DNA of 64,000 nt, taken from contig NZ_POXP01000001.1 in the NCBI RefSeq assembly GCF_003044935.1, forward strand, positions 434,001-498,000. Reading direction: 5' to 3'. Position numbers and translations under genes: made by a program. Each line of letters begins with the position of its first letter. The stretch's first letter is position 1. The stretch comes from Neisseria subflava (GTDB lineage: Bacteria; Pseudomonadota; Gammaproteobacteria; Burkholderiales; Neisseriaceae). Under the pieces are notes generated by a model. That model worked only from the letters and a program-made list of their open reading frames with translations. It was not told the origin of the DNA and searched no databases. Below, one piece after another: positions 1-64,000 of this stretch.

Positions 1-526
1 GGTCAAGCGCGGAAGTCGGCTCGTCAAACAGCATCAGTTCAGGCTGAATCGCCAATGCTCGGGCAATGCCGACACGCTGCTGTTGACCGCCGGAAAGCTG
101 GTAGGGGTAGAGGTCAATTTTATCGCCCAAACCGACTTTTTTAAGCAATTTGACAGCCTCTTCACGCGCTTTGGCGACAGGCTTACCTTGTACGGCAACC
201 GGCCCTTCCATAACATTTTCCAACGCAGTTTTGTGCGGAAAGAGGTTGTATTGTTGAAACACCATGCCGGACTTGCGGCGCAGTGCCAAAATATCGTGTT
301 TGCTTGGTTTTTTGGAAAAATCGATGCTTAACGGCTGCGCGTTGTCAAACTCGATCTGACCTTGTTCTGGCATTTCCAAAGCATTTAAACAGCGCAAAAA
401 CGTGGTTTTACCTGAGCCGGACGGGCCTAGGATAACAACCACCTGTCCTTTGCCGACATCCAAATCGATGCCGCGCAAAATGGTATTTTCGCCAAAGGTC
501 TTATGGATATTGCGGATTTTAATCAT
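1..526 (-). CDS. Amino-acid ABC transporter ATP-binding protein (partial)
   Basis: ATPase subunit of a polar amino-acid importer, cut by the window edge so that only about the first 175 residues are present. The Walker A motif GPSGSGKT, the Q-loop region (MVFQQYNLFPH), the ABC signature LSGGQQQRVG and a Walker B ending in DEPTS are all visible, as in the GlnQ/TcyN class. The start ATG at 526 has a clear AAGGAG ribosome site 8 nt upstream. It is the third gene after the binding protein and the permease, 9 nt from the latter, so the three form one operon. Related gonococcal and meningococcal clusters take up cystine or cysteine; the substrate here is inferred from that resemblance. Confidence 0.9.
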   Translation of the reverse strand, partial: MIKIRNIHKTFGENTILRGIDLDVGKGQVVVILGPSGSGKTTFLRCLNALEMPEQGQIEFDNAQPLSIDFSKKPSKHDILALRRKSGMVFQQYNLFPHKTALENVMEGPVAVQGKPVAKAREEAVKLLKKVGLGDKIDLYPYQLSGGQQQRVGIARALAIQPELMLFDEPTSALD

Positions 527-535
527 GACAACTCC

Positions 536-1279
536 TTATTTGGCGACATAGCGGTCGAAACGTTTTTCCAAACGCGCCTGAATCAAAAACAGCACTTTGC
601 AGAAACACCAATAAACCAATGCGGCTTCGATATAAACGGGCAAAAAGTCATAAGTACGGTTTGCTGTCTCTTGGGCAACACGGAAAAGCTCGGTTACCGT
701 TACCACTGCGGCAAGCGAGGTGTTTTTGAACAGGCCGATAAACTCGTTGCTTAAAGGTGGTACGGCAACGCGGAATGCCTGCGGTGCGACAATGCGGCGG
801 AAAGTCTGCATATAGGTCATACCGATAGAGAAACCTGCTTCCCATTGGCCTTTAGGTACGGACAAAATTGCCGCGCGTATGGTTTCGGAAGCGTATGCGC
901 CGACGTTGAGCGAAAAGCCGATGATAGCGGCAGGAATCGGATCGATATAGATGCCGACGGAAGGCAAACCATAGAATACGATGACCAACTGCACCAAAAG
1001 CGGCGTACCGCGAATGACGGAAATATAAAATTCCACCAGCTTCAGCAAGCATTTTTGGAAAATGCCGCCGGAGGGCATGATTCGCACCAAAGCAACGGCT
1101 ACGGCAATAATCATGCCGATAACGAAAGAAGCGATCGCCAAAGGCAAAGACACTGCGAAGCCGGCTTTAACCATGGGCCAAAACGCGCTGATGAGCATAT
1201 CAGCACGTGTTTCCGTCATAAACGGCAGAGAGGCAAGGAAATTATTTAACACTGATGTCTTTTCCGAAGAATTGTTCAC
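536..1279 (-). CDS. Amino-acid ABC transporter permease
   Basis: Inner-membrane permease of the HisM/GlnP (3-TM polar amino-acid) family, with several hydrophobic segments and the family's EAA-type loop (EAGFSIGMTYMQTFRRIV). It should dimerise and couple to the ATPase encoded next. The longest frame starts with GTG at 1279, overlapping the binding-protein gene by 38 nt. GTG 1255 and ATG 1219 (MTETRADML) are alternatives; none has a convincing ribosome site, so the start is uncertain by up to 20 residues. The tight overlap suggests translational coupling. Confidence 0.9.
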   Translation of the reverse strand: MNNSSEKTSVLNNFLASLPFMTETRADMLISAFWPMVKAGFAVSLPLAIASFVIGMIIAVAVALVRIMPSGGIFQKCLLKLVEFYISVIRGTPLLVQLVIVFYGLPSVGIYIDPIPAAIIGFSLNVGAYASETIRAAILSVPKGQWEAGFSIGMTYMQTFRRIVAPQAFRVAVPPLSNEFIGLFKNTSLAAVVTVTELFRVAQETANRTYDFLPVYIEAALVYWCFCKVLFLIQARLEKRFDRYVAK

Positions 1280-2066
1280 CCAGTTTTTTCAGCGTGCCGT
1301 CGGCTTTCAGTTCAGTCATGGCTGTGCTGAATTTAGCCAATGCTTCATCATTGCCTTTATTGACAATCAAGCCGGAGCCGACTTTTTCGTCAGCCGGGGC
1401 AGACCAAACGATTTTTACACCGGCATTTGGGTTTTTCTTCAGGTAATCCAATACCGCCAATTCGTCGTTCAGGGTTGCGTCGGCACGTTTTTGTTCAATC
1501 AGGGTCAACGATTGCGCCAAACCATCAACAGCCACCAAATCTGCGCCTGCAGCTTTGGCTTTTTCGCCATAGTTACTGGTCAGGGATTGTGCGGTTTTCA
1601 CGCCTTTGATGTCGTTGATAGATTTGATGTTGCTGTCTTTACGGGCAACCAATACGGCACCGCTCCAGCTGTAAGGCTCGGATTTATCAAAAGTCGCTTG
1701 ACGCTCAGGGCTGGTCAGGCCGACTTGGTTGGCAACCACGTCGAAACGGCCGGCTTTCAAACCTGCCATCATGGAGTCCCATTGTGTTTCTTTAAATTCG
1801 ACTTTTACGCCCAATTTGTCGGCAACGGCGCGGGTAACTTCGACATCGTAGCCGGTCAATTTGCCGTCTTTGTCGTGGTAGGTGAAGGGTGCGTAAGTGC
1901 CCTCTGTGCCGACAGTGATGGTGCCTTTGTTGTTGATACGCTCAATCAGTGAGCCGGAAGCCGCGCCGGATTGGGCCGGTGCAGAAGAAGCTGAGTTGCT
2001 GCCTTCTCCGCCGCAAGCAGCCAAAACTACTGCAGCGATGGTGCCGAGTACGAATTTTTTCAACAT
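1242..2066 (-). CDS. Amino-acid ABC transporter substrate-binding lipoprotein (cystine/cysteine-type)
   Basis: Periplasmic solute-binding protein (SBP_bac_3 family, 274 aa). The N-terminus is a lipoprotein signal peptide with lipobox VLAAC, followed by a flexible Gly/Ser/Ala-rich linker. The body shows the family motifs: GTEGTYAPFTYHDKDGKLTGYDVEV near residue 54, then WDSMMAGLKAGRFDVVANQV. It is the first gene of the three-gene importer operon and has an AGGAG site 11 nt before the ATG. Neisseria carries paralogous systems for cystine and for cysteine; which one this is cannot be settled by eye. A DUS hairpin lies upstream, at the end of the amylosucrase gene. Confidence 0.92.
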   Translation of the reverse strand: MLKKFVLGTIAAVVLAACGGEGSNSASSAPAQSGAASGSLIERINNKGTITVGTEGTYAPFTYHDKDGKLTGYDVEVTRAVADKLGVKVEFKETQWDSMMAGLKAGRFDVVANQVGLTSPERQATFDKSEPYSWSGAVLVARKDSNIKSINDIKGVKTAQSLTSNYGEKAKAAGADLVAVDGLAQSLTLIEQKRADATLNDELAVLDYLKKNPNAGVKIVWSAPADEKVGSGLIVNKGNDEALAKFSTAMTELKADGTLKKLGEQFFGKDISVK

Positions 2067-2160
2067 GGATTTTTACTCCTGATTTTTAGTGTGTCATCTG
2101 GTATTAAAGCATGCATTCTAAGCGAAACTGCCCAAAATACAAAATACATCTTATTTCTTG

Positions 2161-2197
2161 AAAGGCCGTCTGAACGCTGATGTGTTCAGACGGCCTT
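2161..2197 (-). terminator. DUS inverted-pair hairpin downstream of amylosucrase
   Basis: Two AG-DUS copies in opposite orientation form a 14-bp perfect stem with a 9-nt loop. It sits 24 nt past the amylosucrase stop and serves both as uptake sequence and probable transcription terminator. Confidence 0.8.
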
Positions 2198-2220
2198 GAG
2201 TGGTGTATCAAAATTTCGGC

Positions 2221-4131
2221 TTATGCAATTTCAAGCCACATGACTTGATAGGGTTGCAGTACCAAATCCTGATTCAGGGAAACGGTTTGACCGCTGATCA
2301 AATCGTGTGCTTTAAACGGCATGGCTTGCAGCGTATGCGCACTGATGGTTTGCGGATGTTCGCTGAAGTTGCCGAATGCCAATAGTGCGTTGTTGCGCAT
2401 ATAGCCGATGATGTGTTTGTTGTTGGTGTTGAAGGTGACCAATCTGTCGCCATTAAAGCGCGGATTGCTTTGGCGGGTGGAAATCATATGGCGCAAACTT
2501 TGGAAGATTTGACCGGCAGTGGTCGAGCTGTCATGGCGTTGGTTGTACAACTCCTCATTGTAACGAGGACGGTGTGCCCAGCGGCTGTCGTCGCTCTTGT
2601 TGCTGTCGTTCGACCAGTCGTCGTCGTTGAGCGTACCGACTTCGTCGCCTAGGTAAATCAGCGGCAGGCCGCCGGTACTCAAAGTAATACTGTACAAAAG
2701 TTTGATGCGGTCAACGGCATATGGATCGTTTTGCGCCAAGCCGACCAATGCTGCGGCTGTACCGCTGACACGGCAGTCGCCTGTGTTTGGGTTGTATTGG
2801 AACGGTACACCGCGCGCGAAGCTGCCGTCGAAATGGTTGACGAAGAAGCGGTTGAGGAATTGTCGGTGGTCGTAGCCGTGGATGCCGAACTGCCATGCGT
2901 CCTCATCGGCAAATGTCCAGCCGATGTCGTCATGGCTGCGGACGTAGTTGACCCATGCAGTGTGGTCGGGCAGGTTGTGGCGGTAGGTCAGTGCTTGATG
3001 GAGCAGGTTGACTTCGCGCGTGGCAAGGGTGTTCCACAACAATGCCATTTGCAGCGGGTTGTAACCGATCTGGCATTCATCTTGGCTGATGTATTGGACA
3101 ACTTGGTCAGGGTGGACGATGGCTTCGGATTTGAAGAACACGGCCGGGGCGGCAATACGCATCACAGAGTTAAACACGCGAATTAAGGCATGGGCTTGCG
3201 GCAGGTTTTCGCAGCTTGTGCCCATTTGTTTCCAAATAAAGGCAACGGCATCCATGCGCAGAATATCAACGCCCAAGTTGGCAAGGAACATCATTTCGCC
3301 TGCCATAGCGCGGAATACCCATGGGTTGCTGTAATTCAAGTCCCATTGGAAGGAGTTGAACGTCGTCCATACCCAGCGTCCGTCTTCCAGTTGGGAGAAG
3401 CCGCCCGGATGTTGGTCGGGGAAGATTTCACGCAGGGTGCGGTCGTATTGGTCGGGCATCCAACGGTCAGGGAAAATGTAGTAGAAATTGTCGTAGAGCG
3501 GGTCGCCGGCGGCGCAGCGTTTTGCCCATTCGTGTTCATTGGAAGTGTGGTTAAAGATGAAATCGACAACGGCGGAAATGCCTGCTTCGTGCAGTGCGGC
3601 AATGACATCGCGTAAGTCGTCTATCGTACCCAAAGCCGGATTGACATCGCGGTAGCTGCTGACTGCATAGCCGCCGTCGCTTTTGCCTTCAGGACATTTA
3701 AACAGGGGCATCAGGTGCAGATAGGTCAGGCCCAATTCTTGGAAATAAGGGATTTTGGCTTTCAAGCCTTGCAGATCGCCTGCGAACAAATCGACGTAGC
3801 ACACGCCGCCGACCTGTTTGTTGGACAAAATCCAGTCAGGATCGTTTTCGCGCGCGATATCGATATCTTTTAAAGATGCGTTGCGTTGGGAATAGCTTTG
3901 CCATGCTTGGGCAATCAGTTGCTCCAGCATGGGGAGGACGGCTTCGTTGTTATTGTAAACGTTGTCCAGCTCGTGCATCAGTTTGGGAAAGTGTTCTTCA
4001 AGCCGTCTGTCAAACTGTTTCCAGTCTTCAGATGCCTCGATGCTTGCACGCTGTTCGGGAGTATAAATCGATAAGGTGCGTTCTTTAAGGTGATGCAAGG
4101 TCAAATCAACCTGTTGAGTCTGGGTCAACAT
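2221..4131 (-). CDS. ams: Amylosucrase
   Basis: GH13 subfamily 4 glucansucrase (EC 2.4.1.4). It splits sucrose, releases fructose and adds the glucosyl unit to a growing alpha-1,4-glucan. The length of 636 aa equals that of the N. polysaccharea enzyme, and recalled stretches match almost residue for residue. The catalytic residues are present: nucleophile Asp294 (DILRMDAV), acid/base Glu336 (FFKSEAIV) and transition-state stabiliser Asp401 ([11 protein letters not shown]), equal to 286/328/393 in recombinant-enzyme numbering. No signal peptide is seen. The gene appears monocistronic, ended by a DUS hairpin. It suits an oral commensal exposed to dietary sucrose; pathogenic Neisseria generally lack it. 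Confidence 0.97.
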
Positions 4132-4798
4132 AATGCCTACTCCGAAGTTAAGGTGAAATTGTTTTGAAGCTTGGTTTCACTTCTTTTGCAAATCCATGCC
4201 GATTGTGGGCGGCTAAGATTGTAATTTTGCGTCAAGAAACTGTCTCAATGATACTGGAAGTGCTTGAGTGTGCATAGGGTTTTCGCGGCTCTGGAAAAGG
4301 TTTTTTCAAGTGTTTGATTTTGATTAAAAGTAGGGTTGAGTATACGGAAAGTAGCTTTTTGACGAACTTATCTTTCAGACGGCCTGAGTCTTGTGAGAAA
4401 AACTTTTATTTTTATTGTCTTAGATATCTTTTTATTCCAATATGGCCGTCTGAAACATATTTACAGCATAGCGGATTGCTTGTTTCATCTAAAAACGTGT
4501 CATAGAGATTAAGTTCATGACTTCTGATGTAAATCAAAATTCTATAAAGAGGCAGTGATTGTGTTTTGAAGAGGGAAGGAATGTACGAGTTTCATTTATT
4601 AAAAAATGAATCCATCAGTTTTCTTATTGATAGTGGTTATTATGTAGATTATCAAGTTAATAAGGAAAAGGTGTTTGTCTGGTTTGTCATGCTTTTTTAA
4701 TATTATTTTTTAAAATTAGACTTGACCCATTACAAGCAATTACTTAAAGTACCCATCTTATTTTTACACAAGAAAACGGGTTGTCCCGTTCCAAAAAA
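4132..4798. other. AT-rich intergenic region between divergent amylosucrase and lutA
   Basis: About 670 bp holding the promoters of both divergent genes. It contains two convergently oriented single DUS copies (4374-4384 and 4443-4454), 58 bp apart, and one short reading frame listed separately. I see no convincing -35/-10 pair, tRNA or riboswitch. Confidence 0.6.
4581..4700 (+). CDS. Possible 39-residue small protein
   Basis: A short frame (starts MYEFHLLKNE, ends WFVMLF) with a strong purine-rich ribosome site (GAGGGAAGGA) directly before the ATG. It lies 98 bp before lutA in the same direction. No family is recognised. The good ribosome site is the only positive evidence; it may be a leader peptide, a small protein, or chance. 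Confidence 0.25.
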   Translation: MYEFHLLKNESISFLIDSGYYVDYQVNKEKVFVWFVMLF

Positions 4799-5578
4799 AT
4801 GAGCGCAATCAAACCACCACAAATCACCGTATTCGACAGCAAGCCAACCGATGCTTATTTCTTCGGTACTTGCGTTCTTGACCTTTTCATGCCCGAAGCA
4901 GGCATGGATGCCATCACTTTAATCGAACAACAGGGCATCCGTATCCATTATCCGATGGAGCAAAGCTGCTGTGGTCAACCGGCCTATTCGTCAGGTCATC
5001 CTAAAGAAGCCTTTGATGTTGCCAAAGCGCAACTGGATTTATTCCCTGAAAATTGGCCGATTGTCGTGCCTTCTGGTTCTTGCGGCGGCATGATGAAACA
5101 CCACTGGCCGACTTTGTTCAAAGGCACCGAGTACGAGCAAAAAGCGATTGATTGTGCCAACCGTATCATTGAATTCACCCACTTCCTGCTGGCGATTGGT
5201 TACAAACCTGAAGATAAAGGAGAGCCGGTTAAAGTGGCTGTCCATACTTCCTGCGCTGCACGTCGCGAGATGAATGTCCATTTGTCAGGCTGGCAGCTGA
5301 TTGACGGCATGGAAAATGTTGAACGTATCGTTCACGACCATGAAAGTGAATGCTGCGGTTTTGGCGGTACATTCTCTGTAAAACAAGCCGATATTTCCGG
5401 CGCGATGGTAACCGACAAAGTTGCAGCACTGAAAGAAACAGGCGCAACTGAAATCATCAGCGCGGACTGCGGCTGCATGATGAATATCGGCGGTAAAATT
5501 GCCAAAGACGAACCCAATATGCCACGTCCGAAACATATTGCATCTTTCCTGTTGGAACGTACCGGAGGTAAAGCATGA
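4799..5578 (+). CDS. lutA: Lactate utilisation protein A, CCG-domain Fe-S subunit
   Basis: Subunit of the LutABC (LldEFG) L-lactate oxidase complex, which oxidises lactate to pyruvate at the cytoplasmic membrane. It has two cysteine-rich CCG domains: SCCGQPAYSSG with SGSCGGMM in the first half, and HTSCAARREM, SECCGFGGTF and DCGCMMNI in the second. ATG 4799 (MSAIKPPQ) is preferred to an in-frame TTG at 4781 because the 259-aa product matches family length. The stop overlaps the next start (ATGA), indicating a translationally coupled operon lutA-lutC-lutB. Lactate is a preferred carbon source of Neisseria at mucosal surfaces. Confidence 0.93.
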   Translation: MSAIKPPQITVFDSKPTDAYFFGTCVLDLFMPEAGMDAITLIEQQGIRIHYPMEQSCCGQPAYSSGHPKEAFDVAKAQLDLFPENWPIVVPSGSCGGMMKHHWPTLFKGTEYEQKAIDCANRIIEFTHFLLAIGYKPEDKGEPVKVAVHTSCAARREMNVHLSGWQLIDGMENVERIVHDHESECCGFGGTFSVKQADISGAMVTDKVAALKETGATEIISADCGCMMNIGGKIAKDEPNMPRPKHIASFLLERTGGKA

Positions 5579-6276
5579 GCGCGCGCGAAAATATTTTAGC
5601 GAAACTGAAAAAAGCCGATGCCTTGCCGATGGAAGAACCGCCAGTTTTCGATTATTACCGTGAAATGGGTGTTTCTTGGGCAAACGATGTCGAGCGTTTG
5701 AAACATTGGGCGGCTGCCATGCGTGCCGTCAAAACTGAAATCTATTGGGTTACCAAATCCAACTGGCCGCAAGTATTCCGTCAAGCAGCCGAAGGCAAAG
5801 GCTTGAAAAACATTCTGCTCCCATTGGAAACAGAACATGGTCAGCTGGCCCGTGCAGCTTTGGCCGATACCAATATTGAACCTCGTGGTTTTGAGCGAAA
5901 AATCGACGACTGGAAAAACGAATTCTTTACCGATATTGAGGCCGGTTTTAGCGGCTCGAAATGCGGTATTGCCCGTACCGGTACGATTATGCTGGAGTCC
6001 AGCCCTCTTGAGCCGCGCAGCCTGAGTTTGGTTCCGCCCGTGCATTTCTGCCTGTTTGACACCAGTAAAATGTACAACGAATTCCATAATGCTGTTGAAG
6101 GCGAAAAACTGGTAGAAAAAGGCATGCCTACCAACGTTATTTTGATTTCTGGCCCGTCCAAGACTGCCGATATTCAATTGACTTTGGCCTATGGTGCACA
6201 CGGCCCGCGCGATTTGGTGGTTTTGGCCGTTCTGCCTGATCATATTTCCCCTGCCGATTTGGAGGAAAAAGCATGA
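5575..6276 (+). CDS. lutC: Lactate utilisation protein C (LUD domain)
   Basis: LUD-domain protein of 233 aa, partner of LutA and LutB. Typical segments are CGIARTGTIML and SLVPPVHFCL, followed by GPSKTADIQLTLAYGAHGP near the C-terminus. No Fe-S motif is present, as expected for the C subunit. It is joined to its neighbours by 4-nt overlaps at both ends. The order A-C-B differs from the A-B-C order in Bacillus. Confidence 0.92.
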   Translation: MSARENILAKLKKADALPMEEPPVFDYYREMGVSWANDVERLKHWAAAMRAVKTEIYWVTKSNWPQVFRQAAEGKGLKNILLPLETEHGQLARAALADTNIEPRGFERKIDDWKNEFFTDIEAGFSGSKCGIARTGTIMLESSPLEPRSLSLVPPVHFCLFDTSKMYNEFHNAVEGEKLVEKGMPTNVILISGPSKTADIQLTLAYGAHGPRDLVVLAVLPDHISPADLEEKA

Positions 6277-7727
6277 GTTCCCAAACCATTAAATTCCATA
6301 TGAAGCCGGAAACATTCAAGCAAAACGCTGCGATTTCTTTGCAAGACAAGCCTCTGCGTAAAAGCTTGCGCACAGCGATGGATATGCTGATGACCAAGCG
6401 TAAAGCCGTTTTGACAGATGAAGAAGAGCTGCAAAGCCTGCGTGACTTGTGTGAGCATGTCCGTCAACGTTCGTTGTCCAAATTACCTGCATTATTGGAA
6501 CAATTAGAAGCAAACCTGACCAAGTTGGGCGTTAAAGTCCACTGGGCGGAAACACCTGCTGAAGCTTGCCAAATCATTCACAACATCATTACCGATAAAA
6601 ACGGTAAGCTGATGGTGAAAGGCAAATCTATGGTCAGCGAAGAGATTGAGCTGAACCATTATCTGCAAGACCAAGGCATCAAAGCAGTTGAGAGCGACTT
6701 GGGCGAGTTTATCGTTCAAATGGCTGGCGAGAAACCAACCCATATCGTGATGCCTGCCATTCACAAGACCAAAGAGCAGGTTAGCGAGCTTTTCCATCAA
6801 AACCTTGGCACGCCTTTGACAGACGATGTAGATCAGCTAACCGGATTTGCCCGTAAAGCATTGCGCGATATTTACAGCATTGCCGATGTTGGTTTGAGCG
6901 GTGTGAACTTTGCCGTTGCGGAAACGGGTACTTTGTGTCTGGTTGAAAACGAAGGCAACGGCCGCTTGAGTACCACTGTACCGCCTGTGCACATCGCCAT
7001 TACCGGTATTGAAAAAGTGGTTGCGAAGCTGTCGGATGTTCCGCCTTTGTACAGCCTGTTGCCACGCTCCGCCATTGGTCAGAACATTACCACTTATTTC
7101 AATATGATTACCGGCCCTCGCCGTAGCGAAGAGCTGGATGGTCCTCAAGAAATGCACTTGGTACTGCTTGATAACGGTCGTAGCCAAGCGTATGCAGAAG
7201 ATCAAATGCGCCGTACCTTGCAATGTATCCGTTGCGGTGCGTGTATGAACCACTGTCCGGTTTATACCCGTATCGGCGGTGCGGCTTACGGTACGACTTA
7301 TCCCGGCCCGATTGGCGAGATTATCTCTCCGCACTTGTTGGGCTTGGATGCGACACGCGATCTGCCGACTGCGTGTACCATGTGCGGTGCCTGTGTTGAA
7401 GTTTGTCCGGTACGCATTCCGATTACCGAACAAATGCAACGTCTGCGTGTTGAAGCGCAACGTTCGCCAACCGAAACCGTTCCTCATCCTATCCGTGGTC
7501 AAGGTGCATCGCATACTTTCGGCGAACAAATGGCATGGCGTACGTTTAACGGTATTTTCAGCGGCAGTAAAGCTTATCGAGCATTCGGCTGGGCTGCTAC
7601 CAAATTCCGTGCATTGACGCCAAGCAAGCAGTTAAGCTGGACCAATAACCATGTTCCGATGAAACCTGCCAAGCAAACATTGCATGAGATGATGGCAGAA
7701 AGAAAACGTCAGCAAGAAAAAGCATAA
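6273..7727 (+). CDS. lutB: Lactate utilisation protein B (LUD + 2x[4Fe-4S])
   Basis: Iron-sulfur electron-transfer subunit of the LutABC complex, 484 aa. An N-terminal LUD domain (about residues 70-300, with VAETGTLCLVENEGNGR) is followed by two ferredoxin-type clusters: CIRCGACMNHCPVY near residue 319 and CTMCGACVEVCP near 369. A C-terminal extension rich in Lys/Arg/Gln follows. It is the last gene of the operon, closed by a strong intrinsic terminator at 7739-7770. Confidence 0.94.
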   Translation: MSSQTIKFHMKPETFKQNAAISLQDKPLRKSLRTAMDMLMTKRKAVLTDEEELQSLRDLCEHVRQRSLSKLPALLEQLEANLTKLGVKVHWAETPAEACQIIHNIITDKNGKLMVKGKSMVSEEIELNHYLQDQGIKAVESDLGEFIVQMAGEKPTHIVMPAIHKTKEQVSELFHQNLGTPLTDDVDQLTGFARKALRDIYSIADVGLSGVNFAVAETGTLCLVENEGNGRLSTTVPPVHIAITGIEKVVAKLSDVPPLYSLLPRSAIGQNITTYFNMITGPRRSEELDGPQEMHLVLLDNGRSQAYAEDQMRRTLQCIRCGACMNHCPVYTRIGGAAYGTTYPGPIGEIISPHLLGLDATRDLPTACTMCGACVEVCPVRIPITEQMQRLRVEAQRSPTETVPHPIRGQGASHTFGEQMAWRTFNGIFSGSKAYRAFGWAATKFRALTPSKQLSWTNNHVPMKPAKQTLHEMMAERKRQQEKA

Positions 7728-7738
7728 GACTTGAAAAT

Positions 7739-7775
7739 AAAACCTGAGGGATAAAAGCCTCAGGTTTTATTTTTT
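7739..7775 (+). terminator. Intrinsic terminator of lutACB
   Basis: Stem AAAACCTGAG / CTCAGGTTTT around a short loop, followed by a T-rich run, 12 nt after the lutB stop. Confidence 0.9.
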
Positions 7776-7853
7776 ATTAAATACTGCTGGTGTAGCATCG
7801 CTATTTGTAAAGGCATTTGATTTGATTATTGTATTTTGATTCTTTTGAATAAA

Positions 7854-7885
7854 AAGGCCGTCTGAAAGATTTTCAGACGGCCTTT
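7854..7885. terminator. DUS inverted-pair hairpin between convergent genes
   Basis: Opposed AG-DUS copies with a 3-4 nt loop lie between lutB and the convergent oxidoreductase gene. It can end transcription from the minus strand. Confidence 0.75.
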
Positions 7886-7914
7886 ATTACATCCAAAAGT
7901 TTTTGTCTAAGTCC

Positions 7915-10900
7915 TTAGAGCAATACTTTTTCTACACCGCCGTTATTGGCTTTTTTCACAAACTCATCCAGCCAGTTTTCGCCGAGGATGTGTTTTGCCA
8001 TTTCGATGACGATGTAGTCTGCAGGCATATTGTTGTCGTCGGCGTAGCGGCTCAAGCCTTGCAGGCAGGCTGGGCAGGAGGTAAGCATTTTGACAGGTTC
8101 GCCCTGCGGCAGCTCTTTGAGGTTTTTCTCAATTTCCTCTTGTTTGCGGAACTTGACCTGAGTGGCAATGTCTGGTCGTTTGACGGCAAACATACCGGAC
8201 TCGCCGCAACAGCGGTCGCTTAAGACGACTTTCTGTCCCATCAGGCTGCTGGCCATTTGGGTGGCGTTCATAGTTTTAATCGGGGTATGGCAAGGGTCGT
8301 GGTAGAGGTATTGCTGACCTTTCACGCCGTTTAGTTGCACCCCTTTTTCAAGCAGATATTCGTGGATATCGATGATACGGCAGCCTGGGAAGATTTCTTC
8401 AAAACGGTATTTTTCCAGTTGGTCATAGCAGGTACCGCAACTGACGACGACGGTCTTAATGTCGAGGTAGTTGAGGGTGTTTGCCATACGGTGGAAAGCC
8501 ACGCGGTTGTTGGTGCTCATTTCTTCGGCTTTAGCCTTATTGCCGCCTGCGTCTTGTGGATAGCCGCAACACATATAGCCGGGTGGCAGGACGGTTTGTA
8601 CGCCGACATGCCAAAGCATGGCTTGAACGGCAAGCCCGATTTGGCTGAACAAGCGCTCAGAGCCGCAGCCGGGGAAGTAGAACACAGCTTCGGCATCTTC
8701 GGGCGCGGCGGGATTGCGGATGATGGGGATGCTTTTGTCGTCTTCTATGCCGAGCATGGAGCGCGGTGTTTTGGCGGGCACGCTTTTGGGCAAAGGACGG
8801 TTGATGAAATGGATAACCTGTTCTTTGATTGAGGCGGTACCGACGGTGGATTTCGGTTCGGCTTTTTGCTTTTTAGTGCCAATCGGAAGAAGTTTGCCGA
8901 TTTTGTAGGCAAAGTTTTGCGCTGGGAAGCCGGTCTGTATCATGGCGGCACGAAGAGCTTTGATGGTTTTTGGGCCTGTGGCGTTCAAAAATGCCATGCC
9001 CATTGAAGCCGCAGGCGCAAAGCGTTTGTGGCCGGAATCGGCAAGGTAGTTACGGACGGCTACGGTAACGTCGCCAAAGTCGATGTTGACAGGGCAAGGT
9101 TTAACGCAGCGGTGGCACACGGTGCAGTGGTCGCCGATGTCCATCAGTTCTTCAAAATGTTTGATGGAAACGCCGCGACGGGTTTGTTCTTCGTATAAGA
9201 AGGCTTCGGTCAGCAAGCCTACGCCGAGGATTTTGTTGCGGGGACTGTACAGCAGGTTGGCACGCGGAACGTGAGTAGAGCAAACGGGTTTACATTTGCC
9301 GCAGCGCAGACAGTCTTTGACGGAATCAGCGATGGTGCCGAGGTCTGATTTTTCCATAATCAGCGATTCCGCTCCCAAAAGCTCGAAGGACGGCGTATAG
9401 GCGTTGCGCAGGTCCGAGCCTTTCATCAGTTTGTGACGGTTGAAGGTGTGTTTGGGATCGACTTGGTTTTTGTAGTTCCAAAACGGTTGCAAATCTTCAT
9501 CGGTCAAAAATTCGAGCTTGGTAATGCCGATGCCGTGTTCGCCGGAAATTACGCCGCCGAGCGAACGGGCGATTTTCATGATGCGTTCTACAGAACGGTA
9601 GGCCGTCTGAAGCATTTCGGCATCGTCTGAGTTAACCGGAATATTGGTATGAACGTTACCGTCGCCGGCGTGCATATGCAGGGCGACAAAGACGCGGCTG
9701 CGTACGGTTTTGGCATGGATTTTGCCCAAGCCTTGGATAATTTTGGTATCGGTTTTGCCGCTGAAAATTTCAGAAAGAGGCTTCATTACGTCTGCTTTGA
9801 CAGACACGCGCAGGCGGAAATCGCGGAAGGCAATAAAGCAGCTTTCATTGTCTTTGGCTTCGGGAGCGGCATGGACGGCTGCGCCATAGCGAGCTTTATA
9901 GTCGGCAAGTGGCGCATCCAAGTTAGCAAGCAACCATTCCCAACGCGCTTTGACAGCGGAAACGTGGGCTAGGGCGTGTTTGCCGCGTTCGCCCAATAGT
10001 TCGGCGGTTGGCAGGTCTGTTCCCATTTTGTCGATGGGGAGTTTGCCGGACAGATATTGCTCCAAGGCGGCACAGAGTTTGAGCTTGTTTTGGATGGAAA
10101 GCTCAATGTTGATGCGTTCGATGCCGTCTGAATACTCACCGAGTCTTTCGAGTGGGATTACCACGTCTTCATTGATTTTAAAGGCGTTGGTGTGTTTGGC
10201 TATGGCGGCGGTGCGGCTGCGGTCAAGCCAGAAGGTTTTGCGGGCTTCGGGAGATATGGCGATAAAGCCTTCGCCGTCGCGGGCGCGGGCGAGTTCGCAG
10301 ATGTGTTCGGCGGCTGCCTGTACGGCGGTTTCGTCGTCGGAAACCACGTCTGCCAGCAAGACCATTTTCGGCCGCCCTTTGCCTGCTGCTTTGGTGGCAT
10401 AACCGACAGCGCGGACGTAACGCCAGTCTAAATGCTCCAAACCCGCCAGCCGTACGCTTTCATGGGTAAGCAAGAAGTCGCGGATTTCGACAATGGACGG
10501 CGTGGCGGTGGCGACCGTACCGAAAAATTCCATACACACAGTGCGCGTGTATTTCGGCATTTTATGTAACACGAAAGCAACGCTGGTGATGATGCCGTCC
10601 GTGCCTTCTTTTTGTACGCCGGGCAGGCCGCTCAAGAATTTGTCGGTAACGTCTTTGCCCAAACCGACTTTGCGGAATTTGTGGCCGGGGATTTCCAAAC
10701 GTTTGGTATTGACGATATTGCGGCCGTCTGAATCCAGCGTATGTACGTCAAACACGGCGATTTCTTCGTCGTGGATTTTGCCGAAATTGTGGCGCACGCG
10801 TTCAATACGCAACCATTCGCCTTGAGGATTGACCATGTTCCAGTAGGCGAGGTTGTCCAAGGTAGTACCCCACAGCACGGCTTTTTTACCGCCTGCGTTC

Positions 10901-11748
10901 ATCGCCACATTACCGCCCACGCAAGACGCATCGGCGGAAGTCGGATCAACGGCGAACACTAAACCTGCCTGATGCGCGGTTTCTTCTACCCGGCGGGTTA
11001 CTACGCCTGCGCCGCAATGGATAATCGGATGTCTGCCGTCCAAGCCTGCCAGCTCAACGTATTCGACGCCGCGATGCTTGTCGAGTTTTTCGGTATTGAT
11101 GACTGCGCTGTTTGCGTCCAAAGGTACTGCGCCGCCGGTATAACCCGTACCGCCGCCGCGCGGGATAATAACTAAGTCCAACTCGATTAAGGCGCGCACT
11201 AAAGGCGCGATCTCTGCCTCGGTATCAGGATTGACGACGACAAATGGATACTCCACGCGCCAGTCGGTCGCATCGGTAACGTGCGTTACGCGAGCCAAGC
11301 CGTCAAACATGATGTTGTGCGGCTTGGTGATTTTGCTTAAGCGTTCCAAAATCTGATGGCGTTTTTGGCTGGTTTCATCAAAACTGCTATCAAAATGCTC
11401 GACTGCTTTTTCTGCTGCGGCAACCAAGACATCCACTTGCCGATTATCGTCGCGGCGTTTGCGGATTTCATTTAAGCGGTGGCGCATTTCGCGTACCAAC
11501 GCGGCGCGGCGTTTTGGGTGCTCCAGCAAGTCATCGACTAGATACGGATTGCGCACGACCACCCAAATATCGCCCAATACTTCAAACAGCATTCGTGCTG
11601 AACGTCCTGTTTTGCGTTGACCGCGCAGGTCTTGCAGAATTTGCCACGCTTCGTTGCCCAACAGTCGGATGACGATTTCGCGGTCGGTATAAGAAGTATA
11701 GTTATAGGGAATTTCTCGAATACGCTGAGGGGCAGTAGTCGTGGTCAT
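7915..11748 (-). CDS. Giant FAD/Fe-S oxidoreductase (GlcD-like, DUF3683/DUF3400 family)
   Basis: A 1277-aa fusion probably oxidising a 2-hydroxy acid, most plausibly D-lactate or glycolate. An N-terminal DUF3683-type region (about 1-130) precedes a FAD_binding_4 domain (about 150-300, [18 protein letters not shown]), a FAD-oxidase C-terminal domain up to about 770 with [15 protein letters not shown] and [10 protein letters not shown], two [4Fe-4S] motifs ([11 protein letters not shown] near 812, [12 protein letters not shown] near 876) and two CCG domains (PGCGSERLF and CCGYPQD near 1026-1061; DPCHTP, CCGESG and SCPACL near 1151-1224). It thus combines the parts of GlcDEF in one chain. It is convergent with lutACB, suggesting clustered lactate catabolism. 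The substrate is inferred. Confidence 0.88.
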
Positions 11749-11967
11749 GGTCGTGTTCCGTTGATGGATGTAATGTTTTTATATTAAAGGCCGTCTGAAA
11801 AATGCAATTTCTTCTTGATGGCGTAAAGTGTTAATGTAGTGTAATTTTCGATATTTTTCAACGGAAAAGACAATAAACATTTCAATGGGAATGATTTGCA
11901 ACTAGGCAATATTGTTTACAATCTTGTCGTGTAAATGGTTTTCAGACGGCCTGAGAGATTTTATCGC

Positions 11968-11995
11968 TTGAGTTTTTCTGTAAAACCGCTATAAT
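11968..11995 (+). promoter_or_regulatory. Sigma-70 promoter of the SRP RNA
   Basis: The -35 TTGAGT (11968-11973) and a perfect -10 TATAAT (11990-11995) are separated by 16 bp, placing the transcription start just before the RNA at 12002-12009. Confidence 0.8.
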
Positions 11996-12008
11996 GCGTT
12001 TCTTCTAT

Positions 12009-12105
12009 GGCGGGTCTCCCCGCATGGTAATTCGGAACACCGGGTCAGGGGCGGAAGCCAGCAGCCCACTCTGATGAGCCAGTGCCGGGGGTTCGGCTCG
12101 CCACC
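12009..12105 (+). ncRNA. ffs: Signal recognition particle RNA (4.5S RNA)
   Basis: Bacterial small SRP RNA of about 95 nt; with Ffh it targets membrane proteins to the translocon. The universally conserved Ffh-binding core GGTCAGG..CGGAAG..AGCAGCC lies at 12043-12066. The ends pair (GGCGGGTC with GGCTCGCC), closing a long hairpin. It has its own promoter upstream and an intrinsic terminator downstream. The precise 5' end could be a few bases earlier. Confidence 0.93.
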
Positions 12106-12111
12106 TTATTC

Positions 12112-12147
12112 AAAAATGCCGGAGATGGTTAAGTCTCCGGCATTTTT
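12112..12147 (+). terminator. Intrinsic terminator of ffs
   Basis: Stem AAATGCCGGAGA / TCTCCGGCATTT with a short loop and T run immediately after the SRP RNA. Confidence 0.9.
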
Positions 12148-12167
12148 CATTGTATAAAGCGTAAGAA

Positions 12168-12203
12168 AAAGGCCGTCTGAAATCTCATTTTCAGACGGCC
12201 TTT
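12168..12203 (-). terminator. DUS hairpin downstream of uraA
   Basis: Inverted AG-DUS pair with a 15-bp stem, 20 nt past the uraA stop. Confidence 0.8.
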
Positions 12204-12222
12204 GAGTTTATGAACCAGCTAT

Positions 12223-13440
12223 TTATGCTTCTTCTGATTTTGTATTGGGCAAAACGCAGTTCAGAATAATCGCCAATACGGCGCACAAACCTACACCGGC
12301 GAAGCTCAAAGTACCTACTTTGATAATCATGCCGCCGATACCGGTCGTCAATACGGAGCTGACGATAACCAGATTTTTCGGCTGCATCAAATCGACTTTC
12401 GCATCAATCAACGTTTTGATGCCCAAAGAGGCGATTGTACCGAACAGCAGCAACATAATGCCGCCCATAACCGGCATAGGAATCGAAGCCAAAAACGCGT
12501 TGAACTTACCGAAAAACGCCATGAAAATCGCAAAAATTGCCGCCCAAGTCATGATAACGGGGTTGCTGTTTTTGGTAATCATCACCGCGCCGGTCACCTC
12601 GCCGTAAGTGGTCACAGGAGGGCCGCCGATCAAACCGGCCACGCACACGCCCAAGCCGTCGCCGGCGAGGGTTTTGTCTAAGCCAGGGTCTTTGGTGTAG
12701 TTTTTGCCGGTCACATTACCGATGGCCATAATGCCGCCAATGTGTTCGATGGCAGGGGCAATGGCAACGGGTAACATAAACAAGGCAGCCTGCCAATTGA
12801 CTTGAGGCGTTTCAAAATGAGGGACGGCAAACCAAGGAGCGTTGATGATGGCGCTGGTATCGACCAAGCCCATGATCAACGCCAACACATAGCCTGAAGC
12901 CACGCCGATCAGAATCGGAATCAGCTTCATCATCTTGCTGCCGAAGACAGAAACAATGACGGTTACCGCAAAGGTAAAGCCGGAGAGAATCAGCGAGTCG
13001 ATATAGTCGATGACCTGTTTTCCATCCGCCTGACCCATAGCCATGCTGCTGGCTGCAGCGGCCACGGACAAGCCGATTACCATAATTACCGGACCGATAA
13101 CCACGGGCGGCAACAGCTTGTGTACCGCATCCAGACCGCGCCATCTGATCAGAGCGGCAAAAACAAAGTACATGAAACCTGCCGCAAACAGACCGAACAT
13201 GGTAGAAGGCAGGCCCCATTCGCCGATGGAGTAGATAATCGGTGCAATAAAGGCAAAAGAAGAGCCGAGGAAAATCGGCACTTTACGTTTGGTAACCAAT
13301 TGGAACAACAAGGTGCCCAAGCCTGCGCCCAATAATGCCAAAGCCGGGTTCAGTCCCGTCAGAAGCGGTACAAGCACCATGGCACCGAATGCGACAAACA
13401 AAATCTGCGCACCGGCTACCGCCGTTTTAAGCTGATTCAT
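12223..13440 (-). CDS. uraA: Uracil permease (NCS2 family)
   Basis: Proton-linked uracil uptake protein of the inner membrane, 405 aa, hydrophobic throughout. It shows the NCS2 features VPIFLGSSFAFIAPI, APAIEHIGGIMAIG with the substrate-contacting Glu/His region, and GLIGGPPVTTYGEV. Transcription appears monocistronic, with a DUS hairpin after the stop. Substrate assignment to uracil rather than xanthine rests on the UraA-like length and motifs. Confidence 0.93.
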   Translation of the reverse strand: MNQLKTAVAGAQILFVAFGAMVLVPLLTGLNPALALLGAGLGTLLFQLVTKRKVPIFLGSSFAFIAPIIYSIGEWGLPSTMFGLFAAGFMYFVFAALIRWRGLDAVHKLLPPVVIGPVIMVIGLSVAAAASSMAMGQADGKQVIDYIDSLILSGFTFAVTVIVSVFGSKMMKLIPILIGVASGYVLALIMGLVDTSAIINAPWFAVPHFETPQVNWQAALFMLPVAIAPAIEHIGGIMAIGNVTGKNYTKDPGLDKTLAGDGLGVCVAGLIGGPPVTTYGEVTGAVMITKNSNPVIMTWAAIFAIFMAFFGKFNAFLASIPMPVMGGIMLLLFGTIASLGIKTLIDAKVDLMQPKNLVIVSSVLTTGIGGMIIKVGTLSFAGVGLCAVLAIILNCVLPNTKSEEA

Positions 13441-13511
13441 AAAAGCTCCGAAGAAAATTCAAACGGCGCAGATTATACTGATTTATCCTAATTGTGAACA
13501 TTTATTTACAA

Positions 13512-13558
13512 AAGGCCGTCTGAACATATGTAACGATGACACCTGTTCAGACGGCCTT
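13512..13558 (-). terminator. DUS hairpin
   Basis: Inverted AG-DUS pair (AAGGCCGTCTGAAC / GTTCAGACGGCCTT) with a loop of about 19 nt, downstream of the 103-aa gene. Confidence 0.7.
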
Positions 13559-13607
13559 GTTCAATAGCGGATGGTTAATAACTTATCAAAATCGATTAGG
13601 AAAATTT

Positions 13608-13919
13608 TCAGCCGCGTGTTTCGCGCCAAACCAAATAATCGCGCAGGGGCGGCATGGGCGGATTGATGCAGTGCGGACAGATGCCGGTTGTGTCTTCATC
13701 GTCGCTGTCGATATGGTAGTCGTTTGGATCGAAGCGCACCTGCTGCATGACGGCTTGCGCCAAAGCTTGCGCCTGTACGACATCAAAGCGGAATTTTTCA
13801 AGGATTTCGTTTAATAGGCGGATTTCGCCGTCGCTGAAAGATTCGCTGTGTTTGACAATGAGACGTTGATAATCTTCATTGCTGATTTTTTCGTGAAGTA
13901 AATCGGTCTGGATAGTCAT
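13608..13919 (-). CDS. Conserved hypothetical protein, 103 aa
   Basis: Small acidic cytoplasmic protein with no signal or membrane segment. The N-terminal two thirds look alpha-helical. Near the C-terminus is a short CPHC pair (GICPHCINPPMPPLRDY), which could bind a metal. I do not recognise a named family. A DUS hairpin follows the stop. Confidence 0.7.
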   Translation of the reverse strand: MTIQTDLLHEKISNEDYQRLIVKHSESFSDGEIRLLNEILEKFRFDVVQAQALAQAVMQQVRFDPNDYHIDSDDEDTTGICPHCINPPMPPLRDYLVWRETRG

Positions 13920-13982
13920 GATTTTTATTGTTGAAATAAGATGGTCAAGGTGCGGATTATAGCAGATATCGTGGTGGCTGTT

Positions 13983-14594
13983 TTAAAGGCTGTGTTCTGG
14001 TTCGGAAAGTGCCTCTGTTTTGGCTTTTTTTGGCATTAGGCTATTTAATTTTGAGTTAATTGCTTGGTAATCGTCGCTATAAAAAAATTCTCCGATATAT
14101 ATGGTTTCCCCATGATAAACAAATGACCATGCACCTTGTTTACTATTTGGTTGTCGTAAGGGGCTGGAGATGGTGGATGTATTCCTTCTCTGGCTCAAAT
14201 AGTTACGTAGTGTTATTTTAGTGTTTTTAGTATTTGCATGGTTCTCATGTGGCTGCCATTGCGCTATTTCTACGAGTGAAAATTTTTTACCTTTTCCCAA
14301 TCCAAACAGCGTGAACTGGTGTGAAAGTATTCCATTTTGAACATGAATATGTTCTTGTCCAAAAAGTTGCCACAGTAAGTCATAAATACATTGGAAAGAA
14401 AGCAGACCCAAAAATATGAGGAGTATGATATTAAATACTGATTCAAAGTTTAAATTTGGAATGTTTGCCAATATCAATAGTACGATTACAAGGTCTCTGC
14501 AAGTTAATAGAAGTTTGAGTCGGTTACGTATAATTTTTGCTGACAAGGTAATTTTGCTAGGTGTTTGTTCAATTTTATAACGCGAAGATGTCAT
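13983..14594 (-). CDS. Hypothetical membrane protein, 203 aa
   Basis: ATG 14594 (MTSSRYKIEQ) is chosen because its A is shared with the TGA of cca (TGATG), a coupled arrangement; longer frames would run inside cca. The central part has two hydrophobic segments (about residues 32-48 and 52-70), followed by a soluble part without recognisable motifs. The overall shape resembles small PH-like membrane proteins of unknown function. Base composition is noticeably more AT-rich than in cca, which may mean recent acquisition. Confidence 0.65.
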   Translation of the reverse strand: MTSSRYKIEQTPSKITLSAKIIRNRLKLLLTCRDLVIVLLILANIPNLNFESVFNIILLIFLGLLSFQCIYDLLWQLFGQEHIHVQNGILSHQFTLFGLGKGKKFSLVEIAQWQPHENHANTKNTKITLRNYLSQRRNTSTISSPLRQPNSKQGAWSFVYHGETIYIGEFFYSDDYQAINSKLNSLMPKKAKTEALSEPEHSL

Positions 14595-15856
14595 CAATAT
14601 CCTCTTACTTTGTCTGCCTGATACGCTTTTTGCAGCGGTGTAATTTGTGCTAAGCGGGCATGATCGATTTGTTCGGCAATTAAATGGGCTTTCCCTTGTG
14701 CGCGGCACTCGGTGGCAATTTTGCCTGCATCTACTTGGTTGGCGGCCTCAAGTAAGGCCAGCCAGTGTTCGCGTTGCGGATAGGGGGTGTCTTTAAGGTT
14801 CAGACGGCCTTGTTTGTCGGCCACGCAGACGTTTAAGGCCGTCTGAAAACGTTCGGGGCGGCGGAATGCATCGGTTTTTTTCAAAACATTCAAAATGGTT
14901 TTGCTTTTAAACTGCCCGACTTGATGGAGCATGATGTGCCAACGGCAGACGAGTTCGGCAAGCTCGGCGCAGTGTTTGGGTGCGCGCAGGCGTTGATTGA
15001 CTTCGCGGACGGGTTCGACGCCGTTGACGTCGTGTTCGTAGTGTTTCGGCAGGATATCGGCCGGTGTTTTTGCCTTGCCCAAGTCGTGCAATAAGGCGGC
15101 ATAGCGTTCGGCGAGGGACAGATTCATTTCTGCGGCTCGTTGTACAACCATCAGCGTATGAATACCGCTGTCGATTTCAGGATGATAATCGGCGCGTTGC
15201 GGTACGCCAAAAAGGGCATCGACTTCGGGCAGCAAGACTTTGAGTGCGCCGCATTCGCGTAAAACTTCAATCATTCGGCGCGGATTTTTCTCCATCAAAC
15301 CTTTGGCCAATTCCTGCCAGACGCGTTCGGCAACCAAGGCATCCGCTTCTCCGTTTTCTACCATTTGCCGCATCAGCGACATGGTTTCATCGGCAATTTG
15401 AAAACCATAACGCGCGGCAAAACGGGCAATACGCAAAATCCGTACGGGGTCTTCGGCAAAGGCAGGCGAAACGTGGCGCAGGATGCCGGCCGCCAAATCT
15501 TGTTGTCCGCCGAAAGGGTCGATGATCGTGCCATCTGCATCCTGAGCCATGGCATTGATGGTCAGGTCGCGGCGCATCAGGTCTTGTTCCAGCGTAACGT
15601 CTTTATCGGCATGAAAACTGAATCCGGCATAGCCTTTGGCGGTTTTGCGCTCGGTACGGGCGAGGGCGTATTCTTCGTGGCTGTCCGGATGGAGAAAGAC
15701 GGGAAAATCTTTGCCGACCGGCTGATAGCCTTGAGCCAACATGGTTTGCGCATCTGCACCGACGACTACCCAATCGCGGTCTTTGACGGGCAGGCCTAAC
15801 AGATGGTCGCGGACGGCGCCGCCGACAAGATAGGTTTTGATGGTTTGTGTATTCAT
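14594..15856 (-). CDS. cca: CCA-adding tRNA nucleotidyltransferase
   Basis: Adds or repairs the 3' CCA end of tRNAs (420 aa). It is a class II nucleotidyltransferase with GGAVRD at residues 12-17, the catalytic KDRDWVV motif and RRDLTINAMA. An RNA-binding neck (EDPVRILRIARFAARYGF) and an HD domain (LLHDLGK near residue 257) follow, the latter seen in the multifunctional enzymes with phosphatase/phosphodiesterase activity. Two DUS copies (14799-14810 and 14836-14847) lie inside the coding sequence. Confidence 0.95.
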   Translation of the reverse strand: MNTQTIKTYLVGGAVRDHLLGLPVKDRDWVVVGADAQTMLAQGYQPVGKDFPVFLHPDSHEEYALARTERKTAKGYAGFSFHADKDVTLEQDLMRRDLTINAMAQDADGTIIDPFGGQQDLAAGILRHVSPAFAEDPVRILRIARFAARYGFQIADETMSLMRQMVENGEADALVAERVWQELAKGLMEKNPRRMIEVLRECGALKVLLPEVDALFGVPQRADYHPEIDSGIHTLMVVQRAAEMNLSLAERYAALLHDLGKAKTPADILPKHYEHDVNGVEPVREVNQRLRAPKHCAELAELVCRWHIMLHQVGQFKSKTILNVLKKTDAFRRPERFQTALNVCVADKQGRLNLKDTPYPQREHWLALLEAANQVDAGKIATECRAQGKAHLIAEQIDHARLAQITPLQKAYQADKVRGY

Positions 15857-15876
15857 ATAAAAATCGAACGATATAA

Positions 15877-15917
15877 AAAGGCCGTCTGAAAAGCCGTATT
15901 GGGTTTTCAGACGGCCT
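15877..15917 (-). terminator. DUS hairpin downstream of the SPFH gene
   Basis: Inverted AG-DUS pair with extra pairing (AAAGGCCGTCTGAAAA / TTTTCAGACGGCCT) in the gap between the SPFH gene and cca. Confidence 0.8.
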
Positions 15918-15931
15918 GAGTCAGAACGCTA

Positions 15932-16894
15932 TTATGAGGCTTTAGGCTTGTTGCCGTCGATGATTTTCAAACCGGCGGACACCAAGCTGCCGATATCGGC
16001 AACGTTGGCAGGCATAATCAGCGTGTTGCTTTCTTTAGCCAAATTGCTGAAGGCAGCAACGTATTGCTCGGCAACTTTCAGGTTGACGGCTTCAGCACCG
16101 CCCTCTGAGCGAACCGCCTCGGCGATTTTACGGATGGCGTCGGCGTTGGCTTCGGCCACCAGGCGCAGGGCTTCAGCTTCACCTTGTGCGCGGTTGATGC
16201 GGGCGATTTTTTCACCGTTTGACGCATTGATGGCGGCTTGCGCTTCACCTTCGGATTGTTGGATTTCTGCCTCGCGCTGACCGCTGGCAAGGTTGATCTG
16301 CTCGATTTTACGGCCTTCGGATTCGGCAATGCGCGCGCGTTTTTCACGTTCGGCGGTAATTTGCGCCTGCATTGAGCGCAGAATTTCTTGCGGCGGAACC
16401 AAGTCTTTGATTTCGTAACGCAATACTTTCACACCCCAAGCGCCTGCCGCTTCGTCCAAAGCAGCAACAACAATGCTGTTGATTTCGTCGCGTTCTTCAA
16501 AGGTTTTATCCAATTCCATGCGGCCGATGACAGATCGCAAAGTTGTCTGCGCAAGCTGGGTAATCGCCATGATGTAGTTGCTGGAACCATATGAAGCGAG
16601 TTTAGGATCGGTAACTTGGAAGTAGATGATGCCGTCCACAGTCAGCTGAGTGTTGTCGCGGGTAATACAGACTTGGCTGGGAACATCCAAAGGAACTTCT
16701 TTCAGCGAGTGACGATAGGCGACACGGTCGATAAATGGGATAAGGATGTTCAGACCTGCAGTCAGCGCTTTGTGAAAACGGCCTAATCGTTCGACTACAT
16801 AAACTTCCTGTTGCGGTACAACGATAAAGGATTTGAAACCAAAAACAACAACAACGATGAGGATGAGGACGGGGAGACTGAGCAGAAATTCCAT
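15932..16894 (-). CDS. SPFH/Band 7 membrane protein, QmcA/paraslipin type
   Basis: Stomatin-like protein (320 aa) anchored by one N-terminal membrane segment (residues 4-24). It is followed by a Band 7 domain (VVPQQEVYVVERLGRF to EIKDLVPPQEI) and a long Glu/Ala-rich coiled coil (about 170-260). Such proteins form large membrane-associated rings and are often paired with NfeD proteins, as here, where nfeD lies 9 nt upstream in the same operon. Roles proposed for the family are membrane microdomain organisation and protease control. Confidence 0.92.
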   Translation of the reverse strand: MEFLLSLPVLILIVVVVFGFKSFIVVPQQEVYVVERLGRFHKALTAGLNILIPFIDRVAYRHSLKEVPLDVPSQVCITRDNTQLTVDGIIYFQVTDPKLASYGSSNYIMAITQLAQTTLRSVIGRMELDKTFEERDEINSIVVAALDEAAGAWGVKVLRYEIKDLVPPQEILRSMQAQITAEREKRARIAESEGRKIEQINLASGQREAEIQQSEGEAQAAINASNGEKIARINRAQGEAEALRLVAEANADAIRKIAEAVRSEGGAEAVNLKVAEQYVAAFSNLAKESNTLIMPANVADIGSLVSAGLKIIDGNKPKAS

Positions 16895-16903
16895 AATGTT
16901 TCC

Positions 16904-17329
16904 TTATGATGATGGTTGGGAGAGTGTGCGGATAATCAGTAGATTACCGTTTTTGGCAGTAATGACTGCACTTGAGGCCGTCTGAAAAGTATCTTGGGGC
17001 CGTTCGGCTTGCGCCTGCCAGTGTGTACCGCGGTAGGCGACTTCGTAAATATTGTCATGCAGGTGGCATAGGATGCGGACATTTTGCCCAATATCCAAAT
17101 CATCGTTGAGTGCTTGGGGAGCCAACTGGTTTTTCAGACGGCCGTGTACCAGCCAGATACCAAGTGCGCTGATGATGGCAGCGGTCAAAACGGCGGTAGA
17201 AAAGTGACTGCTTAATCCGTACATGATTCCGGCGGCGGCCAGCGCTACGCTGACCACCAAAAGATAAACCGTTCCGATAAACAATTCGACAATCAGAACA
17301 ACGGCGGCGGCAACAAACCATATCGTCAT
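16904..17329 (-). CDS. NfeD-like membrane protein
   Basis: Short NfeD (141 aa) with three membrane segments in the first 70 residues, then a small beta-rich OB-type domain (LDIGQNVRILCHL...YEVAYRGTHWQA). ATG 17329 (MTIWFVAAAVV) gives the family's normal length; the longer upstream frame would run into the divergent ung gene. It pairs with the SPFH gene 9 nt downstream. Two DUS copies occur within the coding sequence (about 16976 and 17134). Confidence 0.87.
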   Translation of the reverse strand: MTIWFVAAAVVLIVELFIGTVYLLVVSVALAAAGIMYGLSSHFSTAVLTAAIISALGIWLVHGRLKNQLAPQALNDDLDIGQNVRILCHLHDNIYEVAYRGTHWQAQAERPQDTFQTASSAVITAKNGNLLIIRTLSQPSS

Positions 17330-17419
17330 GCGGCATATCCTTTTAATAATCTTTTGATAATCCTTATCATAATGGCAATGGCTTAAAATGAAAAGGCTAA
17401 GGCTGAAAATTATTTCAGT

Positions 17420-17425
17420 TATAAT
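17420..17425 (+). promoter_or_regulatory. Probable -10 element of ung
   Basis: Perfect TATAAT 30 nt before the ung start; no good -35 is seen at the expected distance. Confidence 0.4.
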
Positions 17426-17454
17426 AAGTCCATTCAAATACGGAGCGGCAAACA

Positions 17455-18114
17455 ATGCAGACTTGGCACGAGGCAATTGGTGCGGAAAAAGAGAAGGCGT
17501 ATTTTCAAACGATTTTGGAGAAGGTTCGCCATGAAAGGCAGGCGGGGATAACCGTTTATCCGCCCGAGCGCGATGTATTCAATGCCTTTCGGACAACGGA
17601 GTTCGGACAAGTAAAGGTAGTGATATTGGGGCAAGACCCGTATCACGGCGCGGGTCAGGCGCATGGTTTGGCGTTTTCCGTGCAGCCTGAAATTGCGGTG
17701 CCACCGTCACTGGTCAATATTTATAAAGAATTGGCGACGGATATTGAGGGATTCCAGATTCCGCAACATGGCTATTTGCAGCATTGGGCGGAACAGGGCG
17801 TGTTGCTATTGAACACGGTGTTGACTGTCCGTGCCGGTGCGGCGCATTCCCATGCGACTTTTGGCTGGGAGGCGTTTACCGATGAAGTCATCCGACAATT
17901 GGATAAGGAACGCGAACATTTAGTCTTTATGCTCTGGGGCAGCCATGCGCAGAAGAAAGGCGCGTTTATAGACCGCAACCGTCATTTGGTGCTGACCGCG
18001 CCGCATCCTTCGCCTTTATCGGCGTATCGTGGCTTTTTCGGCTGCAAACATTTTTCGCAGGCAAACGCTTATTTGCAGGCGCATGGTTTAGAGCCGATTG
18101 ATTGGCAGGTTTAA
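17455..18114 (+). CDS. ung: Uracil-DNA glycosylase
   Basis: Removes uracil from DNA to begin base-excision repair (219 aa, family 1 UDG). The catalytic water-activating loop GQDPYHG contains Asp61. The Leu-insertion loop [17 protein letters not shown] and the uracil-recognition region [12 protein letters not shown] are intact. It is divergent from nfeD and followed by a DUS hairpin. Confidence 0.96.
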
Positions 18115-18122
18115 ATAAGATG

Positions 18123-18157
18123 AAAGGCCGTCTGAAAGCAGATTTTCAGACGGCCTT
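18123..18157. terminator. DUS hairpin between convergent ung and cysA
   Basis: Inverted AG-DUS pair with a short loop, 9 nt after ung and 12 nt after the cysA stop, so it may serve both genes. Confidence 0.85.
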
Positions 18158-18168
18158 ATGATTTAGTC

Positions 18169-19242
18169 TCAAATCGAATATTCAATCAGTTCGTTTTGAG
18201 AAAAGACATAAACCTGTTTCGGAATCAGCTTCAATTCTTTGCCTTCGGCGATTTGGTAACGCGCGGCATCGCTGCCAGCCAGCGTGATATGTACGTCCTG
18301 TTTGTCGTGTTTCACCACAATATGCGTCAATGCGCCGACGGCGTGGATTTTTTCGATTTCGGCGCGGATCATCGGTGTTTCGTTTTCGGCGGCCAGCTGC
18401 CATTCGTGCGGACGAATGTAGCCGATGGCAGTTTGCTCCTGCCATTTGTATTGCGCGTCCAATTTCCATGCGAAGCCGTTGTAATGCCAGATGCCTTTTT
18501 CGATGCGTCCTTCAAAAGCATCGGTTTCGCCGAGGAACTCGGTAACGAAGGCGTTTTCGGGTTTGCGGTAAATGGCTTCGGCGCTGCCGGTTTGTTCGAT
18601 TTTGCCGTGGTTCATGACGACGATTTCGTCGGAAACTTCAAGGGCTTCTTCTTGGTCGTGTGTGACCAAAATGCTGGTTACGCCCAAGTTGTGATGGATG
18701 TCGCGCAGCCAGGTACGCAATTCTTTGCGTACTTTGGCATCCAAAGCGCCGAAGGGTTCGTCCAAAAGCAGGAGTTTCGGTTCGACTGCAAGCGCACGGG
18801 CGAGGGCGATGCGTTGGCGTTGTCCGCCGGAGAGCTGGTGCGGATAGGATTTGGCGAGGTGGGAGAGCTGTACGAGTTTCAGCAATTCTTCGACTTTGGC
18901 GCGGATTTGTTCTTTGGACGGGCGTTCGGATTTGGGCAATACGGTCAAACCGAAAGCAACGTTGTCAAACACGTTCATATGGCGGAAAAGGGCGTAGTGT
19001 TGGAACACGAAACCGACTTTGCGCTCGCGCACATGCTTGGCGGTGACGTCTTGCCCGTCAAAGAGAATTTGGCCACCGTCGGCGTTTTCCAGCCCGGCGA
19101 TGATGCGCAGGAGCGTGGTTTTGCCGCAGCCGGAAGGGCCGAGCAGGGAAACGAGTTTGCCGGTGGGGACGTTGAGGTTGATGTTTTTCAGCGCGTGGAA
19201 TGCTCCGAAGTGTTTGTTTAAATTTTGAATAGTGATGCTCAT
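18169..19242 (-). CDS. cysA: Sulfate/thiosulfate ABC transporter ATP-binding protein
   Basis: ATPase of the sulfate/thiosulfate importer (357 aa). Walker [10 protein letters not shown], signature [15 protein letters not shown], Walker [13 protein letters not shown] and the H-loop VTHDQEEAL are complete. A C-terminal TOBE-like regulatory domain spans about 240-357. ATG 19242 overlaps the cysW stop by 4 nt (ATGA) and has a GGAA ribosome site; the much longer frame upstream is an artefact of reading into cysW. The cognate sulfate-binding protein is not in the window. Confidence 0.95.
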
Positions 19243-20099
19243 ACTGCGTTCCTTTCGGCGGCGGCGAGTTTTTTGTCTTGTAATTTTGTGATGATGTTTT
19301 GCACCAGCAAGGTGGCCAAGGCTAAAAGTGCCAATACGCCGGAGAGGGCGAATGCGCCGGTGAAGTTGTATTCGTTGTAGAAGATTTCGACCAAAAGCGG
19401 GATGGTGTTGGTTTCGCCGCGTATGTGTCCCGATACTACGCTGACTGCGCCGAATTCGCCCATCGCGCGGGCGTTGGTAAGGATGATGCCGTAGAGTAGC
19501 GCCCATTTGATGTTGGGCAGGGTAACGCGCCAAAACATCTGCCAGCCGCTTGCGCCGAGAATCAGCGCGGCCTGTTCTTCGTTGTCTCCCTGCGCCTGCA
19601 TCAAAGGAATGATTTCACGCGCAACAAAGGGGAAGGTAACGAACAGCGTCGCCAAAATAATGCCGGGGATGGCGAAGATAATCTGTATGCCTTGCGCTTC
19701 GAGCCAGCCGCCCAATGCCGTGTGCGCGCCGAACAATAAGACGAACATCAAACCGGCCACCACGGGTGATACGGAAAACGGCAAATCGAGCAGGGTGGTC
19801 AGCAACTGCTTGCCTAGGAAGTCAAAACGGGTCAGCAGCCACGCCATCGCCACACCCAGTACGGCATTGACGGGAACGACAATCAGCGCGGTAATCAGTG
19901 TTAATTTGATGGCAGACCATGCTTCGGGATCGGTCAGAGATTGCAGGTACAAATCCCAACCGCCTTTTAAGGCCTCGTAGAATACGGCAACCAAAGGCAC
20001 GACCAGCATCAGCAGCAGAAAGCCCAAGGCAGTAGCAGTCAGCAACACGCGCAGCCAACGCGGTTCGCTCAGGTTTGGATTGGTAGAATGGGTTTTCAT
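19239..20099 (-). CDS. cysW: Sulfate ABC transporter permease CysW
   Basis: Second permease of the sulfate importer, 286 aa with six hydrophobic segments. The EAA loop motif ([24 protein letters not shown]) is followed by [31 protein letters not shown], characteristic of CysW. It lies between cysT and cysA. It is separated from cysT by 84 bp that include a DUS hairpin, so its expression may be set apart from cysT. Confidence 0.94.
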
Positions 20100-20133
20100 G
20101 TTAGTGAAGTCTCGATTTATTCTTGTATCCGTT

Positions 20134-20175
20134 TAGGCCGTCTGAAAAATGTTTGCTTGATGTTTCAGACGGCCT
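20134..20175 (-). terminator. DUS hairpin inside the cysTWA operon
   Basis: Inverted AG-DUS pair (AGGCCGTCTGAAA / TTTCAGACGGCCT) with a loop of about 16 nt between cysT and cysW. It could attenuate transcription into cysWA. Confidence 0.6.
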
Positions 20176-20183
20176 ATTGTTTG

Positions 20184-21020
20184 TTAAACCTTCGCTCCGG
20201 CACGGCGGCTCAAGGTCCATTGCATGATGTTTAAAATCAGCAGGATGACAAACGAAATCATCAGCATAAACAGAGCAACGGCAGACGCACCCTGAGCATC
20301 GTATTGCTCCAGTTTGCCGGTAATAATCAAGGGCAGGATTTCAGACACCATCGGAATATTGCCCGCGATAAAAATGACCGAGCCGTATTCGCCGGTAGAG
20401 CGGGCAAACATCATGCCTGCGCCGGTCAACAGGGCCGGCGTGATTTCAGGTAAAAGGACGCGGCGGAACGTAGTCCAACGGCTTGCGCCCAACGTCGCCG
20501 CCGCTTCTTCATACTCGCCCGACAATTCTTCCAATACCGGCTGTACGGCACGGACGATAAAGGGCAGGCTGACGACAATCAGTGCAATCCAGATGCCGAT
20601 GGGCGTAAAGGCGATTTTGATGCCCAAAGGCTCGAAAAAACGACCTATCCAGCCATTGGGCGCATACAAGGTTGCCAACGCAATGCCTGTTACCGCCGTC
20701 GGCAGCGCAAACGGCAAATCGACCAAAGCGTTTACCAATCCTTTGCCCGGAAATTCATAGCGCACCAATACCCAGGCAACCAACGTGCCGAACACGATAT
20801 TGGTCAACATCGCATAAAACGACATCCGCAAACTCAGCCAGACGGCCGCCAAGACATTGGGTTCGGTAATTGTGTTCCAAAATCCGCTCCAGCCGATTTC
20901 CGCCGCTTTGGCCGCCATCATCGCAAACGGCAAAACCACCAAAAGCGACAGGCATAAAACCGTCAAACCCAGGCTGAGCTTGAAACCCGGCAATACAGAA
21001 GGCGTTTTGAGTAACAACAT
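20184..21020 (-). CDS. cysT: Sulfate ABC transporter permease CysT
   Basis: First permease of the sulfate importer (278 aa), with six hydrophobic segments, the motif LVDLPFALPTAVTGIAL and an EAA loop (EYEEAAATLGASRWTTFRRVLLPEI) typical of CysT/CysU. It is the first gene of cysT-cysW-cysA; the reading frame begins MLLLKTPSVLPGFKL. Confidence 0.94.
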   Translation of the reverse strand: MLLLKTPSVLPGFKLSLGLTVLCLSLLVVLPFAMMAAKAAEIGWSGFWNTITEPNVLAAVWLSLRMSFYAMLTNIVFGTLVAWVLVRYEFPGKGLVNALVDLPFALPTAVTGIALATLYAPNGWIGRFFEPLGIKIAFTPIGIWIALIVVSLPFIVRAVQPVLEELSGEYEEAAATLGASRWTTFRRVLLPEITPALLTGAGMMFARSTGEYGSVIFIAGNIPMVSEILPLIITGKLEQYDAQGASAVALFMLMISFVILLILNIMQWTLSRRAGAKV

Positions 21021-21128
21021 AATGGCAACCGTCAGAATTTAATACACGCTTACTTTAACAAGGCCGTCTGAAAACTGGAAAGAATGCTTTGTTAGGTATA
21101 AAGACGATTTTGTTATATTGAAAAGATG

Positions 21129-21164
21129 AAAAGGCCGTCTGAAAACCAAATTTCAGACGGCCTT
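21129..21164 (-). terminator. DUS hairpin downstream of the DUF4124-type gene
   Basis: Inverted AG-DUS pair 16 nt after the stop; another single DUS lies at about 21060-21071. Confidence 0.75.
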
Positions 21165-21180
21165 GCTGGTGTGGTAAGGA

Positions 21181-21630
21181 TCAATAGGCAACAGGATCTT
21201 GAGATGCAGGTTGGCGTTGCGCCGCGTCATAGTTTTCCTGAGCCGAGCGGACGGCTTTTTCCAAACCCTTGATCCGTTCGAGATAGCGGGCATAGTTGCG
21301 TTCATTGCCATAACGCACTTTTTTGCCTTCTTCCAAATTTTTCTTGGCGGTATCCAAAGCACGCTTGGCCGCACCGACATCAGCCGGATTGACCGGGGCG
21401 ACAGCTTCTTCCGCCTGCTCGGCTTTGCTTGGGGAAGTCGGCGTTGCCGGTGTTGAAACAGGCGCAGAAGTATATACGGACGGTTTGCCGATATTGCTGG
21501 CTTTGCAGTTTTTGCCGCCGGCTTGGGTATAGACTTTGCGGCCGGCAGAATCGGTGCATTCAAAAATAGGCGCGGCGGAAACCGCAGTTGTCAAAGCGAG
21601 CAGTAATGTGCAGATCCAGATTTTGTTCAT
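21181..21630 (-). CDS. DUF4124-type secreted protein, 149 aa
   Basis: A signal peptide (MNKIWICTLLLALTTAVSA) is followed by a DUF4124-like N-terminal region (IFECTDSAGRKVYTQ), a Pro/Thr/Ala-rich linker and a charged, probably coiled-coil C-terminus. It is presumably periplasmic; function unknown. It is in line with a 64-aa membrane protein gene 12 nt upstream. Confidence 0.8.
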   Translation of the reverse strand: MNKIWICTLLLALTTAVSAAPIFECTDSAGRKVYTQAGGKNCKASNIGKPSVYTSAPVSTPATPTSPSKAEQAEEAVAPVNPADVGAAKRALDTAKKNLEEGKKVRYGNERNYARYLERIKGLEKAVRSAQENYDAAQRQPASQDPVAY

Positions 21631-21642
21631 TTTTATTTTTCC

Positions 21643-21837
21643 TTAAAACCATTTCCACCAAACAAACAAAGCCGCAATCATGATGATGTTGGCGAAGAGG
21701 ATGGGTTTCCACTGTCTGGGTGCGCGTCGTAATTCAGTGCCAGATCGCGTGCGGCGGATATAGAAAAACGGGCTGAGCAGCATAGAGGCGGCACATACCA
21801 AGATAATCACGGCGTAATAGATTTTGTGCGTTTCCAT
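21643..21837 (-). CDS. Small membrane protein, 64 aa
   Basis: Two hydrophobic helices (about residues 7-26 and 46-62) are separated by a basic loop, indicating a small inner-membrane protein. No family is recognised. It lies 12 nt upstream of the DUF4124-type gene, so the two are probably co-transcribed. Confidence 0.65.
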   Translation of the reverse strand: METHKIYYAVIILVCAASMLLSPFFYIRRTRSGTELRRAPRQWKPILFANIIMIAALFVWWKWF

Positions 21838-22023
21838 ATCGTTTCTCCGTTTTAGACGGCCTGAAATGCTGACTACAACGCATTTTTGTGTGAAGCGCTG
21901 CCTGTTTTCATCTTAACATCGAAATTGGGCACATTCGCCATGGCCTCAATCCTGAGGTCTTTGCAAAAATATGCTACAATCGCGTCCGATTATAACATTC
22001 TATTTATAAAGGTTTTACGAATA

Positions 22024-23652
22024 ATGATTTCTACCAACGGCATCACCATGCAGTTCGGCGCAAAGCCGCTGTTTGAAAACGTATCCGTCAAATTCGGCGA
22101 AGGCAACCGTTACGGCTTGATCGGCGCCAACGGCTCAGGCAAATCCACCTTCATGAAAATCCTCGGCGGCGATTTGGAACAGACTGCCGGCGAAGTCGCG
22201 ATTGAAAACGGCGTGCGTTTGGGTAAATTGCGCCAAGACCAGTTTGCCTACGAAGACATGCGCGTGCTGGATGTGGTGATGATGGGTCACACCGAAATGT
22301 GGGCGGCAATGACCGAACGCGACGCGATTTACGCCAATCCCGAAGCTACTGAAGACGATTACATGAAAGCCGCAGAACTGGAAGCCAAGTTCGCCGAATA
22401 CGACGGCTACACCGCCGAAGCACGCGCTGCCGAATTGTTGAGCGGCGTGGGCATTTCTGAAGATTTGCACAATGCGACCATGGCAGAAGTTGCCCCAGGC
22501 TTCAAACTGCGCGTATTGCTGGCGCAAGCCCTGTTCTCCAAACCAGACGTATTGCTCTTGGACGAACCGACCAATAACTTGGATATTAATACTATCCGCT
22601 GGTTGGAAGGCGTGTTGAACCAATACGACTCCACCATGATTATCATCTCGCACGACCGTCACTTTTTGAACGAAGTCTGCACCCACATGGCGGATTTGGA
22701 CTACAACACCATCACCATCTATCCGGGCAACTACGACGACTATATGCTCGCTTCCGCCCAATCGCGTGAGCGCGCCCTGAAAGACAACGCCAAAGCCAAA
22801 GAGAAACTGCAAGAGCTGCAAGAGTTCGTCGCCCGCTTCTCTGCCAACAAATCCAAAGCTCGTCAGGCAACCAGCCGTCTGAAACAGGCAGACAAAATTA
22901 AATCGGAGATGGTCGAAGTCAAACCTTCTACCCGTCAAAACCCATATATCCGTTTTGAAGCCGACGAAAAAGCCAAATTGCACCGTCAGGCTGTGGAAGT
23001 TGAAAAACTGGCCAAACGTTTTGAAACCCAGTTGTTTAAAAACCTGAACTTCATCCTTGAAGCAGGCCAACGCCTTGCCATCATCGGCCCGAACGGCGCA
23101 GGTAAATCCACCTTGCTGAAACTCTTGGCAGGCGCGTACAACCCCGAATATTCAGACGGCCTGTTGCCGGACGAAGGCACCATCAAATGGGCGGAAAAAG
23201 CCAGTGTCGGCTACTATCCGCAAGACCATGAAAACGACTTCGACGTCGATATGGACCTGAGCGAATGGATGCGCCAATGGGGACAGGAAGGCGACGACGA
23301 ACAAGTCATCCGCGGCACTTTGGGCCGCTTGCTCTTCGGCAGCAACGATGTCGTGAAAAAAGTGAAGGTTCTCTCCGGTGGCGAAAAAGGCCGTATGCTT
23401 TACGGCAAACTGTTGCTGTTGAAACCCAATGTCTTGGTTATGGACGAACCGACCAACCACATGGACATGGAAAGCATCGAATCCTTGAACATGGCGCTGG
23501 AAAAATACAACGGCACGCTGATTTTCGTCTCACACGACCGTCAGTTTGTATCTTCATTGGCTACCCAAATCATCGAATTGGATGGCAAAGGCGGATATGA
23601 ACACTACCTGGGTGATTACGAAAGCTATCTGGAGAAAAAAGGCTTAGTTTAA
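22024..23652 (+). CDS. ybiT: ABC-F family ATPase YbiT
   Basis: Duplicated-domain ABC-F protein (542 aa) without membrane segments, expected to act on ribosomes. Walker A motifs are GANGSGKST and GPNGAGKST, and DEPTNNLD and DEPTNHMD mark the two Walker B sites. The [13 protein letters not shown] signature is clear in the second half. The first half has the divergent [14 protein letters not shown] form, which is specific to YbiT orthologues. ATG 22024 ([12 protein letters not shown]) aligns with E. coli YbiT; the frame is open 46 codons further upstream but without family similarity. An AT-type DUS hairpin ends the gene. Confidence 0.94.
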
Positions 23653-23682
23653 GCTCATACTGATAACCTATTAAGGTATTGA

Positions 23683-23728
23683 AATGCCGTCTGAAAACCG
23701 TTGTGTTTTCAGACGGCATTTTTTTCTT
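23683..23728 (+). terminator. AT-type DUS hairpin after ybiT
   Basis: Inverted pair of the ATGCCGTCTGAA variant (the meningococcal/gonococcal dialect) with a T run. Nearly all other hairpins in the window use the AG dialect. Confidence 0.85.
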
Positions 23729-23837
23729 TATCAAACTTAATAATAGATTACTGAACTTTTATGCTAATTTTATGACCAATAGGAGCTTGTATCGTAGATT
23801 AATTTAAAAATACAATATTTTTGAAGGAATATATCAA

Positions 23838-26306
23838 ATGGTAGACCTTAAAACTGTAGTGCCAAACGCTTCCCAATATGGTGCAAAACTTGCCTACACG
23901 ACTTATGAGGCAGAACAAGGCGAGTTGAAGAACGGTATCGTTGAGAACCACTCTTCTTCTAAAGAAACAGATCGCGCAACTGCCCGTGAAGCAAGCGGTC
24001 AGGCATATGTCGATTTGCCGACCAATGCGTCCGTTTCATTTATTGCGCAAGCAGAAGCCAATGCCGCAACCATCCGTTATACCGTTCCTGACGGTGAAAG
24101 CGGTAAAGTAGAAGTCAAAGTCAATAATACAGTGATCGGTACTTTGGATTTATCTTCCAAATCCAACTGGCAATATTTGGATAACTATACATATCATCCG
24201 AATGACGATATTAAAGTTCATGATACGCCTGCGGCAGATAGGCTTGCCCGCTTCCAATTTGACGAAGTCAGCCAATTATTTAAAGATGCCCATATCAATA
24301 AAGGAGATACAGTTACTATCACTAATCTCGACAGCACGCCCGTAGGCATTGACTTGGTTGACTTGGAAAAGGCACCGGACGCCATTAGACAGCCTGAAAA
24401 CAGTGTCAGCATTACTGATTTCGGCGCAATTGCCAATGACGGCTCGGATGATTACCAAGCATTTATGGCTGCGATTGAATCTGCAAAAGCGTCTAAAAAA
24501 TCTGTTTACATTCCTGAAGGTCAATTTGATTTTTCACGACCGATTTCTCTTTATGTTCCTGATGGCATTAAGATTACCGGTGCAGGGCAATGGCACACTA
24601 AGTTACATTTTTTGAATACTGAAGCTGCTAAATACGATGATAATGGGTATGTGAGCGGTGGTGGCGGTATTACTTTTGAGCCCGGTAGTAAAGATATAGA
24701 TTTGGGCAATCTCTCTATGGATTCAAATCTAAATTCAAGACATGATGAGAAAGCCAATTATAAAGGGATATCCGGCACTTTAGGTACTGGCTCTTCTATT
24801 CACGATATCAAAATTGAACATTTTGAAGTAGGTGTTTGGATTGGGGATTATTCTAAAAACAAACCTTTAAATTACACCGATGGTTTGACTATCTCCAATG
24901 CCACTATTCGTAATAACTTTGCAGACGGCGTTAACTTTGCCCAAGGTACCAGTAATTCCACCGTTATCAATTCCAATATCCGCGGCAATGGTGATGATGG
25001 CTTAGCAACATGGTCAAGTCATCATGAGAATACCAATGCCCATGTTGCTGAAAATAACCGCTTTTTGAATAATACCGTTGAATTAGGCTGGCGTGCAGCA
25101 GGTATTGGTATCTTTGGCGGTAAAGGTCATGAAGTAGCCAATAACCTTATTAAAGATAATGCCAATTGGGGTGGCGTACGCTTAAACACTGTATTCAAAA
25201 ACAGCCATAATTTTGATTTCAATGATACGGGTATTTCCGTTCATGATAACTTGCTGGTAAACAATGGGACTAATACGGACACATATGGTCGTGTTAAAGG
25301 TTCTATAGATTTGGAAGAAGGCAGGGATTATGCTACTCCAGAAAATGTTATTTTGGGAGAACTCAACAATATCAAAATTGAAAATAACACTATTGTGAAT
25401 AATCTTTCCGACCAAGAGATTACTAAAACCCGTAATCCTAAAGAAGGCAATATTCCGGAGCCTGTAAACGAGACTACATTAACCATCGAAAATAATCATA
25501 GCCTTTCGGTAGCAGAAAATACTTCTGCAAAAAATGTAGCGGAAATAGATGATCACAGTCTTACCCAAGCTGCGAATCATTTAGGTGCTGATAATATCAT
25601 CACAATTACAGACAGCAGCCATGCTCTTGTCAGCGGCGGCGATGGCAATGACCGTATCAGAGGCGGTTTGGGCAATGATACGATTAACGGTGATTCAGGT
25701 GATGACATCATTTTCGGCTATGGTGGAGATGACCGTCTTAATGGCGGTCTTGGTAACGACTCTGTACATGGAGGCAATGGCAACGATACTTTATGGGGCG
25801 AAAGTGGCAATGACCGTTTGAATGGCGGCGATAGTAACGACGTTTTGTTCGGCGGACAAGGAACCGATTACTTGGTAGGCGGTAAGGGTGCCGATACTTA
25901 TGTTTTCAGCCTTGGAGAAGGTAAGGATACGATTACCGATAATGTGGGCGAACATAATGCACTGCAATTCGGCCAAAATATCTCTGTTAATGACCTGCAT
26001 ATTGATGCCATCACTGATGTTCGAGGTAATATCGATTGGAAAATTACCATCAAGGGATCAGAAGGGGACAGCATAACCATCAATGACCAATTCGTTTCCG
26101 GTAAAACTGATGCTGTGATTGATACCTTCCGTTTCGATGAAGGTACATTGAGCCTGCAAGAGTTGATGGGTAGGTTGTCAGGTAATGGCAATATCAGTAA
26201 TTTGTCAGACGTCAATACGCATACTGACCGCATGAGCTACTCGTCTGTCGATACGGTTGATGTTCACGATGACACAGCATCTACCGCCAACGCTGGAATT
26301 ATCTAA
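23838..26306 (+). CDS. Secreted RTX protein with GH87-like (alpha-1,3-glucanase/mycodextranase) beta-helix
   Basis: An 822-aa protein without a Sec signal. The domains read: a CBM35-like N-terminal module (about 20-170, YEAEQGEL...GIDLVDLEKAP); a right-handed beta-helix (about 190-570) opening with SITDFGAIANDGSDDYQAF; RTX nonapeptides (about 597-690, many GGxGNDxLxGG); and a C-terminal region typical of type I secretion substrates. The helix carries DGVNF (Asp363) and GNGDDGLATWSS (Asp386/387) followed by GIGIFGGKGHEVANN. This is the arrangement I know from GH87 enzymes that cut mutan or nigeran, with aspartates as catalytic residues. A mannuronan-epimerase-like activity is the main alternative. 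Secretion and calcium-dependent folding are inferred; no T1SS genes lie nearby. AT-type and AG-type DUS hairpins flank it. Confidence 0.72.
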   Translation: MVDLKTVVPNASQYGAKLAYTTYEAEQGELKNGIVENHSSSKETDRATAREASGQAYVDLPTNASVSFIAQAEANAATIRYTVPDGESGKVEVKVNNTVIGTLDLSSKSNWQYLDNYTYHPNDDIKVHDTPAADRLARFQFDEVSQLFKDAHINKGDTVTITNLDSTPVGIDLVDLEKAPDAIRQPENSVSITDFGAIANDGSDDYQAFMAAIESAKASKKSVYIPEGQFDFSRPISLYVPDGIKITGAGQWHTKLHFLNTEAAKYDDNGYVSGGGGITFEPGSKDIDLGNLSMDSNLNSRHDEKANYKGISGTLGTGSSIHDIKIEHFEVGVWIGDYSKNKPLNYTDGLTISNATIRNNFADGVNFAQGTSNSTVINSNIRGNGDDGLATWSSHHENTNAHVAENNRFLNNTVELGWRAAGIGIFGGKGHEVANNLIKDNANWGGVRLNTVFKNSHNFDFNDTGISVHDNLLVNNGTNTDTYGRVKGSIDLEEGRDYATPENVILGELNNIKIENNTIVNNLSDQEITKTRNPKEGNIPEPVNETTLTIENNHSLSVAENTSAKNVAEIDDHSLTQAANHLGADNIITITDSSHALVSGGDGNDRIRGGLGNDTINGDSGDDIIFGYGGDDRLNGGLGNDSVHGGNGNDTLWGESGNDRLNGGDSNDVLFGGQGTDYLVGGKGADTYVFSLGEGKDTITDNVGEHNALQFGQNISVNDLHIDAITDVRGNIDWKITIKGSEGDSITINDQFVSGKTDAVIDTFRFDEGTLSLQELMGRLSGNGNISNLSDVNTHTDRMSYSSVDTVDVHDDTASTANAGII

Positions 26307-26329
26307 TTAGCTGTCTTTTAGGCTGAATA

Positions 26330-26370
26330 AAGGCCGTCTGAAATCTAGAAAATAGGTTTCAGACGGCCTT
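26330..26370. terminator. DUS hairpin between convergent genes
   Basis: Inverted AG-DUS pair (AAAGGCCGTCTGAAA / TTTCAGACGGCCTTT) serving the RTX gene and the convergent PBP5-like gene. Confidence 0.85.
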
Positions 26371-26395
26371 TATTTATGTTTTGATAGAAAGAGGA

Positions 26396-27613
26396 TTAAC
26401 TGAATAAACCTTTAAACCACAACACAATCGCGTCCCACATACGGCGCAACCAGCTGCCTTCTTCCACGCCGGTTAGGGCGACGACGTCTTTTTCGGCAAT
26501 GACTTTGCCGTCTTTCATGACTTTCAGTTTGCCCAATACTTGGCCTTTTTCAATTGGGGCGAGGACAGGCTGAAGTGTTTCTAAGATAGGTTTGACGTTT
26601 TTGCCGGTATCGTGGGGGATGGTAATGTAAACATCGTCCAAGAAACCGATGTCTACGGCTTTGGTGCTGCCTTTGTAAACTTTGACTTGGGAAATTACTT
26701 CTCCGCCGTTATAAAGTTTGGGTGTATCAAATGCCTGTAACGCCCAGTTGAGCAGTTTGCTGCTTTCACTGGCGCGCGCTTCGGTAGATTCGGCACCGGC
26801 AAGGATGGAAACAATACGGCGGTTGTTGCGTTTGCTGGAAGCGGCGAGATGGTAGCCTGCGCCTTCAGAATAGCCGGTTTTCAAACCGTCGATACTGCTG
26901 TCGCGATAGAGCAGAAGATTGCGGTTGGGCTGCTCGATATTATTGTATTTGAAAGATTTATTTGCAAATAAAGGATAATATTTCGGATAGTCATTAATGA
27001 GCGCGGCTGCCAAGATGGCAAGGTCGCCAACGGTTGAAACATGGCCGTTAGAAGAAATACCGGTCGGGTTGTTGAAGTGGGTGTGCTTCATGCCCAAGCG
27101 TTTTGCTTCTTCATTCATTTGTTTGACGAATTCGTCGATAGAGCCGTTGCCGATGGCTTCTGCAAGGGTAATGGCGGCATCGTTGGCCGATTGGATGGTT
27201 GTACCCTTAATCAAGGAGCTGACGCTGACAGGAACTTTCGGATCAAGGAACATGCGCGAACCTTCGACTTTCCATGCGGCATTGGAAACGGTCAGCATTT
27301 GGCTTGCTTCAAGTGTACCGTTTTCCAGTGCTTTAAAGGCAAGGTAGGCGGTCATCATTTGCGTCAACGCGGCTGGCTCGATAGGTGTATCGGCATTATT
27401 GGATGCCAAGGTTTGCTTGCTGTGCAGGTCGGTAACGATATAGGCCGTCGCCGCAATTTCCGGCGGCGTTGTCGGGCTGTTTATGCTGTGCAGCAGCGGC
27501 TGCGTTTGAGCCTCGCTTTGTACGGCAGGTGCAGATGCAACCGGGTCGGCAGCGAGGGCAGGAGTATTCAAGAGGGCAGCAAAAATTAAGCTAAGTAGCG
27601 TTTTTTTCATCAT
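26396..27613 (-). CDS. PBP5-type D-Ala-D-Ala carboxypeptidase homologue lacking the SxxK residues
   Basis: DacA/DacC-family low-molecular-mass penicillin-binding protein (405 aa) with a signal peptide (MMKKTLLSLIFAALLNTPALA). It also has the C-terminal PBP5-associated beta domain and a terminal amphipathic helix (RRMWDAIVLWFKGLFS) for membrane attachment. The SxN motif (QSANDAA) and KTG (DGLKTGYSEGAGYHLA) are present. The SxxK tetrad, normally PASLTKMM, reads PAALTQMM: the catalytic Ser is Ala (GCG) and the Lys is Gln (CAA). As written it should not form an acyl-enzyme. It may be a structural pseudoenzyme. Start at 27613 or 27610. Confidence 0.88.
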   Translation of the reverse strand: MMKKTLLSLIFAALLNTPALAADPVASAPAVQSEAQTQPLLHSINSPTTPPEIAATAYIVTDLHSKQTLASNNADTPIEPAALTQMMTAYLAFKALENGTLEASQMLTVSNAAWKVEGSRMFLDPKVPVSVSSLIKGTTIQSANDAAITLAEAIGNGSIDEFVKQMNEEAKRLGMKHTHFNNPTGISSNGHVSTVGDLAILAAALINDYPKYYPLFANKSFKYNNIEQPNRNLLLYRDSSIDGLKTGYSEGAGYHLAASSKRNNRRIVSILAGAESTEARASESSKLLNWALQAFDTPKLYNGGEVISQVKVYKGSTKAVDIGFLDDVYITIPHDTGKNVKPILETLQPVLAPIEKGQVLGKLKVMKDGKVIAEKDVVALTGVEEGSWLRRMWDAIVLWFKGLFS

Positions 27614-27816
27614 TATTTGTGGATTTGAATATGAGTGGATACTGTTATGAAGCAAACAGTTTGGCATATTAAATAGATATTAAGCGGACATTATACCGTC
27701 TCATTTAGGCTTTGCTAAGATTTTTCTTGCCTTCAGACGGCCTCAGGGGTATGGTTTTAACTTTTTCCTCAGGCCGATTCGGTCGAATGACAATTTATTT
27801 TCGAACACTGAATACC

Positions 27817-29340
27817 ATGAACCATCCTCTTCCTCTTTCCGATTATCTAACCCGTATTTTGACCGCTTCCGTTTATGATGTGGCCGTAGAAACGCCTTTA
27901 GATTTGGCACGCAGTCTGTCAGGTCGTCTGAACAATCAGGTTTTGCTCAAACGTGAAGATTTGCAGCCGGTGTTTTCGTTCAAAATCCGTGGTGCGTACA
28001 ACAAAATGGCGAAGCTGCCTAAAGAAGCCTTGGATTGTGGCGTGATTGCTGCCAGCGCGGGCAACCATGCGCAGGGTGTGGCTTTATCGGCGCAGTATTT
28101 GGGTTGCCGCGCCGTCATCGTGATGCCGGAAACAACGCCTAAAATCAAAATTGACGCGGTAAAGAGCCGAGGCGGCGAAGTGGTATTGAAAGGCGTGTCT
28201 TACAACGATGCCTATGATTATGCGATGGAGTTGGCAGAAAAGGAAAAACTGACCTATATCGCGCCATTTGATGATCCTGACGTAATTGCCGGTCAGGGAA
28301 CCATCGGCATGGAAATCCTCCGTCAACACCGCAATATCAATGCGATTTTTGTTCCGATTGGCGGCGGCGGTTTGGCAGCAGGCGTAGCGGCATTTATCAA
28401 ACAGGTTTGTCCTGAGATTAAAGTCATTGGCGTGCAAACCGATGATTCTTGCTGTATGAAGCAATCGGTCGAGGCTGGAGAAATCGTACATTTGAAAGAT
28501 GTCGGCCTGTTTTCAGACGGCACGGCTGTTAAAGTAGTGGGCGAGGAAACCTTCCGCCTATGTAAAGAGCTGTTGGACGAAATTATTACGGTCAATACGG
28601 ATATGTTGTGCGGCGCGATTAAAGATATTTTTGACGATACGCGCAGCATTACCGAACCTGCAGGCGCATTGGCGCTTGCCGGCTTGAAGGCTTACGTTGC
28701 GAAAAACAATATCCAAGGTCAAAACCTGGTTGCCGTCACCAGCGGCGCCAACATGAACTTCCACCGTTTACGCCACGTTTCAGAGCGCAGTGAGCTGGGC
28801 GAGGGTAACGAAGGCATTTTCGCCGTTACCATTCCCGAAGAAAAGGGCAGCTTCCTCAAGTTTATCAATTTGTTGGGAAGCCGGAACATTACTGAGTTCA
28901 ACTATCGCTACGGCAGCGATAAAAATGCGCATATTTTTGTCGGCTTGCAAACCGCCGGTGCGCAAGACTTGGCCGTCATTAGTGAACAACTGACTGAAGC
29001 AGGCCTGCCCAATGTCGATTTGACCAATGATGAAATCGCCAAAATCCATATCCGTTACATGGTCGGCGGCCGTACGGAAAAAGTAGCCAACGAACGTTTG
29101 GTCAGCTTTGAATTTCCTGAACGCCCGGGTGCGTTGTCCCGTTTCTTGAACCATATGCGTGCCGAATGGAATATTACCTTGTTCCATTATCGCAATCATG
29201 GTGCGGACTACGGCCGTATTTTGGTCGGTATCGATGTACCTGAAAGCGACAATGAGGCTTTTGCCGACTTCTTGGATAGCTTGGGTTATGTCTATAAAGA
29301 GGAAACCGACAATCCGGCCTATAAACTTTTCTTGGCTTAA
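27817..29340 (+). CDS. ilvA: Threonine ammonia-lyase, biosynthetic
   Basis: PLP enzyme that converts threonine to 2-oxobutyrate, the first step of isoleucine synthesis (507 aa). The PLP lysine is Lys56 in SFKIRGAYN. The glycine loop GGGGLAAGVAAF and the serine-binding region SAGNHAQG are present. Two C-terminal ACT-like regulatory domains (from about 325) mediate isoleucine feedback. ATG 27817 (MNHPLPLSDYL) fits family length; the upstream in-frame extension lacks similarity. A DUS hairpin follows. Confidence 0.95.
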   Translation: MNHPLPLSDYLTRILTASVYDVAVETPLDLARSLSGRLNNQVLLKREDLQPVFSFKIRGAYNKMAKLPKEALDCGVIAASAGNHAQGVALSAQYLGCRAVIVMPETTPKIKIDAVKSRGGEVVLKGVSYNDAYDYAMELAEKEKLTYIAPFDDPDVIAGQGTIGMEILRQHRNINAIFVPIGGGGLAAGVAAFIKQVCPEIKVIGVQTDDSCCMKQSVEAGEIVHLKDVGLFSDGTAVKVVGEETFRLCKELLDEIITVNTDMLCGAIKDIFDDTRSITEPAGALALAGLKAYVAKNNIQGQNLVAVTSGANMNFHRLRHVSERSELGEGNEGIFAVTIPEEKGSFLKFINLLGSRNITEFNYRYGSDKNAHIFVGLQTAGAQDLAVISEQLTEAGLPNVDLTNDEIAKIHIRYMVGGRTEKVANERLVSFEFPERPGALSRFLNHMRAEWNITLFHYRNHGADYGRILVGIDVPESDNEAFADFLDSLGYVYKEETDNPAYKLFLA

Positions 29341-29350
29341 TCAGTAAGAT

Positions 29351-29383
29351 AAAAGGCCGTCTGAAATTTTTCAGACGGCCTTG
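29351..29383. terminator. DUS hairpin between ilvA and trmB
   Basis: Inverted AG-DUS pair, 15-bp stem and tiny loop, between convergent ilvA and trmB. Confidence 0.85.
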
Positions 29384-29399
29384 TGTTTTATGTTTGGCT

Positions 29400-30116
29400 T
29401 TATTTCTTACGGAATACCAAGTCCCAAACGCCATGACCCAACCGCTTGCCTCGGGCTTCAAATTTGGTTTCAGGACGATAATCAGGCGTAGGGGCGTAAT
29501 CGGCAGCCGTGTTTTGCAAAGCGTCGAAACTGCTCAAAACCTCCAGCATTTGCACGGCGTATTCTTCCCAGTCGGTCGCCATATGGACATAGCCGCCGCT
29601 TTTGAGTTTGGGCAGCAGCTTTTCAACAAACGGCACTTGTACCAAGCGGCGTTTGTTGTGGCGCTTTTTGTGCCAAGGGTCAGGGAAGAAAATATGAATG
29701 CCGTCTAAAGAACCGTCTTCCAGCATCTTTTCCACTACTTCCACCGCATCATGACGCATTACGCGGATGTTGGAAATGTGTTCTTCCTCAATCAGTTTCA
29801 AGATATTGCCCACGCCCGGGCCGTGAACATCAATCGCTAAAAAGTCGGTATTGGGCAGACGTTTGGCGATTTCCACCGTTGCGACACCCATACCGAAACC
29901 GATTTCCAAAACTTTAGGGTTGTCCCGTCCAAAAGTGCGGTTCAAATCTAAAGGGGCTTCTTGGAAGTCCACACCGAATTGCGGCCACATCGTATCAATG
30001 GCGCGCTGTTGGGCCGCGGTCATATGGCCTTGGCGCAAGACAAAACTGCGGATACTGCGTTTGTGTTCTTCTGGAACGGTATTTTCGGGTGTATTTTCTG
30101 GAATATTTTCGGACAT
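29400..30116 (-). CDS. trmB: tRNA (guanine-N7-)-methyltransferase
   Basis: Methylates G46 of tRNAs using SAM (238 aa). SAM motif I is VLEIGFGMGVATVEIA, followed by AIDVHGPGVGNIL. The catalytic/tRNA-binding segment FFPDPWHKKRHNKRRLVQ and the C-terminal TKFEARGKRLGHGVWDL are the family hallmarks. The N-terminus holds a short PENT repeat not seen in most homologues. Confidence 0.95.
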   Translation of the reverse strand: MSENIPENTPENTVPEEHKRSIRSFVLRQGHMTAAQQRAIDTMWPQFGVDFQEAPLDLNRTFGRDNPKVLEIGFGMGVATVEIAKRLPNTDFLAIDVHGPGVGNILKLIEEEHISNIRVMRHDAVEVVEKMLEDGSLDGIHIFFPDPWHKKRHNKRRLVQVPFVEKLLPKLKSGGYVHMATDWEEYAVQMLEVLSSFDALQNTAADYAPTPDYRPETKFEARGKRLGHGVWDLVFRKK

Positions 30117-30217
30117 GTTGTTTTAAATCAGTGGGAAATCAAATAAAAAGGCCGTCTGAAAGAATCAGACAACCCTGCATATAAATCGGCGTGATTATAG
30201 CGAATAAACACTTTTCC

Positions 30218-30251
30218 TGAAACCTTTTAAAAAGAAGGTTTCAGACGGCCT
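30218..30251 (-). terminator. Terminator after narP with overlapping DUS
   Basis: Stem CTGAAACCTT / AAGGTTTCAG, the distal arm of which runs into a single AG-DUS. A second DUS at 30150-30161 has a degenerated partner arm. Confidence 0.7.
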
Positions 30252-30253
30252 GA

Positions 30254-30910
30254 TTAAGACAATACCGGTTGCGGTACTTTGTGTTGCACCGCATAAACCG
30301 CTGCTTGAACGCGGCTGCTTAGGTTCAACTTGCGCAACAGGTTTTGCACATGCACTTTGACGGTTGACTCTGCCAAGTTCAAATGACGGGCAATGATTTT
30401 GTTGCTGTGTCCGGCGGCAAGATAGCCCAAGATTTCCATTTCGCGCGGGGTCAGTTGCTCCAGCAGATGGTCTGAGCGGGAAGGAGATGGAGAAATCAGC
30501 GATTGCACCAAGCGGCTGGTCATTTCCGGAGAGAAGACATTGTCGCCATCGACGGCTTTGCGAATGCTTTCCAACAGGAAGTCGGCATTGATGTTTTTCA
30601 GCAAAAAGCCTTTTGCGCCCATACGCATACATTCGGTCAAGTCGTCACTGTCTTCGGAAACAGTCAGCATGATGACGGTCAGTTGCGGATTGATGCTCAG
30701 AATTTGAGCCAATGCTTCGCGGCCGTTCATGACCGGCATATCTAAGTCCAGCAAAACCACATCAGGCTTGAGCTGCTCAACCATTTTTACGCCGGCCAGG
30801 CCGTCTGAAGCTTCGCCGACGACTTCAAAATCAGGCTGGCGCGAAAGCAAAGCCTTGATACCGCTGCGAAATAGGGTGTGGTCGTCAATAAGGGTAATTT
30901 TAATCGTCAT
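30254..30910 (-). CDS. narP: Nitrate/nitrite response regulator, NarP-like
   Basis: NarL/FixJ-type response regulator (218 aa). It has a receiver domain with Asp10/Asp11 and phosphoacceptor Asp55 (LLDLDMPVMNG), and a LuxR-type HTH (LTPREMEILGYLAAGHSNKIIARHLNLAESTVKVH). It overlaps the sensor gene by 4 nt. In Neisseria NarQP acts with FNR on denitrification genes such as aniA. Confidence 0.9.
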   Translation of the reverse strand: MTIKITLIDDHTLFRSGIKALLSRQPDFEVVGEASDGLAGVKMVEQLKPDVVLLDLDMPVMNGREALAQILSINPQLTVIMLTVSEDSDDLTECMRMGAKGFLLKNINADFLLESIRKAVDGDNVFSPEMTSRLVQSLISPSPSRSDHLLEQLTPREMEILGYLAAGHSNKIIARHLNLAESTVKVHVQNLLRKLNLSSRVQAAVYAVQHKVPQPVLS

Positions 30911-32667
30911 GATGCTGTTCTCATTTGTTGCGGCAAAGTCAGCATAACCGCCGTACCTTGCCCAATCTGCGATGTAATGGCCAATTCTGCGTTAATCCGT
31001 TGGGCCCGTTCCTGCATAATGCCCAAGCCGACATGTTCGCCTGAAGGCCGGTTTGATAGGTGTTCTTTATTAAAGCCTGCGCCGTCGTCCCGAATCGTCA
31101 TGACAAAATCGCCGTGGTTAGCAATTTCGACGCTGACATGTTGCGCACGCGCGTGCTTCCGGATATTGGACAGGCTTTCCTGCAAGATGAAGATGATTTG
31201 CAAATGCTCATCATAATTCAAAGCCTGCCCGTCGTCCTGCCATTTTAAATCAACTGGAATACCGGTTTGTCGTTCAAAACGCGCCAGCAGCGATTCTACC
31301 GCTTCAGGGAAATCTTTATTACTGATTTTGGTGCGGAAATTCATCAGAAGTTCGCGTACGTCTTCGTAGCATTCCTGCACGCCGTCTTTAATGAAGCCGA
31401 TATTTTCTTCTGCCTGCTCGCGTTGGTTTGAAGCAAACGCGCTTTCCAACATTTGCACCTGCAAATTCAAAAAGGTCAGGGCTTGTGCAATGCTGTCATG
31501 CAAACCTTGTGCAATCAAGTTGCGTTCTTGCAAGACAGCAAGCAGGCGGCGTTCTTGTTCCATGCGGTTGTTGGCGATGGAAATCCCCAGCTGCCCGCTT
31601 AAAGTCTGCAACAATTTTTCGTCTTGCTCATCAGGCATATGGCCGTCTGAAAAATACAGGGTCAGTACGCCGAGCTGTTCGTCTTGATAAACGATCGGAA
31701 ATTCTACACGATTTCCCTCTTCGGTTTCACCGACACTTGCCGCCAAGTCAGAGCGTTTGCGTTCTTCATCGGAAAGATATACTGTACCGCCCAAAGCGGA
31801 AAACGCCGGCAGAATCTGAGCCAAAAATTCTTCTGCGGCCTGTTGCGGCGTAAAGGTTTGGTGCAGGTTGCGCGTAGTCTGGTAGAGCAGGGTCAAGTCA
31901 CGGTTTTGCCGGGCCAAGTCTTGGGTTTGTTGGGCAACCTGTCCTTCTAAATCCGTATAAAGCGTTTTCAGACGGCGGCTCATTTGGTTGAAGCCCTTGC
32001 TGACTTGGGCGAATTCACGAATTTGGTCTGTATCGATTTGTACCCCGAAACGACCTTCGCTGATGGTTTCTACCCCGTCGCGCAATTTTTCCAGCGGCCG
32101 GATGATCCACGAATAATGCCAAACAATCATCAAGCCGGCAGCCACTAAAATCATCAACATCATCGCCATTTGAAAACGGCGCAGCCACAAAGTATTTTGC
32201 TCGTTGGCGTTTTCCATCGCTTGTAAAAACAGCTCGATATTGCCGGCAAAACGGTATAGGCCGATTTGGGTCGGCCGCTCGTAATGTTGCAAAGAAGGCT
32301 TGATGTTGGATTCCCAATCAATCAACAGCATCGATTGGATCAAATCGTAAGCCAGCGGCATTTGTGACGGAATCAGCGGATGAATGGCATCGCTTTGCGT
32401 TACATTGGCCAGCGTACGTTCAAATTCTTTGATTTGGTTGTCAATTTGCGCATTGGGCGTACGGACGCTTGCCATATAAGCCAAACGATATACCTGCATT
32501 TTCAAGCTGCCCGCATCTTCAATCGTTTTGGCCGCGCTTTCCAAACGCCAAGAAAGCAGCAGGGTAAAGGCAATCGACAAAAAAGCCGAGCCGACCCATA
32601 ACACAGTCAGTAGTTTTAAACGCGAGGACAGGCTCAGGCCGTCTGAAGATCCGGAGAATAAATGCAT
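30907..32667 (-). CDS. narQ: Nitrate/nitrite sensor histidine kinase, NarQ/NarX-like
   Basis: Membrane sensor kinase (586 aa) with TM1 at about 21-41 and a periplasmic domain starting with the P-box-like LKMQVYRLAYMASVR. TM2 lies at about 165-185, followed by HAMP (about 190-240), a GAF-like region (about 270-370), and HisKA_3 with His in RNLIAQGLHDSIAQAL. The HATPase domain has ESLSNIRKHA, DDGAGFN and GLGIMQERA. It is the first gene of the narQ-narP operon and divergent from mobA. Confidence 0.92.
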   Translation of the reverse strand: MHLFSGSSDGLSLSSRLKLLTVLWVGSAFLSIAFTLLLSWRLESAAKTIEDAGSLKMQVYRLAYMASVRTPNAQIDNQIKEFERTLANVTQSDAIHPLIPSQMPLAYDLIQSMLLIDWESNIKPSLQHYERPTQIGLYRFAGNIELFLQAMENANEQNTLWLRRFQMAMMLMILVAAGLMIVWHYSWIIRPLEKLRDGVETISEGRFGVQIDTDQIREFAQVSKGFNQMSRRLKTLYTDLEGQVAQQTQDLARQNRDLTLLYQTTRNLHQTFTPQQAAEEFLAQILPAFSALGGTVYLSDEERKRSDLAASVGETEEGNRVEFPIVYQDEQLGVLTLYFSDGHMPDEQDEKLLQTLSGQLGISIANNRMEQERRLLAVLQERNLIAQGLHDSIAQALTFLNLQVQMLESAFASNQREQAEENIGFIKDGVQECYEDVRELLMNFRTKISNKDFPEAVESLLARFERQTGIPVDLKWQDDGQALNYDEHLQIIFILQESLSNIRKHARAQHVSVEIANHGDFVMTIRDDGAGFNKEHLSNRPSGEHVGLGIMQERAQRINAELAITSQIGQGTAVMLTLPQQMRTAS

Positions 32668-32752
32668 AAAGCACGCAGGAAGACTAATCCGATAATCTTA
32701 TAAAAATATCATTCTTTCGGCCTATAAACAACCTGTCTAAAATAATTGTATG

Positions 32753-32801
32753 GTTATGATAAGAAAAAACAGGGGTTTAATGTAAAATCATGTTATGATA
32801 A
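32753..32801. repeat. Direct repeat GTTATGATAA in the narQ-mobA intergenic region
   Basis: Two identical decamers (32753-32762 and 32792-32801), 39 bp apart start to start, in the divergent promoter region. The second overlaps a TATGATAAAAT stretch that could be a -10. A regulatory role is possible but unsupported beyond the repetition. Confidence 0.3.
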
Positions 32802-32927
32802 AATTCATCTTAAGTGAATTAAATCACAAAATCAGGTTTCAGACGGCCTGAAGCCTTAAAAACTTATTCCATAAATACAACATCGCGAATAACACTTACA
32901 CACTCTGCTTTGCAAAGGACTACCAAA

Positions 32928-33509
32928 ATGAAAATTTTTGCACTGATATTGGCCGGCGGGCAGGGAAGCCGGATGGGAGGTGTCGATAAAGGGTTGGTGC
33001 AATGGCACAACAAAGCCTTGATAGACCACGTTATCGAAAAAATCCGCCCGCAAGTCAGCCATATCGCCATCAGTGCCAACCGCAATCTCGAATCCTACGC
33101 CCAACGCAGCGCACACGTTTTCTCCGATGCGCGTCAATGGCAACATTACGGTCCTTTAGCCGCCTTATGTACTGCCGCCAACGATTTACAAATTGCCACT
33201 GCCGATTGGCTGCTTATCGTCTCCTGCGATATGCCTCGCCTGCCTGAAAACTTGGTTTCCCAGTTTGAGACCATCGCCAAACGCACGCCGTTGTGCAATG
33301 CATTTTACGTTGAAACCCCGTCCAGACCGCATTACAGCGTGATGTTTATCCGTCCGCAAATCCTGCAAAGCACCGTGCCATACCTTTATTCAGGAATGCG
33401 CAGCATCCGCGGCTGGTTGCAACAACAGCGCGCGCGGGTTGTCCATTTCCCTCATGAGCAGGATTTTATCAGCTACAACACGGAAAACGATTTGGCCCAG
33501 CCTTTGTAG
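32928..33509 (+). CDS. mobA: Molybdenum cofactor guanylyltransferase
   Basis: Attaches GMP to molybdopterin to make the MGD cofactor (193 aa). The nucleotide-binding [18 protein letters not shown] motif is at the N-terminus and [11 protein letters not shown] carries the metal-binding Asp. ATG 32928 has an AAAGGA ribosome site; the slightly longer TTG frame is less likely. Its place beside narQP fits a need for MGD in nitrate reductase, which many commensal Neisseria have. Confidence 0.92.
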
Positions 33510-33578
33510 CTGGGTAGGTAGAAGCAATAAGCTTCTGATGAACTGAATTGTTTTGCAATAAAGTATTTTATAAAAGCT

Positions 33579-33608
33579 TTAGGCCGTCTGAACAACAGAC
33601 GGCCTTTG
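33579..33608. terminator. DUS hairpin between mobA and the SDR gene
   Basis: Inverted DUS pair (AGGCCGTCTG AACAA CAGACGGCCT) between convergent genes. Confidence 0.8.
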
Positions 33609-33633
33609 TTTTGTCATTTTAAAGTTAAATGAA

Positions 33634-34473
33634 TTATAGGCAACCAGCAAAGTTTTCTGTTGCCAATGGTTCCCTGCCTAGTAAAGCTGCAAAATCAGAA
33701 TAGTCAGCGCATGAGCCTTGCTTGAGTAGGGCAAAGCTGTTTCGGCTGATAATGCCGTTGCTGAGGATGTTTGCCAACGGCAGCGCTGGCTCAAGCAGGC
33801 GTAGGGGAACGGACAGAATACGTTGTGGCGGTTTATGGTTCAGGGTTTGGCGGATGGTGGTCAGGTATTCCGCCAAAGTCAGTGTTTTGCTGCCGGTCAT
33901 ATTGATGATGCTATAGTCGGTGTCGGTTTGGATGGCAAGTTTGGCTAAACCTTCGGCAACATCGGCAAGGTGTACAGGCTGTAAATGAAAGCGACCGGCT
34001 TCCGGTAAGGGAAGTAAAGGGAGGCGGGCTAGTTTGATGAATAGCTCGCAACTGGTTCCTCCTCGTCCGTAAACGACGGATGGTCTGGCTATGGCAATCG
34101 GTATGCCGCTTTGGGCGATGGCATCATCTCCACGCCCTTTGCTGCCGACAAAGTTGATGGATTGAGATGGATCGGCACCCAGTGCGGATAGTTGCACCCA
34201 GCGTTTTATACCTGCTGCTTTTGCCCATGCGGCGAGCCGTTTGGGCGTGTGGTGGTGTACGGTTTCGAGTATTTCGGCATGACGGCTCATGATACCGATG
34301 CAGTTGATGAGGACATCTTGCCCTTCCAATAAACGGCGTGCGGCGGTTTCGTTGGGATGAAGAAAGTCGAAGGCGCGGCGGTCGGGCGTGCAAACTTGGT
34401 GACCTTGTTCTTTGAGGATTTGAACGGTACGGCTGCCAATAAAGCCGCTGCCTCCGAAAATAATGATGTTCAT
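33634..34473 (-). CDS. NAD(P)-binding atypical SDR protein (NDUFA9-like)
   Basis: Atypical short-chain dehydrogenase (279 aa) with the nucleotide-binding GGSGFIGSR at residues 7-15, then VLINCIGIM and RPSVVYG. No YxxxK pair is evident, as in NDUFA9/NmrA-like redox-sensing or chaperone SDRs. It is the last gene of a three-gene operon with two small membrane proteins (DUF2269 and DoxX-like), a set common near one another in Proteobacteria. Substrate unknown. Confidence 0.85.
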   Translation of the reverse strand: MNIIIFGGSGFIGSRTVQILKEQGHQVCTPDRRAFDFLHPNETAARRLLEGQDVLINCIGIMSRHAEILETVHHHTPKRLAAWAKAAGIKRWVQLSALGADPSQSINFVGSKGRGDDAIAQSGIPIAIARPSVVYGRGGTSCELFIKLARLPLLPLPEAGRFHLQPVHLADVAEGLAKLAIQTDTDYSIINMTGSKTLTLAEYLTTIRQTLNHKPPQRILSVPLRLLEPALPLANILSNGIISRNSFALLKQGSCADYSDFAALLGREPLATENFAGCL

Positions 34474-34514
34474 ATGCTTTTCTTTATATTGTTAATAAGG
34501 CCGTCTGAAAACCT

Positions 34515-34997
34515 TTAAATCGGTTTCATCACCATCAGGAAGTAAATCACGATAGTGGCGCAAAAGGCAGGGTAGCCGAGCAATTCCCAGCGTCTGGCGT
34601 AACGCCAGTAGGGCTCCGGAATGGTGTCTGCGTTTTCTTTGTGCGCTTTTTCGGCAATTTTTGCCATGCGGATTTGCAGCCAAACAACAGGCAGCCAGCA
34701 AATGCCTGAAAAAATGTATAAGGCCAGCGTCATCCATACCCAATTTTGTTCCAGCATGGTGGCAACAGTGTAGCCTCGTTCATACAGCATCCATAAGCCA
34801 GATAAGGGTTGGAAAATGACGGCGGGGGTTGTAAACCACCAATCTGCTTTGATGACCCAATGTGAGACGACCGACTGCGCGGCAACCGAACCGCTGCGGT
34901 TTGCCCAAAAGAGGTAAAACGCTGTACCAAAACCGGTACCGACCATTAAGGTAGCCGAGATGATGTGCAGGGTTTTAACGATTAAATAGGTATTCAT
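34515..34997 (-). CDS. DUF2269 family integral membrane protein
   Basis: Membrane protein (160 aa) with four hydrophobic helices. The family hallmark is the N-terminal LKTLHIISATLMVGTGFG-like stretch (here VKTLHIISATLMVGTG) with conserved His. It overlaps the upstream DoxX-like gene by 4 nt. A single DUS lies after its stop (34497-34508). Function unknown. Confidence 0.83.
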   Translation of the reverse strand: MNTYLIVKTLHIISATLMVGTGFGTAFYLFWANRSGSVAAQSVVSHWVIKADWWFTTPAVIFQPLSGLWMLYERGYTVATMLEQNWVWMTLALYIFSGICWLPVVWLQIRMAKIAEKAHKENADTIPEPYWRYARRWELLGYPAFCATIVIYFLMVMKPI

Positions 34998-35383
34998 TTT
35001 TTATCTCCTACGGATTGATACAAGAAAAATAAAGTAGCCATAATCGGCAGGTTTTTTACCAAAGGCGCAAATGGATGTGCCCACATTTCGGGCAGCCCGA
35101 AGGCGATAATCAGGCTGTATTCCGCGACGGTTATCAATTGCAGCAGCCATACTGATGAATGGGAACGAAGGCGGCTGAAGCATAAAAAAGCAAAACCAAT
35201 GTCCAGCAGAGAAGCGGCGATTAATGTAGGCCATTGCAACGGATTGGGAATACCGACCGAATGTAGCAAATCCAATGACATTTCAGGCATGAAAAACAGA
35301 GGTTGGGTACCGCTCCAGAGCCATAGCAGCCCCATTGAGTAAGGCAGGTAGGCGGGAGTTGTGTGTGTAGTGTTGCCGGACAT
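34994..35383 (-). CDS. DoxX-like membrane protein
   Basis: Four-helix membrane protein of 129 aa (LWSGTQPLFF in helix 1, LLDIGFAFLCF in helix 2) resembling DoxX-like family members. It is the first gene of the operon with the DUF2269 and SDR genes. A palindrome shared with the neighbouring regulator lies 55 bp upstream of its start. Confidence 0.75.
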   Translation of the reverse strand: MSGNTTHTTPAYLPYSMGLLWLWSGTQPLFFMPEMSLDLLHSVGIPNPLQWPTLIAASLLDIGFAFLCFSRLRSHSSVWLLQLITVAEYSLIIAFGLPEMWAHPFAPLVKNLPIMATLFFLYQSVGDKK

Positions 35384-35437
35384 ATTGGTTTCCTAATTTC
35401 ATTTTGGTTTGTTTATATTTTAGTCTGTTATTTCTAA

Positions 35438-35459
35438 AATTTCTGTTAAAAGAGAAATT
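35438..35459. promoter_or_regulatory. Palindromic operator upstream of the DoxX-like/DUF2269/SDR operon
   Basis: Inverted repeat AATTTCT-N8-AGAAATT, 55 bp before the DoxX-like start. The core ATTTCT-N8-AGAAAT is the same, with the same spacing, in the promoter of the GbsR-type regulator gene. Confidence 0.6.
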
Positions 35460-35645
35460 ATAGGGTAAAAAATTTTAGATAGGTTTCTAGATTGTTTCCT
35501 TAGGAGGGAAATCCATATCCAGTGATTCAAAATCTACCAAAGAATATCAAGCTTCAGATAAACATGCCCATGCAAGGCTGCCATGAGCATGTTTCCATAT
35601 CCTAAATAGCATTGGCTATGTTTATTGAGAACAAGTCCATTGCCA

Positions 35646-36164
35646 TCATCGGAAAAATTTTTGTATTCCAGCGCCTATTTTCAAAATTTTTACCATGGTT
35701 GAAGTAGAAAGCTTCAGCATTTCATTTGCCCACATGGTCAGCGTACTGATGAAATCATGGGTTTGTCGGATTCGCTGCTTGGCAGTTTCATTTTCCTGAC
35801 TAAATTCAGGGCTGTCGATCAGGCTTTGCAAAAATTGCCGCGTCGGTTCGATTTCACGCTGCATACGCACTTCTGCAATGGTACGGAACAAAGTCCAGAC
35901 ATCATCCGAAGTTTCAAAATGATCGCGCCTATCGCCCAGGATATGCACGTTATGCACCAGTCTCAGGTTTTGCAGCTCTTTGATGCTGTTGCTGACATTG
36001 GAGCGCGCTACGCCGAGCGTTTCGGTAATTTCTTCGGCGTTCATCGGTCTGCCTAAGATGTAGAGCAGGGCATGGATTTGTGCAACGGTACGATTGACAC
36101 CCCATTTGGTACCCATTTCACCCCAATGGAGGATAAATTTTTCAGTGGTCGGATTCAGTTTCAT
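35646..36164 (-). CDS. GbsR/MarR-type transcriptional regulator
   Basis: Winged-helix regulator (172 aa) of the GbsR family. N-terminal WGEMGTKWGVNRTVAQIHALLYI is followed by the HTH NAEEITETLGVARSNVSNSIKEL and a wing (VHILGDRRDHFET). The C-terminal helices are for dimerisation. The gene sits 262 bp upstream of the DoxX-like operon in the same direction. A perfect palindrome lies 25 bp before its start, suggesting autoregulation and control of that operon. Confidence 0.86.
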   Translation of the reverse strand: MKLNPTTEKFILHWGEMGTKWGVNRTVAQIHALLYILGRPMNAEEITETLGVARSNVSNSIKELQNLRLVHNVHILGDRRDHFETSDDVWTLFRTIAEVRMQREIEPTRQFLQSLIDSPEFSQENETAKQRIRQTHDFISTLTMWANEMLKLSTSTMVKILKIGAGIQKFFR

Positions 36165-36188
36165 AGTGATGGTATTCTATTTTTATCT

Positions 36189-36214
36189 TTTATTTCTGTC
36201 AATACAGAAATAAA
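36189..36214. promoter_or_regulatory. Perfect palindrome in the regulator promoter
   Basis: TTTATTTCTGT-CAAT-ACAGAAATAAA, 11-bp perfect arms, 25 bp upstream of the GbsR-type gene. It contains ATTTCT-N8-AGAAAT as at 35438-35459. Confidence 0.65.
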
Positions 36215-36221
36215 GAAATTT

Positions 36222-36258
36222 TTGGCCGTCTGAAATAAAATGTTCAGACGGCCTTTTA
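36222..36258. repeat. DUS inverted pair
   Basis: Opposed AG/TG-type DUS copies between the regulator gene and the divergent dioxygenase gene. Since both genes point away, it is not an obvious terminator; an uptake role is likelier. Confidence 0.7.
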
Positions 36259-36408
36259 TATAAATCCTTATCCTACATATTCTCTCAGAAGCTCAAGCCC
36301 CTATCAGTCATGATTTCTTATCAGTAAAAGATGTTGTTCGTAAACCGGTATTTTTTGAATAAAAATTTATCCGTACAATCCGCTGTATCCGATAACGAGG
36401 AGTAAATC

Positions 36409-37194
36409 ATGAAAAAAATGCCTGTATTGTTTGTTGGGCATGGCAGCCCGATGAATGTGTTAGATAAAGAAAACCCGTTCAATCAGAATTTCAGCCTAAT
36501 TACGCAAAAGTTTGCCAAACCAAAAGCCATTTTGATGATTTCAGCGCATTGGTACAGCAGCCGTTTGCAGGTGACATCAGGTAAACACCCTGAAATGATT
36601 TACGATTTCTACGGCTTTCCTGAAGAGCTCAGCCAAATGCAATATCCCGCGCCCGGTTCGCCCGAGTTGGCGGAGCAAGTGAAGTCATTATTACAGCCGG
36701 AAAATGTCGAGTTGAACCCAACGCGTGGTTTTGATCATGGCGCATGGGCGGTGTTGAAATTTCTCTATCCCGATGCCGATATTCCCGTAGTGCAACTGAG
36801 CCTTAACCGTTTGCAATCGGCGGAATGGCATTTCAACTTGGCGAAAAAATTATCTGCTTTACGCGAACAAGGCGTGTTGATTATCGGCAGCGGCAATATT
36901 GTGCATAATCTGAGGGCGATAAGCTGGGAACATATCGATCAAATCGGTGCAGGATATGACTGGGCGTTTGCTTTCCGTGAAACGGTCAATCAGGCGATTG
37001 CGGTACAAGATAATGAAACTCTGGTGCATTATGAGCAGCTGGGCGAAAAGGCCGAGCTTTCTGTACCAACGCCGGATCATTACTTACCGTTGCTGTACAT
37101 CATGGCATTACGCGAACCGCAAGACAAGATTACATTTTTCAACGATAAGTTGATTGCAGGATCGCTCAGCATGACGTCGGTTTTGGTGGGATAA
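36409..37194 (+). CDS. LigB/DODA-type extradiol ring-cleavage dioxygenase (YgiD-like)
   Basis: Class III extradiol dioxygenase family protein (261 aa) with the metal-binding motifs VGHGSPMN, SAHWYS and GFDHGAWAVL, plus GSGNIVHNLR. Homologues such as E. coli YgiD cleave DOPA-type catechols in vitro; the physiological substrate is unknown. GAGGAG ribosome site 6 nt upstream. It marks the left edge of the T4SS island. Confidence 0.88.
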   Translation: MKKMPVLFVGHGSPMNVLDKENPFNQNFSLITQKFAKPKAILMISAHWYSSRLQVTSGKHPEMIYDFYGFPEELSQMQYPAPGSPELAEQVKSLLQPENVELNPTRGFDHGAWAVLKFLYPDADIPVVQLSLNRLQSAEWHFNLAKKLSALREQGVLIIGSGNIVHNLRAISWEHIDQIGAGYDWAFAFRETVNQAIAVQDNETLVHYEQLGEKAELSVPTPDHYLPLLYIMALREPQDKITFFNDKLIAGSLSMTSVLVG

Positions 37195-37413
37195 AAAGGG
37201 AAGAATCAGAACAAAACAAACTATTCTGTATTTGTTCGAGCTACTTTGCAGATGGTGCCGAATTATTTCAGACGGCATTTTATATCTATATAAAAGCCTT
37301 AACCTATATCAGTAAAGATGAAATTAAGCCTGTAAGTTTAGAATATAAATAATTTGAACAGAATATGAGGTTGTATTTGAAAAATTTTAAAATTTAACCC
37401 ATTTTGAGAAGAG

Positions 37414-37443
37414 AAAAGGCCGTCTGAATTTCAGACGGCCTTT
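37414..37443 (-). terminator. DUS hairpin closing cassette 4
   Basis: Perfect AG-DUS inverted pair with a near-absent loop, 11 nt after the TrbM-like stop. The same hairpin ends each repeat unit. Confidence 0.85.
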
Positions 37444-37454
37444 GTGTAGATAGA

Positions 37455-37763
37455 TTATCGATGTACGACTATTTCGATAATGGGTGCAATCTCTTTGTCA
37501 CGGGAAGCAGGACACTGCTGGAGGAAGCGGCGGCGGGCGCTGATGGTGTCTTGCGCGTATTTGTGCTGAATGGAATAGAACCTGTGCAGTGCAGGGTTGC
37601 ATTCTTTAGGCGGCGTACCCGGAGAAGTCAGGCAGGTAATGGCCTCGCAGGCATATTTTTTATCGCCTGTCAGCAGCTTGCCGGCAATATCTGAAGCATT
37701 GACTACAGGCATAGAAAACGGCAGCAGGGCTGTGGTTAAAACAAAAATGGATAAATTTTTCAT
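37455..37763 (-). CDS. TrbM/KikA-like protein, cassette 4
   Basis: Periplasmic protein of 102 aa with a signal peptide and the TrbM-type core (YACEAITCLTSPGTPPKEC, then FYSIQHKYAQDTI). TrbM-like proteins accompany plasmid-type T4SS; their role is unclear. Nearly identical to the three other copies in the array. Confidence 0.78.
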   Translation of the reverse strand: MKNLSIFVLTTALLPFSMPVVNASDIAGKLLTGDKKYACEAITCLTSPGTPPKECNPALHRFYSIQHKYAQDTISARRRFLQQCPASRDKEIAPIIEIVVHR

Positions 37764-37843
37764 TGTGTCGTACTCGTTAAAATAGAATTGGGATTAGAGG
37801 AGGGCATCAAAGACCGTCTGAACAACAGACAGCTTTTGGTCTA

Positions 37844-38365
37844 TTAGAATTTTGGCATAGAGCAGCCTTCAGGGGTAATAATTCTGCATTGTAAAGCTCC
37901 ACGTTTTTGACATTTTCTTAATGCCTCCGCTTCAGCCATACCCGGGGGGGTTACGGCAAAAAAAGCTGAACCATCTTTTGCTTGAGCAACAGCGATACAG
38001 CCATTACGAACCCAGGCTCTAACTTTACACGGTTTATTTGTTCCACCTTCTTCGCAGGTTTTAATGGCCAGCTTTTTTGCAGCCTCAAGTGAATCCATCT
38101 CAAGTGCGCCACCTGAAATACCTGTTTTAGGATTGATTGCCCATGCTCCGTATTTTGAAGGAACATTGATATTGACAACACTTGGTTGGCTCTGAGTGTA
38201 ACCGTTATTCGAAGATTGTGGTCTTCCTACGTTATATAGAATCTGTCGACCCGAACTATCGATAATGCGACAGGTACCTGTTGCAGGCTGATATTCTCCG
38301 CCACAACCGTTAGCATAAATATTCAGGCTAACTAGCCCTAATAGTACTAAAAGCAATTTTTTCAT
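37844..38365 (-). CDS. DUF4189 secreted protein, cassette 4
   Basis: 173 aa with a signal peptide (MKKLLLVLLGLVSLNIYA), a conserved Cys-rich N-terminal part (NGCGGEYQPATGTCRIID), a variable linker and a DUF4189 domain (YGAWAINPKTG to EGCSMPKF). Eight or more cysteines suggest several disulfides. Function unknown. It follows the truncated virB6 of this cassette by 51 nt. Confidence 0.8.
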   Translation of the reverse strand: MKKLLLVLLGLVSLNIYANGCGGEYQPATGTCRIIDSSGRQILYNVGRPQSSNNGYTQSQPSVVNINVPSKYGAWAINPKTGISGGALEMDSLEAAKKLAIKTCEEGGTNKPCKVRAWVRNGCIAVAQAKDGSAFFAVTPPGMAEAEALRKCQKRGALQCRIITPEGCSMPKF

Positions 38366-38416
38366 TACAAATCCAATCTTTTATTTTTTCAAATTTAATA
38401 TTTGAATGTAGAAATA

Positions 38417-38980
38417 CTAGGATGGTTTATTTACTTGGCTGGGTTGTTTCATGGCATCGGTAGATGTACTTCCTGTCTGCTGGATACCACCAGTTGTCCA
38501 TGTATTTCGTGAATTTGAATCATAATTATCATTATTGACTGAATTGCCATCTCGATTCTGAACATTATGATTAGTCTGCTGCTGTTGGCTATTCATACCC
38601 GGCGGTGTTGCAGGCTGACCATTTCCCCAACCCTGCATTGCATTGTATCCGGAGTAGGATGCCATGATACCGTTAAACCACATGCCTGCCATAGGCGGTA
38701 CGGTAATCAGCAGGGTGGAGAGCATCAAACCCAAGCCCAGCTGCTGGGTAACGGTTTCCATAATGCCGGTTGTGCCGCCTTCACCGATGACGGTTGCCAC
38801 AAATTTGCCGGCTGCCGCGCCGCCGAATAAGTGGCCCACCAAGTCCATGGAAATCTCCGCCATAACGCCGAGCAAGACGCTGGAGAAGATAGTAGCTAAT
38901 CCGAAGTATAGCCATTTTTGGAACAGCGGAGCGGTTCTTTTAAACAGGAGGCACAAAATAAAAATAGGTGCGAAAACGAC
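38417..38980 (-). pseudogene. 5'-truncated virB6 3' cassette (c4)
   Basis: Carries only the last third of VirB6, from the membrane segments onwards, with its own C-terminal tail (QQQQTNHNVQNRDGNSVNN... ending SQVNKPS). It begins abruptly 7 bp after the DUS hairpin of the preceding unit. The only in-frame start is a TTG within the hydrophobic segment, without ribosome site, so it is best read as a silent donor cassette rather than a gene. Confidence 0.82.
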
Positions 38981-38987
38981 TATTTAT

Positions 38988-39017
38988 AAAAGGCCGTCTG
39001 AATTTCAGACGGCCTTT
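38988..39017 (-). terminator. DUS hairpin closing cassette 3
   Basis: AG-DUS inverted pair like the one at 37414-37443, ending the c3 unit and lying next to the c4 virB6 breakpoint. Confidence 0.85.
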
Positions 39018-39028
39018 GTGCAGATAGA

Positions 39029-39337
39029 TTATCGATGTACGACTATTTCGATAATAGGGGCAATCTCTTTATCACGGGAAGCAGGACACTGCTGGAGGAA
39101 GCGGCGGCGTGCGCTGATGGTATCTTGCGCGTATTTGTGGTGAATGGAATAGAACCTGTGCAGTGCAGGGTTGCATTCTTTAGGCGGCGTACCTGGAGAA
39201 GTCAGGCAGGTAATGGCCTCGCAGGCATATTTTTTATCGCCTGTCAGCAGTTTTCCGGCAATATCTGAAGCGTTGACTACAGGCATAGAAAACGGCAGCA
39301 GGGCTGCGGTTAAAACAAAAATGGATAAATTTTTCAT
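39029..39337 (-). CDS. TrbM/KikA-like protein, cassette 3
   Basis: 102 aa, almost identical to the c4 copy (one or two residue changes, e.g. SIHHKYAQ for SIQHKYAQ). ATG 39337 (MKNLSIFVL) begins the signal peptide; the longer frame upstream is non-homologous. Confidence 0.78.
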   Translation of the reverse strand: MKNLSIFVLTAALLPFSMPVVNASDIAGKLLTGDKKYACEAITCLTSPGTPPKECNPALHRFYSIHHKYAQDTISARRRFLQQCPASRDKEIAPIIEIVVHR

Positions 39338-39418
39338 CGTGTCGTACTCGTTAAAATTAAATTGGTAATTAGAGGGGGATATCAAAGGCCATCTGAACAA
39401 CAGACAGCTTTGGGTTTA

Positions 39419-39928
39419 TTAGAATTTAGGCAGAGAGCAAGTTTCAGGGAGAAAAATCTTACATCCATGAGCACCAGCATTCTGGCATCTTCTTAAAGCT
39501 TTTGTTTCGGTAAGTCCTGGTTCTGCTGCAACTGTGAATAGTCTTGATCTCCTGCCTTCATCTCCCTGTGCACTGGCAATACAACCATTTCTTGCCCATG
39601 CAAGTATTTTACATGGTGCATTACTTCCACCACGTTCACAAGTTCTGATGGCTTCTCTCTCCGCAGCAGCTCGGGAATCCATATCGAGTGCACCACCTGA
39701 CATACCTGTTTTCATGTTCATGGCCAGTGCCATATATTTTGAAGGAACCTCGATATTAATAATTTCCGTAGGTTGATTTTGTTGATATTGACGAGACGAC
39801 GTACAGTTGGGATTATAGCCATATTGACACAGCGCCGGATTGTTTTGCAATGCTCCTCTAGTTACGGGGTCAGCAGCATAAATATTCAGGCTTGTCAGTC
39901 CTAACAATACAAAAAGCAATTTTTTCAT
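39419..39928 (-). CDS. DUF4189 secreted protein, cassette 3
   Basis: 169 aa with signal peptide. The N-terminal part differs from the others: the GCGGEYQPATGTC block is replaced by DPVTRGALQNNPALCQYG. The DUF4189 part (YMALAMNMKTGMSGGALDMDS to ETCSLPKF) is intact. Confidence 0.78.
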   Translation of the reverse strand: MKKLLFVLLGLTSLNIYAADPVTRGALQNNPALCQYGYNPNCTSSRQYQQNQPTEIINIEVPSKYMALAMNMKTGMSGGALDMDSRAAAEREAIRTCERGGSNAPCKILAWARNGCIASAQGDEGRRSRLFTVAAEPGLTETKALRRCQNAGAHGCKIFLPETCSLPKF

Positions 39929-39985
39929 TATGAATCCAATCTTTTATTTTTTTTTAAATATTTTTAATATTTAAATGTAGAAATA

Positions 39986-40538
39986 CTAGGATGGTTTACT
40001 TCCTTTGCCGGGTTGTCCGGGTTGTTTCATGGTATCGGTAGTTGTACTTCCTGTCTGGCTGTCACCAGTTGTCCACTTATAGCGTTGATCTAAGCCAACA
40101 GTTGCATTATCGGACGAATTACCAGCTGCATTCTGAACATTATAATTAGCTTGCCTGCTAGCACCACCATCCAAATGCGGCGGAACTTCTTGGCGATTTC
40201 CATTTCCATTGCCGATAACTGAGTAGGCGCTGAAGCTACCCATCACACCGTTAAACCACATACCTGCCATAGGCGGAGAGCATCAAACCCAAGCCCAGCT
40301 GCTGGGTAACGGTTTCCATAATGCCGGTTGTGCCTCCTTCGCCGATGACGGTTGCCACAAATTTGCCGGCTGCCGCGCCGCCGAATAAGTGGCCCACCAA
40401 GTCCATGGAAATCTCCGCCATGACGCCGAGCAGGACACTGGAGAAGATAGTAGCCAATCCGAAGTATAGCCATTTTTGGAACAGCGGAGCGGTTCTTTTG
40501 AACAGGAGGCATAAAATAAAGATGGGCGCGAAACCGAC
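39986..40538 (-). pseudogene. 5'-truncated and frameshifted virB6 cassette (c3)
   Basis: As in the other cassettes it starts inside virB6. Compared with its sisters, 20 bp are missing after about 40276 between GGCGG and GGTGG direct repeats, which shifts the frame between the LGLMLS and MAGMWFNG segments. The tail is distinct (MGSFSAYSVIGNGNGNRQEV... ending PGKGSKPS). It cannot encode a working VirB6 tail unless repaired. Confidence 0.85.
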
Positions 40539-40546
40539 TATTTACA

Positions 40547-40574
40547 AAAGGCCGTCTGAATTTCAGACGGCCTT
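40547..40574 (-). terminator. DUS hairpin closing cassette 2
   Basis: AG-DUS inverted pair after the c2 TrbM-like gene. Confidence 0.85.
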
Positions 40575-40586
40575 TGTGTCGATAGA

Positions 40587-40895
40587 TTATCGATGTACGA
40601 CTATTTCGATAATAGGTGCAATCTCTTTGTCACGAGAAGCAGGACACTGCTGGAGGAAGCGGCGGCGTGCGCTGATGGTATCTTGCGCGTATTTGTGGTG
40701 AATGGAATAGAACCGGTGCAGTGCAGGGTTGCATTCTTTAGGTGGCGTACCCGGAGAAGTCAGGCAGGTAATGGCCTCGCAGGCATATTTTTTATCGCCT
40801 GTCAGCAGCTTGCCGGCAATATCTGAAGCGTTGACGGCAGAGGCAGAAAACGGCATCAGGGCTGCGGTTAAAACAAAAATAGATAAATTTTTCAT
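40587..40895 (-). CDS. TrbM/KikA-like protein, cassette 2
   Basis: 102 aa (start 40895; a second ATG at 40898 is in frame). The mature part is identical or nearly so to the other copies; differences are confined to the signal peptide (FSASAVNA). Confidence 0.78.
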   Translation of the reverse strand: MKNLSIFVLTAALMPFSASAVNASDIAGKLLTGDKKYACEAITCLTSPGTPPKECNPALHRFYSIHHKYAQDTISARRRFLQQCPASRDKEIAPIIEIVVHR

Positions 40896-40953
40896 CATGT
40901 CGTACTCGTTAAAATAGAACGGAGAGATTAGGGGAAAGTATAGCGTATAAGAA

Positions 40954-41469
40954 TTAGGGTAAAGAGCAACCCTCTGGCATTAAGATTCTACATTCTTTTG
41001 CGCCTGTATTAGTACAATTTTCCATAGCTGTTTGTTCGGAAACTCCTTGCTCAGCAGCACCGCCAATAATTATAGGAGTACCTTTTAAATTTCCTACGGC
41101 CGCAGCAATGCAACCATTTCTAACCCATTTAAGAATTTCACAAGAAGCTCCTTTACTACCTTTCTTACAACGTTTAATTGCTTCACTTCTTGCTTCTGCT
41201 AATGACCTATGGTTTAAAGAACCTGTAATATGACCAGCCTTTTTACTGATTGCTATAGCTCCGAACCTAGATGGGACGTGTACATCTACATATTCTATTT
41301 TCTTTTGTGGCTTAGCTACTTTTGATTGTGGAACATTATATAAAATTTGCCGACCAGAGCTATCAATAATACGACAAGTTCCAGTTGCAGGCTGATATTC
41401 GCCACCACAACCATTAGCATATATATTTAAGCTTGTTAAACTTAATATAATTAGAATCAGTTTCTTCAT
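40954..41469 (-). CDS. DUF4189 secreted protein, cassette 2 (most divergent)
   Basis: 171 aa with signal peptide and the shared N-terminal NGCGGEYQPATGTCRIIDSS block. It then has a linker and DUF4189 domain unlike the others (RFGAIAISKKAGHITGSLNH, VGNLKGTPIIIGGA). Its ATG shares a base with the stop of the upstream virB6 tail (TAATG), whereas other cassettes have about 50-nt gaps. AT-rich. Confidence 0.8.
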   Translation of the reverse strand: MKKLILIILSLTSLNIYANGCGGEYQPATGTCRIIDSSGRQILYNVPQSKVAKPQKKIEYVDVHVPSRFGAIAISKKAGHITGSLNHRSLAEARSEAIKRCKKGSKGASCEILKWVRNGCIAAAVGNLKGTPIIIGGAAEQGVSEQTAMENCTNTGAKECRILMPEGCSLP

Positions 41470-42062
41470 TACGAGTCTCCTTCTTTGGTTGTTTTTCTAT
41501 TAGCTAATCCAATTTGTGTCTGTTCTTGAGTTTTTATAATATTAGTATTTGTAGGTTGCAAAGAATTCCCATATTCCGCCATTGTATATGGTGTAAAATT
41601 AGTCGAGTGATTAGAATTTTGAATCATTTTTTCACTAACCTGATTAGCTCTCTGTTCTACTTGTGATTGACTATTCATCCCCGGTGGCGTAGCAGGCTGA
41701 CCGTTTCCCCAGCCCTGCATTGCATTGTATCCGGAGTAGGATGCCATGATACCGTTAAACCACATGCCTGCCATAGGCGGTACGGTAATCAGTAAGGTGG
41801 AGAGCATCAGACCCAAGCCCAGTTGTTGGGTAACGGTTTCCATAATGCCGGTAGTGCCGCCTTCACCGATGACGGTTGCCACAAATTTGCCGGCTGCCGC
41901 GCCGCCGAATAAGTGGCCCACCAAGTCCATGGAAATCTCCGCCATGACGCCGAGCAAGACGCTGGAGAAGATGGTAGCCAATCCGAAGTATAGCCATTTT
42001 TGGAACAGCGGAGCGGTTCTTTTGAATAGGAGGCACAAAATAAAGATAGGCGCGAAACCGAC
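41469..42062 (-). pseudogene. 5'-truncated virB6 3' cassette (c2)
   Basis: Conserved core up to PPGMNSQ, then a completely different tail (QVEQRANQVSEKMIQNSN... ending NRKTTKEGDS) lacking the WTTGG..TTTDAMKQP ending shared by the other three. Only a TTG within the core could start it. Probable silent donor. Confidence 0.82.
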
Positions 42063-42069
42063 TATTTAC

Positions 42070-42100
42070 AAAAGGCCGTCTGAATATCAGACGGCCTTTT
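42070..42100 (-). terminator. DUS hairpin closing cassette 1
   Basis: AG-DUS inverted pair after the expressed-copy TrbM-like gene; it probably ends the virB operon transcript and insulates cassettes c2-c4. Confidence 0.85.
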
Positions 42101-42109
42101 GTAGATAGA

Positions 42110-42418
42110 TTATCTATGTACGACTATTTCGATAATGGGTGCAATCTCTTTGTCACGAGAAGCAGGACACTGCTGGAGGAAGCGGCGGCGTGCGCTGATG
42201 GTGTCTTGCGCGTATTTGTGGTGAATGGAATAGAACCTGTGCAGTGAAGGGTTGCATTCTTTAGGCGGCGTACCCGGAGAAGTCAGGCAGGTAATGGCCT
42301 CACAGGCATATTTTTTATCGCCAGTCAGCAGCTTGCCGGCAATATCTGAAGCATTGACGGCAGAGGTAGAAAACGGTAGCAGAGCCGCTGTTAAAACAAA
42401 AATAGATAAGTGTTTCAT
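42110..42418 (-). CDS. TrbM/KikA-like protein, expressed-locus copy (c1)
   Basis: 102 aa, start ATG 42418 (MKHLSIFVL). Signal peptide, then CEAITCLTSPGTPPKECNPSLHRFYSI, as in TrbM/KikA/MpfK proteins of conjugative systems. It is the last gene of the virB1-virB6 operon before a DUS hairpin. Confidence 0.8.
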   Translation of the reverse strand: MKHLSIFVLTAALLPFSTSAVNASDIAGKLLTGDKKYACEAITCLTSPGTPPKECNPSLHRFYSIHHKYAQDTISARRRFLQQCPASRDKEIAPIIEIVVHR

Positions 42419-42499
42419 CGTGTCGTACTCGTTAAAATTAAATTGGTAATTAGAGGAGGATATCAAAGGTCTTCTAAACAACAGACGGCTTTGAGTCTA

Positions 42500-43027
42500 T
42501 TAGAATTTAGGTAGTGAGCAGCCCTCAGGCGTAGTAATTCTACATTGTACAGCTCCCGAAGCCTGACATTTCCTTAAGGCTGTCGGTTCTGCTTGACCAA
42601 TAGAGGGTTCTGTTCCATAGAATGTTTTCAGTTTTTTGCCAGATTTTCCTTGAGCAACGGCGATACAGCCGTTCCTAACAGACACTCCAATTACACATGG
42701 TGCGTTACGCCCACCTTGCTCACAAGTTTTAATAGCTAGTTTCTTGGCAGCAGCAAGTGAATCCATTTCAATGGCACCAGCTGAAATACCTGTTTTAAGG
42801 TTGACTGCCCACGCCCCATATTTTGAAGGTACATTGATAACTTCTGTTTGACTCTGAGGAGAATTACTATTGGAAGATTGAGGCTTACCAACGTTATACA
42901 GAATTTGTCGGCCCGAGCTGTCAATAATACGACAGGTTCCAGTTGCCGGTTGGTATTCGCCGCCACAACCGTTGGCATAAATATTTAGACTAGTCAGTCC
43001 TAACAGTATAAAAAGAAATTTGTTCAT
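42500..43027 (-). CDS. DUF4189 secreted protein, expressed-locus copy (c1)
   Basis: 175 aa. ATG 43027 (MNKFLFILLGLTSLNIYA) starts a signal peptide equivalent to the other copies; a TTG four codons earlier is unlikely. Cys-rich N-terminal block, linker, DUF4189 domain (YGAWAVNLKTGISAGAIEMDS to EGCSLPKF). Lying 61 nt after virB6, it should be co-expressed with the T4SS, but its role is unknown. Confidence 0.82.
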   Translation of the reverse strand: MNKFLFILLGLTSLNIYANGCGGEYQPATGTCRIIDSSGRQILYNVGKPQSSNSNSPQSQTEVINVPSKYGAWAVNLKTGISAGAIEMDSLAAAKKLAIKTCEQGGRNAPCVIGVSVRNGCIAVAQGKSGKKLKTFYGTEPSIGQAEPTALRKCQASGAVQCRITTPEGCSLPKF

Positions 43028-43088
43028 TACACAGTCCAATCTTCTGTTTTATGAATATGAATATTTTTAATATTTAAATGTAGCAATG

Positions 43089-44219
43089 CTAGGATAGTTT
43101 ATTCCTTTTGCCATGTTGTTCAGGTTGTTTCATAGCATCGGTAGTCGTATTTCCTGTCTGACTCCCACCTGTTGTCCACGTCTCGTGGTAATTGATGTTT
43201 GGCTGACTATTTTTGGACTCATGGGAGAAATTCTGCACATTATGACTAGCCTGCGCTTGTTGACTATTCATCCCCGGTGGCGTAGCAGGCTGACCGTTTC
43301 CCCAGCCCTGCATTGCATTGTATCCGGAGTAGGATGCCATGATACCGTTAAACCACATGCCTGCCATAGGCGGTACGGTAATCAGCAGGGTAGAGAGCAT
43401 CAGACCCAAGCCCAGCTGTTGGGTAACGGTTTCCATAATGCCGGTTGTGCCGCCTTCACCGATGACGGTTGCCACAAATTTGCCGGCTGCCGCGCCGCCG
43501 AATAAGTGGCCCACCAAGTCCATGGAAATCTCCGCCATGACGCCGAGCAAGACGCTGGAGAAGATAGTAGCTAATCCGAAGTATAGCCATTTTTGGAACA
43601 GCGGAGCGGTTCTTTTGAACAGGAGGCATAAAATAAAGATGGGCGCGAAACCGACAAACAGGGAAATCGCGATACGGTACATGATGAGCATGGTGCCTGC
43701 CACGACGGCAGGACCTGCCGTACCTACTCCGGCAAACCATTTGGCTTCGGAAAGCTTATCTTCCAGATGATCATCATCTGCGGTATCGATGGCAGAAAGG
43801 CTAGATAGGACAAGTTGAGTTGTTTTCAGGTTTAAGTCGATTTTACAGCCGGTAATATAGGAGGTCTGTTCGGTCAGACACTCGCTGCCGAAATCGTTAT
43901 TGCCATGCATAATTTGACTGATGCCATTGGCAAGATTATCAGTCAATACACGGACGCTAAAGCCACTGCCTAAGGAAACTCCAAGCGCAATGGCAATAAC
44001 AACATAGTTTTTACCAAGGCTGAAAATAAATCCTTTGAGACCTTCCTGACTCCGGCCTGTTACGATCAGATAGCCCTGAATCATAATCCATAATGTCAGC
44101 AATGCCAAAACCATTGTAAGGGCGAGGTTTAAGTTTTTAGATAAGACTACTTCGGTAAAGTAGCCGATTCGCGCATAAAGATAGTCGCGAATGCCAGTAT
44201 AAAGGAGTAAATCCATCAT
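43089..44219 (-). CDS. virB6: T4SS inner-membrane protein VirB6 (full length)
   Basis: Polytopic inner-membrane channel component (376 aa) with an N-terminal periplasmic stretch and several hydrophobic helices between about 30 and 300. The hydrophilic, Gln/Asn/Ser-rich C-terminal tail (after PPGMNSQ) has no known fold. This is the only complete virB6. Everything from about residue 190 on is repeated three more times downstream with other tails. It is in the minus-strand operon virB1-B2-B3-B4-B5-B6. Confidence 0.9.
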   Translation of the reverse strand: MMDLLLYTGIRDYLYARIGYFTEVVLSKNLNLALTMVLALLTLWIMIQGYLIVTGRSQEGLKGFIFSLGKNYVVIAIALGVSLGSGFSVRVLTDNLANGISQIMHGNNDFGSECLTEQTSYITGCKIDLNLKTTQLVLSSLSAIDTADDDHLEDKLSEAKWFAGVGTAGPAVVAGTMLIMYRIAISLFVGFAPIFILCLLFKRTAPLFQKWLYFGLATIFSSVLLGVMAEISMDLVGHLFGGAAAGKFVATVIGEGGTTGIMETVTQQLGLGLMLSTLLITVPPMAGMWFNGIMASYSGYNAMQGWGNGQPATPPGMNSQQAQASHNVQNFSHESKNSQPNINYHETWTTGGSQTGNTTTDAMKQPEQHGKRNKLS

Positions 44220-44275
44220 AATGAGAAGAGCTTTCGATTAATTTTTGTAAAACGATGAGATGATCGATTTGTCTG

Positions 44276-44308
44276 GGCCGTCTGAAACCGATCCGGTTCA
44301 GACGGCCT
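44276..44308 (-). terminator. DUS hairpin between virB5 and virB6
   Basis: Inverted DUS pair with extended pairing (GGCCGTCTGAAACCG / CGGTTCAGACGGCC). It might reduce read-through into virB6. Confidence 0.65.
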
Positions 44309-44313
44309 TATAC

Positions 44314-45096
44314 TCAATTTGGTTTATAAATCGGTTTGATTTTGTTTTCGATTTTTCCCCTCTTTTCAACTTCCCTATTTGTTCTTTCTCTAAAGCGATC
44401 CGTAGCTTCAGTCAGTTTGCCGTATGTAACTCCTTTAGTGATGTTTTTGTTCAAACTGCTGCCGGTCAGCTGTTCTTTGGTCAGCATTTTGCGCATTGAG
44501 TTGTAATATGCAATCTGGCTGTCTAAAAATTCAATTTTGTTCTTGTACTGATTGTACTTGGCAATTACGGCATTTACTTGTATCTGTACATTGTTTTCGG
44601 CAGTTTCAGCTTTACCTGCCTGATTCGAGTAATTAAAACCTTTCGTGTCTTTAGACAAAGGGGTTGCAGCAGCCATTGAACTTGCTGATGTGCCTTGGGA
44701 TTTTACTAAGCCATTGATTCTGTCAAAATCTTTTTTAAGATCGTCATCTATTTCAATCAAAAGGTCATATTTATTTTGTTCTAATTCTGTAATTTTTAGA
44801 CAAATCGCACCCGAAGCAGGGTTGTCACGTTGTATTGCCCTACATTTTTTCTTGCGTCGTTCAAACATTCTTTTTACTTGAGAAGATTCTCGAACATTTG
44901 TATCTGCGCCTTTTAATTTGTCCAACCCCCCACGAGTGAGAGCGGATAATTGAGCCTGCCAGTTCATCAGCTGCTGGAAGGCATTGGTCATCGCTGCTCC
45001 ATCAAATACAGGAATACCTGTTGCTGTTACGGATGTATTTCCCAGCATTCCTGCGCACACTAAAACTGCAGACAGTTTTCTCATTGTGTTTTTCAT
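44314..45096 (-). CDS. virB5: T4SS minor pilin VirB5-like protein
   Basis: Secreted 260-aa protein with a signal peptide (cleavage near VTATG). It is helical and Lys/Asn-rich, with N-terminal IPVFDGAAMTNAFQQLMNW resembling the VirB5/TrbJ start. The identification rests on this and on its place between virB4 and virB6. VirB5 proteins sit at the pilus tip and contact other cells. Confidence 0.8.
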   Translation of the reverse strand: MKNTMRKLSAVLVCAGMLGNTSVTATGIPVFDGAAMTNAFQQLMNWQAQLSALTRGGLDKLKGADTNVRESSQVKRMFERRKKKCRAIQRDNPASGAICLKITELEQNKYDLLIEIDDDLKKDFDRINGLVKSQGTSASSMAAATPLSKDTKGFNYSNQAGKAETAENNVQIQVNAVIAKYNQYKNKIEFLDSQIAYYNSMRKMLTKEQLTGSSLNKNITKGVTYGKLTEATDRFRERTNREVEKRGKIENKIKPIYKPN

Positions 45097-45222
45097 TTGC
45101 TTACAATCTTTCTTAAATTAAATTAAATTATTTAAACGTATCCAAGTTTTTTGTTTTTCAGTAAGGATCATCTGAAATACTTGCTGCTTTCAGACGGCCT
45201 TTGGGTTTATTCGTCTATACGA

Positions 45223-47739
45223 CTAATCCGCGTTGCGCATCACATTGGCGCTTGCTTTCTTACCAGAACCCTTACGTTCATCGTAGAAGGTCTGTAACCA
45301 ATCCTCCGGTCTTACCGCATCAATGCCGACACCAAGACGTTCGGCCGTTTTCTTGATGATGACGTCCATGATGTCGATGTTGTCGGTACTGGCGGAGATA
45401 ACAGCCAATTCGTCGTCAAATCCGCGCAGGTTGAGCTGGCATACTGCGGAAGCATGGCCCTGTTTGACTAAGAAACAGCGGCTGCGCTCGTCCAGGCTTT
45501 TAATCACTTGGAACTCTGAGTCGGTCAGCTTCAGTCCATCGATGTAGTCTTTTTTATCTGCATTCGGATTTGGCAGCAGTATCATGGTAGCTGTCTGCTC
45601 AATCAGTGCTGCAGAAATATCGCTTTTGAGGGCGTCTTCCGGAGACTGGGTGGCAAAGATACCCATACCGTTTTGCTTACGGATGGTTTTTTGTTTGTTT
45701 TTGGCAAACTCTTTCAAGCCGCCTTCGCCATCAAGGATTTTCCAGAATTCATCCATGATGTAGATGAAGCGGCGACCATCGATAAGCTCTTCCATTCGAT
45801 GGATAAGATAACCGATGACTGGATCGCGTACCTGTGGGTTTTCAATCACGTCGGTGTAGTCGAAGCCGATGATGTTGGCACCACTGAAGTCGATTTTGTC
45901 CTGAGGGTTATCAAAGACCCAGCCGAGACTGTTTCCTCTAGTCCATTTGCGGATATTGGCATAGAGGGAATCGTCGCCGGTATTGGGCAGCGATTTTTGG
46001 AAGTTAGAAATACTGCGCAGTGCCATTGGGGTATCAAGCATGGCTCGAACGGCGCGCAGGATATCGTCGTCTTCTGCTGCTGAATAGTGCGCCTTGCCAC
46101 CTAATTGCTTCATAAGGCCACAGAGGAATTGGACATTTGCCTCTGTATTTTCGCATTGGAAGGGGTTGAAGCCGGTCGGCTGACCGCTTTCCAGCGCCAT
46201 ATAGGCACCACCACAGGCTCTGACGAAGATTTCGGCACCACGGTCTTTATCGAAGAAGAAGATAGTGGGTTTGGGATCGTATTTTTGTACCTGGCTGAGG
46301 AGGAAGTTGATAAGTGCTGTTTTACCGGTACCAGACTTACCAATAACCATAGTATTGGCAATGGCTTTTTCTCCTTCGGAATCTTCACCTTCGAGGGTTG
46401 CATGGAAGTTGAAATAGTAGGGCTGGCCATTGGTCGTCTGAAGAACGGTAACGCATTGCCCCCATGGATTGCCTTCACGTTTACCAGCGGCAAAGTTGTG
46501 AAGAGGACAAAGGCCCAAGAAATTTAACGATGAGAGATTGGCAATACGAGTGCGGTAGTTCCAGTTACCTGGAAGCTGGGCATAATATGCAGCGCAGACG
46601 GCCAAGTCTTCTTTGGTCGTTACGAAGCCTGCATTGGAAAGCTCGGCTCGGGCAGAGGCAATGTTTTGGGAAAGTTGCTCTTGGCTGTCGGCGTAGATAG
46701 CAAGGCTAAAATGGTAGCCGCCAAGAACGAAATTGCCGGATGCGAGCTGATCCATTGCATGGTCGAGTTCTGCAATTTGGGTAAAGGATTTGTCGCCGGA
46801 AGAGATCATCATGCCACGAGTGCGCTCGAGGGTTTTCATAGCATCGTATCGGCTCATTGGGCTGAAACTATGGGTGATGACGTATTCAACATCCAAATAT
46901 TTGAGCCCGTTAAGCACGCCGGGATAGGTGCCGTCAGGGTATTCTTTAAGGTTGAGTATGGCACCGTAGTGGTTTTTACCCTCAGGAGTACGGACGATAT
47001 AGTCGCCGGTTTTGGAAGAAAAGAGATGTCGACTAAGGGGTAAGTAGTTGTAAACTGGGGCTGGAAGTACGGGAACTGGCTCGTTAACGCGGTTAAGGAT
47101 GTAACCGAAAAGTTCGAGGGTTTCAGAGAATACAGTCCCATTTTTACCTTCATACATACCAAGTCGGTATGGATGGTAGTCTTTGAGAACAGCCTCAAGG
47201 TTGGTTGCTAATTCATTTAGCATACCGATAGCTTGCTCCTGTTCGGCCTTCAGACGATCGATATTACCTGATTTATCAACAAACTTTTTGCCGTCAACAA
47301 CTGGGCGATAAATCATGGTCAAGTAAAGCTCGTTGTTCATGAGCTTTTCTTTAGAAAGTCGGGAAAAATAGCGGTCGGAGAGGCTTTGATTGAAAGACTC
47401 TTGAAATTTTGGGCGCAAATCAATGCCGCGGTGGCGGCGAATGTCATGTACCCAGAAGGCAACATTGACATAGTCCGGAGCGCGCAAGGATTGGAGTAAA
47501 CGATTAAATGTGTTGTGTTTGTGTTCGAGCTCCCATTCTTCTCGACCTACAAAAGGAAGGCCGGATAGGTGCCATGTTGTCAGGTAATCCCCCCCAGTGG
47601 TTTTGACAATGGTTGGGGAAACATGGGTGGAGAGGGATACGAATTGACTGATTGATGCGTCAGGAGTAAACATTTTATTTGTTTTTTGTGTTGAAATCGT
47701 CCGACAGACAAAAATGTCTGCCGGATGTTTTGTTGTCAT
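45223..47739 (-). CDS. virB4: T4SS ATPase VirB4
   Basis: Large inner-membrane-associated ATPase (838 aa) that powers pilus biogenesis and substrate transfer. CagE/TrbE/VirB N-terminal domain; Walker A VIGKSGTGKTALINF near residue 465; Walker B FIYIMDEFWKIL; then KTIRKQNGMGIFATQSPED. ATG 47739 overlaps virB3 by 4 nt; ATG 47673 (MFTPDASIS) is an alternative. Confidence 0.95.
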   Translation of the reverse strand: MTTKHPADIFVCRTISTQKTNKMFTPDASISQFVSLSTHVSPTIVKTTGGDYLTTWHLSGLPFVGREEWELEHKHNTFNRLLQSLRAPDYVNVAFWVHDIRRHRGIDLRPKFQESFNQSLSDRYFSRLSKEKLMNNELYLTMIYRPVVDGKKFVDKSGNIDRLKAEQEQAIGMLNELATNLEAVLKDYHPYRLGMYEGKNGTVFSETLELFGYILNRVNEPVPVLPAPVYNYLPLSRHLFSSKTGDYIVRTPEGKNHYGAILNLKEYPDGTYPGVLNGLKYLDVEYVITHSFSPMSRYDAMKTLERTRGMMISSGDKSFTQIAELDHAMDQLASGNFVLGGYHFSLAIYADSQEQLSQNIASARAELSNAGFVTTKEDLAVCAAYYAQLPGNWNYRTRIANLSSLNFLGLCPLHNFAAGKREGNPWGQCVTVLQTTNGQPYYFNFHATLEGEDSEGEKAIANTMVIGKSGTGKTALINFLLSQVQKYDPKPTIFFFDKDRGAEIFVRACGGAYMALESGQPTGFNPFQCENTEANVQFLCGLMKQLGGKAHYSAAEDDDILRAVRAMLDTPMALRSISNFQKSLPNTGDDSLYANIRKWTRGNSLGWVFDNPQDKIDFSGANIIGFDYTDVIENPQVRDPVIGYLIHRMEELIDGRRFIYIMDEFWKILDGEGGLKEFAKNKQKTIRKQNGMGIFATQSPEDALKSDISAALIEQTATMILLPNPNADKKDYIDGLKLTDSEFQVIKSLDERSRCFLVKQGHASAVCQLNLRGFDDELAVISASTDNIDIMDVIIKKTAERLGVGIDAVRPEDWLQTFYDERKGSGKKASANVMRNAD

Positions 47740-48041
47740 TGTTTGGGAGGATTGTTGCGGTATTCGTTAGGCGAGAAGCACCATGTATCAGGAAACTCCT
47801 CTCGGTTTCTGGCTTTAAGTCTAAATTTCAGACGTAAACCTAGAAAACGAAAAATCATATCATCCCGCTTGGCCATCTGCCTCATAATCAGGATGATGAA
47901 GGGAATAGTCAATAAAAAAAACATATTGAAGTACATTCCCATCAATAATCCTGAACCGGCCCCTATAAAAAATGGCACATAAGGGACGCCTAGAAAAGTA
48001 GCCGGACGTGTACATCCTCGAAAAACGATGTTCTTCTGCAT
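47736..48041 (-). CDS. virB3: T4SS inner-membrane protein VirB3
   Basis: 101-aa protein with two adjacent hydrophobic segments (about 18-60), beginning MQKNIVFRGCTRPATFLGVPYVPF, typical of VirB3. It is placed directly before virB4 with a 4-nt overlap. Confidence 0.88.
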   Translation of the reverse strand: MQKNIVFRGCTRPATFLGVPYVPFFIGAGSGLLMGMYFNMFFLLTIPFIILIMRQMAKRDDMIFRFLGLRLKFRLKARNREEFPDTWCFSPNEYRNNPPKQ

Positions 48042-48049
48042 GGTGTTAA

Positions 48050-48439
48050 TTATGCAAAAAATTGCATTGCTTGCATCATGATTGATGCTGTTTTAGCAGA
48101 ACAAGAATCCGCATTGCCAACCAGCATTCTTGCAATTTGACCTGCTGCGCCAATCAATACACCACCAATCAAAATAGGAGCAACATCGGAAATACGTTTG
48201 TGCGCAAAAGCAATTTGATAGCCAGCAAAAATGATGGCGATGGTTACAACTGCGACAGACATCAGATTTAATACGGTGTGAATATTTCTGATGAATGTAC
48301 AGGCACCACCACCAACAGCAGTAAAATCATCTTCTGCCAGACCTACTGTCGGTGCCAAAAATGCTGCAGCAACAAAAGCTGCTGTTGCAACATTTTCAGC
48401 AGTAAAGCGGGATTTTTTTTGAATCTGAGTGTTTTTCAT
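48050..48439 (-). CDS. virB2: T4SS major pilin VirB2
   Basis: 129-aa pro-pilin with a long signal peptide (cleavage near GLAEDD) and two hydrophobic helices (VLNLMSVAVVTIAIIFAGYQIAF and IGGVLIGAAGQIARMLVG) joined by a short basic loop, the classic VirB2 layout. It lies 8 nt before virB3. Confidence 0.9.
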   Translation of the reverse strand: MKNTQIQKKSRFTAENVATAAFVAAAFLAPTVGLAEDDFTAVGGGACTFIRNIHTVLNLMSVAVVTIAIIFAGYQIAFAHKRISDVAPILIGGVLIGAAGQIARMLVGNADSCSAKTASIMMQAMQFFA

Positions 48440-48485
48440 TTGAAAATTCCTATGTTTATTACAGGTTGATGTGGAAAAAAACTAT

Positions 48486-49127
48486 CTAAAAGACTGCTGC
48501 GCTATCTTTATATGTATTGCTTTTCGCTTGTGCGGTACTATTATCTTGCAAGGAGTGTTGGTTTTTAGAGATAGTGGCAGAGTATGGTTGTGGATTAGCG
48601 GTAACTGTCAAATTTGGGCGGTTAGCTTGTTGTGCTGGTATTTGGCCCATAGGGCGAGGGGTATTCACAGTATTGCTGATGACAGGAATGGCATTTTGTG
48701 GGATTGCTCTCCCTTTCCCCATGGATGAAAAAATTTTTTGCACATATCCATGCTTATAACCGGTTACAAAGTTACCGGAATAATAACAGCTGAAAGATTT
48801 ACCCCAGTCTTTTGCACGATTGTAGCATTCTCGCAATATGTGCGAGCCTGCCTTGACGTTTGGGCACACTTGGAATGCATGTTCGTAGGAATGCAACCCG
48901 TATTTTTTTAAATTGTATCGGTTAACTTGAGCTAATCCTAAGGAGAAGTTAAATCCTTTTTGTTCCAACATTCTAGCAGTAGCGACTGCTTCAGCCAAAT
49001 TTTTAGGCTGTCTTTGTAAGCGTCCGCCTACAACACCTATAGCGTATGGGTTGCCTGAGGATTCAACTCTCACGACATGATGCATAATATCATGCGGAAC
49101 AGCTAAGTCGGCGCAGGAAAAAAACAT
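48486..49127 (-). CDS. virB1: T4SS lytic transglycosylase VirB1
   Basis: SLT-type muramidase (213 aa) that opens peptidoglycan for T4SS assembly. The catalytic Glu is in HHVVRVESSGNPYAIGVV and the family's FSLGLAQVNRYN follows. ATG 49127 (MFFSCADLAVPHDIM) matches the start of Xanthomonas VirB1; the longer TTG frame from 49205 has no ribosome site. The C-terminal third is a low-complexity Gln/Asn/Ser tail. First gene of the minus-strand operon, divergent from virB7. Confidence 0.9.
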   Translation of the reverse strand: MFFSCADLAVPHDIMHHVVRVESSGNPYAIGVVGGRLQRQPKNLAEAVATARMLEQKGFNFSLGLAQVNRYNLKKYGLHSYEHAFQVCPNVKAGSHILRECYNRAKDWGKSFSCYYSGNFVTGYKHGYVQKIFSSMGKGRAIPQNAIPVISNTVNTPRPMGQIPAQQANRPNLTVTANPQPYSATISKNQHSLQDNSTAQAKSNTYKDSAAVF

Positions 49128-49293
49128 GATGTTGAGATGAAAATATGAATTTGTATTGACGTGAAATTTAGCACAGATTAAAATAATTAACAAGATTTTA
49201 ACCAATAAAAATAACCAAACATGAATTGTCTTTTCTTCATTTTTAATTAAGACGCTTTGGTTGTAACTTAAGTTGTTTTATAAGGTGCTATGT

Positions 49294-49758
49294 ATGTTTC
49301 TTTTAAGAACGCTGTTGCTGTCTGCTAGTGTGGGCGCGCTAATGGCAGGTTGTGCAAATCAGTCTGCTCCAGATTTCCCAAGTTCATGGAAGCCATTAAA
49401 TGAACTACCTGATCAGGTAACTGAGATTCCTCTTGTCAAACCTCATGTTTATCAAGTGACACGACTTGATACAACTGTAAAAGGTTTGTTGGAGCGTTGG
49501 GGAGAAGAGGCGAAGATGCCTGTTGTTTATGACTATACGCTTGATTTTACTTTGTATAAGAAAGTATCAACAATACGAAATACCGATCTTGATAATGCCT
49601 TAAGTGAATTATCTAAACTTTATGAAGATAAAGGGATGGTTTTCTATGTTCAAAATGGTGTCATTATGGCGCATAAGAGAATGGATGTTGCTGTGAAAAA
49701 CAGTGGAAAGAAAAAACATGAGAGATCAGCAAAAGCTGATGTAAAAACTCAAGATTAA
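49294..49758 (+). CDS. virB7: T4SS outer-membrane lipoprotein VirB7-like, with extra C-terminal domain
   Basis: Lipoprotein (154 aa), lipobox LMAGC. It is much larger than the ~50-aa VirB7 of Agrobacterium. After the lipid-anchored linker comes a compact domain (TTVKGLLERWGEEAKMPVVYDY...LDNALSELSKLYEDKGMVFYVQNGVIMAH) that looks like the secretin-type N0/TcpQ fold known from Xanthomonas VirB7. ATG 49294 follows an AAGGTG site. First gene of virB7-B8-B9-B10. The 166 bp between virB1 and virB7 must hold both promoters. Confidence 0.85.
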   Translation: MFLLRTLLLSASVGALMAGCANQSAPDFPSSWKPLNELPDQVTEIPLVKPHVYQVTRLDTTVKGLLERWGEEAKMPVVYDYTLDFTLYKKVSTIRNTDLDNALSELSKLYEDKGMVFYVQNGVIMAHKRMDVAVKNSGKKKHERSAKADVKTQD

Positions 49759-49769
49759 AATGGAAACAT

Positions 49770-50672
49770 ATGTTCAAATCAAGTAAAAATACTACTGATG
49801 GTAATATCCAAAAGGCTGTAAAAAGATCTTTGGATTTTGAAACGACCTTGGTTGATATCCGCAAAAAAAGTGAGAAAAGGGCATGGATTGTTGCCGGTAT
49901 TTCTACCTTCTCTTCTTTGTGTCTGCTTGGCGGATTATTTTATATTTTGCCGCTGAAAGAAAAAGAACCTTATCTTGTTATGGCTGATGTCTATACGGGA
50001 CAAGCTACTGTTGCTAAACTAGCCGGCGATTGGAATAATTTAGATATTACTAAAAATGAAGCAGTAAATAAGAGTAATATTTCCCACTTTATTATTGCTA
50101 GAGAATCTTTTGATAGTCAGATTATTTATGATAATGACTGGGCTACAGTTTATTCTATGTCGGTTGCAGGGGTATCTGACAGCTATCGCAATCTGATGAA
50201 TAAAAGTAACCCGAATAGCCCATTTAATCTTTATGGGTCTGCTCAGTCAATTCGCGTTAAGATTTTGAGTATCGTCCTTAATAATAGTGGAAAGGCCGAT
50301 GGTCGCGATGCTAGCGCAACAGTAAGATTCCAAAGATTTTTATTAAATAAGGGTACTGGCATATCAAGATTTATGGATAGCAATGTTGCTACTCTGACCT
50401 ATACTTATAATAGCAATTTGAAGATGGATGAAAAGTATAGGTTAAAAAATCCCCTGGGATTCCAGGTATTGTCTTATCGTGTTGATCCTGATGCTAGTGA
50501 ATCACCTGTTCAAGATTTATCTTCAGATTATCTTTCAGCAGGAACATCATCTGAAAGCCAAGCTCAGCAACAAGTACAAAGTGTACCTCAGCCCCAGTTA
50601 GAAGCTCCTACATCTGTAGATAATGATGTTCCTAATGCTTCTCCTATATCTGTTGAAAGTGGAAATCAATAA
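49770..50672 (+). CDS. virB8: T4SS assembly factor VirB8
   Basis: Bitopic inner-membrane protein (300 aa): cytoplasmic N-terminus, one TM (about 36-60), periplasmic VirB8/NTF2-like domain (about 75-235), then an unusual Gln/Ser/Pro-rich C-terminal extension of about 65 residues. GGAAA ribosome site; the stop overlaps the virB9 ATG by one base. Confidence 0.92.
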   Translation: MFKSSKNTTDGNIQKAVKRSLDFETTLVDIRKKSEKRAWIVAGISTFSSLCLLGGLFYILPLKEKEPYLVMADVYTGQATVAKLAGDWNNLDITKNEAVNKSNISHFIIARESFDSQIIYDNDWATVYSMSVAGVSDSYRNLMNKSNPNSPFNLYGSAQSIRVKILSIVLNNSGKADGRDASATVRFQRFLLNKGTGISRFMDSNVATLTYTYNSNLKMDEKYRLKNPLGFQVLSYRVDPDASESPVQDLSSDYLSAGTSSESQAQQQVQSVPQPQLEAPTSVDNDVPNASPISVESGNQ

Positions 50673-51397
50673 TGTTAAGAAAAATGTTTTTAGCAACAGC
50701 AGCATCGTGTTTGTTGCAAGGAAGCGTCTATGCTGCAGCTATTCAAGAGTATACGTTTCAAGAAAATACAACTTATCCCGTTCATACGGCACAAGGCGTA
50801 GTCACACAAATTGAACTTGACTCTCGTGAAAAGGTTAAAGATTTTGGTGCGGGCCTAAGTGGTGGATGGGATTTGGTACGTAGAGAAAATGTGTTTTATC
50901 TGCGTCCAAAGGCTGATGCAGTTGATACTAATCTTATTGTTCGTACTCAGGCTCACCAATATATTTTTGAGCTTAAGGTTATGAAAAATGTTGTTGGTAA
51001 TTTAGCAGAAGCTTCAGACAAAGGGGTGAATTATCAAGTTAAATTCAGATATCCCGATTCTACGGATTTCAGTCTTCGTGCTAGTACTTTGGCTGGTTAT
51101 AGCCTGAAATATGATTCTTCTAAAATCTATAATACTAATTATGATGTGGCTGCAAATGAAAAATCTCGTTGGCTAGTTCCTTTAAAAGTCTATGATGATG
51201 GCAGATTTACCTATGTCCACTTGAATAAGGGCAAGTTCACAGGTGATTTTCCTGCTGTTTATGGCAGAAAATCAGAGAAAGGAGCTGAGTTTGTCTTAAA
51301 CAGTAATGTTGAAGGTAATGTAGTTATTGTCCATGGGACTTATCCATTCTTAGTTTTGAGACATGGAAATGATGTGGTTGGATTAAAAAGGAATTAA
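50672..51397 (+). CDS. virB9: T4SS core-complex protein VirB9
   Basis: Periplasmic/outer-membrane core component (241 aa) with a signal peptide (cleavage after SVYAA), N-terminal beta domain (YPVHTAQGVVTQIEL) and C-terminal VirB9/CagX domain (FKYRYP-like KFRYPDSTDF to FPAVYGRKSEKGAEFVLN). It builds the outer-membrane ring with VirB7 and VirB10. Confidence 0.93.
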   Translation: MLRKMFLATAASCLLQGSVYAAAIQEYTFQENTTYPVHTAQGVVTQIELDSREKVKDFGAGLSGGWDLVRRENVFYLRPKADAVDTNLIVRTQAHQYIFELKVMKNVVGNLAEASDKGVNYQVKFRYPDSTDFSLRASTLAGYSLKYDSSKIYNTNYDVAANEKSRWLVPLKVYDDGRFTYVHLNKGKFTGDFPAVYGRKSEKGAEFVLNSNVEGNVVIVHGTYPFLVLRHGNDVVGLKRN

Positions 51398-51399
51398 GA

Positions 51400-52548
51400 A
51401 TGTCTGATAAGCTAAATAATGAACATCACAAAGATAGTGAATCATCACAAAATTTATATTCAAGCCAATACGAACAAGAACAATTGGCGGGACTTGAGGA
51501 GAATGCTCCTCAACTAAATGCTCCTGTTGATCGCACAGTCAACAAAAAAGCTATTGCGTTTATTGTAGCTGCAGGTTTTGGGTTAGCTGGGCTAGGGGCA
51601 TTTGCCTATCATCAATTTAGTGGTTCTGATGAAGCTCCCCCTCCAGAACGTCCTCAGGTAGTTACTGTACCAGATTTACCTGCTCCGGAGCCTCAAGTTA
51701 CTGAGATACCTCCAGTTGACTTAGTGGAAGAGCAGAAGCCTGATCCAGAGAGTTCTAAAACTACCGAATCTGTTAAGCCACCAATAGAAATATCATCTCC
51801 ACCGATAGTAGAGACCCCTCCGCCTATAATTCCTAATATTCCCGTGCAGCCTGTGGATATGTCTGCCAACACGGATTCTAAATTTGTTGAAGATGGGGAG
51901 GCTGCTCAGAAAGAGTCGGGAGCAAGCATAGCTCAAGCTAATGCTGTTCGTTATATGCATAACAGGGATAAATTACTTTTACAGGGTACTTATTTACGCT
52001 GCGTATTAGAAACTAAAATTGTTTCTGAAGTAAAAGGATTTACATCTTGTATTATCACTGAGCCTGTATATTCTGCCAGTGGAAAATATCTCTTGTTACC
52101 GAAAGGTTCGAAAGTAATGGGACAATATGGTTCCAGTAATCCTACTGGTCCGCGAATGGAGGTTATTTGGAATCGAATCATAACACCAGAAGGCGTTGAT
52201 GTAACACTGGAATCTCCTGGAGTAGATAATCTTGGTGCAGCTGGCCATGTTGGTAAATTTAAGTCTCATTGGGGATCACGTTTGGCATCAGCTTTATTGA
52301 TTAGTATGATTTCTGATGCTTTTAAATATGCTGCTACTGAATATGGCCCACAAGGACAAACGGTTACAACCAACACATCAACTACCACTAATCCTTACCA
52401 GAGTGATACAGCCAATACATTGAAGCAACAGGCTATCAATCAACTTGAGCGAAATAATGCTCGTCCCAATACAGTAACGATCAATCAAGGGACCTTGATT
52501 AATATTTATACTGCCCAGGACATTGATTTCAGTTCGGTTATGCAGTAA
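51400..52548 (+). CDS. virB10: T4SS core-complex protein VirB10
   Basis: TrbI/VirB10 protein (382 aa) spanning both membranes: cytoplasmic N-terminus, TM at about 51-72, Pro-rich periplasmic region (about 78-150) and a C-terminal beta-barrel domain with GTYLRCVLETKIVSEVKGF, LLPKGSKVMGQY and WGSRLASALLIS. It starts 2 nt after virB9. Followed by a partial DUS hairpin. Confidence 0.94.
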   Translation: MSDKLNNEHHKDSESSQNLYSSQYEQEQLAGLEENAPQLNAPVDRTVNKKAIAFIVAAGFGLAGLGAFAYHQFSGSDEAPPPERPQVVTVPDLPAPEPQVTEIPPVDLVEEQKPDPESSKTTESVKPPIEISSPPIVETPPPIIPNIPVQPVDMSANTDSKFVEDGEAAQKESGASIAQANAVRYMHNRDKLLLQGTYLRCVLETKIVSEVKGFTSCIITEPVYSASGKYLLLPKGSKVMGQYGSSNPTGPRMEVIWNRIITPEGVDVTLESPGVDNLGAAGHVGKFKSHWGSRLASALLISMISDAFKYAATEYGPQGQTVTTNTSTTTNPYQSDTANTLKQQAINQLERNNARPNTVTINQGTLINIYTAQDIDFSSVMQ

Positions 52549-52553
52549 TTTTA

Positions 52554-52580
52554 AGGGCCGTCTGTTTTTTCAGACGGCCT
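52554..52580 (+). terminator. Degenerate DUS hairpin after virB10
   Basis: GGCCGTCTG / CAGACGGCC stem with a T-rich loop; the first copy lacks the terminal GAA, so only the stem function is preserved. Confidence 0.7.
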
Positions 52581-52896
52581 AATTATTATGCGTTTATCAT
52601 AAAGAATAATTGCTGATGAAGCCTCTTGTCCTACTATTATCTATAGTTCTATTACCAACTGTAGTCCTAAGAGTTTGTATAGAGCGGTGTGCATGAGTAT
52701 TATCAAAATAGCAAAAAATATTTAGTTCAAACATACAGTGAAACTGCCAAGGATAGTACTAAAAGAGAGTGATAAATTTCATAATACACATTAGTAGAAC
52801 TAACTGAGCTTTCCATTATTACCTTAGGCTGTCTGAAAACTAATATCTTCACTAGAAATCTAAAACAATCTATTCCTTTGACTTACAGGTATTGAA
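52581..52896. other. AT-rich gap between virB10 and virD4
   Basis: About 316 bp with low coding density. It contains the broken small frame at 52616-52772 and a mutated DUS-like site near 52828. The virD4 promoter should lie here, but no clear -35/-10 pair is seen. Confidence 0.5.
52616..52772 (+). pseudogene. Possible remnant of a small secreted protein
   Basis: ATG 52616 opens a hydrophobic signal-like stretch (MKPLVLLLSIVLLPTVVLRV) that stops after 26 codons. Shifting frame at about 52691 gives a further open run (HEYYQNSKKYLVQTYSE...) to a stop at 52772. It could be a decayed small secreted or immunity-type protein, or chance. Confidence 0.25.
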
Positions 52897-54588
52897 ATGA
52901 CTCTAAAAAACAAATCTATTATTACGGTAGTTTTACTATTAATTTCTTTCATATTAGGCTGTTACCTTTCAGGCTTTATCCTGCTGCAATGGTTAGGCTT
53001 AGATAAAACGCCCTTACTACTTACAACATGGTTCAAATACTATAATACGTCGGATATTCCTCAGGTTGCTAAATATTCACTGCAAATTAAAACATCAGGA
53101 ATTGTTGGATTTGGTTTTACTTTTCTGATTGCCCTGCTTGGTTTAATTCCTATTTGGCGCACTGCCTCCCAAAGTCTTCATGGGGAAGCACGATTTGCAG
53201 GGATGGCTGATTTGACAAAAGCAGGATTTTTCAAACAAACAGATACTTCAATTGTCGTCGGTAAATACAACGGCAAATTGTTACATTACAATGGCCAGCA
53301 ATTCGCATTGTTGGCAGCGCCGACACGTTCAGGTAAAGGTGTCGGTATCGTTATTCCGAACCTGTTAAGTTATAAAGGATCGGTAGTTGTTTTGGACATC
53401 AAACAGGAGAACTTCAATTTAACTAGCGGCTACCGCAAAGAAGTATTAGGTCAGGAAGTCTATTTGTTCAACCCGTTTGCCGAAGATGGAAGGACACACC
53501 GTTGGAATCCGTTTACCTACGTTTCTTCTGATCCTGACCAGCGAGTATCGGATTTAATGTCGATAGCTGCAATGCTATATCCTGATGGAGATAGCCGTGA
53601 TAAGTTCTGGGTAGCGCAGGCAAGAAATGCGTTTTTGGCGTTTTCACTTTATTGTTTTGATGAGCATGAAGCAATGGCTGACTTTTCTGTGGAGGGCAAA
53701 GAAAATGAGCCAGCTTGTACATTAGGGAAAATATATCGCCTTTCATCAGGTAATGGAACAGAGCTCAAGGAGTATTTTACATCTTTATCACAACAACCAT
53801 ATCTCAGCGAGGCTACAAAAACTGCTTTTTCCGGTTTAATCTCTCAGGAAAAAGAAACCTTTGGTTCTATCATGGGTACGTTTAAAGAACCTCTCAACCC
53901 ATGGATTAATCCCGTCATTGATGCCGCCACTTCCGCTGATGATTTTCTGTTGACTGACGTACGTAAAAAGAAAATGACTGTTTATATCGGCATTCTTCCT
54001 AACAAACTTGCTGAATCAAGAGTCATTGTTAACCTCTTTTTCTCTCAACTTATCAACCAAAATACGAAAGAGCTACCTCAGGATAATCCAGATTTAAAAC
54101 ACCAATGTATGTTGTTAATGGACGAATTCACAAGTATCGGTAAAGTTGAAATTATTGCTCATTCTGTCAGCTATATGGCAGGTTACAACATTCGCCTATT
54201 TCCGATTATACAATCAGTTGCCCAGCTGGATGCTGTTTATGGCAAAGAATATGCACGTACTATTATCACTAACCATGCTTTGCAAATCATCTATACACCT
54301 AGAGAACAGCAGGATGCAAATGAATACTCTGAAATGTTGGGCTATACTACAGTGAAAAGAAAAAATATCAGCCGTGGTCGTGAACGTAGTGTCTCGGAAA
54401 GCGAAGAGCGCCGCGCACTGATGTTGCCGCAAGAGTTAAAGGCAATGAGCCAAGATAAGGAAATTATCCTTTACGAAGGTATGTCACATCCGGCGCAAGT
54501 GGGGAAAATCCGTTATTACCAAGATGGGACATTTACTAAACGATTGATGGGGTCAGTAAAGGTCGCCTCGTTAAAAGGAAAACGGTAA
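52897..54588 (+). CDS. virD4: T4SS coupling protein VirD4
   Basis: Substrate-recruiting ATPase (563 aa) with two N-terminal TM segments (about 5-30 and 68-90), a TraG/VirD4 domain with Walker A APTRSGKGVGIV near residue 142, and Walker B LLMDEFTSIG near 405. In the Xanthomonas system VirD4 binds effectors by their XVIPCD tails; the adjacent putative effector here has such a tail. Confidence 0.94.
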   Translation: MTLKNKSIITVVLLLISFILGCYLSGFILLQWLGLDKTPLLLTTWFKYYNTSDIPQVAKYSLQIKTSGIVGFGFTFLIALLGLIPIWRTASQSLHGEARFAGMADLTKAGFFKQTDTSIVVGKYNGKLLHYNGQQFALLAAPTRSGKGVGIVIPNLLSYKGSVVVLDIKQENFNLTSGYRKEVLGQEVYLFNPFAEDGRTHRWNPFTYVSSDPDQRVSDLMSIAAMLYPDGDSRDKFWVAQARNAFLAFSLYCFDEHEAMADFSVEGKENEPACTLGKIYRLSSGNGTELKEYFTSLSQQPYLSEATKTAFSGLISQEKETFGSIMGTFKEPLNPWINPVIDAATSADDFLLTDVRKKKMTVYIGILPNKLAESRVIVNLFFSQLINQNTKELPQDNPDLKHQCMLLMDEFTSIGKVEIIAHSVSYMAGYNIRLFPIIQSVAQLDAVYGKEYARTIITNHALQIIYTPREQQDANEYSEMLGYTTVKRKNISRGRERSVSESEERRALMLPQELKAMSQDKEIILYEGMSHPAQVGKIRYYQDGTFTKRLMGSVKVASLKGKR

Positions 54589-54603
54589 TAGTAATGAAAG
54601 TTC

Positions 54604-54615
54604 GAGGCCGTCTGA
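54604..54615 (+). repeat. Single DUS upstream of the putative immunity/effector pair
   Basis: AG-DUS core, unpaired, just after virD4. Confidence 0.85.
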
Positions 54616-54651
54616 AAATGAAATTTGCAAAATGACTAAAAAGGAATTTAT

Positions 54652-55293
54652 ATGAAGCTATTGGCAATTACAGCCATATTAACTGTATGCTTGATGACTT
54701 CCTGTACTCCGCAGATTAGTAATAAAAATATTAAGGATTCTTCCAAGATGCAGAATATAGAAAAAGAAATAACTATGGAACAAGTGCGCAATCGTTGCCG
54801 AAGTATGTTGCACAAAGTGGAAAATCGGGATGATCTAATCAAGCAGATGTATGATACGGCTTTTAAAGATGACTGCCTGTATGCAATGTATGCGCTAGAA
54901 TTAGAAGATATTTGGCAAATTCCAGTTGTTGAAGGACATGTTAATAATCATTTCGAAAATTTTACTTCCCCTATTGGATTATATGTGGCAGTACGTCATA
55001 CCTCATATAAAACCAGTTTCATTATTTTACCGACCAAACAATATTTCAAAGAAAAAATAAGTATTTTTCCTGAAAACAGATTTCCTGATTTTTTACCAAA
55101 GCCTAAGGAGAAAGAAATGCCTCCTGAGTATGGAGATTATTATCCACGACGTGGAACTGACCCGATTAAAGAGCTGGTTGATTACTACTGGCGTGAAAAT
55201 GGTCGTGAAATAATTGCAGCAAACAACGGTTCTGGAGCAATCACATCATTTACTTTTTATAGTAATACAGAAATGAGTCCGATGGGTTATTGA
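54652..55293 (+). CDS. Putative immunity lipoprotein (X-Tfi-like)
   Basis: Lipoprotein of 213 aa (lipobox LMTSC), so periplasmic. The domain has no recognised family (conserved-looking KDDCLYAMYALELEDIWQIP, FTSPIGLYVAVRHTS, DYYWRENGREIIAANNGSGAI). It ends 18 nt before the putative effector gene. In Xanthomonas antibacterial T4SS loci, immunity lipoprotein genes are typically placed next to and before their effector genes; the assignment is by position and lipobox. Confidence 0.65.
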   Translation: MKLLAITAILTVCLMTSCTPQISNKNIKDSSKMQNIEKEITMEQVRNRCRSMLHKVENRDDLIKQMYDTAFKDDCLYAMYALELEDIWQIPVVEGHVNNHFENFTSPIGLYVAVRHTSYKTSFIILPTKQYFKEKISIFPENRFPDFLPKPKEKEMPPEYGDYYPRRGTDPIKELVDYYWRENGREIIAANNGSGAITSFTFYSNTEMSPMGY

Positions 55294-55311
55294 TACAGAG
55301 ACTAATATATA

Positions 55312-57018
55312 ATGACTAAATTAAACGAAAAAGCAGAAACTCAATTAAGAATATTAGGTTTTCATAATAAACGGTTCAACTCCACTATGTCAGAATTGGA
55401 CAGGATAAAGGCAGATTATGAGCTGGTTAGACAAATTAATCAGTTTAGCAGTAACGGACAAGGTTTTTTCGAAGCTAAAGATAGCAAGAGTAATGCATAC
55501 TATAACTCTAAAGATAGAAATATCTATTTTCTACCAGGTTCAAAGTATACTACTGCTACAGCAGTAGCCCATGAAATAGGACATGCATTGGGTAAATATC
55601 AGGCTAAATCAGCGAGTTATTATAATACTGCTAAAGCTTATGCTCAAGCACGAGGCTATGGAGAAGCAGAGGCAATCTTTAATGAAGCACGTATGATTGC
55701 TTATGAAGAGCGAAATAATGGAAGTGCCTATAGTACTCAAATTAGCGGTGATCTTTATCCTTATATCAAGGGTAAATCTTTTGAGCAAGTTAAGGATTTG
55801 ATTGCTCGCCAAAATATGTATGGTATGCGTCCAAATTCAGAAGAAAATGAATCGATTAAATTGAGTTATTATGAAAAGGATATTTATTACTTTCTGAATA
55901 CCCGTACCAATTTTACCAAAGACTTTTCTGAGGCATTCTTAAGGCCGGAAGATAAACAAGTATTTGTTAAACATATGGCAAATTATGACACTTTTGGAAA
56001 TAAGGGTAACAATAAAGTCGTTGCTGATGGATCATATAGCCGTGATAGTTTATTAATAGGCAGATCTAAGACTTTCTTAAAAAGTGGTGCATATATGTAT
56101 GGAGATGCCGGTGATGATATTCTAAAAGGTACTAATCAAAATGACATTTTATTAGGCGGTAGTGGTAATGATGTATTAATTGGTGGTAATGGTAATGATG
56201 TTTTAGCCGGTAATTCCGGAAGAGATAAATTATTTGGTGGTAAAGGACATGACAAATATCGTGCTGATAATTTAGATATTATCCGAGATTCAGACGGCAA
56301 GGGTGAAGTGTCATTAAATGGCCATATATTACAGGGTGGTGTACGTGATTTATCTCAACCAAACCGTTTCGTTTACCGTAGTGCTAGAATGGTATATGAA
56401 TGGGATAGAAATACAGGGACATTAGATGTAAATGGTCTTAAAATTGAAAATTTCAAAAATGGTGATTTAGGAATTCATTTAAAAGAACAAAAAACAGGCC
56501 AAAAAACAGGCCAATATAATGATGTTGTTAGAGTACATTCTGCTACGGGAATAGATGGTATTAAGATTTTGCGTCAACCTCGGAATACCAACATGGCTCA
56601 TACTTCAGCTCCTAGCAATGGGGATGATATGTACACTAATCAGCCTTTGAATTTGGAAGCAATCCCGCAAAATGCCCTAAATATCTATCAGCAGAGTAAA
56701 AAAATTTTTACTGAATTCTGTAATAAAAAAGATATTATCTACGATGAAAGAAGCCTAGATAATATTGCTATGGCACTGGCTGCTGAAGGGTACGCAAACA
56801 AGATGAGAGGTGCATCTCTTATTAATATCAAAGAAAATGGACATATTCTTATTGGTGATAAAGCTCCTGAATTAAGAACTGCTTCTGTGGATATGCAGAA
56901 AGCTGCGGTTACTCCGATAGAGGAGAGTATTATCAAAGTACAAACAACAACTCAGCAATTTGAATTAGAAACACAACAAAAGCAGTTAACACAAGCCAGA
57001 TGGCTGAGTATTTCTTAG
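55312..57018 (+). CDS. Putative T4SS effector: HExxH metallopeptidase-like, RTX repeats, XVIPCD-like tail
   Basis: 568 aa without a Sec signal. A zinc-peptidase motif HEIGH lies at residues 87-91 (TAVAHEIGHALGKYQ). RTX-type repeats (about 264-317, GGSGNDVLIGGNGNDVLAGNSG) follow. The C-terminal ~120 residues contain SLDNIAMALAAEGY, ILIGDKAPELRTASVDMQ and KAAVTPIEESI, then a Gln-rich end. These match the pattern I know for XVIPCDs (DPAxxRAxVxTxxAxxTPVExS, Gln-rich tail). It sits between virD4 and virB11, directly after a lipoprotein gene. A T4SS-delivered periplasmic toxin is the best reading; the target is unknown. Confidence 0.75.
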   Translation: MTKLNEKAETQLRILGFHNKRFNSTMSELDRIKADYELVRQINQFSSNGQGFFEAKDSKSNAYYNSKDRNIYFLPGSKYTTATAVAHEIGHALGKYQAKSASYYNTAKAYAQARGYGEAEAIFNEARMIAYEERNNGSAYSTQISGDLYPYIKGKSFEQVKDLIARQNMYGMRPNSEENESIKLSYYEKDIYYFLNTRTNFTKDFSEAFLRPEDKQVFVKHMANYDTFGNKGNNKVVADGSYSRDSLLIGRSKTFLKSGAYMYGDAGDDILKGTNQNDILLGGSGNDVLIGGNGNDVLAGNSGRDKLFGGKGHDKYRADNLDIIRDSDGKGEVSLNGHILQGGVRDLSQPNRFVYRSARMVYEWDRNTGTLDVNGLKIENFKNGDLGIHLKEQKTGQKTGQYNDVVRVHSATGIDGIKILRQPRNTNMAHTSAPSNGDDMYTNQPLNLEAIPQNALNIYQQSKKIFTEFCNKKDIIYDERSLDNIAMALAAEGYANKMRGASLINIKENGHILIGDKAPELRTASVDMQKAAVTPIEESIIKVQTTTQQFELETQQKQLTQARWLSIS

Positions 57019-57089
57019 GCTAAAATGAAAAATACACCTAAGGTTCAAGTATTATTGTAATTAAATTTTTGAATAAACTTATTTTAAAC

Positions 57090-58109
57090 ATGGATGAATT
57101 AAACTCAACAATTTCAGCAGATTTCTTAGATTATCAATACGAAGTATTGGGAATTACCTCTTTCCTGAAAGATCCTGATGTTACAGAAATTTGTATTAAT
57201 AGGCCGGGAGAGGTATTTCTTGAGACTTCTCGAGGTTGGAAAAAGGTAGAAGTAGATACGCTAAACTTTGATAGGGCACGTCAGTTCTGTACAGCTGTTG
57301 TTAATGAAAGTAATACTGGTCAACGAATTACAGAGGCAGAGCCGATGGTATCGTTGACATTCCCAACAGGACAACGTGCCCAATTTGTGATTCCTCCTGC
57401 CTGTGATGCAGGAAAAGCTTCAATTACGATCCGTTTGCCATCAAAACACACAAAGAGCTTAAGTCAGTATAGTAAAGATGGTTTCTTTAGTCAGATTATT
57501 GAGTTAAATGGAGAATTATCTCCTCAAGATAAGGAATTAGTAGAACTGAAGAACAATCGGAACTACGAAGAATTTTTTAAAAAAGCCGTTGAATATAAAA
57601 AGAATATAGTCGTTTCAGGTGCAACTGGTAGCGGTAAGACTACTTTCATGAAAGCATTGGTTAATCACATTCCTTTAAGTGAGCGACTAATCAGCATTGA
57701 GGATGCTAGGGAGCTATTTATTCCTCATGAAAATGTAGTTCATTTACTTTACTCAAAAGGTGGACAAGGTAGTTCAAATATTACGGCAAAAAGTTGTATG
57801 GAATCCTGTCTGCGTATGAAGCCAGATAGAATTATTCTAGCAGAGCTACGTGGTGACGAATCATTTTATTTTATTCGAAATTGTGCATCTGGACACCCGG
57901 GATCTATTACAAGTTGCCATGCTGGTAGCACGGAACAAACATGGGATCAATTAGCATTAATGGTAAAAGCTTCACCAGAAGGAAGTGGTCTGGAGTTTGA
58001 AGTTATTAAAAACCTGCTTAGACAGACCATTGATATTGTTGTGCACATTAAAGCTCATGCTGGACAACGTTATATTACGGGTATTGATTTTAATCCTATC
58101 AAAACTTGA
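57090..58109 (+). CDS. virB11: T4SS ATPase VirB11
   Basis: Hexameric traffic ATPase (339 aa) with an N-terminal domain (VTEICINRPGEVFLET), Walker A VVSGATGSGKTTFMKAL near residue 176, an Asp box (ISIEDARELFIP), Walker B (PDRIILAELRGDESFYF) and a His box (GHPGSITSCHAGS). ATG 57090 (MDELNSTIS) is preferred over TTG 57069. It is separated from virB10 by virD4 and the effector pair, an unusual order. Confidence 0.94.
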   Translation: MDELNSTISADFLDYQYEVLGITSFLKDPDVTEICINRPGEVFLETSRGWKKVEVDTLNFDRARQFCTAVVNESNTGQRITEAEPMVSLTFPTGQRAQFVIPPACDAGKASITIRLPSKHTKSLSQYSKDGFFSQIIELNGELSPQDKELVELKNNRNYEEFFKKAVEYKKNIVVSGATGSGKTTFMKALVNHIPLSERLISIEDARELFIPHENVVHLLYSKGGQGSSNITAKSCMESCLRMKPDRIILAELRGDESFYFIRNCASGHPGSITSCHAGSTEQTWDQLALMVKASPEGSGLEFEVIKNLLRQTIDIVVHIKAHAGQRYITGIDFNPIKT

Positions 58110-58210
58110 TATTGAACATGATGCAATTGAAGCAATATATCATTTGGATGATACAGAATGTGTGAAACATAAAAAGCAACCGTAGGTTTATGTTGTTAAG
58201 GTTGTGGCTT

Positions 58211-58242
58211 AAAGGCCGTCTGAAAATCTTTCAGACGGCCTT
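58211..58242 (+). terminator. DUS hairpin at the right end of the T4SS island
   Basis: Inverted AG-DUS pair (AAGGCCGTCTGAAAA / TTTCAGACGGCCTT) about 100 nt past virB11. Confidence 0.8.
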
Positions 58243-58274
58243 AATGCTTTACTACTTAAAACCATCAGGTTCAT

Positions 58275-59507
58275 TTAGCGGAATTCAAACAGCTCTTGAT
58301 GCAATGAGAGTGTCTTAAGACTTCCTGCAATTATGACTACCACAAAGCCATAGGCTGCGAGTTTTACTATTCTGAACGCCTTGTGCAATATGATCAGTGG
58401 ACAATCTTTGAGTTTCAGAAGGAATATAGTAGAACGTAACATTCGCTTGTTGAGCTAAATCTTTCCATTGGTCGATTATTTCTGCAGATAAATTTCTATC
58501 GGCATGGAACCAGTCAATCGTTTGAAAGGCGTAAAACCAATACTGTTACTCACCCAAATTTGTTCATTTTTATCTGAAAAATTGAAGCGGCCATATGCAC
58601 CATCAATTTGAATGGTATCGCTGATGTTCAAACGTTGAGGCAGACGATGGGTGTAGTCTCCCAAGTCTTTGATAATAAGATTGATTTGTTGATTTTCAGG
58701 ATTCCAGTTGGAAGCGATGGTAAATGGGTGGCTTTCTCCATGTGCAGGTAAAAAGAGGAATTGACCGGCTGGTGCCTTGCCATTTTTGCGCATTCAGGGT
58801 AAGTGAAAGAAGGGAGCCGTTTTGGTTCATGGCAGTTACTGTTGCCGTTTGCGGTTTACCAATGCGTTTAAAGAGGGCGGGGAGCGAACAAATACTACCG
58901 AAGAATAGGGCGGTAGCCAGCAACCAGCCAAGTGGCTGAGCCCAGTAAGTAAAGTTTGCCAATACAATGGTGTGCCATACAAGTGCAAGATAGACTGGGA
59001 CAATTAAGATGTGACGTTTGGCAAACCAACGGTAGGGAATAAGTTGGATCAGTGCGATAACCAATAAGACGACTGCAACGTAAAAAGCAATCTCACCCAC
59101 TTCTTCAGCAAAATGACGCTGGGTAACCAACCAATCTTTTAAAGTCAAGACTTCCTGCATCGGCGGGCGCGGCGGCTTTTTGCCGTCAAACAGTCCGAGT
59201 TTTACCAGCCATTTGGGAAATTGCTTACTGGTCCAATGCAGGATACTGCCTGAAAGGGCAATTATGCCCAACCATTTATGCAGGCGGTACATTTTATCCA
59301 ATCCGCCAAATAGTCCTTCCAACATTTTGGGATGTACTGCAAGAATCATACAAGCACTCATGGCCAGTATGCTGATGCTACTGGTGAACTGTAATAATAG
59401 GTTGCGTATGGGAAATACACCCACTTGTCTGGAAATGGCGCGGCAAACAGCCATAAAGCGAATATGCCGCCGAAAAAGATGGCTAAGGTCAGTTTGAGAT
59501 TTCTCAT
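58275..59507 (-). pseudogene. Ferric reductase-like transmembrane flavoprotein, multiply frameshifted
   Basis: Original start ATG 59507 (MRNLKLTLAIFFGGIFALW, AGGAAC site). The frame shifts near 59395-59410 into the long membrane part (MYRLHKWLGIIALSGSILHW, VYLALVWHTIVL). It shifts again near 58780, into the FAD-binding part (APAGQFLFLPAHGESHPFTIAS), again near 58525 (after SNSIGFTPF), and again near 58325, ending in HQELFEFR and a stop at 58275. Intact relatives have FRD membrane, FAD and NAD domains and move electrons across the inner membrane. At least four shifts mark it as dead here. Confidence 0.85.
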
Positions 59508-59616
59508 TTTGGTTGTTCCTTATGGATGGGAATATGAAGCGGCCTGCCGTTTGCGGGGATTGTATGTGGGGAAAATTAGATGGAAATTATTGGTGTGGGT
59601 AAAGGTTTACCTGTTG

Positions 59617-59681
59617 AGGCCGTCTGAAAAGTACAGGCTGCTTTTTGGGTTTTCAGACGACCTCCAGAGCAGCCTGTACTC
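59617..59681. repeat. Nested inverted repeats: degenerate DUS pair within a GTACAGGCTGCT repeat
   Basis: A DUS at 59617-59628 is followed by GTACAGGCTGCT (59631-59642). A mutated DUS arm (CAGACGACCT) and then AGCAGCCTGTAC (about 59668-59679) complete the structure. Probable terminator downstream of the GlxA-type gene. Confidence 0.6.
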
Positions 59682-59707
59682 AGGTATTTTGGATTGACTA
59701 ACGCGAG

Positions 59708-60637
59708 CTATCTGCCAAATACTTTCCGCCAGGCATTCGGATTGATTTTAAACTTGGCTTTGAACTGCAAACGTAGGTTTGCCGCACTGCCGAAGCCGCT
59801 TTGTTCGGCGATGCGTTCTATCGGTAAATCCGTATTTTCCAATAAGTCCTGTACCTGCCATAGCCGCTCTGTGGTGAGCCACTCACCGAAATTCATGCCT
59901 GTGGCTTGAGAAAAATGGCGGATAAAGGTTCGGCGGGAAACGGCTAATTTTTTTGCCAAATCGTCCAAGCGGTATGAGGTGGCAAGGTTTTGGCGCAGTT
60001 CGTCCAATAAGTGATTGATTTTGTCATCGGCGGTACGACGTTCGACAGGTCGGTGGATAAACTGTGCCTGCCCGCCTTCGCGGTGTGGTGCCGCAACCAA
60101 GGTACGGGCAAGGTCGTTGGCAACGGTTGCACCGTGGATTTTGCGGATGAGGTACAGGCAACAATCCAGCCCGCCCGCCGCACCTGCCGATGTTAAGAAG
60201 TTGCCGTCTTCCGCATAAAGGCGGTTGGTATCCAGATGAATTTTGGGGAAACGGCGGACAAAGTCGTCTTCGGCAAGCCAGTGGGTCGCGGCGGTTCTGC
60301 CGTCTAAAAGTCCTGTGTAGGCAAGGGCGTAAGTGCCGTAACATAGGGCGGTGATATGCGCACCACGTTTCGCTGCCCGCTGTAAATTCTCAGCCAGTTC
60401 CGGCGTCGGGGTTTCTTCAATATTGCGCCAGCCTGCGATGACGATGATGTCGGCTTCTTCCGTCAAATCCAATCCGCCGTGTACGGGAATGCTTACGCCC
60501 AGTGCCGTGATAACGTCTTGGCCGTCGTCGGAACAGATTTTCAGGTCAAAGAGTGGATTGTCCCGATAGGCCGTCTGAAAAACAGAAAAGGGAATGTTGA
60601 AGACAAAATCATTCATGCCCGATTGAGCATATAGCAC
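59708..60637 (-). CDS. GlxA-type transcriptional regulator (DJ-1/PfpI + AraC HTH)
   Basis: 309 aa. An N-terminal amidase-like DJ-1/PfpI domain (about 10-185, ITALCYGTYALAYTGLLDGR with nucleophile-like Cys) is followed by an AraC-type double HTH (LAKKLAVSRRTFIRHFSQATGMNFGEWL, IERIAEQSGFGSAANLRLQFKAKF). GTG 60637 or ATG 60616 (MNDFVFNIP) could be the start. It is divergent from the MBL-fold gene, which it may regulate. Confidence 0.87.
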   Translation of the reverse strand: MLYAQSGMNDFVFNIPFSVFQTAYRDNPLFDLKICSDDGQDVITALGVSIPVHGGLDLTEEADIIVIAGWRNIEETPTPELAENLQRAAKRGAHITALCYGTYALAYTGLLDGRTAATHWLAEDDFVRRFPKIHLDTNRLYAEDGNFLTSAGAAGGLDCCLYLIRKIHGATVANDLARTLVAAPHREGGQAQFIHRPVERRTADDKINHLLDELRQNLATSYRLDDLAKKLAVSRRTFIRHFSQATGMNFGEWLTTERLWQVQDLLENTDLPIERIAEQSGFGSAANLRLQFKAKFKINPNAWRKVFGR

Positions 60638-60791
60638 GATTTTTGGGACAGTTTGATTTTGGCGAAACTCGTTATGCTCGTTTTCAGACGATATTTTGGC
60701 ACTATCCTTACGTTTATTGGCAATATTGCCTATTTTAGCCGATGCACCTGCTGCTTAAAATACGCTCCATGATTTTTTAAGGAGCAACATC

Positions 60792-61643
60792 ATGAAATTC
60801 AAGCAATTTATTCTTGCCACTGTTTTGGGCGCGACAGCCTTTTCCGCTTGGGCAGACGATTCATACCAACATATCCGTAACGCTACTGCCAAAGTCGAAT
60901 ACGCAGGACAGACGTTTTTGATTGACCCTTTTTTCGCCCCCAAGCATTCCATGAACGGCTTTGCCGGCACGTTCAATAACCAAGCCAAAATGCCGCTGGT
61001 CGGGCTGCCAATGAGTGTGAATAAAATTTTGGACGGTGTGGATGCAGTTATCGTTACCCATACTCACGAAGACCATTGGGACGAAACCGCCGCACGTTCC
61101 ATTCCGAAAAAACTGCCCGTATATGTGCAGCACCAAGCCGACGCGGCAAAAATCCGCAGCCAAGGCTTTACTGATGTACGCGTGTTGAACGGCAGCACTG
61201 TCTTCAACGGCGTAACCATCAGCAAAACCGGCGGCGTACATGGCACAGAGGCAATGTATGCCAACCCTCAGCTAGCCGAAATCTTAGGTGATGCAATGGG
61301 TGTAGTATTCCAAAGCAGCGGACACAAAACCGCTTATATTATGGGTGATACTGTGTGGACGGCAGATGTAAACAAAGCATTGAACCGCTACAAACCCGAT
61401 TATCTGATTATGAACACGGGCTACGCGCTGATTTCAGGCATTTCAGACGGCATTATTATGGGGACGGCTGATGTATTAAAAGCCAGCCAAGTCATGCCTA
61501 AAGCCAAAATCATCACCGTACACATGGATACCGTGAATCATACCGCCGTCAGCCGCGCCGATATGCGTAAATTTATACGCGGTCAAGGCATTGAAAGCCG
61601 TGTGAACGTTCCGGAAGACGGAGAAATCGTGAAACTGGATTGA
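60792..61643 (+). CDS. Periplasmic MBL-fold metallohydrolase
   Basis: Secreted metallo-beta-lactamase-fold protein (283 aa) with a signal peptide (MKFKQFILATVLGATAFSAWA) and the metal motif THTHEDHWDE near residue 89. Further ligands lie in GGVHGTEAM, YIMGDTVW and TVHMDTVNH. It resembles UlaG/RomA-like hydrolases more than true beta-lactamases. AAGGAG ribosome site. Divergent from the GlxA-type regulator gene. Substrate unknown. Confidence 0.88.
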   Translation: MKFKQFILATVLGATAFSAWADDSYQHIRNATAKVEYAGQTFLIDPFFAPKHSMNGFAGTFNNQAKMPLVGLPMSVNKILDGVDAVIVTHTHEDHWDETAARSIPKKLPVYVQHQADAAKIRSQGFTDVRVLNGSTVFNGVTISKTGGVHGTEAMYANPQLAEILGDAMGVVFQSSGHKTAYIMGDTVWTADVNKALNRYKPDYLIMNTGYALISGISDGIIMGTADVLKASQVMPKAKIITVHMDTVNHTAVSRADMRKFIRGQGIESRVNVPEDGEIVKLD

Positions 61644-61659
61644 TAAACGACACATTACC

Positions 61660-61700
61660 CTAAGCAGCCTGCACCTTGTTTTTCAAAGTGCAGGCTGCTT
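61660..61700 (+). terminator. GCAGCCTGCAC hairpin after the MBL gene
   Basis: AGCAGCCTGCACCTTG / CAAAGTGCAGGCTGCT stem followed by T residues. It uses the same GCAGGCTGC-type repeat as 59631-59679 rather than DUS. Confidence 0.75.
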
Positions 61701-61876
61701 TATTTTTTCGCTGCTTTTGTTAAACCGTCCAACCATGCTTGATGGCCGTTTACCATTGGATTTGGCACAGTTTCTGCCAAGCCTTTGGCGAGTTTGCCGA
61801 TTTGGCTTTCTTCGGTTAATACACGCACGCGGTTGTTAGGCAGGCTTTCTAAAATCCAAGCGCCGAAAATTAAAGT
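61700..61876 (-). pseudogene. C-terminal remnant of an SRPBCC-family protein
   Basis: About 55 residues (FGAWILESLPNNRVRVLTEE ... MVNGHQAWLDGLTKAAKK) resemble the end of SRPBCC/polyketide-cyclase-like proteins. The rest of the gene is missing: at about 61870 the sequence passes into a LysR fragment on the other strand. Confidence 0.6.
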
Positions 61877-62402
61877 GGTGGTGCTGGCGATTAACGAAAG
61901 CATCGTACAAAATCAGCTTGAACAGCAGTAAATTGACTTTGCACTGGTGACACCAGACTTCCAAGCACCGGATATTCACGCAAAAAATTTGTATGATGAA
62001 CGCTACATCTGTGCCGTTCGCCGCGATTACCCAATAGCCCAACAAACAGAACTTACCCTTGAGCAATTTTGTGAGTGAGAGCAAGCCTTAATTTCCTATC
62101 ATGGCGGCAGCTTCAGCGGTGTTATTGACCAAGCCCTGAAAGCGATGTGGCTACAAAGAAATGTCAGCCTATCGGTACAAAACTTTATTGTTTTGCCTGA
62201 ATTACTAGAACAAAGCGATTTATTGGTAGTCGTGCCTGAGCGCTTGATTATTCATTTAAACAATTTCAAACACTTTGAACCGCCCCTTGAAATTCAAGGC
62301 TTCACCAAAACCCTTATTTGGCACGAACGGACACATAAAGATCCTGCATATCGCTGGGTTAGAGAGTTGATAGAAGAGGCTTGTTTGGTTGAAGAGAAAT
62401 AA
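61869..62402 (+). pseudogene. LysR-type regulator fragment (effector domain only)
   Basis: A frame ending at 62402 reads as a LysR substrate-binding domain (IDFALVTPDF, ERYICAVRRDYPIAQ, LLVVVPERLIIH). It contains two in-frame stops (TAA 61929, TGA 62076) and lacks the N-terminal HTH altogether. In relatives such a regulator often adjoins the MdaB-type gene that follows here. Confidence 0.75.
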
Positions 62403-62542
62403 TGAATGCTAATTATAGATATGAGAAATTTTCCTTTATGGTCTGTAAATAACGTGTAGGTGAATGCACTTTTAAAATATGCAGTAAAAAGGCATAATTT
62501 AAGACCTCATTTTTCAGAATTATTTGTTGTAGGAGCAAAAAG

Positions 62543-63121
62543 ATGAATATTTTATTATTGGATGGCGGTAAAAATTTCGGCCATTCACATGGCGAGTTGA
62601 ACCACACGCTTCATAAAAAAGCGAAAGAAGTTTTGGCCGCACTTGGACACAATGTAAAAGAAACCGTGATTGATGCCGGCTATGATGTTGAAGCAGAAAT
62701 TGAAAAATTCTTATGGATAGATGCAGTGATTTGGCAGATGCCAGGCTGGTGGATGCACGAACCTTGGACAGTGAAAAAATACATAGACGAAGTATTAACC
62801 GCCGGACACGGCAAGCTTTACCATAGTGATGGTCGCCATCGTGTCAATCCGACTGAAGGCTACGGCACAGGTGGCTTGTTGCAAGGCAAAAAACACATGC
62901 TTTCACTTACTTGGAATGCGCCGATTGAAGCTTTCACCCGCGAAGGCGATTTCTTCGAAGGTAAAGGCGTGGATGCTTTATACATGCACTTCCACAAACT
63001 CAATGAGTTCATCGGTTTGACCCGTCTGCCGACATTCTTATGTAACGATGTGATCAAAAATCCACAAGTAGAACAATACTTATCCGATTACCAAGCACAC
63101 TTGGAAAAAGTGTTCGGCTAA
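62543..63121 (+). CDS. mdaB: NAD(P)H-dependent oxidoreductase, MdaB-like
   Basis: Flavodoxin-fold quinone reductase (192 aa) with FMN/FAD-binding LLLDGGKNFGHSHGELN at the start, MPGWWMHEPWTVKKYID, and EGYGTGGLLQGKKHMLSLTWNAP, as in MdaB and related protective quinone reductases. TAGGAG ribosome site. It ends at an intrinsic terminator. The adjacent LysR remnant may once have controlled it. Confidence 0.9.
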   Translation: MNILLLDGGKNFGHSHGELNHTLHKKAKEVLAALGHNVKETVIDAGYDVEAEIEKFLWIDAVIWQMPGWWMHEPWTVKKYIDEVLTAGHGKLYHSDGRHRVNPTEGYGTGGLLQGKKHMLSLTWNAPIEAFTREGDFFEGKGVDALYMHFHKLNEFIGLTRLPTFLCNDVIKNPQVEQYLSDYQAHLEKVFG

Positions 63122-63125
63122 TGGC

Positions 63126-63157
63126 AAAAAAGGTGGGTAAAAATGCCCACCTTTTTT
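63126..63157 (+). terminator. Intrinsic terminator of mdaB
   Basis: AAAAAAGGTGGG / CCCACCTTTTTT stem-loop with T run directly after the stop. Confidence 0.9.
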
Positions 63158-63178
63158 ATTATCGTTGAATAGTTGTGA

Positions 63179-63814
63179 TCATTGTAAATGAGCCACATCA
63201 TTAAGTTGCTCAATATGAAAACCGCTTTCACTATCGTATTTCACAATACTGATCGAAGTATTCAACAATGACACGGATTTACCCTCATCACGATGGTTTT
63301 CCCAAGTCGCTCCGTCTAGTAAGGATAATAAAAGCCGCAAGGTATGGCCATGCGATACCACTAAAATATTGGCTCCCGATTGATGTACCTTAATGATATC
63401 GTAAATAGCGGCCATTGCACGTACTGCTAATTGTTCAAAGGTTTCGCCACCATTGCTTAATGCTTTATAAGATGCCGGGTCATTGGTCAGTTGTCTGAAT
63501 TCGGTTAACTTCCGCAGGTCAGCGATCTGCATACCTTCCCAACTTCCAAAAGATTGCTCATTTAGTCCACAGTGCTGAAAAAGAGGAATAGGACGCTGAC
63601 CGATAATATGGCCAGCCGTATCAATGGCGCGTTGTAAAATACTGGAATAAGCAGCGGTAAATTCTACTTGTTGTAGCGCCGCCCCGGTTTTCTGAGCTCC
63701 TGCAATCCCTTGTTCGGTCAGTGGTGAATTACCGGATCCCTGCAAAAGCCCCTGTTCGTTCCATTGGGTACGGCCATGGCGAATAAAATAAAATGTGAGC
63801 TGTTTTGACATCAT
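63179..63814 (-). CDS. Histidine phosphatase family protein
   Basis: Phosphoglycerate-mutase-like phosphatase (211 aa) with the catalytic RHG in YFIRHGRTQWNEQGLLQGSGNSPLT and the second His in VVSHGHTLRLLL. The length fits GpmB/CobC-type phosphatases rather than the glycolytic mutase. Start at 63814, or one codon later (MM). Substrate not predictable. Confidence 0.88.
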   Translation of the reverse strand: MMSKQLTFYFIRHGRTQWNEQGLLQGSGNSPLTEQGIAGAQKTGAALQQVEFTAAYSSILQRAIDTAGHIIGQRPIPLFQHCGLNEQSFGSWEGMQIADLRKLTEFRQLTNDPASYKALSNGGETFEQLAVRAMAAIYDIIKVHQSGANILVVSHGHTLRLLLSLLDGATWENHRDEGKSVSLLNTSISIVKYDSESGFHIEQLNDVAHLQ

Positions 63815-63860
63815 AATTCCTTGGAGAACGGGAAGTATAGGGTATAACTAACTTATGATG

Positions 63861-63899
63861 CAAAGGCCGTCTGAAACGATAATTTCAGACGGCCTTTTT
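63861..63899 (-). terminator. DUS hairpin
   Basis: Inverted AG-DUS pair (AAAGGCCGTCTGAAA / TTTCAGACGGCCTTT) with T run on the minus side, just after the last gene's stop. Confidence 0.8.
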
Positions 63900-63902
63900 A
63901 CT

Positions 63903-64000
63903 TTAACGTGTGCCGTTTAGATACGGTCGTGCCTGGAGGATAACAAGCTTACCATTGTCAAACGCCCATTCGATATCCTGCTCGCCATTAGCAAATAGCT
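63903..64000 (-). CDS. PEP/pyruvate-binding domain protein, C-terminal end (partial)
   Basis: Only the last 32 codons are in the window. The sequence NGEQDIEWAFDNGKLVILQARPY is the end of the PPDK N-terminal nucleotide-binding domain (the QARP motif). The protein stops within a few residues, so it lacks the phosphohistidine and TIM-barrel domains a full PEP synthase would have after this point. Confidence 0.75.
   Translation of the reverse strand, partial: LFANGEQDIEWAFDNGKLVILQARPYLNGTR

What the first reader, a model, noticed from the sequence alone, without database searches (positions are those of the whole stretch)
37414..43650. Silent-cassette array for switching the VirB6 C-terminal tail together with a DUF4189 protein
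The 3' third of virB6, a DUF4189 gene, a TrbM-like gene and a DUS hairpin form a ~1.5-kb unit present four times in tandem. The outer parts (virB6 membrane core up to PPGMNSQ, and the TrbM-like gene) are almost identical. The inner part (tail + DUF4189 gene) differs in every unit. Three units lack the virB6 5' end and any credible start. This is the architecture of gene-conversion reservoirs such as pilS or polymorphic-toxin CT cassettes, but applied to a secretion-channel component. I know of no described T4SS with exchangeable VirB6 tails. Naturally transformable Neisseria would recombine such repeats readily.
Basis: partly seen in the sequence, partly recalled or inferred. Interest (0 to 1): 0.95.

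Follow-up and report, generated by a model that had tools for sequence, protein, structure and literature searches.

The report
VirB6-tail cassettes paired with DUF4189 genes
A bacterial-killing secretion machine carries spare, swappable ends for one channel protein, each paired with a small exported protein that probably keeps a neighbour's machine from attacking the cell that makes it, which could explain how such bacteria avoid killing their own kin.

Summary
The array is real: one full virB6 and three 5'-truncated copies, each followed by its own DUF4189 gene and a TrbM-like gene, in an X-T4SS (bacterial-killing type). The layout recurs in four of seven intact Neisseria X-T4SS loci and in at least 11 sampled Xanthomonadaceae genomes, with different truncation points, so virB6 3' end plus DUF4189 is a repeatedly shuffled module. 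In two sister genomes seven of nine other comparable T4SS proteins are 96-99% identical, but VirB5, VirB6, DUF4189 and TrbM are not. Related DUF4189 genes also sit alone, up to 12 analysed per genome, in five Neisseria genomes without an X-T4SS, with dN/dS below 0.3, some beside virB6 scraps: the distribution of immunity genes, not machine parts. Best explanation: DUF4189 is an exclusion (kin-protection) protein matched to the attacker's VirB6; recombination swaps both together, and displaced pairs stay as extra immunities and donors. This would fill the 'still-to-be-characterized' protection against fratricide reported for Xanthomonas citri. Not shown: protection, binding, or DUF4189 in X. 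citri. VirB6's tail is probably cytosolic and DUF4189 exported, which is awkward.

The parts
43089..44219 (-). full-length virB6 (unit c1); variable tail from about residue 310
   Evidence: Pfam TrbL E 7.9e-21; X-T4SS relatives
42500..43027 (-). DUF4189 gene c1, apparently exported protein (signal peptide judged by eye)
   Evidence: Pfam PF13827 E 4.6e-14
42110..42418 (-). TrbM-like gene c1
   Evidence: Pfam PF07424 E 1.6e-21
41469..42066 (-). 5'-truncated virB6 cassette c2 with a different tail
40954..41469 (-). DUF4189 gene c2 (most divergent class)
   Evidence: PF13827 E 1.3e-16
40587..40898 (-). TrbM-like gene c2
   Evidence: PF07424 E 6e-21
39986..40541 (-). 5'-truncated and frame-broken virB6 cassette c3, mosaic with G025-like sequence
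39419..39928 (-). DUF4189 gene c3
   Evidence: PF13827 E 8.4e-15
39029..39337 (-). TrbM-like gene c3
   Evidence: PF07424 E 6.2e-21
38417..38983 (-). 5'-truncated virB6 cassette c4
37844..38365 (-). DUF4189 gene c4
   Evidence: PF13827 E 2.3e-15
37455..37763 (-). TrbM-like gene c4
   Evidence: PF07424 E 4.7e-21
37419..37439 (.). DUS hairpin closing unit c4; like hairpins at 38993-39013 and 40551-40571, and one exact DUS at 42075
   Evidence: exact 10-mer scan
44314..45096 (-). virB5-like gene, part of the hypervariable block but not of the cassettes
   Evidence: Pfam T4SS E 0.00068, below cut-off; no tblastn hit in the G025 and G007 stretches, 27% in G014
45223..58109 (.). rest of the X-T4SS: virB4, B3, B2, B1 (minus strand); B7-like, B8, B9, B10, virD4, lipoprotein + effector pair, B11 (plus strand)
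   Evidence: ORFs; Pfam (virB7 named by place; its only match, TcpQ E 0.007, is below cut-off); effector with weak XVIPCD match E 0.0031 at window 56686-56943

Best explanation
The VirB6 3' end and the DUF4189 gene are two halves of a recognition pair in an X-T4SS, the contact-dependent bacterial-killing machine. DUF4189 is an exported protein that protects the cell making it from attack by neighbours whose T4SS carries the matching VirB6, working like the entry-exclusion factors of conjugative plasmids. Changing VirB6 lets an attacker escape the exclusion of others, while keeping old DUF4189 genes keeps protection against earlier types. New pairs arrive by DNA uptake and recombination through the conserved VirB6 core upstream and (in this Neisseria lineage) the TrbM gene downstream; displaced pairs remain as 5'-truncated cassettes. 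SHOWN by sequence: the module, its recurrence, the hypervariable block, mosaicism, orphan DUF4189 genes in X-T4SS-less genomes, and low dN/dS in the orphan pairs tested. INFERRED: the protective function, VirB6 as its target, DNA uptake as the route, the direction of displacement.
For: (1) Recurrence: 17 loci with at least one truncated virB6 cassette; 27 of 29 such cassettes are followed by DUF4189, which is itself broken in 5 of the 27 (one of the 29, in L130, is the 3' piece of a broken full copy). Truncation points differ: VirB6 profile position 189 in the window and 191 in G025, 98 in G011, 156 in P. wuyuanensis. (2) Against G025/G014, VirB1/3/4/7/8/9 are 97-99% identical, VirD4 96-97% (partial alignments), VirB2 89%, VirB10 85%, but VirB6 64/58%, DUF4189 55/44%, TrbM 39/39%; sharp DNA borders. 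(3) Immunity-like distribution: G019 (no VirB4 or VirB6 of this type) has 14 DUF4189 matches, G024 12, G027 7, one in each belonging by match length to a separate subfamily. Orphans intermix with linked genes (12 changes of label, though the label is somewhat clustered, shuffled mean 15.9; linked genes as one clade rejected, p-AU 7e-56). G024's orphan is 95% identical to G007's linked DUF4189 and a G019 orphan 98% over 124 aa to G022's. (4) virB6 scraps beside orphans: L091 with the window-type junction, and L087; weaker in L053, L092, L102. (5) dN/dS 0.14-0.29 in 7 of 7 pairs involving orphans. (6) Tail/DUF4189 co-variation: Mantel p 5e-5 for 15 Neisseria pairs, 0.013 with permutation within genomes; p 0.016 and 0.012 on the wider, filtered set. 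(7) Xanthomonadaceae sample: 65 genomes with both VirB6 and DUF4189, 13 VirB6 only, 3 DUF4189 only, 117 neither. (8) Precedent: TraS/Eex act on the VirB6 homologue TraG; exclusion genes abut virB6 homologues in IncP/N/W; SGI1 evades exclusion by replacing TraG (PMC11493245, passages). (9) Wild-type X. citri does not kill mutants lacking immunity proteins; the authors posit an uncharacterized protection (PMC10933484, passages).
Against: No function was measured. VirB6 C-termini are cytosolic in A. tumefaciens and B. suis (PMC6536674, section 10) and a simple hydropathy and charge reading fits that here, whereas DUF4189 looks exported (signal peptide by eye, six cysteines invariant in 19 sequences), so contact in one compartment is not obvious. 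The first, unfiltered co-variation test over arrays gave p 0.10. 13 of 78 VirB6-positive Xanthomonadaceae genomes have no DUF4189 match, and 6 of 19 loci found by VirB6 alone lack it next to virB6. DUF4189 genes are not better preserved than virB6 cassettes (11 of 56 against 7 of 29 broken, p 0.78). VirB5 varies even more than VirB6, though it is absent from the cassettes. DUF4189 presence in X. citri was not checked. Expression of the orphans and of the truncated units is unknown.
Confidence: 0.6

Rival explanations
1. Silent reservoir: the cassettes exist to switch the tail of the one expressed virB6 by gene conversion; DUF4189 is carried along as its matched partner.
For: Truncated cassettes, conserved flanks, mosaic c3, synonymous-only core differences. 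Comparable to mafB/mafI and tpsC cassettes of Neisseria (PMC9263626, passages).
Against: Does not account for DUF4189 arrays in X-T4SS-less genomes. No within-species switch was seen, as no second isolate was available. Compatible with the best explanation as a side effect.
Confidence: 0.2
2. DUF4189 is an immunity protein against a secreted effector (X-Tfi type) and its place after virB6 is only an operon site.
For: Small, apparently exported protein; orphan arrays; effector and lipoprotein pair in the same T4SS locus.
Against: Its partner in the duplicated modules is the virB6 3' end, not an effector gene: 27 of 29 truncated virB6 cassettes are followed by it, and tails co-vary with it (but p 0.10).
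Confidence: 0.12
3. DUF4189 is an assembly partner or periplasmic cofactor of VirB6; the copies give dosage or antigenic variation.
For: Next to virB6 in 13 of 19 Xanthomonadales loci found by VirB6 alone and in all seven intact Neisseria loci.
Against: Many copies kept, with low dN/dS, in genomes without this T4SS; 6 of 19 loci lack it.
Confidence: 0.06
4. Neutral tandem duplication and decay.
For: 7 of 29 virB6 cassettes and 11 of 56 DUF4189 genes are broken.
Against: Inner parts are far more divergent than flanks, the layout recurs with different break points, orphan pairs tested have dN/dS below 0.3.
Confidence: 0.02

Closest known systems
Entry exclusion of conjugative elements (TraS/TraG of F, Eex/TraG of SXT/R391 and IncC, TrbK of RP4, Eex of IncN/IncW)
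   Same: Small gene beside virB6/trbL; a VirB6 homologue is the donor target in F and SXT; exclusion groups; evasion by replacing VirB6 (PMC11493245 and PMC8923210, passages).
   Different: Here the machine is of the killing type, not a DNA mover; the protein matches DUF4189 only, seems soluble and cysteine-rich (by eye); arrays and orphans are chromosomal.
mafB-CT/mafI and tpsA/tpsC-IORF cassette islands of Neisseria
   Same: 5'-truncated C-terminal cassettes, each with an immunity gene (PMC9263626, passages).
   Different: The variable end belongs to a secretion-channel subunit and is a short, low-complexity tail, not a recognised toxin domain.
X-T4SS immunity proteins (X-Tfi)
   Same: Small proteins of the same killing system, some exported.
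   Different: X-Tfis pair with effectors and protect mainly against cis-intoxication (PMC10933484, passages).
pilS/pilE silent cassettes (recalled, not checked)
   Same: Truncated donors near an expression locus.
   Different: As recalled, pilS carries no partner gene; here nearly every cassette does.

Membership tests
X-T4SS (bacteria-killing T4SS) | VirB/VirD4 set related to the Xanthomonadales systems | tested here: met
   Pfam for VirB1-4, B6, B8-B11, D4 (B5 and B7 only below cut-off); all 19 VirB6 relatives in named genomes are of Xanthomonadales genera (records near the window's genome may be left out there); N. flavescens and N. subflava listed as X-T4SS in PMC6536674 (passages)
X-T4SS (bacteria-killing T4SS) | XVIPCD effectors | tested here: inconclusive
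   PF20410 at E<=0.01 in 7 of 45 genus genomes: six of the eight X-T4SS genomes including the window's, plus G017 with a stop inside; but only 1 of 45 is over the curated cut-off and the window's own match is weak
X-T4SS (bacteria-killing T4SS) | contact-dependent killing | not testable with these tools
   needs competition assay
Entry-exclusion system | exclusion gene next to a VirB6 homologue | tested here: met
   7 of 7 intact Neisseria loci, 13 of 19 Xanthomonadales loci found by VirB6 alone
Entry-exclusion system | sequence relation to Eex, TrbK or TraS | tested here: inconclusive
   only PF13827 matched at E<=0.01; no direct comparison with Eex, TrbK or TraS was made
Entry-exclusion system | carrier cells exclude like elements | not testable with these tools
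   needs assay
Polymorphic-toxin cassette locus | truncated C-terminal cassettes each with partner gene | tested here: met
   27 of 29 cassettes in 17 loci
Polymorphic-toxin cassette locus | variable end is a toxin domain | tested here: inconclusive
   the 15 Neisseria tails listed are 39-105 aa and low-complexity; no Pfam domain other than TrbL in the three VirB6 proteins scanned
DUF4189 (PF13827) | profile match above curated cut-off | tested here: met
   4 of 4 window proteins, 53-61 bits against 25; only solved relative found is 7nhz, Rv1813c
Gene-conversion reservoir (pilS-like) | switching of the expressed copy within a strain | not tested
   no second isolate or reads available

The most novel reading that the evidence does not exclude
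A self/non-self code for a killing T4SS: VirB6 is the attacker's identity tag and DUF4189 the target's lock, forming exclusion groups that diversify by cassette exchange. X-T4SS-less commensals collect orphan DUF4189 arrays as broad protection, comparable to orphan immunity islands against T6SS (recalled).
Probability: 0.5. Interest if true: 0.95.

Novelty: new variant of a known kind. Interest (0 to 1): 0.88.

Why it matters
Why bacteria with a killing T4SS do not kill sisters that lack immunity proteins is stated as open (PMC10933484, passages). This locus names candidate genes for both sides (VirB6 end, DUF4189) and simple knock-out tests. It would carry exclusion, known from conjugation, into interbacterial warfare, give a role to a domain of unknown function, and suggest that T4SS warfare has shaped commensal Neisseria genomes that do not carry the machine.

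Tried and rejected
Plasmid origin: tblastn of VirB6 against 72,556 plasmids gave no match. Better preservation of DUF4189 than of virB6 cassettes as an argument: rejected, no difference. Co-variation on arrays with three or more pairs, all tails taken as they stood: p 0.10. I then used only the DUF4189 domain and dropped 5 of 67 pairs (tail end more than 150 bp from the DUF4189 match, or tail shorter than 15 aa), giving p 0.016. That filter was chosen after seeing the first result, so weigh it accordingly; one of the five arrays (L129) then correlates negatively. Chance and assembly artefact: disfavoured. A DUF4189 subfamily with matches of about 357 bp (e.g. G000:C1:814601-814957), single-copy per genome, was set aside by match length. 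Of the 20 X-T4SS-less genomes with a DUF4189 match I compared sequences for eight: five (G019, G024, G027, G036, G037) group with linked genes, three (G004, G013, G021) hold divergent ones (26-36% to any other, or no match). Those three were left out of the tree (4 of 57 rows dropped). The other 12 were not compared; each has one match, of the 357-bp kind or (G001, G018) near it. Structure prediction: one job (DUF4189, A2) accepted but unfinished at the end; VirB6 never accepted; no fold claim rests on it. Literature: 10 searches in a library of open-licence papers. The three papers that hold 'DUF4189' were looked at in passages; none links it to a T4SS there. Judging from listings and the passages cited, none describes exclusion in a killing T4SS; two further killing-T4SS papers were looked at in passages only. 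Other literature was not searched.
Full report
OBSERVATION. On the minus strand a full virB6 (43089-44219) is followed by DUF4189 and TrbM-like genes and a DUS hairpin, then by three more units of about 1.5-1.6 kb in which virB6 lacks its 5' half. Unit 3 is also frame-broken. The virB6 core in the units differs only synonymously (7, 11 and 16 synonymous, 0 non-synonymous differences over 119 codons among c1, c2 and c4; c3 against c1, c2, c4: 5, 6 and 2 synonymous, 0 non-synonymous over 49 codons; neutral expectation 26% synonymous), while the DUF4189 genes are at dS 1.1-3.5 in five pairs and saturated in the sixth. Flanks and interior therefore have different histories: the interiors were most likely brought in by recombination and did not diverge in place. 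The synonymous-only pattern suggests that the now headless cores evolved recently inside working genes, or are converted from one.

SYSTEM. Pfam finds VirB1-4, B6, B8-B11 and VirD4 in the locus, with B5 and B7 only below cut-off. All 19 VirB6 relatives found in named genomes belong to Xanthomonadales genera (which may leave out records near the window's genome). A review lists N. flavescens SK114 and an N. subflava among X-T4SS, the bacterial-killing type (PMC6536674, passages). Weak XVIPCD matches occur in six of the eight X-T4SS genomes of the genus and in one of 37 others (Fisher p 2e-5); only one genome exceeds the curated cut-off. A T4SS of unclear role was noted in commensal isolate KU1003-02, with orthologues in two N. 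subflava genomes (PMC7643975, passages).

HYPERVARIABLE BLOCK. Against G025 and G014, VirB1, B3, B4, B7, B8 and B9 are 97-99% identical, VirD4 96-97% over partial alignments, VirB2 89% and VirB10 85%, whereas VirB6 is 64/58%, DUF4189 55/44%, TrbM 39/39%, and VirB5 is not found or 27%. DNA identity falls sharply between about 37.4 and 45 kb. Cassette c3 is a mosaic of window-like and G025-like stretches.

RECURRENCE. X-type VirB6 is in 8 of 82 Neisseriaceae genomes, one of them (G003) decayed. The other seven have DUF4189 right after virB6. Four of the seven (window, G025, G011, G022) also have further virB6 copies: 5'-truncated ones followed by DUF4189 in each (in G022 that DUF4189 is broken) and a second full one in G022. 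In a sample of 198 genomes of the family of Pseudoxanthomonas sacheonensis (Xanthomonadaceae), 78 have VirB6 and 68 DUF4189; 65 have both (Fisher p 5e-35). Of 20 loci then fetched from that sample, 13 of them chosen because they showed partial virB6 hits, 11 (L120-L130) have truncated virB6 cassettes in such arrays; in L123 the cassette has no DUF4189 after it, and in L130 the full copy is itself broken. Named P. wuyuanensis (L035) and Pseudoxanthomonas sp. 3HH-4 (L040) have them too. In these 17 loci 27 of 29 truncated cassettes are followed by DUF4189, broken in 5 of the 27. Truncation points differ between lineages, so the layout arose more than once. Six of the 19 loci lack DUF4189 after virB6, one of them (L036) ending about 1.4 kb later.

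ORPHANS. PF13827 is found in 28 of 45 Neisseria genomes and in 0 of 14 controls. One subfamily, recognised by match length, is single-copy and apparently unrelated to the T4SS. Setting it aside, five X-T4SS-less genomes (G019, G024, G027, G036, G037) carry genes that group with the T4SS-linked ones, 12 analysed in G019 alone, singly or in tandem at unrelated chromosomal sites. The window's genome has two such orphans too (L095, L096). In a tree of 53 sequences orphans and linked genes are intermixed, with some clustering. The nearest matches are strikingly close: 95% over 163 aa between a G024 orphan and G007's linked gene, 98% over 124 aa between a G019 orphan and G022's. virB6 scraps lie beside some orphans: L091, with the window-type junction, and L087, with weaker matches at L053, L092 and L102. 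A lax VirB6 search of the eight DUF4189-bearing X-T4SS-less genomes compared finds hits in five: scraps, and matches near the VirB4 of another T4SS (about 30% identical) in G024, G027 and G021. Seven of seven pairs involving orphans show dN/dS 0.14-0.29.

CO-VARIATION. Tail and DUF4189 similarity correlate: r 0.62, p 5e-5 over 15 Neisseria pairs, and p 0.013 when labels move only within genomes. Over arrays with three or more pairs the first test gave p 0.10. After restricting to the DUF4189 domain and dropping 5 of 67 pairs it gave p 0.016 within arrays, 0.012 between loci and 0.042 in the window's group. I take this as moderate evidence.

MECHANISM. In plasmids and ICEs, the recipient's TraS or Eex seems to act on the donor's VirB6 homologue TraG, exclusion genes abut virB6 homologues in IncP, IncN and IncW, and SGI1 escapes exclusion by replacing TraG (PMC11493245, passages). 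For X. citri, wild type fails to kill mutants lacking immunity pairs, and the authors write of a still-to-be-characterized protection against fratricide (PMC10933484, passages). An exclusion protein matched to VirB6 explains the linkage, the joint swapping, the many kept copies and the orphans in genomes without the weapon. The weak points are the probably cytosolic VirB6 tail against an apparently exported, six-cysteine DUF4189, the absence of DUF4189 matches in 13 of 78 VirB6-positive Xanthomonadaceae genomes, and equal decay of both halves. The true target surface could be another part of VirB6, or VirB5.

KNOWN RELATIVES. DUF4189's only solved relative found is Rv1813c, described as a fold of its own with two disulfides (PMC10269737, passages); its reported activity gives no hint here. 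Layout relatives are the mafB/mafI and tpsC/IORF cassettes of Neisseria (PMC9263626, passages). In the searches made (listings, with passages of the papers named) I saw no description of exchangeable VirB6 tails or of exclusion in a killing T4SS.

VERDICT. The more likely meaning is kin protection: a VirB6/DUF4189 exclusion code with displaced modules kept as extra immunities.

Noticed in passing
window 54652-57018 (+): Lipoprotein gene followed by an RTX/M12B-like protein with a weak XVIPCD match: probable effector/immunity pair inside the T4SS locus. No match in the fetched 20-kb sister stretches, some of which may end before this point.
   Followed up: partly
window 44314-45096 (-): virB5-like gene more divergent than virB6 between otherwise near-identical T4SS loci; a second candidate for specificity.
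   Followed up: partly
L041 11156-11494 and L043 11166-11492: In two Frateuria loci virB6 is followed directly by a small, apparently exported protein that resembles TrbM only by eye (no Pfam match), without DUF4189.
   Followed up: partly
L030 8171-8626 (G030): Internal virB6 piece downstream of four tandem DUF4189 genes, unlike the 3' cassettes elsewhere.
   Followed up: no
L033 (G003): Decaying X-T4SS: VirB4 reduced to a 142-residue match and virB6 split into two frames, while one DUF4189 stays intact.
   Followed up: no
G000:C1:814601-814957 (in L097): A separate DUF4189 subfamily, single copy in many Neisseria genomes, with no visible T4SS link.
   Followed up: no
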